From a virus, in the IMG/VR virus record IMGVR_UViG_3300049491_001027, positions 1-24,687 of that record: DNA of 24,687 nt, one strand, 5' to 3'. Every line of letters starts with the position of its first letter. The stretch's first letter is position 1. Shown here one piece after another: positions 1 to 24,687 of the stretch. The notes beneath the pieces are model-generated. The model was given only the letters and a program-made list of their open reading frames with translations, was not told where the DNA came from and did not search any database. The position numbers and the translations under genes are program-made.

Positions 1-2
1 TC

Positions 3-293
3 GTCACGCGGCTGGACAGCGCCCAGCGTGACGACGTCGAGCGACTCGCCGCGGCTGCGCGCGGTGGCGACTTGAAGGCCGCCGGTCGACTCGAGGAGCG
101 GCTCGAGGCCGCTGCGCGCACGCACCACGACGCGCAGTCGACCGGCGGAGCGCTCGGCCTCGCCATCGACACGGCGCGCGTCGAGTCGGTGCGCGTCGAC
201 TCCTCGAGCAAGCCCGAAGTCGACGCGATCGAGGCGTCGCGCGAGCGCATGAATCAGCGCCTGCGCGGCGTGAAGCCGGCGGCCACCGCCTGA
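3..293 (+). CDS. C-terminus of a probable capsid-assembly (scaffold/protease-type) protein, 5'-truncated
   Basis: The frame is open from the window edge, so only the last 96 residues are visible. The TTG at 72 is internal and not needed as a start. The visible part is charged and helical, rich in Ala, Arg, Asp and Glu, with heptad-like spacing (LDSAQRDDVERLAAAARGG, then LEERLEAAARTHHDA), and ends in a basic tail. No catalytic motif is in view. It lies 35 bp upstream of the head cement and major capsid genes, where DUF2184-capsid phages usually carry a scaffold or DUF2213-type assembly protein. That role is inferred from position and composition only. Confidence 0.6.
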   Translation, partial: VTRLDSAQRDDVERLAAAARGGDLKAAGRLEERLEAAARTHHDAQSTGGALGLAIDTARVESVRVDSSSKPEVDAIEASRERMNQRLRGVKPAATA

Positions 294-328
294 ACCTTCC
301 ACCCACCACCAGCACGAGGAACGCACCC

Positions 329-1501
329 ATGGGCATCCAGAACCGAATCGGCCTTACCGGCTTCACCCGCTCGTTCAGCAGCAACATGCGCGAGGGCTCG
401 CCCGCGGAGATGGATCTCCCGAAGGCGCGGTCCTACCGCAACCCGCTGCTCCCGCAGACCACCACGGTCACGATCGCGGGCTTCGACACGAACAACGACG
501 CGGTCACCGTGGCGATCACGCTGCCCAACGGCGTGATCGTGTCGCTGACCGTCACGCGCACCGGTGGCGCGCCCGCGGACGACACCGCGTCCGCGGCCGC
601 GCTCGAGGCCCAGGTCGACGCGTCGCAGCCGCTCAACGGTCACGTGGAGGCGAGCGCTGCGGCGGGCGTCCTCACGCTCGCGTTCCAGCACGCTGGGATC
701 GAGTACCCGGTGGCGACCACGGTCACCGGGTGCACCGCGACCGTGGCGAACAGCCAGGCCGCCGGCGGCTCGGCGCTGCCGCTCGGCCGGTTCGTCGCCG
801 CGGGCACGTCGCTCGACGGCATCCCGGCGATCCGCCAGCTCACGAGCACCGACCGCGACGCGAACGTCCGGGGCATCCTGCTCGCGCCTCACGCGGTGTT
901 CCCGAACGCCGACTCGGCGAGCCCGACCGCGACCGACGTGATCCCGATCGGGGAACTCGGCGCCGTGGTGTACGACGGCGCGATCAACATGCGGAACAAC
1001 GGCGACGTTGCGACCACGGTCGGCGGTGTCGTGTTCGCGGTCGTCGGCACCGGCGGAGGCGACGAGGTCGGCGAGGCCCGCTCGGACGTCGACGGCGTCG
1101 CCGGCGTGTGGACCGTGACGCCGACCGCGGCAGAGCTCGACTTCATGGTCCTCATCGAGTGGACCTCGGCGCTCGGCGTCAAGGAGTCGATCCCGCTGCT
1201 CTCGGCGAACCCCGACGGTTCGGCCAACGCAACCGAGATCTGCGACGCGTGGCGCACCGCGTTCGCCACCGCGCAGGCGGACGGGAAGCTGACCGGCTTC
1301 ACCGCCGGCGGCACCGCGACCCTCACGCTCACGGGCCCCGCCGGCGTCCCGTTCACCGTGTCCGACGTCGGCGAGGGCGTGTCGGCCACTGTCGAGACCA
1401 CGCCCGCGGTCGTGTACGCGACGCCGCTCGACGTGAAGCGGTTCTACTGGGCCGAGGTCATCGCGCCCGGGGCCGTCGGCCGGATCATGACCCGCGCGTA
1501 G
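329..1501 (+). CDS. Head cement/decoration protein with two extra beta modules
   Basis: 390 residues. The ATG has an SD-like GAGGA about 8 nt upstream. The core reads like phage structural cement proteins: an N-terminal GIQNRIG...F.RSF segment, a middle stretch with an RGILLAP turn and a GELGAVVYDGAI strand, a VVFAVVGTGGGDEVGEARSDVD region, and a C-terminal RFYWAEVIAPGAVGR end. Cement proteins clamp the capsid shell and usually sit just before the capsid gene, as here. The family is usually about 140-150 aa. The extra length comes from two Thr/Val/Gly-rich beta modules at about residues 45-142 and 270-361. The second carries a GPAGVPFTVSDVGEG signature that recurs in the tail sheath. A separate head fibre or decoration role is the main alternative. 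Confidence 0.6.
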   Translation: MGIQNRIGLTGFTRSFSSNMREGSPAEMDLPKARSYRNPLLPQTTTVTIAGFDTNNDAVTVAITLPNGVIVSLTVTRTGGAPADDTASAAALEAQVDASQPLNGHVEASAAAGVLTLAFQHAGIEYPVATTVTGCTATVANSQAAGGSALPLGRFVAAGTSLDGIPAIRQLTSTDRDANVRGILLAPHAVFPNADSASPTATDVIPIGELGAVVYDGAINMRNNGDVATTVGGVVFAVVGTGGGDEVGEARSDVDGVAGVWTVTPTAAELDFMVLIEWTSALGVKESIPLLSANPDGSANATEICDAWRTAFATAQADGKLTGFTAGGTATLTLTGPAGVPFTVSDVGEGVSATVETTPAVVYATPLDVKRFYWAEVIAPGAVGRIMTRA

Positions 1502-1553
1502 GCGTGAGCCCGAGCGTCACCACCACCACCACTAGACCACGGAGACCCAAGCA

Positions 1554-2660
1554 ATGAACGACCAGATCCGAGCCCGCGTGTACCACGACGCATCGAGCCG
1601 ACTCCCGCCCGGGCAGCGCCGGCTCTTCCTCGCCCTCGCGTGCCTCCCCGGGCTCGCCGAGGCGATCAGCATGGAGGGCCCCGCGGCCTCCCAGTACTCC
1701 ACGATGAGCGAGGCGACGCGCGTCCACCACGACGCGCAAACGCTCGTCGCGACGGCGCGTCAGCTCGAGTTCGTCATGTCGCAGGCGTACGAGGAGCCCA
1801 TGCCTGAGCTGAAGCTCGCGGAGGGTCAGGTGATCGACTTCGACACGAGCGTCCCCGAGGGCGCGCGGTCGTTCGTGTGGTACGCGTACAGCGGCAGCGC
1901 GATCGCCCAGTTCACCGCGGCGTGGGCCGAGGGCAGCGCTCCGCTCGCCCAGGTGCAGGGCGCGGCGGTCACCGGCCAGATCAAGGGCATGGAGAACGGC
2001 TACGCGTACACGATGGACGACCTCCGGTCGGCCGCGTTCGCCGGCGTGCAGCTCGACCCCTCGCTCTCGAAGTACGCGCGCCGTGGTCACGCCGAGCGGT
2101 TGAACAAGACCGCGCTGTGGGGCCGCGAGGACCTCGCGCTCCCCGGCCTCGTCACGCACCCGAACATCACGATCTTCGACGCTCCGCTGAACGGCGCGTC
2201 GTCGTCGCGGTACTGGGTGAACAAGTCGGTGGACGAGATCCTCCGCGATAACCGGGTGCTCGCCCAGACCGCGAATCAGGTCAGCTACCGCACCCGGAAA
2301 ACGTCGAACATCTGGATCCCGCAGGAGGAGTACGACCTCATCAGCACGCTGCGGCTCGGCGCCGGCGATGGCGGGATGACGGTGCTCGACTTCCTCCGCA
2401 AGGTGCACCCGGGCATCACGTGGGACGTCCTCGACGAGCTCGCCGCGTCGCTGAGCGACGGCAACCTCGCGACCGACAGCGCGCTCGCGCTGGTCCGGAA
2501 TCGTGACCTGCTCAACCTCGTCGTGCCGATGGCGTTCAGGCAGCACCCGCCGCAGCAGGTGAACCTGACGATCAAGGTCATGTGCGAGTCGAAGATTGGC
2601 GGCGTCGTGATGAAGGAGCCGCCGACGGTCGTCCGCATGGATCAGATCGGCGCGAGCTGA
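1554..2660 (+). CDS. Major capsid protein, DUF2184 family
   Basis: 368 residues. Fits the DUF2184 / major capsid (HK97-like fold) family in length and pattern. An FDTSVPEGARSFVWYAY segment (about residue 98) is followed by a Pro/Val-rich APLAQVQGAAVTGQIKGMEN stretch, then NGYAYTMDDLRSAAFAGVQLD and the basic YARRGHAERLNKTALWG helix. The C-terminal half has the usual IWIPQEEYDLISTLRLG and the final LTIKVMCESKIGGVVMKEP strand region. It forms the icosahedral shell. It follows the cement gene and is followed by a strong terminator hairpin, as expected for a highly expressed gene. A CGGAGA lies about 11 nt before the ATG. A short CACCACC repeat precedes it at 1519-1532. Confidence 0.85.
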   Translation: MNDQIRARVYHDASSRLPPGQRRLFLALACLPGLAEAISMEGPAASQYSTMSEATRVHHDAQTLVATARQLEFVMSQAYEEPMPELKLAEGQVIDFDTSVPEGARSFVWYAYSGSAIAQFTAAWAEGSAPLAQVQGAAVTGQIKGMENGYAYTMDDLRSAAFAGVQLDPSLSKYARRGHAERLNKTALWGREDLALPGLVTHPNITIFDAPLNGASSSRYWVNKSVDEILRDNRVLAQTANQVSYRTRKTSNIWIPQEEYDLISTLRLGAGDGGMTVLDFLRKVHPGITWDVLDELAASLSDGNLATDSALALVRNRDLLNLVVPMAFRQHPPQQVNLTIKVMCESKIGGVVMKEPPTVVRMDQIGAS

Positions 2661-2718
2661 TAGCCTTCGGGTGCGGCCCCCGGCGTCGTCGGTGCGGTCG
2701 TCGGACTCGGTGTGGGCA

Positions 2719-2758
2719 GGGGGCCCGGTCGCTGCAAGGTGGCCGGGCCCTCCTCTTT
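2719..2758 (+). terminator. Rho-independent-type terminator after the capsid gene
   Basis: GGGCCCGGTC (2721-2730) pairs with GGCCGGGCCC (2741-2750) in a 10-bp stem with one G-U pair and a 10-nt loop. Two more G-C pairs lie beyond a one-base bulge. A short pyrimidine run with TTT follows (2751-2759). The U-tract is weak, but the stem is very stable and sits 60 bp after the capsid stop, just before the next promoter-like element. Confidence 0.7.
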
Positions 2759-2763
2759 CGCGC

Positions 2764-2769
2764 TAGGCT
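2764..2769 (+). promoter_or_regulatory. -10-like TAGGCT, leaderless geometry for the gene at 2776
   Basis: TAGGCT lies exactly 6 nt before the ATG at 2776, with no SD sequence between. If used as a -10 box, transcription would start at or next to the A of the ATG. No clear -35 is visible. Confidence 0.55.
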
Positions 2770-2775
2770 CTGGCG

Positions 2776-3393
2776 ATGGCAACTCCACCCAACCCCTCAG
2801 GGGGCCGCCCGCTGCGGCCGCGCGAACCGAACACCGAACCGGATGGCGCCGACGGTGCGAGCGCCAGCGCTGCGCAGCCGTCCGACGTCGCGGGTCCGAT
2901 CGACCCGAGCGGCGACACCTCGACCGACGTCGACGAGGACGCCGAGCTCGTCCGCGAGTCGAAGCCCCGCGAAGAGCTCGTGTTGATCTGGAATCACACG
3001 ACCGGCATCCGGCCCGGCGTGCACTCCAAGCCGGTGAGCCGCGACCCCGCGGGCAACATCGTGTGGGATACGAAGACGTTCAACTTCCTGCCCGGGTTGA
3101 ACATCTGCCCGGCGAGCATGTGGCCCGAGCTCCGGCCCGGACTCGCCGCGCGCATCCGCGGCGGCGAGATCGAGGAGGTGCGGCCGGACGTGAAGCCGCG
3201 CCGACTCATCGAGGCGATCGCGGAGACGTCCACCGAGGAGGTCCTCCGGTGGCTGCTCGAGGCGGAGTCGGGCGGAGCGCGGCGCGGCGCGGTGCTCGAG
3301 GCCATCGAGAAAGCGCTGGCGAGCCTGCGCTCCGGCGGTGCGTTCCGCGGTCGCATCCGGTCGCTGCAGCAGGCCCACACGGCGAGGGGCTGA
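2776..3393 (+). CDS. Unknown protein of the head-tail connector block
   Basis: 205 residues. The first ~55 are a low-complexity Pro/Asp/Ser/Thr-rich tail, probably disordered. After that comes a compact region with WNHTTGIRPGVHSKPVS, FNFLPGLNICPASMWPELRPG and ARIRGGEIEEV. The pattern 'L.PG.N..P...W.......R...G.I' resembles small phage proteins found next to capsid genes that have no assigned function. The C-terminal ~80 residues are helical and basic. It is the first gene after the capsid terminator and starts a new transcription block from a leaderless-type promoter. I do not recognise a named family; a connector-accessory role is only positional. Confidence 0.65.
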   Translation: MATPPNPSGGRPLRPREPNTEPDGADGASASAAQPSDVAGPIDPSGDTSTDVDEDAELVRESKPREELVLIWNHTTGIRPGVHSKPVSRDPAGNIVWDTKTFNFLPGLNICPASMWPELRPGLAARIRGGEIEEVRPDVKPRRLIEAIAETSTEEVLRWLLEAESGGARRGAVLEAIEKALASLRSGGAFRGRIRSLQQAHTARG

Positions 3394-3396
3394 CCG

Positions 3397-3795
3397 ATGG
3401 CCGCACGACTCGCCACGAACGCGGAGGTCCGGTCGCTCGCTGCCGAGTTCGCCGATACGGCGACGTTCCCGGACGCGCTGCTCACCGTGTGGTCCGTGTT
3501 CGCGGCGAGGTTCGTCGGCCTGCAGGCGTGGAGCGACGACGCATCCGACGGTCACGCGATGCTCGTCGCTCACTACATCACGCGGTCCGCCGCGGGCGCG
3601 CTCGGCCCCAGCGGTCCGCTCACCGCGGAGGCGAACGGCCCCGCGTCGCGCAGCTTCGCCGCCCCTCCGCCGGGACCGCCCACGGAGGCGGAGCTCCGCA
3701 CGACGTTCTACGGGCAGGCCTTCCTGGCGCTGCGCGGCGTCGTTCTGGCGCGCTGCGGGACGATGATCGTCGCGAACTCGACGATCGTGCAGTAG
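3397..3795 (+). CDS. Head-tail connector (adaptor) protein, DUF4054-like
   Basis: 132 residues. The start has a GAGGGG SD that overlaps the end of the preceding gene. The pattern fits DUF4054 adaptors: an N-terminal FADTATFPDALLTVWSVFA helix (the family's 'FPEF...' region), then an HAMLVAHYITRS helix, a Gly/Ser/Pro-rich loop with SGPLTAEANGPASRSFA, and TTFYGQAFLALRGVV at the C-terminus. These proteins form a ring below the portal and link the head to the tail. Position after the capsid and before the neck genes agrees. Its TAG stop forms the first half of the -10-like box of the next gene. Confidence 0.65.
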   Translation: MAARLATNAEVRSLAAEFADTATFPDALLTVWSVFAARFVGLQAWSDDASDGHAMLVAHYITRSAAGALGPSGPLTAEANGPASRSFAAPPPGPPTEAELRTTFYGQAFLALRGVVLARCGTMIVANSTIVQ

Positions 3796-3798
3796 CCT
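3793..3798 (+). promoter_or_regulatory. -10-like TAGCCT overlapping a stop codon
   Basis: TAGCCT begins with the TAG stop of the connector gene and ends 6 nt before the ATG at 3805. This is the leaderless geometry seen elsewhere in the window; there is no SD. Confidence 0.5.
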
Positions 3799-3804
3799 CG
3801 CGGG

Positions 3805-4158
3805 ATGATGAAGGTCCCGAAGCTCCCAACGAAGATCTACAGCGCCACCGTGCAGCGCGGCTCCGCCACGCCGGAGGCACCACCGTCGGCACCGAGGCGC
3901 CGGATCACGCTGTACACCGAGGACGGCGTGTACCTCGGCAAGCAGGAGGTCGAGGGCGATCTCGACAGCTACGAGCTGCCGCCCGACTTCGCGACGTACG
4001 TCCGCGACCCGTCCGGCCGATACGTCCGCCAGGTCGAGGGTGCGCCCGCCCCGACGGCGTTCGTCGAGTCGGGCCTCGACGGTCTGGCCGAGCTGCCCGC
4101 GGCCGACCCGAACGAACCCGCCGAACCGACGGTCACCGAAGTGACGAGGCACGGCTGA
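3805..4158 (+). CDS. Unknown small protein of the connector block
   Basis: 117 residues. The start ATGATG follows a -10-like box by 6 nt. The N-terminus is basic (KVPKLPTKIYSATVQRG). It is followed by a predicted small beta region, RRRITLYTEDGVYLGKQEVEG and YELPPDFATYVRDPSGRYVR, and an acidic Pro-rich tail. The 'LYTEDGVYLG..EV' hairpin suggests a small beta-barrel or adaptor-type structure but I cannot assign a family. It overlaps the next gene by ATGA, so it is translationally coupled to the tail-completion protein. A role in head-tail joining is inferred from position. Confidence 0.6.
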   Translation: MMKVPKLPTKIYSATVQRGSATPEAPPSAPRRRITLYTEDGVYLGKQEVEGDLDSYELPPDFATYVRDPSGRYVRQVEGAPAPTAFVESGLDGLAELPAADPNEPAEPTVTEVTRHG

Positions 4159-4631
4159 TGGGCGCGACGGTCACCCGCGAGCCTGGGCCCGGGTCGGCGC
4201 GGCTGGCCGAGCTTGAGGCGCTGGGCGGCACCGCGACCGACGTCGGGTCGCAGGGGCCGGGGGGCACGGCCACCGGCCCCCACCCGGGCGGCGGCGGGTC
4301 GGTGGCCGCCGTGCTGGCCCGGCACGAGTTCGGCGTCGGGGTCCCGCGCCGGTCGGTCCTGGCCGGCACCCTGGCCGAGCAGCGGACCACGCTCGCCGCG
4401 ATCGTCCGGCAGGGCATCGCGGGCGCGCACTCGCCCGAGCAGGTGAGCAGCGCGGTCGGCGGGTGGCTGGTCGCGAAGATGCGCGAGCGGCTCGCCGCGG
4501 GCATCGACCCCGCGCTCGAGGACGACCCCGACGACCCCGACGACCGCGGGCCCGCGGACAGGCCCCTTGTGGACACCGGCGCGATCGATGCGAGCCTCCG
4601 GTGGGCGCACCGCGGGAAGGGCGAAGGCTGA
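4158..4631 (+). CDS. Neck/tail-completion protein (virion morphogenesis, gpG/HK97 gp10-like)
   Basis: 157 residues. Starts in an ATGA overlap with GAGG upstream. The first ~55 residues are a Gly/Thr-rich linker. After that, GVPRRSVLAGTLAEQRTTL matches the 'IP.RPFLR..L......' opening seen in Mu gpG / HK97 gp10-type proteins. Helical GGWLVAKMRERLAAGI follows, then the closing PLVDTGAIDASLRWAHRG, which corresponds to the family's 'PL.DTG.L..SI.Y.V' end. These proteins complete the neck or tail end during joining. An acidic EDDPDDPDD linker lies before the DTG motif. The family call rests on these two end motifs. Confidence 0.6.
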   Translation: MGATVTREPGPGSARLAELEALGGTATDVGSQGPGGTATGPHPGGGGSVAAVLARHEFGVGVPRRSVLAGTLAEQRTTLAAIVRQGIAGAHSPEQVSSAVGGWLVAKMRERLAAGIDPALEDDPDDPDDRGPADRPLVDTGAIDASLRWAHRGKGEG

Positions 4632-5041
4632 TGCCACCCGGACCGCCGAACATGGTCTCGACGGTGCGCCGCTTCGCGGTGCCCGTCGTGCGTCGGCGCT
4701 TCGGCGTCACGACGACGTCGGAAGCAGCGGGGTCGGCCGGCCTGCTCGTCATCGGCACGTCGACGGACACCGCCGGCGTCGCGCACTGGTACGCCGCGAC
4801 GACCACCGCGACGCCGGCGCCCGAGGGTCAGACGAACGACGGGACGGTCGAAGGCTCGACCGATATCGTCGACCTCCGCGCGGCCGACGACCTCGAGCGG
4901 CTGCCCGCCGACGTGCTGGTGCTGAACGGCTCGACGTACGAGGTCACGGCGGTGACCCCGATCTGCAGCGGACCCGACGGCACGCCGACGTGGGTCACCT
5001 TCCGGGCGCGCTCGACCGCGTCCAGAGCGGCCAACCCCTGA
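4631..5041 (+). CDS. Probable head-closure/neck protein
   Basis: 136 residues, in an ATGA overlap with the gene before it and another with the gene after it. The N-terminus is basic (NMVSTVRRFAVPVVRRRFG). The rest is beta-rich and ends with LPADVLVLNGSTYEVTAV, resembling the 'V...G..YEV..V' strand of phage head-closure (stopper) proteins. These small barrels plug the connector and accept the tail. Location between the completion protein and the tail terminator supports the role. The similarity is weak and by eye only. Confidence 0.5.
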   Translation: MPPGPPNMVSTVRRFAVPVVRRRFGVTTTSEAAGSAGLLVIGTSTDTAGVAHWYAATTTATPAPEGQTNDGTVEGSTDIVDLRAADDLERLPADVLVLNGSTYEVTAVTPICSGPDGTPTWVTFRARSTASRAANP

Positions 5042-5661
5042 TGCTCAGCCCAACCCAGAAGCAAGCGATCCGGTCCGTCGTCGTCGCGGTCCTCGGAGAC
5101 GCGCCCACCGGGATCCCCGAGCTAGCGCCGGCGGCGATCTACTGGGGGCCGACGAACCTCCCCGCGTTGCCGCCGGTGTACTGCGCAATCGCGATGGTCG
5201 GCACCGAGCTCCTCGGCCTCGACCACGATCGGCAGTACGAAGTGGTCCCCGCGGACCCGCTCGCCGACCCGCCGACCGAGCGGCAGCTGTACCGCGTCAC
5301 GCGGAAGACGTACGCGGTGAGCGTCGCGACGACGATCGTCGTCCGGCAGAACGACGCCGCGCCGTCGCACCTCCTCGACGCCGCGGTGCTGATGCGCCGG
5401 CTCGACCTCGGCATCGACGAACCCGAGCATCAGCGGACCCTCAACCTCGCCGGCTGCCCGATCCTCCGAAGGGGTACCGCGCGGGACGTCGGGCGGATCG
5501 CTCGCGCGACGCAGGAGACCCGGCAGGAGCTGACGATCGTCGTCGGGCTCGCGTCCATCCGCCGCACGGCTGTCGGGTGGATCGAGACCGTCGAGGGCGA
5601 GGGGACGGTGCTCGAACCCGGCGGTTCGTCCACAGTGCTACCCTTCGAGGCGGAGAGCTGA
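5041..5661 (+). CDS. Probable tail-terminator/neck protein (LIC_12616-like)
   Basis: 206 residues. The start at 5041 overlaps the previous stop (ATGA). The first two thirds look like the LIC_12616 / neck-terminator type: an N-terminal helix, then APAAIYWGPTNLPALPPVYCAI, a Tyr/Val-rich RVTRKTYAVSVATTIVV strand region, and LLDAAVLMRRLDLGI helix. Such proteins cap the tail tube below the neck. The C-terminal RQELTIVVGLASIRRTAVGWI is the usual long strand. The sheath gene starts 6 bp after its stop, which is the expected order. Confidence 0.5.
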   Translation: MLSPTQKQAIRSVVVAVLGDAPTGIPELAPAAIYWGPTNLPALPPVYCAIAMVGTELLGLDHDRQYEVVPADPLADPPTERQLYRVTRKTYAVSVATTIVVRQNDAAPSHLLDAAVLMRRLDLGIDEPEHQRTLNLAGCPILRRGTARDVGRIARATQETRQELTIVVGLASIRRTAVGWIETVEGEGTVLEPGGSSTVLPFEAES

Positions 5662-5666
5662 ACCCC

Positions 5667-7010
5667 ATGCCCATCGAGGACCTCGTCGACGTTTCGATCT
5701 CCCTCTCCAGCCCGCCGCTCGGGCTGCTCGACTTCGCGGTGCCGCTCGTCGCGGCGGTGCTGACGACCGACCAGGCGACCGCGTTCGGCAGCGCCCGTAC
5801 GCGCACCGTCACCCCCGAGACGTGGCAGACCGTGATGGCCTCGCTCGGCGTGACGAGCTCGGAAGATCTCTACCTCGCGCTCCTCGCCCTGTTCACGCCG
5901 GACGAGCGACCGTCACGCGCGTTGATCGGCCGCCGGCTGACGCCCATCGCCCAGGTCACCACGTTGTCGATCCCCGCAAGCCCGTCGAGCGTGACGTACG
6001 TCGTCACGATCAACGGCGATGTGGCGGCGTCGGTCGACGGTACCGGCCTCACGCAGGCGCAGCTGCGCGACGCGATCGATACGGCCGTCGACGCGAGCAC
6101 GCAAGCGCCGAACGTCACGGCGACCACTGGCAGCGGGACCGTCATCCTCACGAGTGACGTCCCCGGCGTTCCGTTCACCGTGAGCCTCAGCGGGACCGGG
6201 CTCACCCAAGCCGCGACGACCGCGAACGTCGGGCTTCCCGAGGACCTCGTCGCGTGGGTGGCCGAGGACAACGGGTTCTACTGCCTGCTCGAGACCACGC
6301 GCACGCCGGGCAACATCCGCGCGCTCGCGGCTGCCGTCGAGGTGCTGGGCCCGACCAACCCGAAGCTCTACATCGCGCAGAACGACGACGACGTCGCGAA
6401 CACGAGCGGGACCACGGACATCGGCGCGCTGCTCCACGATCTCGGCTACACGCGGACCAGCGTCGTCGCGCACGGGAACGACGACGAGTTCGTCGACGCG
6501 GCGCTCGTCGGGACGAACCTCAGCGCCGCGCCCGGCTCGCGCAGCTGGTCGAACAAGGAGCTGACCGGCGTCGTCGGCACGGTCTACGCGGACACGACCA
6601 ACCTCACCGCGAAGAACTACACCTACCTCGAGCGGTTCCCGGCGGCGACCGTGTCGCTCAGCCGGTGGGCGCGGGTCGCCTACGGAACGCCCATCGACCT
6701 GATCATCGCCCGCGACTTCGTGCGGAACCTGATTCGCATCCGCGGACTCGAGCTGCTCCGAGACAACGATCTCGGCTACGACGAGGAAGGTCGCGACACC
6801 CTCGAGTTGTGGCTCCTCGGCGTGCTGGCGACGTGCGCGAACGACCCGTATCGGATCCTCGATCCGGACACGATCCAAACCGACCTCCCGGCGGCGGCCG
6901 AGCAGTCCTCGACCGACCGCGGGAATCGCCACTTCCCGGGCGTCCGCTGGTCGGGCGTCCTCCGCGGCAAGATCGAGTCGCTGGCCGTGTCCGGCGTCAT
7001 GACCGTGTAG
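5667..7010 (+). CDS. Contractile tail sheath protein, DUF3383-like
   Basis: 447 residues. The ATG at 5667 follows GGAGAG, and the protein opens with PIEDLVDVSISLSSPPLG, a typical DUF3383 sheath start. About residue 98-190 is an inserted beta module (YVVTINGDVAASVDG through PGVPFTVSLSGTG). After it come LVAWVAEDNGFYCLLET and the C-terminal core, which ends VRWSGVLRGKIESLAVSGVMTV, the strand that in sheaths links neighbouring subunits. The sheath contracts to drive the tube into the host. It lies directly before the tube gene. The family assignment is by pattern; the insert is shared with the cement and baseplate J proteins of the same phage. Confidence 0.75.
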   Translation: MPIEDLVDVSISLSSPPLGLLDFAVPLVAAVLTTDQATAFGSARTRTVTPETWQTVMASLGVTSSEDLYLALLALFTPDERPSRALIGRRLTPIAQVTTLSIPASPSSVTYVVTINGDVAASVDGTGLTQAQLRDAIDTAVDASTQAPNVTATTGSGTVILTSDVPGVPFTVSLSGTGLTQAATTANVGLPEDLVAWVAEDNGFYCLLETTRTPGNIRALAAAVEVLGPTNPKLYIAQNDDDVANTSGTTDIGALLHDLGYTRTSVVAHGNDDEFVDAALVGTNLSAAPGSRSWSNKELTGVVGTVYADTTNLTAKNYTYLERFPAATVSLSRWARVAYGTPIDLIIARDFVRNLIRIRGLELLRDNDLGYDEEGRDTLELWLLGVLATCANDPYRILDPDTIQTDLPAAAEQSSTDRGNRHFPGVRWSGVLRGKIESLAVSGVMTV

Positions 7011-7026
7011 AGAAAGCGAGACCACC

Positions 7027-7461
7027 ATGGGCGACGGCGCAATTCAGAATCCCTCCAATCGAATCCTCCTCGTCGGCACGCACAAGGTTACCGGCCGCAC
7101 GAAGGGCAACTACATCACCGCGATCGGGCCCGACCGCATCAGCGTCGACGTCGGCGTCGATGGGTTGGGCACGTTCATCGACAACGGCGACAACAGCATG
7201 TCGATCACGATCTCGCTGATGCCGAACAGCCCGAGCAACCTCGTGCTGTCGTCGATCTTCGCTGCGCGGCTGGCCGTCCCGGTCGTGCTCAAGGAGAAGA
7301 ACGGCACCACCGCAGGCGCCTGCGCGCGCGCGATGGTGACGAAGCGTGCGGACGTCGTGTGGAGCGACGGCAGCGAGTCCCGCGTGTGGGTGCTCGTGAC
7401 GCCCAACTGGCAGGGCGTCGTGGGTGACATGGATCCGGTCGAGCTCAACAGCGAGATCTAG
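7027..7461 (+). CDS. Tail tube protein, DUF3277-like
   Basis: 144 residues, the usual length for the DUF3277 tube family. GPDRISVDVGVDGLGTFIDN followed by SITISLMPNSPSNLVLSSIF matches the family's 'F........G..G......N.DKSG.ITI.L..TSPSN..L' core. VLKEKNGTT and RADVVWSDGS..RVWVLV follow. It forms the inner tube of the contractile tail. It sits 16 bp after the sheath gene and probably shares its transcript; the RBS is weak (GAGACC). Confidence 0.75.
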   Translation: MGDGAIQNPSNRILLVGTHKVTGRTKGNYITAIGPDRISVDVGVDGLGTFIDNGDNSMSITISLMPNSPSNLVLSSIFAARLAVPVVLKEKNGTTAGACARAMVTKRADVVWSDGSESRVWVLVTPNWQGVVGDMDPVELNSEI

Positions 7462-7491
7462 GCCCCGTTGCGGTGGGCGCTGCGCGGCGTG

Positions 7492-7497
7492 TAGGCT
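7492..7497 (+). promoter_or_regulatory. Promoter-like TTGCGG-18-TAGGCT, leaderless geometry for the gene at 7504
   Basis: TAGGCT lies 6 nt before the GTG at 7504. TTGCGG at 7468-7473 is a possible -35 at 18-nt spacing. No SD is present. Confidence 0.55.
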
Positions 7498-7503
7498 CGC
7501 GCG

Positions 7504-7995
7504 GTGCCCATCGCAACACCCACCGGCTCGTCCCGTCCATCGAAGCGCTTCACCGTCGGCGACGGCATCGTGATCGAGCTGGAGGCCCCGCCGCCGCGGC
7601 TGGCGTTCCGCGCGAACGCGAAGATCCTCGGCGCCTTCGGGCCCACCCTGTCGGGGCTGCTGTCGGGCGCCGGGCTGAAGGTCAGCGACACGGAGACCCT
7701 CACGTGGGCCGCGTTGTTCTCCGACCCGGCCTCCGCGTTCGTGGTGCTGAACGCCGTCGCGGCCAAACTCGCGGCGGTCAACGTCGACCTCGTGGCGGAC
7801 CTCGTCGACGAACTCGTCGTCGGCCGGTGCACGATCGCCGTCGGCGGAGGTCAGCCGGTCATGGTGACGAGCGTCGACGTCCTCGACATGTTCCTCCCCG
7901 ACGCGTTCGCGATGGCGGCCGTCGCCCGTTACGCCCTCGAGCTGGCGCTCCGCCCTACTGGGCCCGCCGGTGGTGGCAACCGCCGTCCGGGGTGA
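7504..7995 (+). CDS. Probable tail-assembly chaperone (first of two)
   Basis: 163 residues, GTG start fixed by the -10-like box. The N-terminus is Ser/Pro-rich (PTGSSRPSKRFTVGDGIVIE). The middle, FRANAKILGAFGPTLSGLL and VNVDLVADLVDELVVGRC, is helical. Position between tube and tape measure is the standard place for tail-assembly chaperones, which bind the tape measure during tail growth. Its TGA overlaps a GTG that begins a second ORF in the -1 frame (7992), as in the two-part chaperones of many phages. I see no classic X-XXY-YYZ slippery heptamer in frame, so coupled re-initiation is more likely than frameshifting. No clear sequence family is recognised. Confidence 0.6.
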   Translation: MPIATPTGSSRPSKRFTVGDGIVIELEAPPPRLAFRANAKILGAFGPTLSGLLSGAGLKVSDTETLTWAALFSDPASAFVVLNAVAAKLAAVNVDLVADLVDELVVGRCTIAVGGGQPVMVTSVDVLDMFLPDAFAMAAVARYALELALRPTGPAGGGNRRPG

Positions 7996-8234
7996 TTCGT
8001 CCGCTGCCCGAAGGGCTGCACGGCGTCGACCTCCACGGGCCGAACACCGCCGACGAGTGGCAGGTGTGGCGGCTCGTGCTGCGCGGCGTCGCGACGCTGC
8101 GCGAGATCGAGGAGTGGTGGTCGATGGGCGACGTCCTCGACGCGAACGAAGCGCTCGACGTGCGCGACGCCATCCAGGAGCTGGGCCGGCCCCGGCCACA
8201 CCACGGGCTGCCGCCGGGGTTCCCCTCGATCTGA
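7992..8234 (+). CDS. Second tail-assembly chaperone-like ORF, overlapping the first (GTGA)
   Basis: 80 residues from a GTG that overlaps the stop of the upstream gene by four bases. Opens IRPLPEGLHGVDLHGPNTADEW; then WQVWRLVLRGVATLREIEEWW and the helix VLDANEALDVRDAI. The pattern 'EW..W.......IEEW...DV..AN..LD' is like the small second chaperone ORF before the tape measure in myophages. The frame stays open upstream of 7992, where it would encode a Trp-rich YWARRWWQ stretch. A -1 fusion product is therefore possible but has no visible slippery site. Start choice is moderately secure. Confidence 0.6.
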   Translation: MIRPLPEGLHGVDLHGPNTADEWQVWRLVLRGVATLREIEEWWSMGDVLDANEALDVRDAIQELGRPRPHHGLPPGFPSI

Positions 8235-8245
8235 CGTCGCGCTGC

Positions 8246-8251
8246 TAGGCT
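8246..8251 (+). promoter_or_regulatory. -10-like TAGGCT, leaderless geometry for the tape measure
   Basis: TAGGCT lies 7 nt before the ATG at 8259. No SD and no clear -35. Confidence 0.5.
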
Positions 8252-8258
8252 GTCCGGC

Positions 8259-10073
8259 ATGGCAGCCGACACGGAGATCCTCGAGCGACTCATCGTCCGC
8301 ATCGGCTACGAGGTCGAGCCGGAGGGCCAGAAGAAGCTCGAGGGCGAGCGGCAAGCGTCGGCGACGAAGGCCGTCGCGATCGGCAACCTCATCAGCGCCG
8401 GCGTCCAGAAGGCGGCGGCGCTCGCCATGGATGCGGTGCAGGCGCTAGTCGGCGCGCTGGTCGACGCCGTGAAGGGATTCGCCGACACGGGCTCCGAGAT
8501 CGCCGACACGTCGAAGAAGCTCGGGATCGGGACGACCGAGCTGCAGCGGCTGCGCTACGCGGCGAAGCAGTCCGGCGTCGAGATGGGTTCGCTCGACGGC
8601 GCGATCGGGAAGTTCCAGAAGGGCTTGAGCGAGGCGCGGGCGAAGGGCACGGGCCCGCTGGTCGACGGGCTGGGCCAGATCGGCGTCAGGCTCGAGGAGC
8701 TCGACGGGCTGTCACCCGAACAGCAGTTCGGGCTGTTGGGCGACGCGATCGCGGGGATCAAGGAGCCGAGCGATCGCACCGCCGCCGCGATGGCGCTCTT
8801 CGGGAAGTCGGGCGCGGACCTGCTGCCGTTCCTCATGGAGGGCCAGGCGGGGATCGGGGCGCTCACGAAGCGCGCCGACGAGCTCGGGATCGTCATGTCG
8901 GAGTCGGCGGTCGGCGCCGCCGATGCGCTGGGCGACACGCTCGACGACCTCGACGCGGTCATCGGCGCGGCCGCGGGTCGCGTCGCCGGTGCACTCGCGC
9001 CAGCGATCACGGACATGGTCGGGAAGACCACCGAGTGGATCGCGGAGAACGACACATTCATCGAGCAGGACCTCCCCGCGGTCATCGAGTCGATCGTGTC
9101 GGCCGGAGCGTTCTTGCTGACGTGGCTGGTCGACGTGGTGGTCGAGTTTCGCAACTTCGGGAAGCTTGTGCGCGACACGAGCGACGACGTCGTCGCGTTC
9201 GTGGGCACGCTGACGGACGACCTCGAGCCTGCGATCTCGGCGGTGACGACGGTCGCCGAGGCGTGGGCCGATGCGTTCGCCACCGTCAACGAAGGCATCG
9301 GCGACGGCATCGCGAAGGTCCTCGACTACGTGGGCGTGCTCGACACGCTCAAGGCGGCATGGGAGGCGCTTCCGTTCACGGGAGAATCAATCGATGAGCT
9401 CACCGCGCGGCTGCACGGCGGCGGGCTGGTCGACTCCGTGCAGCGGTTCACCGGCGCGCGCGGACCCGTGCAGGGTGGTCGCGACGCCGACGGGAATCCG
9501 ATCTCCGTGAGCGGTCGCGCGACCGGTGGCCGAGCCGCCGGCGCGGGACGGGCGGGCGCAGCGATCGCGGCCGCGCTCGAGGACACCTCGAAACGGATCG
9601 TCGAAGACATCCAGGCGGCGAACCGCGCGGCGATGGGCGGCGGGTCGTCGTCGCGCGCGGCCGCCCGGGAGCGGTACCTCCGGCAGCAGCGGAACAAGGG
9701 CAAGGGCGGAGGCGGGTCGGCGGATGGTCCGTCGGGCAAGGAGACCCTTGGGAAGCTGTGGGAGGGCCTCACCGGCCAGCACGAGCCGACGTTCCTCGAC
9801 CGCGTCGGCTCGGCGCTCGGCATCGGCGGAGACGCCCCGCGCGGGACCATGAGCGGCGGGGGCGGCGGGTCGCCGCTCAGCGGCGCGGTGTTCAACCGGA
9901 TCGATGCGTCGTTCTCCCAGACGAATCACTTTGCGATCGAGCTGCCGCCCGGCCTGCAGAACGCCGCGGGGGCGAACCTCGCGGCGAGCGTCGCCGGCGC
10001 GGTGGTGGACAAGCTCGACGACGTCAACCGGCCCGTGTTCGCGCACTACCAGCAGGTCCTGCGCACGATCTAG
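8259..10073 (+). CDS. Tape measure protein
   Basis: 604 residues. The N-terminal half is helical and typical of phage tape measures: a hydrophobic Ala/Val region (~50-75), then KKLGIGTTELQRLRYAAKQSG, LDGLSPEQQFGLLGDAIAGI, AAMALFGKSGADLLPFL and LGDTLDDLDAVIGAAAGRVAG. These correspond to the family's repeated 'G.s..ELQ.L..Aa...G' and 'LFGksG.dLLP.L' motifs. A hydrophobic stretch near residues 280-295 may act as a membrane-contact segment. The C-terminus is Gly/Arg/Ser-rich and ends in ELPPGLQNAAGANLA. It sets tail length and passes DNA into the host. At roughly 1.5 angstroms per residue the tail would be about 90 nm, a rule-of-thumb estimate. Confidence 0.85.
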   Translation: MAADTEILERLIVRIGYEVEPEGQKKLEGERQASATKAVAIGNLISAGVQKAAALAMDAVQALVGALVDAVKGFADTGSEIADTSKKLGIGTTELQRLRYAAKQSGVEMGSLDGAIGKFQKGLSEARAKGTGPLVDGLGQIGVRLEELDGLSPEQQFGLLGDAIAGIKEPSDRTAAAMALFGKSGADLLPFLMEGQAGIGALTKRADELGIVMSESAVGAADALGDTLDDLDAVIGAAAGRVAGALAPAITDMVGKTTEWIAENDTFIEQDLPAVIESIVSAGAFLLTWLVDVVVEFRNFGKLVRDTSDDVVAFVGTLTDDLEPAISAVTTVAEAWADAFATVNEGIGDGIAKVLDYVGVLDTLKAAWEALPFTGESIDELTARLHGGGLVDSVQRFTGARGPVQGGRDADGNPISVSGRATGGRAAGAGRAGAAIAAALEDTSKRIVEDIQAANRAAMGGGSSSRAAARERYLRQQRNKGKGGGGSADGPSGKETLGKLWEGLTGQHEPTFLDRVGSALGIGGDAPRGTMSGGGGGSPLSGAVFNRIDASFSQTNHFAIELPPGLQNAAGANLAASVAGAVVDKLDDVNRPVFAHYQQVLRTI

Positions 10074-10079
10074 TACGCT
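10074..10079 (+). promoter_or_regulatory. -10-like TACGCT, leaderless geometry for the gene at 10086
   Basis: TACGCT directly follows the tape measure TAG stop and lies 6 nt before the ATG at 10086. No SD. Confidence 0.5.
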
Positions 10080-10085
10080 GGCCCC

Positions 10086-10646
10086 ATGGCGTTCGAGACC
10101 ATCGCGCAGGTGCTACGCCGGTCGACGCCGACCGTGTTCGGCGTGACGTCCATCGAGTTCGACTGCTCGATCTCCGAGGACCACGGCCTCGACGTCCAGC
10201 TGACCGAGAAGCCGATCGAGGGCGTGCCCGGCCAGACGTCCATCATCAGCGACCACGCGATCGTGCTCCCGCGACAGGTGACGCTCGTCGTCATCGCGAG
10301 CAACACGCCCGATCGGCTGCTGCCGTTCCAGATCACCCGCCACCTCCGGATCTGGCGACAGCTCCGCGACATGGCGGCGCGGGTCGAGGTGGTGGACATC
10401 GTGACGACGCTCGAGGTCTACACGAACATGGTCCTGCTCCGCGTCGGCGCGCCGCGCAACCGCGAGACCACGAACGCACTCGAGTTCACGATCGTCGCGC
10501 GCAAGGCCGAGTTCTCGCTGGTGACCGGCGTCACCCAGGAGCTCGCCGACGCGGTCTCCGAGATCGCCGCGGCCGAGGCGGATCTCGGGGCTCAGGGCAC
10601 GCAAGCGCAACAGATCGCGGACCTCGCGACGATGGGCGTAGTCTGA
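10086..10646 (+). CDS. Baseplate Dit-like protein
   Basis: 186 residues. Fits the Dit-like N-terminal domain family of contractile phages: VFGVTSIEFDCSISEDHGLD, then KPIEGVPGQTSIISDHAIVLP (family 'V....VEG...ISDH..'), VTLVVIASN, and the closing RVEVVDIVTTLEVYTNMVLL ('v.T.l..Y.NMvl'). The short Ala/Glu tail at 155-186 is helical. These proteins form the ring that joins the tube to the baseplate hub. It lies right after the tape measure and before the plug and hub, in the Pam3-like order. Confidence 0.75.
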   Translation: MAFETIAQVLRRSTPTVFGVTSIEFDCSISEDHGLDVQLTEKPIEGVPGQTSIISDHAIVLPRQVTLVVIASNTPDRLLPFQITRHLRIWRQLRDMAARVEVVDIVTTLEVYTNMVLLRVGAPRNRETTNALEFTIVARKAEFSLVTGVTQELADAVSEIAAAEADLGAQGTQAQQIADLATMGVV

Positions 10647-10679
10647 GCGCATGCACCCTCGACGGTCCGGAGGGCGACG

Positions 10680-10766
10680 GTGTGTCTCCGCAAGCTGCTC
10701 GAGGCGAAGGACTGTGCGGTGCGTGCCGCCGTAACGAAGGTGCGCCGCGACGCTCAGACCGGGTAG
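10680..10766 (+). CDS. Possible 28-aa micro-ORF with a strong SD
   Basis: GTG at 10680 with GGAGGG at 10669-10674, five bases upstream, encoding MCLRKLLEAKDCAVRAAVTK followed by VRRDAQTG. It fills most of the 129-bp gap between the Dit-like and plug genes. It has a sensible helical, basic composition, and its TAG stop is also the first half of the next gene's -10-like box. A competing 27-codon ATG frame at 10651-10734 is far richer in Arg and Cys and looks like chance. A CCCTC (10656-10660) could pair with GAGGG (10670-10674) and mask the SD. No family is known to me. Confidence 0.4.
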   Translation: MCLRKLLEAKDCAVRAAVTKVRRDAQTG

Positions 10767-10769
10767 GAT
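10764..10769 (+). promoter_or_regulatory. -10-like TAGGAT, leaderless geometry for the plug gene
   Basis: TAGGAT lies 6 nt before the GTG at 10776 and starts with the TAG that ends the 28-aa ORF. No SD is present. Confidence 0.55.
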
Positions 10770-10775
10770 CCTCCG

Positions 10776-11153
10776 GTGGCACGCCGCACCGATGACCTCC
10801 TGGTGACCGCACCGCAGCGCGACAGCCGTCCGGCGGTGCGGTGGCGCCAGCTCCTCGATGGCCGGTGGTACGGCCTCCGGCTCGCGTGGAACGTCCGCGA
10901 TCGCCGGTGGTACATCGACATCTCGACGGACGCCGGAGTCGAGGTCGTGGTCGGCGTCGCGGTCGAGTCCGGGCTGGCGTTGTTCGGCGGCATCGTGCGC
11001 GACGAGCTGCCGCCGGGCCAGCTGTACGTCGACGACGTCGAAGGCCTCGGGCGCCCGCCCGACAGGTTCTCCTGGTCGTCGTTCTCGCGGATGTTCTACC
11101 GACCCGCCGCGGTGGTCGCCCTTGCGGCCGGGACGGCGGACGAGCTGCCATGA
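10776..11153 (+). CDS. Baseplate plug protein, Pam3 gp18-like
   Basis: 125 residues. A clear match to the Pam3 plug pattern: LLDGRWYGLRLAWNVRDRRW then YIDISTDAGVEVVVGVAVESG, LFGGIVRDELPPGQLYVDDVEG and SRMFYRP. The family signature is 'L.g..Y.l.l.wN.r...W.ldi.d..G..l..G..l..g.dLL.......p.G.L...D'. The protein closes the central channel of the baseplate before contraction. The GTG start is fixed by the -10-like box and by the next gene's ATGA overlap at the 3' end. Confidence 0.75.
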   Translation: MARRTDDLLVTAPQRDSRPAVRWRQLLDGRWYGLRLAWNVRDRRWYIDISTDAGVEVVVGVAVESGLALFGGIVRDELPPGQLYVDDVEGLGRPPDRFSWSSFSRMFYRPAAVVALAAGTADELP

Positions 11154-12199
11154 CTGCGGGCCCCATCGTCCAGCCCGGCCGGCAGTGGGGCCGCTCGGTC
11201 CGGGTCGTCGTGACGCCCCTGTCCGGGCTGCCGCCGATCGTGATCAACCCGGTGACGTACGCGCCCGGGGCTGGACCGCCGCCGCTGCACGTGAGCTTCT
11301 CCGTCGACAAGACGTTGACGAGTGAGCCGCAGCGCGGACGCGTGTCGATCACGAACCTCAGCAAGGCCACGCGCGACCTGCTCGCCGCCGTCGCGCGCAG
11401 TGGTCCGAACGTCTCGGCCGTCGGCGCGACCACGGACACCCGTGTGATCGCGACGACGCTCGTGCAGATCGAGGCGGGCTACCTCGGGCTCGCGCCCGGC
11501 GTGCTGCTCCGTGGCAACCTCACCGCAGCGCGGTCGAGGCACTACGGAACGGAGTGGGTGACGACGCTCGACGTCGGCGACACGGAGGCCGCGATCGCGA
11601 TGGCCGAGTGCCGACGGACGTTCGACGCGGGCACGCCCGCGCTCGCGGTGCTGACGTACGCCGCCAGCTGCATGGGCGTCGTGTCCGTGAGCGCGTCGGT
11701 GCCCGCGGCGATCTCCGCCTACGTCCTCGAGCGGGGGTTCGTCGCCTACGGCCGCGCGCGCGACACGATCGACGCCATCCTCGCCGGCGTCGCGCCCGAC
11801 CTCAGCCAACTCGGCTTCCTCGCGCGCGGCATCGCGATCGGTGCCGACCTGTGGGACGCGTTCGCGGGCAACGGCCCGCTCACGAACCCGATCGGGTGGT
11901 GGGTGGACGACGGCGCGATCTACTTCCTCGAGCGCGGCCTCGCCCTCCCGGCGCCGCCGGTGCTCGTGAGCGCGACGGCTGAGCCCGGCACCGTGCGCCT
12001 GGTCGAGCGGCCGGAGCGGCTCGAGGACGGCGCGATCCGGCTCGTGACGCTCCTCAACCCAGGCACCCGGCTCGGACGCCCGATCACCGTCGTGTCGCGC
12101 GAGCTGGCCGGCGCGTACCGGGTCGAGGCCGTCAGCCACACCGGCGACAACCGGGGCGGCGACTTCCTCACCACGGCGATCTGCCGGCCGCTGTTCTAG
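11150..12199 (+). CDS. Baseplate hub protein (gp27-type)
   Basis: 349 residues, starting in an ATGA overlap with the plug gene. The opening WGRSVRVVVTPLSGLPPIVI, then LHVSFSVDKTLTSEPQRGRV and SITNLSKATRDLLA match the N-terminal 'v.F.v.kt....n...v.I.NLs..tr..l' of contractile-tail hub proteins. The rest carries AGYLGLAPGVLLRGNLTAA, TLDVGDTEAAIA, NPIGWWVDDGAIYFLERG and SRELAGAYRVEAVSHTGDNR, like the gp27/gpD fold and its closing 'G.y.v..v.H.GD..g..w'. It forms the trimeric hub that carries the spike. The spike gene, which normally follows, is instead 7.6 kb downstream. Confidence 0.7.
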   Translation: MTAGPIVQPGRQWGRSVRVVVTPLSGLPPIVINPVTYAPGAGPPPLHVSFSVDKTLTSEPQRGRVSITNLSKATRDLLAAVARSGPNVSAVGATTDTRVIATTLVQIEAGYLGLAPGVLLRGNLTAARSRHYGTEWVTTLDVGDTEAAIAMAECRRTFDAGTPALAVLTYAASCMGVVSVSASVPAAISAYVLERGFVAYGRARDTIDAILAGVAPDLSQLGFLARGIAIGADLWDAFAGNGPLTNPIGWWVDDGAIYFLERGLALPAPPVLVSATAEPGTVRLVERPERLEDGAIRLVTLLNPGTRLGRPITVVSRELAGAYRVEAVSHTGDNRGGDFLTTAICRPLF

Positions 12200-12215
12200 G
12201 GGCCCCGCGCAGGTG

Positions 12216-12221
12216 TACCGT
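12216..12221 (+). promoter_or_regulatory. -10-like TACCGT, leaderless geometry for the gene at 12229
   Basis: TACCGT lies 7 nt before the GTG at 12229. A GGGGG run in the spacer could be read as a poor SD, so this case is less clear. Confidence 0.4.
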
Positions 12222-12228
12222 CGGGGGC

Positions 12229-12501
12229 GTGGCTCGCGTTACGGTCCATTGCGCCTCCCCCTCCTGCCCTTGGACCGGCCGCCGGCAACCCGGGGTGGTC
12301 CTCCCGTGCCCGAAGTGCCTCGGCCCGTGCGGCTCCAAGCCGCGCCCGACGCGCAAAGTGCGGGTGACCGTGCACTTCCCCGAGGACGACCTCGCCGCGC
12401 TCGGGCCCCCGAATCGCTGGCGAACAGCGATCCGGGCGGCCGTGGCTGCCGCGGCTGCGCTCGCCCGGGGTCCGTCGGCGGGTGGCGCGGACCCCGGCTG
12501 A
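12229..12501 (+). CDS. Zinc-ribbon plus possible ribbon-helix-helix small protein
   Basis: 90 residues. The N-terminal half has C8-x4-C13-P-W and C27-P-K-C30 plus C34, a likely zinc ribbon. The second half, KVRVTVHFPEDDLAALG then WRTAIRAAVAAAAALA, has a strand followed by two helices. This is the layout of ribbon-helix-helix DNA-binding domains. I infer a small nucleic-acid-binding regulator but cannot name a family. It is the first gene after the structural hub gene and lies directly upstream of the first of two similar promoters, so a local regulatory role is plausible. Confidence 0.6.
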   Translation: MARVTVHCASPSCPWTGRRQPGVVLPCPKCLGPCGSKPRPTRKVRVTVHFPEDDLAALGPPNRWRTAIRAAVAAAAALARGPSAGGADPG

Positions 12502-12502
12502 G

Positions 12503-12530
12503 TTGCCCTCTCGGACAACGCCCGTATACC
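12503..12530 (+). promoter_or_regulatory. Promoter P1 (TTGCCC-16-TATACC), copy 1 of a 28-bp element
   Basis: TTGCCC (12503-12508) and TATACC (12525-12530) are 16 nt apart; the ATG of the first operon 1 gene follows 6 nt later at 12537. The spacer shares CTCGG, CAACG and a CG before TATACC with the second copy at 15494-15521; 23 of 28 positions match. This is the best -35/-10 pair in the window. Confidence 0.7.
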
Positions 12531-12536
12531 GGGTGC

Positions 12537-13190
12537 ATGCCCGACCCGAAATACCTCATCGACCGCGAGGACCCGTTCCTCCTGTCCATCGCCCGGCGCG
12601 CGGCCCTGCTGTACGCGTCCGGCTACACCGAACGGACGGCGCTCGACGCCGCGATCATGTGCGTCGCGCGTGACGAGATGTCGATCGAACAGATGGAGCG
12701 GCTCAGCTCCGGCTCGAGTCGCGACGCGTGCGAGCGAATCCTCGCGCGGTTGATCGACGAAGGATTCCCGACGATTCCACGGCCGGCCATCCCGGGCACG
12801 AACCTCACGCGCGAGGAGGTGCGCAACGCGCTGGACTACGTGGCGCGCATGCACGGCGGACCCACGGCCGCGGCCCTCGCCGCGCTGTCCACCCGGCTCG
12901 GCGGACCCGCCGCGGGCGTGTCGCACCTGGCCGCCGCGTTGTCGGGTCGACGCCCCGCGGACGCGGTCGAGCTCGACGACGCGAACGAACTCTCCCGCGT
13001 GCTGTCGGAGGGAGCCGTCGCGGACGACGACGCCGATTGCCTGTTCACGGACATCCTCCTCGAGAAGCCCGGCTTCGGCGCGACGCCGGAGCGCGTCCTC
13101 CGTGCAGCCGTCGACGATGACCGGCTGTGGGCCGTGCTGCTCAAGGCCCGCGAGATCCGCGTCGCTGCGCGCGATGGGGAGGCGACGTGA
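12537..13190 (+). CDS. Unknown 217-aa protein, first gene of operon 1
   Basis: 217 residues. Start fixed by promoter P1 six bases upstream. The sequence is largely helical: PFLLSIARRAALLYASGYTE, MSIEQMERLSSGSSRDACER, TREEVRNALDYVARMHGG, an Ala-rich central part, then an acidic EGAVADDDADCLFTDILLEK and DDDRLWAVLLKAREIRVA. No transmembrane segment or signal peptide. No known family recognised. The stop overlaps the GTG of the polymerase X-like gene (GTGA), with a GGGGAGG SD inside its last codons, so the two are coupled and may work together. Confidence 0.75.
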   Translation: MPDPKYLIDREDPFLLSIARRAALLYASGYTERTALDAAIMCVARDEMSIEQMERLSSGSSRDACERILARLIDEGFPTIPRPAIPGTNLTREEVRNALDYVARMHGGPTAAALAALSTRLGGPAAGVSHLAAALSGRRPADAVELDDANELSRVLSEGAVADDDADCLFTDILLEKPGFGATPERVLRAAVDDDRLWAVLLKAREIRVAARDGEAT

Positions 13191-13783
13191 AGCTCCCCGA
13201 TGCACTCAACGCCGCGGCGCGCATGCGCATGCGGATCGCCGACGCGCTGCGCGTCGCGCTCGGTGCGGCCGAAAGCGTGCCGTCGTGGCAGTCGCACGTA
13301 CTGCTCGCGGGCTCGGTGCGACGCGGCGTTCTCGACGTCGGAGACATCGACCTGATGGTCGTCGTCCCGGACGCCGCGCTCCCCGTCGCGACCACGGCCG
13401 TCGCGTCCGCGGGCATGCGCTCCGAGATCGACTACAGCTACAAGGGCGGTGGAGACATCGTTCGGCTGTACCACCACGACGCCAAGTTCGACGTGCGGTT
13501 GACGACGCCGCTCGTCGCCGGCGCGACGTGGCTGTGGCTCACGGGCTGCCGCGAGTTCGGCCGGTCGCTCGAGGCGATGGCGACCGCGAAGGGCTGGACG
13601 TTCACCGCCGACGGCGTGCACGACCTCCAGACCAAGCAGCTCGCGACCCGATGCGATGGGGAGCTGCAGCTCCTGCAGGCGCTCACGGACGGGTGGTGGG
13701 TCGCGCCGCACGAGCGCGTGGCCGCCTTCGAGCTGTGCACCCGCAAGCGCTTCGGCGCCGCGGTCGAAACGAGGCGGCCATGA
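13187..13783 (+). CDS. Minimal family X DNA polymerase-like nucleotidyltransferase
   Basis: 198 residues, GTG start with GGGGAGG five bases upstream. Contains the Pol X palm: LLAGSVRRG (39-47) and GDIDLMVVVP (52-61) give the G-S-x-R-R-G motif and two metal-binding aspartates, D53 and D55. KFDVRL (100-105) gives the third, D102. WLWLTGCREFGRSLEAMATA then KGWTFTADGV matches the Pol beta 'YFTG...FN..MR..A...G..INEYG' thumb. The end GELQLLQALTDGWWVAPHER resembles the 'e.e....LgL.yipPelR' close. The lyase and finger (HhH) domains are absent, so it is palm plus thumb only, like the very small ASFV Pol X (174 aa). Expected activity is short-gap filling or nucleotide transfer. An MNT-type nucleotidyltransferase is the alternative but lacks these thumb motifs. 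Confidence 0.75.
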   Translation: MKLPDALNAAARMRMRIADALRVALGAAESVPSWQSHVLLAGSVRRGVLDVGDIDLMVVVPDAALPVATTAVASAGMRSEIDYSYKGGGDIVRLYHHDAKFDVRLTTPLVAGATWLWLTGCREFGRSLEAMATAKGWTFTADGVHDLQTKQLATRCDGELQLLQALTDGWWVAPHERVAAFELCTRKRFGAAVETRRP

Positions 13784-14148
13784 CGTACGACGTCACGACC
13801 CCCGAAGGGGCCAAGGCGACCGCGCTCGCCGGCGACCAGCGCTACCTCGCCGAGCTCGTGTGTCGTCGGCTCGTCACAACCGGGCCGACCAGCTGGGCGC
13901 CTCGCGTGAAGCTCGTCCCGTCCGGCGCGCGGATGCTCGCCCGCGTGCACGTCGGCTTCGGCCTCGACTCCTACCTGTACGTCACGCCCGAGGGGCTCGT
14001 GCGGTACGCGTCCGCGGTCCCGCCACGCTGGCGCCCGGCCATCTCGGCGGCGCTGCTCGACCTCGGTGTCCTCGATCTGACGCCCAGCCGCACGGGCGGC
14101 GTCGTCACCGGTCAGCCTTCACGCTTCAACCCGAGGAGCGCCCGATGA
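13780..14148 (+). CDS. Unknown 122-aa protein, operon 1
   Basis: 122 residues. Starts in an ATGA overlap with the polymerase gene, SD GAGG. The N-terminal helix PEGAKATALAGDQRYLAELV is followed by a beta-rich middle (WAPRVKLVPSGARMLARVHV, FGLDSYLYVTPEGLVRYASA) and PRWRPAISAALLDLG. No recognisable family, no cysteine pairs, no membrane segment. Coupling to the polymerase suggests a shared role but nothing in the sequence defines it. Confidence 0.65.
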   Translation: MTYDVTTPEGAKATALAGDQRYLAELVCRRLVTTGPTSWAPRVKLVPSGARMLARVHVGFGLDSYLYVTPEGLVRYASAVPPRWRPAISAALLDLGVLDLTPSRTGGVVTGQPSRFNPRSAR

Positions 14149-14357
14149 ACTACCCACGCATGACCGTCGAGGAGCTCGTGAAGTACCACGAGATGAAGGT
14201 CGCCACCTACAAGGCGATCAAGCAACGCGAGATCGAGCGCAGCCCGGAGCTGAACGACGTGTCGGGGAGGCGCATCGATCACGCGAGCTACCGCGAAGCG
14301 TTCCACCTGCGCGCGGTCGAGTTCCTCCGCACCGTCGCACCGAGGGCCGGACAATGA
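14145..14357 (+). CDS. Unknown 70-aa protein, operon 1
   Basis: 70 residues, ATGA overlap at both ends, SD GAGGAG. Charged and helical: MTVEELVKYHEMKVATYKAI, KQREIERSPELNDVSGRR, then YREAFHLRAVEFLRTV. Contains several spaced histidines. Looks like a small helical or coiled-coil adaptor; function not assignable. Confidence 0.6.
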   Translation: MNYPRMTVEELVKYHEMKVATYKAIKQREIERSPELNDVSGRRIDHASYREAFHLRAVEFLRTVAPRAGQ

Positions 14358-14521
14358 TCCTCGGCAACCGCATCCACTTCGCCGCGCTGGTCCTGTCCGG
14401 CGCGGTGCTGTCCGCCGCATGCTTCGGCATCGGAACGACCATCCACATCCTCGCTGGCTGCGCGACCGCATTCGCGATCGCGTGGCTCGTCACCCAATGC
14501 CACCGCGGCCCCGCCGCCTGA
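14354..14521 (+). CDS. Small membrane protein with two predicted transmembrane helices
   Basis: 55 residues, starting in an ATGA overlap with GAGGG seven bases upstream. Opens MILGNRIHF; the hydrophobic stretches ALVLSGAVLSAACFGIG (about 10-26) and IHILAGCATAFAIAWLV (about 30-46) look like a two-helix hairpin with short polar ends (QCHRGPAA). It overlaps the gene before and ends 8 bp before the lipoprotein. A small holin is one option, but the endolysin is over 4 kb away in another block. A membrane partner for the lipoprotein is another. Both are guesses. Confidence 0.6.
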   Translation: MILGNRIHFAALVLSGAVLSAACFGIGTTIHILAGCATAFAIAWLVTQCHRGPAA

Positions 14522-14529
14522 AAGCCACC

Positions 14530-15081
14530 ATGAAGACCACGACCACCATTGCCCTCATCGCCCTCCTCTCGGCCTGCAGCTCGGCCGACCCACCACCCAA
14601 CACGACGACCGGGCCCACGACGTCCACCGTCGACGACAGCACCGACACCACCGCGGACGACAGCACCGACACCACGACCGACACGACCGACACCACGACC
14701 GGCAGCGGTTCGAGCGACGACGGATCGAGCTCGGACGACGGCAGCACCTCGAGCACCGGCGCGGCCGCGGTGTGCGAGGTGACGTTCCAGCCGTGGGATC
14801 CGTGCACGCCCGGCTGCGGCTGCGACGACGGGACGACGTGCCTCATCGGACACACCGCCGACGCGGGTTACCTGGCCTTCTGCGCGGCGCCGTGCGAAGC
14901 CGACGCCGACTGCCTGCCCGACCCCGACGGGCGCGCGACGTTCTGCGCCACGTCGGCGAACCTCAGCCGCTGCGCCGTGGCGTGCACCGCCGCGACCGAG
15001 GCGACCGACTGCCCGAGCGGGTGGCACTGCTACGAGTCGGGTCTCGCTGCGCCCGCGCGCTGCATGCCGGAGGTCCCATGA
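14530..15081 (+). CDS. Cys-rich surface lipoprotein with Thr/Ser/Asp linker
   Basis: 183 residues. Residues 1-16 form a lipoprotein signal (MKTTTTIALIALLSAC) with an LSAC lipobox and lipidation at C16. Residues 17-77 are a low-complexity Thr/Asp/Ser/Gly linker, partly made by a 24-bp tandem repeat. The C-terminal ~100 residues have 14 cysteines, in motifs such as PCTPGCGCDDGTTC, FCAAPCEADADC and DCPSGWHC, so a disulfide-knit surface domain is likely. This architecture is common in predicted lipoproteins of Myxococcota but unusual inside a phage tail operon. It may be made by the infected or lysogenic cell, for example for receptor masking or superinfection exclusion (inferred). The RBS is weak (GAAAG). 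Confidence 0.8.
   Translation: MKTTTTIALIALLSACSSADPPPNTTTGPTTSTVDDSTDTTADDSTDTTTDTTDTTTGSGSSDDGSSSDDGSTSSTGAAAVCEVTFQPWDPCTPGCGCDDGTTCLIGHTADAGYLAFCAAPCEADADCLPDPDGRATFCATSANLSRCAVACTAATEATDCPSGWHCYESGLAAPARCMPEVP
14632..14679 (+). repeat. 24-bp tandem repeat, two copies, within the lipoprotein linker
   Basis: Copies at 14632-14655 and 14656-14679 are near identical (both begin GACGACAGCACCGACACCAC), and a degenerate GACAC..GACAC..ACGACC third part follows to 14700. They encode the Asp/Thr/Ser linker, and such repeats change length easily by slippage. Confidence 0.7.
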
Positions 15082-15497
15082 GGACGCTCGCGGTCGCAAG
15101 CACGACGACGTGGTACTCGATCGCGGACAACACCGAGGCGCTCGCCGTCGGTGGCGTCGGTGCGCTTGTTCGTGTCTCTGGAGGGCCGTCGACGACGTTC
15201 GTCCCCGGCGTCGTCGTCAAGCCCACTGGGGAACCGCACCACGGATGGGCGAAGCTCGTTCCGGCAGATCTGAGCCTTCGTTACCGCGAGCTCGCGAACG
15301 CGATCGGTCGTCGCGAGGAGGAGATCCGCGCGGAGGAGCGGCACGCCGCCACGAAGGCGTCCGCGATCCTCCGCGTTCCCACGGACGAATGGCGGTCGAT
15401 GGCCGAGCGACTCGCGGAAGAGCTCGTCGGGATCCAGACGGCCAAGGGCATGCCCGACGACGAACTCCGTCGGCTCCTGCTGTCGTTCATCGCTTGA
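15078..15497 (+). CDS. Unknown 139-aa protein, last gene of operon 1
   Basis: 139 residues, ATGA overlap with the lipoprotein and a strong GGAGGT SD. The N-terminal ~65 residues are beta-rich (TTWYSIADNTEALAVGGVGA, VRVSGGPSTTFVPGVVVKP), the rest helical and charged (RYRELANAIGRREEEIRAEE, WRSMAERLAEELVGI). No family recognised. Its TGA stop lies inside the -35 of promoter P2, so operon 2 begins immediately after it. Confidence 0.65.
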   Translation: MRTLAVASTTTWYSIADNTEALAVGGVGALVRVSGGPSTTFVPGVVVKPTGEPHHGWAKLVPADLSLRYRELANAIGRREEEIRAEERHAATKASAILRVPTDEWRSMAERLAEELVGIQTAKGMPDDELRRLLLSFIA

Positions 15498-15521
15498 CCG
15501 CTCGGGCAACGGGCGTATACC
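15494..15521 (+). promoter_or_regulatory. Promoter P2 (TTGACC-16-TATACC), copy 2 of the 28-bp element
   Basis: TTGACC (15494-15499) and TATACC (15516-15521), spacing 16, as in P1; 23 of 28 positions agree with P1, including CTCGG, CAACG and CGTATACC. The ATG at 15539 has a short leader and an AGGA site, so this copy is not leaderless, unlike P1. Confidence 0.75.
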
Positions 15522-15538
15522 ACCACGACGAGGACAAC

Positions 15539-15754
15539 ATGCGCGTTTGCCACCACTGCCACCGACCCGCCCGGGTCATCGATCCCGACGTCGTCGAGCT
15601 GTGCGTGAGCGCGGGCGTCGACCTCCTGCGCGCCGGCGGCAGCATCGACGACGCGGTCGAGCACGCGGTCTCGTTCGTCCCGGTGCCCTCCGCGGCCCAC
15701 CGGGCGACGCTCCGCGTGGCCCTCGAGCGCCGGGCGGGAGGCTTCCATGGCTGA
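15539..15754 (+). CDS. Small zinc-finger-like protein, first gene of operon 2
   Basis: 71 residues. N-terminal C4-x2-C7 (MRVCHHCHRPARV) with extra histidines, a further C22, then a helical region (VSAGVDLLRAGGSIDDAVEH, AAHRATLRVALERRAGG). Looks like a small zinc-binding regulatory or adaptor protein. No family identified. Start chosen because it follows P2 with an AGGA SD; it overlaps the next gene by 8 bp. Confidence 0.6.
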   Translation: MRVCHHCHRPARVIDPDVVELCVSAGVDLLRAGGSIDDAVEHAVSFVPVPSAAHRATLRVALERRAGGFHG

Positions 15755-16016
15755 CGCCGTGCGGTGCACCGACTGCGGCGGGCTCGTGCTGTGGGTGGCC
15801 GACCACCGCGGGCGCCGGGTGGCGATCGACGCCCTCGGGATCCCGGCGGTCATGGCGCTGTCGTTCACCCTCCCGCCCGCCGACGTGAGGATAGAGGGGT
15901 TCAGCGCGACGGGAGATCTCCTCGTGGGCAGATCTCCCGTCGGCGACGAGCTGCCGACCGGCATCCTTCACCTGGCCCACGCGCGCACGTGCAAGGAGGC
16001 CCGTGCCCGCGCGTGA
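15747..16016 (+). CDS. Small zinc-binding protein, operon 2
   Basis: 89 residues, SD GGGAGG five bases upstream. CTDCGG near the N-terminus and HARTCKEARA at the C-terminus give a C-x2-C...H-x3-C set, a zinc-site pattern seen in small phage and actinobacterial proteins of unknown role. Between them is a hydrophobic beta region (VLWVADHRGRRVAIDALGIP, LSFTLPPADVRIEGF). The region 15907-15942 within this gene is a perfect 13-bp inverted repeat. Function unknown. Confidence 0.6.
   Translation: MADAVRCTDCGGLVLWVADHRGRRVAIDALGIPAVMALSFTLPPADVRIEGFSATGDLLVGRSPVGDELPTGILHLAHARTCKEARARA
15907..15942 (+). repeat. Perfect 13-bp inverted repeat (hairpin), inside a coding gene
   Basis: CGACGGGAGATCT (15907-15919) and AGATCTCCCGTCG (15930-15942) are exact reverse complements around a 10-nt loop. 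The left arm with two loop bases contains the palindrome GGAGATCTCC (15912-15921), and the right arm contains AGATCT. It lies 61 bp before the gene for the winged-helix protein. Confidence 0.75.
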
Positions 16017-16335
16017 GCGCGACGCGTCGCCGTCGGCGTTGCGCGTGCTCGAGACCATGGCGACGTTCGCCGCCGCGTACGGATCGCCGCCGTCCGTGCG
16101 TCGCGTCGGCCACCTCCTCGGGATCGGCGTGCACGCGGTGCACCGCCACCTCCTCGCACTCGAACGCGTCGGCCTCGCTGGTCGTCGGCTCGAGTCCGCT
16201 GGGCTCCGGCACTGGGACGTCACGCCGGCCGGGCACGAACGGCTGCGCCACGGGAGCGGGACGTGTGCCGCCCCGCGGTGGCCGTGGATCGTCGACGCAC
16301 CCGAGGAGCGGGCGTCGTGCGAGGCGTTCGGATGA
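16003..16335 (+). CDS. LexA-type winged helix-turn-helix DNA-binding protein
   Basis: 110 residues, GTG start with AAGGAGG only 3 nt upstream, overlapping the previous gene. The N-terminal ALRVLETMATFAAAYGSPPS, then VRRVGHLLGIGVHAVHRHLL and ALERVGLAGR align by eye with the LexA N-terminal winged helix (helix, 'G.PPTVREIA..LG..S..TV..HL..LE.KG.I'). The C-terminal ~45 residues are a Trp/His/Arg-rich tail with no Ser/Lys autoprotease site, so this is not a self-cleaving LexA. It is likely a phage transcription regulator, perhaps acting on P1 and P2, though that link is speculative. Confidence 0.7.
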   Translation: MPARERDASPSALRVLETMATFAAAYGSPPSVRRVGHLLGIGVHAVHRHLLALERVGLAGRRLESAGLRHWDVTPAGHERLRHGSGTCAAPRWPWIVDAPEERASCEAFG

Positions 16336-16529
16336 ACTCCCGCAACCCGATCGCGTGGCGGATGCGGCTGGGCTCCGAGCTCGCCGCGATGACGCGCGAA
16401 CGCGTGGAGCTCCGCATCGGAGGCGTCCGCGTTGTCGAGGTCCGCCCCGCAGCGCACGGACAGCCGGCGGCGCTGCTCGTCAGTTTCGCCCCGATCGTGC
16501 CATGCGAAGAACCCGACTCCGACCCGTGA
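16332..16529 (+). CDS. Unknown 65-aa protein, operon 2
   Basis: 65 residues, ATGA overlap with GAGG seven bases upstream. Sequence NPIAWRMRLGSELAAMTRER, then VELRIGGVRVVEVRPAAH and QPAALLVSFAPIVPCEEPD suggests a helix plus a small beta hairpin. No family recognised. It overlaps the HNH gene by a GTGA. Confidence 0.5.
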   Translation: MNSRNPIAWRMRLGSELAAMTRERVELRIGGVRVVEVRPAAHGQPAALLVSFAPIVPCEEPDSDP

Positions 16530-16849
16530 ACCCGAAGCGCCGCGCGGAGACGTTCGCGCGGGACTTCGGGCCCCAGTCCCGGCGATGCCGCGGACTCCCG
16601 TGCTGCGTGTGCGTGTGGACGCGCGCGCGGCAGACCACGCCGACCGAACCGCACCACGAGCCGCCGCGCTCGAGAGGCGGTGAGGACCGCGACACGATGC
16701 CCTTGTGCGAGGCGCACCACGCCGAACGACACGCCCGTGGCGCCGCCGAGTTCTGGCGTCGCCACGGGCTCAACCCTCACCACGTGCTCGAAGCCGTACG
16801 GCTGGGCACGCCCACACCCGGAGACCCGAACGATGCAATCCCCTACTGA
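16526..16849 (+). CDS. HNH endonuclease-like protein (DUF968/Ref-like)
   Basis: 107 residues from a GTG in a GTGA overlap; an in-frame ATG at 16502 is the alternative start. Contains CRGLPCCVC, then EPHHEPPRSRGGEDRDTMPL and CEAHHAERHARGAAEFWRRH. The 'HH....RGG.D....PLC..HH...H..G...F...G' layout is that of zinc-bound HNH nucleases such as DUF968 or the phage P1 Ref type; the first HH would hold the catalytic histidine. It may nick or resolve DNA. HNH genes in phages often sit by the terminase, so a place in this island is less usual. Confidence 0.7.
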   Translation: MNPKRRAETFARDFGPQSRRCRGLPCCVCVWTRARQTTPTEPHHEPPRSRGGEDRDTMPLCEAHHAERHARGAAEFWRRHGLNPHHVLEAVRLGTPTPGDPNDAIPY

Positions 16850-17219
16850 CCCACGATTCAACGGACACCGCCAGCTCACCCCCGACGACGTCGCCAAGGT
16901 GCTGGGCCAGGACCCGCAACCTCCGATGCGCCAGCCCGATCCACCGGCGATCGCACCGACCGCCAAGTCGCTCGCGGTCGTGACGGCCGAGGCCTTCGAG
17001 CGGGCGCTCGCTGCCGCTGACCGGTGGCCGCCGTACAACTCGGCACACGAGGCGCTGGGCGTCGCGTTGGAGGAGTTCGAGGAGCTCAAGGCGGAGATCC
17101 TCAAACAGCAGAACGCCCGATCGGTGTCGGCGATGCGGAGCGAGGCGCTGCAGCTCGCCGCCGTGATGCTGCGCATCGTGGCGCAGATCGACTCGGACTC
17201 GCGGTGGGTGCTCCGATGA
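16833..17219 (+). CDS. MazG-like/phage nucleotide pyrophosphatase-type protein
   Basis: 128 residues. Start overlaps the HNH gene by 17 bp with CGGAGA about 8 nt upstream. The N-terminal ~50 residues are Pro-rich and probably flexible. The C-terminal helical part, YNSAHEALGVALEEFEELKA, then NARSVSAMRSEALQLAAVML and RIVAQID, fits the phage pattern 'S.HE...V..EE..EL......R....MR.EA.Q.AA...R...D'. This resembles MazG all-alpha pyrophosphatases. The EE..E motif is present, but the second acidic pair (E..D) reads EALQ, so activity is uncertain. Confidence 0.55.
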   Translation: MQSPTDPRFNGHRQLTPDDVAKVLGQDPQPPMRQPDPPAIAPTAKSLAVVTAEAFERALAAADRWPPYNSAHEALGVALEEFEELKAEILKQQNARSVSAMRSEALQLAAVMLRIVAQIDSDSRWVLR

Positions 17220-18046
17220 GCGACGGAACCGGCATCGAATGGACGGACGCGACGTGGAATCCGGTCCGCGGCTGCACGAAGGTATCTCCGGGCTGCAAGC
17301 ACTGCTACGCCGAGACGTTCGCCGAGCGTTGGCGCGGTACGCCCGGCCACGCGTACGAACAAGGCTTCGACCTGCGGCTCGTCCCGTCGTTGCTCGACCA
17401 GCCGCTCCGGTGGACGCGGCCGCGTCTCGTGTTCGTCAACAGCATGTCGGACCTCTTCCACGTCGGCGTCCCCGTCGAGTACGTGGCCGACGTTTTCGAC
17501 GTGATGGCCGCGGCGTCGTGGCACACGTTCCAGGTGCTGACGAAGCGCGCAGACCGGATGCGAGCGTTCTCCGTGGTGAGAGAGGGGAGCCCGGTTGACG
17601 GCAACGTCAATCCGCCATCCGGCAACGTGTGGCTTGGGGTCAGCGTCGAGGACCGCAAGTACGGTGTCCCGCGCATCGAGGAGCTCCGCCAGACCGTCGC
17701 CGCCGTCCGGTTCCTTTCGATTGAGCCGCTGCTCGAGGACCTGGGCGACGTCGACTTGAGCCACATCGACTGGGCCATCGTCGGCGGCGAGAGCGGGGCC
17801 GGTGCGCGTCCCATCGATCCCGTGTGGGTTCGTCGGCTGCGCGACCAGTGCAGCGAGCATGGCGTCGCGTTCTTCTTCAAGCAGTGGGGCGGCTTGCAGA
17901 AGAAGATCGCTGGGCGGCTGCTCGACGGCGTCACGCATGACGCGATGCCGACGATCAAGCAGCACGCGATCCCACCGCTCGACGATCGCCGCCGGGCGCT
18001 GCGGTTCGCGACCGCTGCCGCGCAACGCTGGGCGGTGGCGCGATGA
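17216..18046 (+). CDS. DUF5131 family protein (phage Gp37/Gp68), Cys-motif
   Basis: 276 residues. An ATGA overlap sets the start. Signature GIEWTDATWNPVRGCTKVSP then GCKHCYAE has cysteines C20, C27 and C30 (C-x6-C-x2-C), which define the family; it resembles radical SAM clusters but with different spacing. RWTRPRLVFVNSMSDLFH, WHTFQVLTKRADRM, NVWLGVSVED, VRFLSIEPLLEDLG, IDWAIVGGESGAGARPID and GVAFFFKQWGG are the conserved barrel motifs in order. Length matches the family. An iron-sulfur enzyme is likely but the reaction is not established. The TcmP partner often found with it is not seen here. Confidence 0.85.
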   Translation: MSDGTGIEWTDATWNPVRGCTKVSPGCKHCYAETFAERWRGTPGHAYEQGFDLRLVPSLLDQPLRWTRPRLVFVNSMSDLFHVGVPVEYVADVFDVMAAASWHTFQVLTKRADRMRAFSVVREGSPVDGNVNPPSGNVWLGVSVEDRKYGVPRIEELRQTVAAVRFLSIEPLLEDLGDVDLSHIDWAIVGGESGAGARPIDPVWVRRLRDQCSEHGVAFFFKQWGGLQKKIAGRLLDGVTHDAMPTIKQHAIPPLDDRRRALRFATAAAQRWAVAR

Positions 18047-18636
18047 TCGGCTCCGAGTTCACCGCACCGCCGGACCCGTTGCTGTGGCGGTTCGTCGAGT
18101 GCCCCGACGAGTGCAACGAGCCGCACCCCTTCATGAACACCGGGGCGCTGTGCTCACGCGGCCACGAGATCGACCCGTGCCAAGGGTGCGCCGCATGGGG
18201 CGAGGGTTGCGGCGCCATCTACGAGCTGCGCGGGCCCGACCGCGACAAGGAGTCGGTGCGCTCGCTCGGGGTCCTCCTGAGCGCCGTCGCCGGCGACGTA
18301 CTGGCGGAGCGGTACCCGTCGACGCAGGAGGGCGTGTCGGCGCTCGCAGGTGCGATCGCGCGGCTGATGCCGACCGGGCTCGTCATCACGGCGGATCCCG
18401 GCACGTCGGTCGAGGTGACATGCAGCGAGCCGGCGATCCCGCGGCTGCAGCAGGTGCCCAGCGGCGTCGGATGGCGCGCTGCCCGACGTCGCCGTCGGCA
18501 CCGTCGCCGCCTGCTCAAAGCGATTGCGCGCGGCGTGTACCTGACGCCGCGGCGATCGTCGGCGCGCCTGTCCGTCGGTGGAACGCTGGCGCTCGGGCTC
18601 GAGGCGCAGCGGTTCGCCGTCGACGTCGTCGTGTGA
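18043..18636 (+). CDS. Unknown Cys-rich N-terminus/basic C-terminus protein, end of operon 2
   Basis: 197 residues, ATGA overlap with the DUF5131 gene. Residues ~15-65 hold seven cysteines and two histidines (ECPDECNEPHPF, LCSRGHEIDPCQGCAAWGEG, C), a likely zinc or iron-sulfur site. The middle is helical. The C-terminal ~60 residues are strongly basic (RAARRRRRHRRRLLKAI), suggesting nucleic acid binding. Family not recognised. Coupling to DUF5131 suggests it could be its partner, which is inference. Confidence 0.55.
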   Translation: MIGSEFTAPPDPLLWRFVECPDECNEPHPFMNTGALCSRGHEIDPCQGCAAWGEGCGAIYELRGPDRDKESVRSLGVLLSAVAGDVLAERYPSTQEGVSALAGAIARLMPTGLVITADPGTSVEVTCSEPAIPRLQQVPSGVGWRAARRRRRHRRRLLKAIARGVYLTPRRSSARLSVGGTLALGLEAQRFAVDVVV

Positions 18637-18643
18637 ACCCGCG

Positions 18644-18649
18644 TAGGGT
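18644..18649 (+). promoter_or_regulatory. -10-like TAGGGT before the endolysin gene
   Basis: TAGGGT lies 7 nt before the ATG at 18657. The following GGTGG could also act as an SD, so leaderless use is less certain here. Confidence 0.4.
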
Positions 18650-18656
18650 GGTGGCC

Positions 18657-19442
18657 ATGCTCACCACCAGCAGCCTCATGCTGCGCGCGTTCCTCGAAGC
18701 CGCGGCGAAGCTGACCGGCGACCACCTCGAACAGCGCACGACACCGGAGGTCCTCGGCTTCGACACCACGTCGATGCCGGTGGACCTCGAGCACGTTCCA
18801 ACGATCCGCGATGCGTCGTCGGTCACCGTGCTGACCGCACACGTGAGCGACGTCGCCGGCGGCTTCGGCGTGGCAAAGCAGGCGGTTGCGCGGTGGCGAC
18901 GGTGGCTCGAACAGGGGAAGGTCCCGGCCGAGCTCGTCCGCCAGCTGCCCGACCCGACGGACCTCGGCGGTTCGAGCTTCCTCCTCGCCCTCCTCGAGCG
19001 GTACAGCCGGGCGCCGTACCACCGGATCGGCTCGCGCCGCGCGGGGAACATCCGCAATCACCCGACGACGCTCCGCACCGCGCACGGCAACGGCGGCAAC
19101 CTCGGCAACGGCTGGGCGCTCGACTGCGGGCACAAGGAGACGCTGACCGACGAGCTGATCCGCGTCGGTCGGGCGTCGTTCGCCGACGCGGTCGCCGACG
19201 TCGTCGAAGCCGGCGGTTCGTGCGTCGTCGTGCCGCACCGCGTGTGGGCGGCCGATCGCCGCGTCGACACTTCGGCGGCGGTGTGGCTGCACATCGTGAA
19301 GGCGACCGTCCTCGAGCTGCAGCGTGTCGGCGTCCCGGTTCGCATCGGCTACAACACGAGCGCCGGCGGCGGGCTGCCGATCCCGCGTTCGTGGGATCCC
19401 GACGCGCTCTACGACGATCGCGGCCGAGTCATCGCGGCTTGA
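18657..19442 (+). CDS. N-acetylmuramoyl-L-alanine amidase-type endolysin
   Basis: 261 residues, no signal peptide. Shows the Amidase_2 layout: SVTVLTAHVSDVAGGFGV (H62, the 'H.T....GGFGv' opening), YHRIGSRRAGNIRNHP (Y121-H122), TLRTAHGNGGNLGNGWALD (H143, the 'Ha...N..siGi.l' strand), and VVVPHRVWAADRRVDTSAAV (H194, D204, 'HR......DPG'). Zinc ligands are probably H62, H194 and D204. The reaction would be cleavage of the amide bond between N-acetylmuramic acid and L-Ala in peptidoglycan. It lies after the accessory island and before the spike, so it is a lysis gene or possibly a tail-associated muralytic enzyme. The lack of an export signal implies release by a holin. Confidence 0.75.
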   Translation: MLTTSSLMLRAFLEAAAKLTGDHLEQRTTPEVLGFDTTSMPVDLEHVPTIRDASSVTVLTAHVSDVAGGFGVAKQAVARWRRWLEQGKVPAELVRQLPDPTDLGGSSFLLALLERYSRAPYHRIGSRRAGNIRNHPTTLRTAHGNGGNLGNGWALDCGHKETLTDELIRVGRASFADAVADVVEAGGSCVVVPHRVWAADRRVDTSAAVWLHIVKATVLELQRVGVPVRIGYNTSAGGGLPIPRSWDPDALYDDRGRVIAA

Positions 19443-19474
19443 CTCGCCGCGCGGCGCGCTGGCACGCTCGCGCA

Positions 19475-19801
19475 ATGCCCACGATCGCCAAGCGCCTCCT
19501 CCTCCTCGCTCGTCGGATCGGCCGATGGATCCTCGAGCGGCTGTCCCGCCGCGGCGTCACGATGCTGATCGGGTACATGTCCGGGAAGGTCGACGACTTC
19601 CGTCGGCGGCTCGCCGCGGCGAAGAAGCGGGGGAACGCTCGCCGCGTCGGGTGGCTCACCGGGCGCATCAGCCGATGGTCCGCGGCCGTGCGCTTCCTCG
19701 TGAGGCACCAGCAGGAGATCCTCGACTCCGTCATCCGCGAGGCGGAGGCGCTCGCGTCCCGGCTGCCGCTCGTGTCCGACCTCGAGCGCGAGGCGGCGTG
19801 A
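19475..19801 (+). CDS. Small very basic protein after the endolysin
   Basis: 108 residues. The ATG is preceded at 6 nt by CACGCT, a weak form of the -10-like motif (not TAnnnT). The N-terminus is amphipathic and rich in Arg and Leu (KRLLLLARRIGRWILERLSR), then GVTMLIGYMSGKVDDFRRRL and a helix to the C-terminus. No complete transmembrane segment is obvious. It could be an accessory lysis protein such as a membrane-acting amphipathic peptide, or a structural adaptor for the spike, whose gene it overlaps by GTGA. No family is recognised. Confidence 0.5.
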   Translation: MPTIAKRLLLLARRIGRWILERLSRRGVTMLIGYMSGKVDDFRRRLAAAKKRGNARRVGWLTGRISRWSAAVRFLVRHQQEILDSVIREAEALASRLPLVSDLEREAA

Positions 19802-20514
19802 CGGACGCGACCGAGCTCGACAAGGTGAAGGCCCTCGAGCGGGCCATACTCGCGCGCGCGCGCACGTGGCTCCCCGGCGAGGTGGTGAGCTACGACAGCG
19901 CCACCGGTCGGGCCTACGTCCGCGTTGGTCTCACCGGCCAGACGCCGACGCCGGTCGGTACCCTCGTCGACCCGCCGACGATCCTCCCGAACGTGCACGT
20001 TGCGTGGCTGCGTGGCGGCGGGTCGGGCGTGTCCGGGACGTTGCTCCCGAACGACCCCGGGATCCTGCTGTTCTCGCACCGCGGGATCGACCCGTGGCTC
20101 GTCGCCGGCGGGACGGTACCGCTCACGAGCGACCGCAGCCACGAGCTGATCGATGCGGCGTTCGTGCCCGGGCTAGGGCCGCTCGTCCGCCCCCCGCCGA
20201 TCGCCGCTGCGGCCGCGATGCAGGTCGGCCGCGAGGACGGGACGAACACGCTGGCGCTCACCCACGCGGGCGCGGCTGCGGTCGCGACGCTGACCTCCGA
20301 CGCCGTGCTCCTCGGCAGCGCGGCGGCCGTGTCGGCGGTCGCGCTGGCCGACCAGATCCACGCGTACCTGGTCGCGATGTTCACCGCGGCGAACATCGCC
20401 GGATCGGCGAACGTCGGCGCGGCAGCGGGCGAGGTCGAAGCTGACGCCTGCCTGGCGTACCTCGGAGCCCACCCCTTCGCCGAGTTTGCGGCGACCCGGG
20501 TCCGCGCGTTGTGA
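19798..20514 (+). CDS. Baseplate central spike protein (Gp138 N-terminal-like)
   Basis: 238 residues, GTGA overlap with the small basic gene, SD GAGG. The OB-fold pattern of Gp138-type spikes is present: PGEVVSYDSATGRAYVRVGL, PTPVGTLVDPPTILPNVHVA, LRGGGSGVSGTLLPNDPG, ILLFSHRGIDPWLVAGGTVP, RSHELIDAAFVPGLGPL. This last part is the family's 'R.HdlsDa..vpGl.P'. The C-terminal ~85 residues are Ala-rich with beta-helix-like TNTLALTHAGAAAVATLTSD. It sits at the tip of the baseplate and punctures the host envelope. Normally it follows the hub gene directly; here the island separates them. Confidence 0.75.
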   Translation: MTDATELDKVKALERAILARARTWLPGEVVSYDSATGRAYVRVGLTGQTPTPVGTLVDPPTILPNVHVAWLRGGGSGVSGTLLPNDPGILLFSHRGIDPWLVAGGTVPLTSDRSHELIDAAFVPGLGPLVRPPPIAAAAAMQVGREDGTNTLALTHAGAAAVATLTSDAVLLGSAAAVSAVALADQIHAYLVAMFTAANIAGSANVGAAAGEVEADACLAYLGAHPFAEFAATRVRAL

Positions 20515-20520
20515 TCCGGC

Positions 20521-20526
20521 TAGCAT
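20521..20526 (+). promoter_or_regulatory. -10-like TAGCAT, leaderless geometry for the wedge gene
   Basis: TAGCAT lies 6 nt before the GTG at 20533. No SD. This favours GTG 20533 over the ATG at 20539. Confidence 0.55.
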
Positions 20527-20532
20527 CTCCGG

Positions 20533-20913
20533 GTGTCGATGTTCAGCACCCACCCGGAGACCGGCGAGCTCGTGCGCGTCGGCGGCTCGTTCGTTCGCGT
20601 CACCGGCGAAGAGGAGATCCTGCAGGCGGTGCGCTGCCGGTGGCGCATCATCCGGGGCGAGGTGATTCTCGCGCCGTCCGCTGGCGCCGACTGGATTGGT
20701 CTCCTGCAGGAGGGCACGCCATCCCAGCGGATCGAGCAGGCCCTGGCCGAGGAAGCGCTCGCGGTGCCGGGCGTCGTCGCAGCCGAGATCGGGGAGCTGA
20801 CGCTCGACGCCGCGACGCGGCGCGGCTCCGTCGAGGCGTCGCTCCTCGCTGACCTCGGCGACCAGCGCCGGCGCGTGCGGCTGTCCGACACCTTCACCCG
20901 GAGGGCGGAGTAG
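20533..20913 (+). CDS. Baseplate wedge protein (gp25/GPW-like)
   Basis: 126 residues. The core EEILQAVRCRWRIIRGEVIL, APSAGADWIGLLQEG, IEQALAEEALAVPGVVAAEI and GELTLDAATRRGSVEASLLAD fits the gp25/gpW pattern (helix, 'GE...d...G..w...l', then 'i...i..vpGV..v'). It forms part of the baseplate wedge that seeds sheath assembly. Three bases separate it from the baseplate J gene, and a strong SD (GGAGGGCGGAG) for J lies in its end. Confidence 0.75.
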   Translation: MSMFSTHPETGELVRVGGSFVRVTGEEEILQAVRCRWRIIRGEVILAPSAGADWIGLLQEGTPSQRIEQALAEEALAVPGVVAAEIGELTLDAATRRGSVEASLLADLGDQRRRVRLSDTFTRRAE

Positions 20914-20915
20914 CC

Positions 20916-22367
20916 ATGGCTGGGTTCACGGTGACCGACGCGGGGTTCTCGGTCCCCCGCCTTCCCGAGGCCCGCGCTCGCGTCGTCGAGCTGTGGCGCG
21001 GCGTGTACGGCGAGGACGCGCGCACCGACTCGGCTTGCCCCGACGGGCTGATGATCGACACGATCGCGCTGCTGCTCGCGCTGTCGTGGCAGGGCTCCGG
21101 CGCGAGCTCGAGTAACGCCTACCTCCGCCAGTCGCGGGGCGTGTTCGTCGACCGCTGCCTCGACATCTTCGCGCGTCGGCGACTCACCGCGCGAGCGTCG
21201 ACGGCGTCGCTGGTCCTGTACGGCACGGACGCGACGGTGGTCCCGAGCGGGACCCAGGCACGCACCGCGGTCGGCGGTGTGTTCGGGACGGACGCGGCGG
21301 CAACGATCGGCTCCGGTGACCTCGTGTGGGTGGTCCGGGTGGACACGATCGCGAACTCGGTCAACTACGCGATCACGGTCGACGCGGTCGTCTCGACGTA
21401 CTCCGCGGACGGCTCGGCCACGCGCGACGAGATCGTCGACGGTCTCATCGCCGAGCTCGCCGGCGACGGTACCACCGCCTACGACGGCGGCGACGATGCC
21501 GACGGGCGCGCCCGGATCGTCGTCGAGTCTGACACGGCGATCGCCGTGTCGTCCGGCGCTCGGCTGACGACGTTCCCCGCGGTGCGCGTCGCCGCGACCG
21601 CGACCGCGACCGGAGTCATCCAGGCGCTGGCGACGACGATCGCCACGATCAACACGCCGGTCTCCGGGCTCGTCGGCGTGACGAACACAGCCGACGCGGT
21701 GGTCGGGCGCGCCGTCGAAACCGACCAGGAGTTCAAGGCTCGGCACTGGGCGACGCTCAGCGCCAACGCGGCACGCAGCCCCGACGCGATCGCGGCGCGC
21801 CTCATGAGTGAGTCGGGCCCGGACGGCGTCGAGATCGCTCGCGTCTACGAGAACGAGTCGAGCGTGCCCGTCGGGCTGCGACCGGCTCACAGCTTCGAGA
21901 CGTTCGTGCTCGGTGGCGACGACGACGAGATCGCGGAGTTGATCTGGTCGCAGAAGCCGATGGGAATCGCCGCGTACGGAACGACGACCGTCAACGTGCG
22001 CGGCGCCGATGGCCGGCTCCACCCGATCGGCTTCACGCGCCCGACGGTGCTCTACCTGCATCTCCGCGTGACTGTCGTCGGCGGCGAGGGATACCCCTCG
22101 AGCGGGACTCCGCTCACGACGATCCGTGACGCGATCGCGTCGTGGCTCGGCGACGGCGGAGGCGGCGAGCTGCAGCTCGGGCAGGACTTCTACCGCTTCA
22201 GTCTCGGGCAGCCGGTCGCCGCCGCTGTCCCCGGCATCGTGTCGCTCGCCATCGAGACCGACACGACGGCAGCCCCCGGCGATATCCCGACGTTCTCCTC
22301 GGCTGACATTACCGTCGCCGAGGGCGAGATCCTCCGCTCCGATGCGAGCAGAATCGAGGTGCTCTGA
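20916..22367 (+). CDS. Baseplate J-like protein (wedge) with an inserted beta module
   Basis: 483 residues, the usual baseplate J length or a little longer. An N-terminal helix region (ARVVELWRGVYGEDARTDSA, LMIDTIALLLALSWQGSG) is followed by the 'R.g.~Ld......r~~a~~a' turn (VDRCLDIFARRRLTARASTA). At ~138-232 is an extra module (YAITVDAVVSTYSADG to LTTFPAVRVAA). PVSGLVGVTNTADAVVGRAV, ETDQEFKARHWATL and IARVYENESS follow the Baseplate_J core, ending with the VAAAVPGIVSLAIETD strand. It links the inner baseplate to the wedges and triggers sheath contraction. Confidence 0.8.
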   Translation: MAGFTVTDAGFSVPRLPEARARVVELWRGVYGEDARTDSACPDGLMIDTIALLLALSWQGSGASSSNAYLRQSRGVFVDRCLDIFARRRLTARASTASLVLYGTDATVVPSGTQARTAVGGVFGTDAAATIGSGDLVWVVRVDTIANSVNYAITVDAVVSTYSADGSATRDEIVDGLIAELAGDGTTAYDGGDDADGRARIVVESDTAIAVSSGARLTTFPAVRVAATATATGVIQALATTIATINTPVSGLVGVTNTADAVVGRAVETDQEFKARHWATLSANAARSPDAIAARLMSESGPDGVEIARVYENESSVPVGLRPAHSFETFVLGGDDDEIAELIWSQKPMGIAAYGTTTVNVRGADGRLHPIGFTRPTVLYLHLRVTVVGGEGYPSSGTPLTTIRDAIASWLGDGGGGELQLGQDFYRFSLGQPVAAAVPGIVSLAIETDTTAAPGDIPTFSSADITVAEGEILRSDASRIEVL

Positions 22368-23683
22368 TGGCCAGCGAAACCGGCGTCAATCTCCGTGTCC
22401 TCCCAGCCTCGTTCTTGGCAGCGTATGCGGCGCTGCTCGAGGCGAAGGTCGACGCGACCAATCAGTACGACGAGAGCGACGCGGCGACCCGAGCTGTCGC
22501 AGCGTGGCCGACGCTGGTCGACGACTTCATGATCGCGTGCCAGGAGGCGCTGCAGGACCTCTACCGCGGCACCGGTTCACCCGAAGGCGTCGTGGTGGCG
22601 CCCGTGGGCGCCCGTTACATCCGCGAAGACGGCGGCGTCGGGACAACGATCTACGTGAAGGAGACCGGTTCGCTCGCCGAGGGCTGGTCGCCGCTCACGT
22701 CGGCCGCGAGCGCGAACGGGATCCCGCTCGGCAGCCACACAGCGCGCTCGATCGTCGGGCGCGCCGCCAACAGCTCGGGCGATGCGGCGGACATCGCCGG
22801 CGGTGGCTCGGCTGCTGACGTGCACGTCTTCAGCGACAACGGTACGACGGTGGCATCGCGCTCGCTGCTGACGATCCTCGACTCGGACGCGAGTCGGTGG
22901 TCCACCGTGCAAGACATCGACATGGGCGCGTGGTCGTCGACCGACTTCACGAGCGGCGGTGACGGCACCGTGAGCGTCGGCGGCCTGACGTGGAACAAGG
23001 CGAACGTCACCGCCGCTGACGGTGCCCCCGGGTACTTCCGGCGCAACGCGTCCGACGTCGGCGACGACGGCGGCGGTGGCGTCCGCATCCTGCACGACGC
23101 CTCGCTCTCGACGACGCTCACCACCTCGGCGAACTCCGCACCGCACCTGTGGATCACGCTGGCATCGCTCGACGCTGCCTACGACGAGACCGCCGAGTAC
23201 GTCCTCCAGCTGCACGTCACTCGGTTGACCGAGTCGGGGTCGATCACGAACTCGCAGCCAACGCGGCTCGCGATGCTGCTGCACGCGCCATCAGGCACAC
23301 CGACAGGAACGGCTGCCCGCGTCGCTGGCGTTTCGTACCGACGCAATGGATCCGGCGATTGGCGGCCGAACATCGAGACCAACGGTACCACCGACACTTC
23401 GCGCTCCGATCAGTCGTACAGCACGAGTAACGTGCTGTCGCTGCACTTTGGACCGCGCGGCTTGCTCGGCTTCAGCGGGTTGTACTCCGGCGGGTGGCCG
23501 ACGTTCGCGTCGCTGACGAGCGTCGGATTCCGTGCGTCGTCGCAGTCGAGCCCGAACTGGGTCGACGTCTACAATCACCGCAACACCCGCGTTGCGCTCG
23601 TCGCCGCAAGCGGTGTGTCGAACACCGGTTCGATCGACGTCATGTTTCGGCGCATGCGCCTGCTCCGTCGGAGGGCCGCGTGA
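22367..23683 (+). CDS. Fibre/receptor-binding-type tail protein placed between J and I
   Basis: 438 residues. Residues 1-66 are helical. At ~67-105 is the phage-fibre motif GSPEGVVVAPVGARYIREDG then TTIYVKETGSLAEGWSPL, commonly found at attachment regions of fibres ('G.P.G...A..G..y.r.dG...~~yvK..g....GW'). From ~170 on is a long beta-rich Ser/Gly/Asn domain with NAPHLWITL-type strands, consistent with a lectin-like or jelly-roll host-binding domain. Fibre genes usually come after tail protein I, so this position is unusual. A baseplate-anchored short spike is the main alternative. Confidence 0.6.
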   Translation: MASETGVNLRVLPASFLAAYAALLEAKVDATNQYDESDAATRAVAAWPTLVDDFMIACQEALQDLYRGTGSPEGVVVAPVGARYIREDGGVGTTIYVKETGSLAEGWSPLTSAASANGIPLGSHTARSIVGRAANSSGDAADIAGGGSAADVHVFSDNGTTVASRSLLTILDSDASRWSTVQDIDMGAWSSTDFTSGGDGTVSVGGLTWNKANVTAADGAPGYFRRNASDVGDDGGGGVRILHDASLSTTLTTSANSAPHLWITLASLDAAYDETAEYVLQLHVTRLTESGSITNSQPTRLAMLLHAPSGTPTGTAARVAGVSYRRNGSGDWRPNIETNGTTDTSRSDQSYSTSNVLSLHFGPRGLLGFSGLYSGGWPTFASLTSVGFRASSQSSPNWVDVYNHRNTRVALVAASGVSNTGSIDVMFRRMRLLRRRAA

Positions 23684-24390
23684 CCTCGACGTGGGGATTC
23701 CTGTGGGGTTCGGCGTGGGGTTCGGCCACGCTGTGGAACTCACCCGACCCCGACGCGCTCGACGACCAGCGCGCCGCGATCCCGCCTGGCGACCTCGATG
23801 CGGTGGCGACGGCGATCGAACGCATCTGGAAGCAATACGACGTCACGGAGACGTGGGTCGCCTACGCGACCGCACTCGGCGGAGCGTTCGGCGACGTCGA
23901 ACAGGTCACCGGACAGTTCGAGGTTCAGCGCTACGTGGGGACGGCCGTCGGGACGTACCTCGATCAGATCGGCGCGCTCGTGAACCTCCCGCGCAGCGGC
24001 TGGACGACCGACGATGACTACCGGCTCGCCATCATCGCCGAGGCGCTGTCGCGCGTGACGTCGGGCGCGGCGGACGAGATCATCGACGTCGCGATCCGAA
24101 TCGCTCCCGACGGGGCAACGGTGCAGTACCGCGAGCCGGCGCCGGCGTCGTTCGTGCTTACGGTCCCGGACCTCGACCCGAACCGCTGGGCGCTGATGCT
24201 CGACGTAATGGCCGACATGCCTCCGGCCGGAGTCGGCGCGTGGCTCGAGACGTGGTCGTCGTCGACCACCGCCGGGTGGGACTACGCGGCTTCGCCGGGC
24301 TCCGTGTCCCCGGTTGCGTCGTGGTCGTACAGCGGGGGCGGAACGGCCGGCGTGCTGGCCCCTTGGTCCTACCGCGCCGCGATCGGGTAG
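23680..24390 (+). CDS. Tail protein I-like/DUF2612-type baseplate protein
   Basis: 236 residues, GTGA overlap with the fibre gene, SD GGAGGG. Opens with a Trp/Gly stretch (TWGFLWGSAWGSATLW, encoded by a 12-bp direct repeat at 23703-23726). Then a helical part and YVGTAVGTYLDQIGALVNLP, SGWTTDDDYRLAIIAEALSR, VTSGAADEIIDVAI fit the 'qyaGa.Ld.lG..v...R.g.~Dd.yR..i.~ei....S.Gt.~dii' signature of tail protein I / DUF2612. The C-terminus is Ser/Trp/Tyr-rich. It joins the wedge to fibres. Its TAG stop begins the next gene's -10-like box. Confidence 0.7.
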   Translation: MTSTWGFLWGSAWGSATLWNSPDPDALDDQRAAIPPGDLDAVATAIERIWKQYDVTETWVAYATALGGAFGDVEQVTGQFEVQRYVGTAVGTYLDQIGALVNLPRSGWTTDDDYRLAIIAEALSRVTSGAADEIIDVAIRIAPDGATVQYREPAPASFVLTVPDLDPNRWALMLDVMADMPPAGVGAWLETWSSSTTAGWDYAASPGSVSPVASWSYSGGGTAGVLAPWSYRAAIG

Positions 24391-24393
24391 AGT
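24388..24393 (+). promoter_or_regulatory. -10-like TAGAGT overlapping a stop codon
   Basis: TAGAGT begins with the TAG stop of the tail protein I gene and ends 6 nt before the ATG at 24400. TTGGTC at 24363-24368 is a possible but badly spaced -35 (19 nt). Confidence 0.5.
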
Positions 24394-24399
24394 CGGCCG

Positions 24400-24687
24400 A
24401 TGCCAAGGCCATCGACCGAGCTCGACGAATGGGCGTCCGCGGGGCTGTACACCGACCCCGGCCAGCCGTGGGACGGACAGTCCCGGCTCGACGATGCGGC
24501 CGTCGCTGCGCTCGCGGCTGAGGGGTTCACGCCCGGCGTACCGACCGACGCGCCCGGGTTCAACTCCTGGCTTCGCCGAACGTGGCAGTGGATCGACTGG
24601 CTGGCCGACGGCTCGGCGCTCGGGGCCGAGGACGCCCACCTCGTCGAGACCACGTCGACGGGGGCCACGACGATCGCGCAGGTGACG
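24400..24687 (+). CDS. N-terminus of a tail appendage (fibre-type) protein, cut by the window edge
   Basis: 96 residues visible, the frame running to the last base. Opens MPRPSTELDEWASAGLYTDP; then GFTPGVPTDAPGFNSWLRRT and WQWIDWLADGSA. The 'GF..G.p..A...N..L..t..WI..L' pattern is typical of the baseplate-attachment N-terminus of phage tail appendage proteins. It follows tail protein I, where the fibre is expected. The start is fixed by the -10-like box at 6 nt. The receptor-binding part lies beyond the window. Confidence 0.65.
   Translation, partial: MPRPSTELDEWASAGLYTDPGQPWDGQSRLDDAAVAALAAEGFTPGVPTDAPGFNSWLRRTWQWIDWLADGSALGAEDAHLVETTSTGATTIAQVT

Follow-up and report, generated by a model that had tools for sequence, protein, structure and literature searches.

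In the parts of PMC4728585 that deal with it, Llp of the phages T5 and BF23 is described as a receptor-blocking lipoprotein, which is made in the infected cell from a gene adjoining the receptor-binding gene. The Myxococcus prophage-like Mx-alpha elements bear lipoprotein genes whose products act between cells (SitA; PMC5562445, PMC10047993). In Myxococcus lipoproteins, Lys+2 / Ala+7 are the marks of inner-membrane retention (PMC5562445). Among 528 surveyed spanin systems, no o-spanin had more than 4 Cys and the u-spanins had none (PMC6139136).

Here we describe a Cys-rich lipoprotein gene located among the tail genes of a phage. The DNA analysed (the window) is the IMG/VR record IMGVR_UViG_3300049491_001027 at its full length of 24,687 bases; the record was classed as a virus, and the GC content of the window is 71%. 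By sequence comparison, the relatives of the phage lipoprotein are chromosomal lipoproteins of Nannocystales, which is the order name given in the NCBI taxonomy for Nannocystis and Enhygromyxa.

The lipoprotein gene and its place in the tail operon

The features of the window are listed in Table 1. The product of 14530-15081 begins with MKTTTTIALIALLSAC16SSADPPP, in which the lipobox L13-S14-A15-C16 satisfies the pattern [LVI][ASTVI][GAS]C. When the six frames of the 24.7-kb window were scanned with fixed signal-sequence rules, this was the only lipoprotein-like start. The product contains 15 Cys in total, namely C16 and the 14 Cys of residues 82-178. The sorting residues are Ser at +2 and Pro at +7. 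Since the retention marks known from Myxococcus (rule from PMC5562445) are absent, placement of the phage lipoprotein in the outer membrane is predicted with fair confidence. The structure prediction from the single sequence was poor, with a mean pLDDT of 49.

The original prediction had described a lipobox at C16, a Thr/Ser/Asp linker with a 24-bp tandem repeat, a 14-Cys domain, and a phage operon around the gene. The translation agreed with it on the lipobox (LSAC), the linker (82% T/S/D/G over 65 aa) and the 14 Cys, with the refinement that 12 Cys are common to the host family and two are extra. The repeat was recovered by Tandem Repeats Finder. The operon setting was also confirmed, with head, sheath, tube-like, tape-measure and hub genes before the lipoprotein gene and wedge genes after it, all on the + strand.

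Table 1. Positions of the phage genes and of the lipoprotein features in the window
Feature	Position	Strand	Basis or remark
Major head protein	1554-2660	+	phrog_264
Sheath	5577-7010	+	phrog_205
Virion structural protein, tube position	7027-7461	+	
Tape measure	8259-10073	+	
Dit-like/tail fibre protein	10086-10646	+	
Baseplate hub, left flank of accessory island	10841-12199	+	phrog_196, E 6e-37
Accessory island between hub and baseplate genes	12213-19800	+	comparison with related phage; borders approximate
55-aa protein, two hydrophobic segments	14354-14521	+	hydropathy
Cys-rich lipoprotein gene, 183 aa	14530-15081	+	ORF, translation; homology to Nannocystales lipoprotein family
Predicted type II signal peptide and lipobox LSAC, predicted lipidated Cys16	14530-14577	+	sequence
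Thr/Ser/Asp/Gly-rich linker, 65 aa, T/S/D/G 82%	14578-14772	+	composition
24-bp tandem repeat within linker, 3.2 copies, 84% matches	14624-14696	+	Tandem Repeats Finder
Cys-rich domain, residues 82-178, 14 Cys	14773-15063	+	sequence, alignment with host family
ATGA, lipoprotein stop overlapping next start	15078-15081	+	sequence
139-aa soluble protein, coupled to lipoprotein	15078-15497	+	
DUF5131 (phage Gp37/Gp68 family) gene, cargo	17024-18046	+	closest relatives in Polyangia genomes
Baseplate wedge genes, right flank of accessory island	20533-22367	+	phrog_120, phrog_6, Baseplate_J

Judged by the family searches of its proteins, the window is a contractile-tail phage, and its structural genes lie on the + strand throughout. 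Protein searches found no viral-contig relatives of the head, sheath and wedge proteins. The tape measure matched one viral contig (L128). At E <= 0.01, the stretch of L128 that was compared first had nothing else in common with the window, and a further part of this contig gave a single marginal 27-aa match.

The lipoprotein gene is carried in an accessory island. In a related contractile phage region of a Nannocystales genome (L240, in G098), the gap between the hub and wedge genes is about 1.5 kb and contains one gene, whereas the corresponding gap in the window is 8.3 kb, i.e., ~7 kb more. Besides the lipoprotein and the 55-aa membrane protein, the island contains a polymerase-beta-like nucleotidyltransferase, small ORFs, DUF5131, and one protein each of the HTH and HNH-like types. 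The frame at 13127-13783 weakly matched the palm and thumb domains of DNA polymerase beta and is probably a nucleotidyltransferase. A small protein encoded at 16003-16335 has a LexA-like DNA-binding domain just below the Pfam cut-off and is a possible repressor.

The gene for the 55-aa protein ends 8 bases upstream of the lipoprotein gene; its product had no family match and might be holin-like or act as a small membrane partner. On the other side, the lipoprotein gene is, as read from the ATGA overlap, translationally coupled to the gene for the 139-aa protein, for which neither a family match nor a homologue in 317 Polyangia genomes was found. The region of the island is an unbroken + strand operon of uniform composition, and a scan for sites of the sigma-70 type found no promoter-like or terminator-like site in 12100-20600. 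Because of this lack of sites of its own and the ATGA overlap, the lipoprotein gene appears to be cargo read with the tail operon. The suggestion in the original prediction that it could be a moron was thus not upheld in the strict sense of the term.

A different lipoprotein gene was noticed on a related contractile-phage contig of another Nannocystales genome (L125:14745-15236, - strand, contig G097:C182). Its 163-aa product has a MAGC lipobox and no Pfam match. The gene lies antisense where the tape measure and the tail gene that follows it are 1.3 kb apart, whereas these two genes are separated by 12 bases in the window. Two Nannocystales-linked contractile phages thus each have a tail-module lipoprotein, and the two lipoproteins are of different kinds.

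A 12-Cys lipoprotein family in Nannocystales

The phage lipoprotein had no match in PHROGs and Pfam and only chance-level matches in NCBIfam and PDB. As a single query, it gave no confirmed relative in viral contigs, bacterial genome contigs, phages and plasmids. Myxobacterial genomes were entered via the conserved MglA as a taxonomic anchor, with an MglA query that was used only for reaching these genomes; this led to Nannocystis bainbridge (G001) and two Enhygromyxa salina (G002, G003). When the full phage protein was searched against 317 Polyangia genomes, weak matches were obtained in six genomes, with a best E of 1.8e-5. Four of the Polyangia matches spanned the linker through the Cys domain.

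Five host frames (L083, L084, L086, L089 and L090) were found to have the same layout as the phage protein, with a signal peptide/lipobox, a T/S linker and a Cys-rich C-terminal domain. The alignment of the phage domain with these five frames contained 12 invariant residues, including ten Cys and a CPxG motif. The profile made from the six sequences, the phage row included, matched 143 of the 317 genomes at E <= 0.001. At E <= 1e-10, it matched 27 of the 29 Nannocystales genomes and 4 of the 288 others (hand count); the 29 are Nannocystis, Enhygromyxa and 26 others (G001-G003 and G096-G121). With a broader profile, for which up to 150 candidates were scored per genome, all 29 Nannocystales genomes matched, 2-28 times each. 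Nannocystis and Enhygromyxa were the named genomes that matched the family profile, and there was no match in the named Myxococcus, Corallococcus, Hyalangium, Anaeromyxobacter, Sorangium, Geomonas, Geobacter and Nitrospirota genomes.

Nearly all of 58 host domains had 12 Cys, and a few had 13. A strict rule placed a lipobox before 39 of these domains, although it missed clear cases such as L100 and L101. The linkers ahead of the first domain were 5-170 aa long and consisted mostly of 50-85% T/S/D/G/E. Linker length also differed, by some residues, when close orthologues within the Nannocystis group were compared. This variation in the host family fits the idea in the original prediction that the repeat-bearing linker of the phage protein could vary in length. 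Some host proteins had two or three Cys domains in tandem; in L133 and L137, three tandem 12-Cys domains follow one lipobox.

In the phage domain, 12 of the 14 Cys aligned with the host family, and the two extra ones are C82 and one of C96/C98. In two alignments, phage C8 to C94 (alignment numbering) and P78 were invariant, and G80 and the other Cys were nearly so. The CPxGM-type motif of the host family is CPSGW in the phage. A host profile of 34 domains, from which the phage row was left out, scored the phage domain at 37.9 bits; the host set had originally been collected with a profile containing the phage row, which is a mild bias. By comparison, 2000 Cys-fixed shuffles of the phage domain had a mean of 4.5 bits (sd 4.4) and a maximum of 21.2 bits, and none of the 2000 scored above the phage domain. 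Since 37.9 bits lies beyond the shuffle maximum, the homology goes beyond Cys spacing. The phage gene is therefore very likely a diverged member of the Nannocystales 12-Cys lipoprotein family. In the tree, the phage copy was on a branch of 3.45 changes per site and its fork was open; because of this very long branch and the two extra Cys, its nearest relative cannot be named.

The first six-sequence alignment contained no stretch with sufficient conservation to scan a collection with. A closer host-family alignment scanned against viral contigs and a host-family domain searched against the phage collection found no relative. Pfam, NCBIfam and PDB hold no curated family for the 12-Cys lipoproteins, and weak matches of the host family in the curated libraries included WAP-like domains. 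In the literature searched, no paper combined Nannocystis with Cys-rich lipoproteins, and none dealt mainly with Nannocystis phages.

Host of the phage

On a 17-kb contig of one Nannocystales genome (G097), relatives of the head, sheath and tape-measure proteins, with 24-28% identity, follow one another as they do in the window. Sheath relatives were present in two Nannocystales genomes, G097 and G098. The DNA of the DUF5131 gene was 72-74% identical to Polyangia genes, that of Nannocystis bainbridge among them; besides Nannocystis bainbridge, two of the best eight DNA matches were in Nannocystales. At the protein level, the best Polyangia relative of DUF5131 had 66% identity, compared with 63% for the best viral copy found. 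In 80 viral loci with DUF5131, nothing but DUF5131 was common to the window, and there was no member of the 12-Cys family. The linker DNA gave many short matches in Nannocystales, but it is of low complexity. A search for spacer-like matches with half of the DNA of the window was swamped by DUF5131 and low-complexity matches.

Taken together, the head, sheath and tape-measure relatives, the DUF5131 relatives and the lipoprotein make a Nannocystales host likely. The host of the phage is thus probably a member of Polyangia, with Nannocystales as the likely order, and the Myxococcota host of the original prediction was borne out in this narrower form. The check it proposed on the nearest homologues also came out positive, since these are host-encoded.

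Candidate role and comparison with described systems

The lipoprotein probably modifies the envelope of the infected cell. Judging from the operon layout, it would be made with the late genes. Its motif and composition suggest Sec-dependent export, lipidation at Cys16 and retention in the outer membrane, where the flexible acidic Thr/Ser/Asp linker would keep a disulfide-locked domain off the membrane. The domain might then bind and shield an envelope component that serves the phage family as receptor, which would protect the infected cell from super-infection and keep the released virions from being lost on debris. By analogy, receptor shielding in the manner of T5 / BF23 Llp is the likeliest of the roles considered, although it falls somewhat short of probable. 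Late expression would be better suited to protecting virions after their release than to early exclusion. What would be shielded is guesswork in this phage, for which neither a receptor nor a receptor-binding protein is known. Nor can a function be carried over to the phage copy from the host relatives, as they are functionally uncharacterised.

An alternative that we consider unlikely is that the lipoprotein is social or lifestyle cargo, which would be expressed from a prophage or in a long infection and alter an envelope trait of the host, such as cell-cell contact, predation or kin recognition, with a gain for the phage that does not lie in adsorption itself. The Mx-alpha lipoprotein genes are a precedent for it, the host 12-Cys family is multi-copy and of a surface type, and the tail-module lipoprotein gene of L125, on the opposite strand of its contig, is also in its favour. 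However, no toxin domain and no recognisable immunity gene were found, no integrase or other evidence of lysogeny was seen in the 24,687-base fragment, and the lipoprotein gene stands in a late operon without a promoter-like site of its own. A SitA toxin was rejected because Pfam and NCBIfam revealed no C-terminal toxin/nuclease domain, and the domain present is that of a multi-copy chromosomal family.

We also considered whether the gene is a neutral passenger, i.e., a host lipoprotein gene that was acquired through recombination and retained although it does nothing for the phage. The window was the single viral record with the 12-Cys family among the viral records searched, and other cargo is present in the same island. 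Nevertheless, the frame is intact, all 12 family Cys were kept despite strong divergence, the GC3 of the gene (0.93) is similar to that of the phage structural genes, and the gene is translationally coupled to the next one. These four features point to long residence under selection, which makes a neutral passenger distinctly unlikely.

A lysis protein, in which an o-spanin-like outer membrane lipoprotein would act with the two-segment protein encoded just upstream, is very improbable. Outer membrane lipoproteins of Gram-negative phages are often spanins, and the position of the 55-aa gene would suit such a pair. However, the 14 Cys of the phage domain, against at most 4 in the survey (PMC6139136), led us to reject it. 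Moreover, hydropathy showed no C-terminal membrane segment, which excludes a u-spanin. Among the window proteins searched, there was no endolysin family match and no neighbour built like an i-spanin, with a single membrane segment at the N terminus and a domain in the periplasm; and the homologues are chromosomal host genes.

The position among tail and baseplate genes could also suggest that the protein is part of the virion, for instance one that acts in adsorption or is associated with the tail, and merely resembles a lipoprotein. This was rejected as highly improbable, because the protein has a full type II signal peptide and its homologues, host-encoded on chromosomes, are all lipoproteins and none is a virion protein; the related contractile phages also lack the gene at the equivalent place. 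An assembly chimera, in which a piece of host chromosome was joined to the phage contig, is scarcely credible, for although the family is chromosomal elsewhere and the record is a metagenomic contig, the gene is tightly packed between phage ORFs in a continuous + strand operon of uniform composition, and its ATGA-coupled neighbour is without a match in the Polyangia genomes.

Modification of the infected-cell envelope is the reading that we prefer, and it provides a concrete candidate for how such phages alter the envelope of a predatory bacterium. The analysis links an orphan contractile phage to Nannocystales and defines a lipoprotein family that is absent from the curated libraries and present in every sampled Nannocystales genome. 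If the phage copy does shield a receptor, it would offer a handle on the role of this large host family. A wider scenario, which must be regarded as quite improbable, is that Nannocystales phages recruit 12-Cys host lipoproteins into their tail operons and remodel the envelope with them; the expansion in the hosts may then have been shaped by phage adsorption, in an arms race that uses these proteins either as receptors or as shields.

Compared with the spanins, the phage protein is likewise a phage lipoprotein, probably of the outer membrane, but it differs in its Cys content (14 against at most 4), in having no partner and in having host homologues (PMC6139136). TIGR04201 (Myxo_Cys_RPT) resembles the host family in being Cys-rich and myxobacterial, and it weakly matched 3 of 12 host-family domains (best E 0.0016); in contrast, the phage protein itself had no match to it at E up to 1, and the full protein had none up to E 10. 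Like the SitA toxins of the Mx-alpha prophages, the phage protein is a lipoprotein on a myxobacterial phage-like element, with sorting residues that predict the outer membrane by the absence of Lys+2 / Ala+7 (PMC5562445). It differs from them in having no toxin domain or recognised immunity gene and in its conserved chromosomal Cys-rich domain. With Llp of T5 / BF23, it shares that it is a phage-encoded lipoprotein whose expected site is the infected cell's outer membrane. However, the parts of PMC4728585 that treat Llp describe no Cys-rich domain; furthermore, an adjacent receptor-binding gene is known there, whereas no counterpart is known here (PMC4728585). Finally, the phage copy differs from the Nannocystales family in being phage-borne, in its two extra Cys and in its 22-31% identity to the host domains, and the host proteins are often longer; in common with the family, it has the lipobox signal, the T/S/D/G linker and the C-terminal 12-Cys domain with a CPxGM-type motif.
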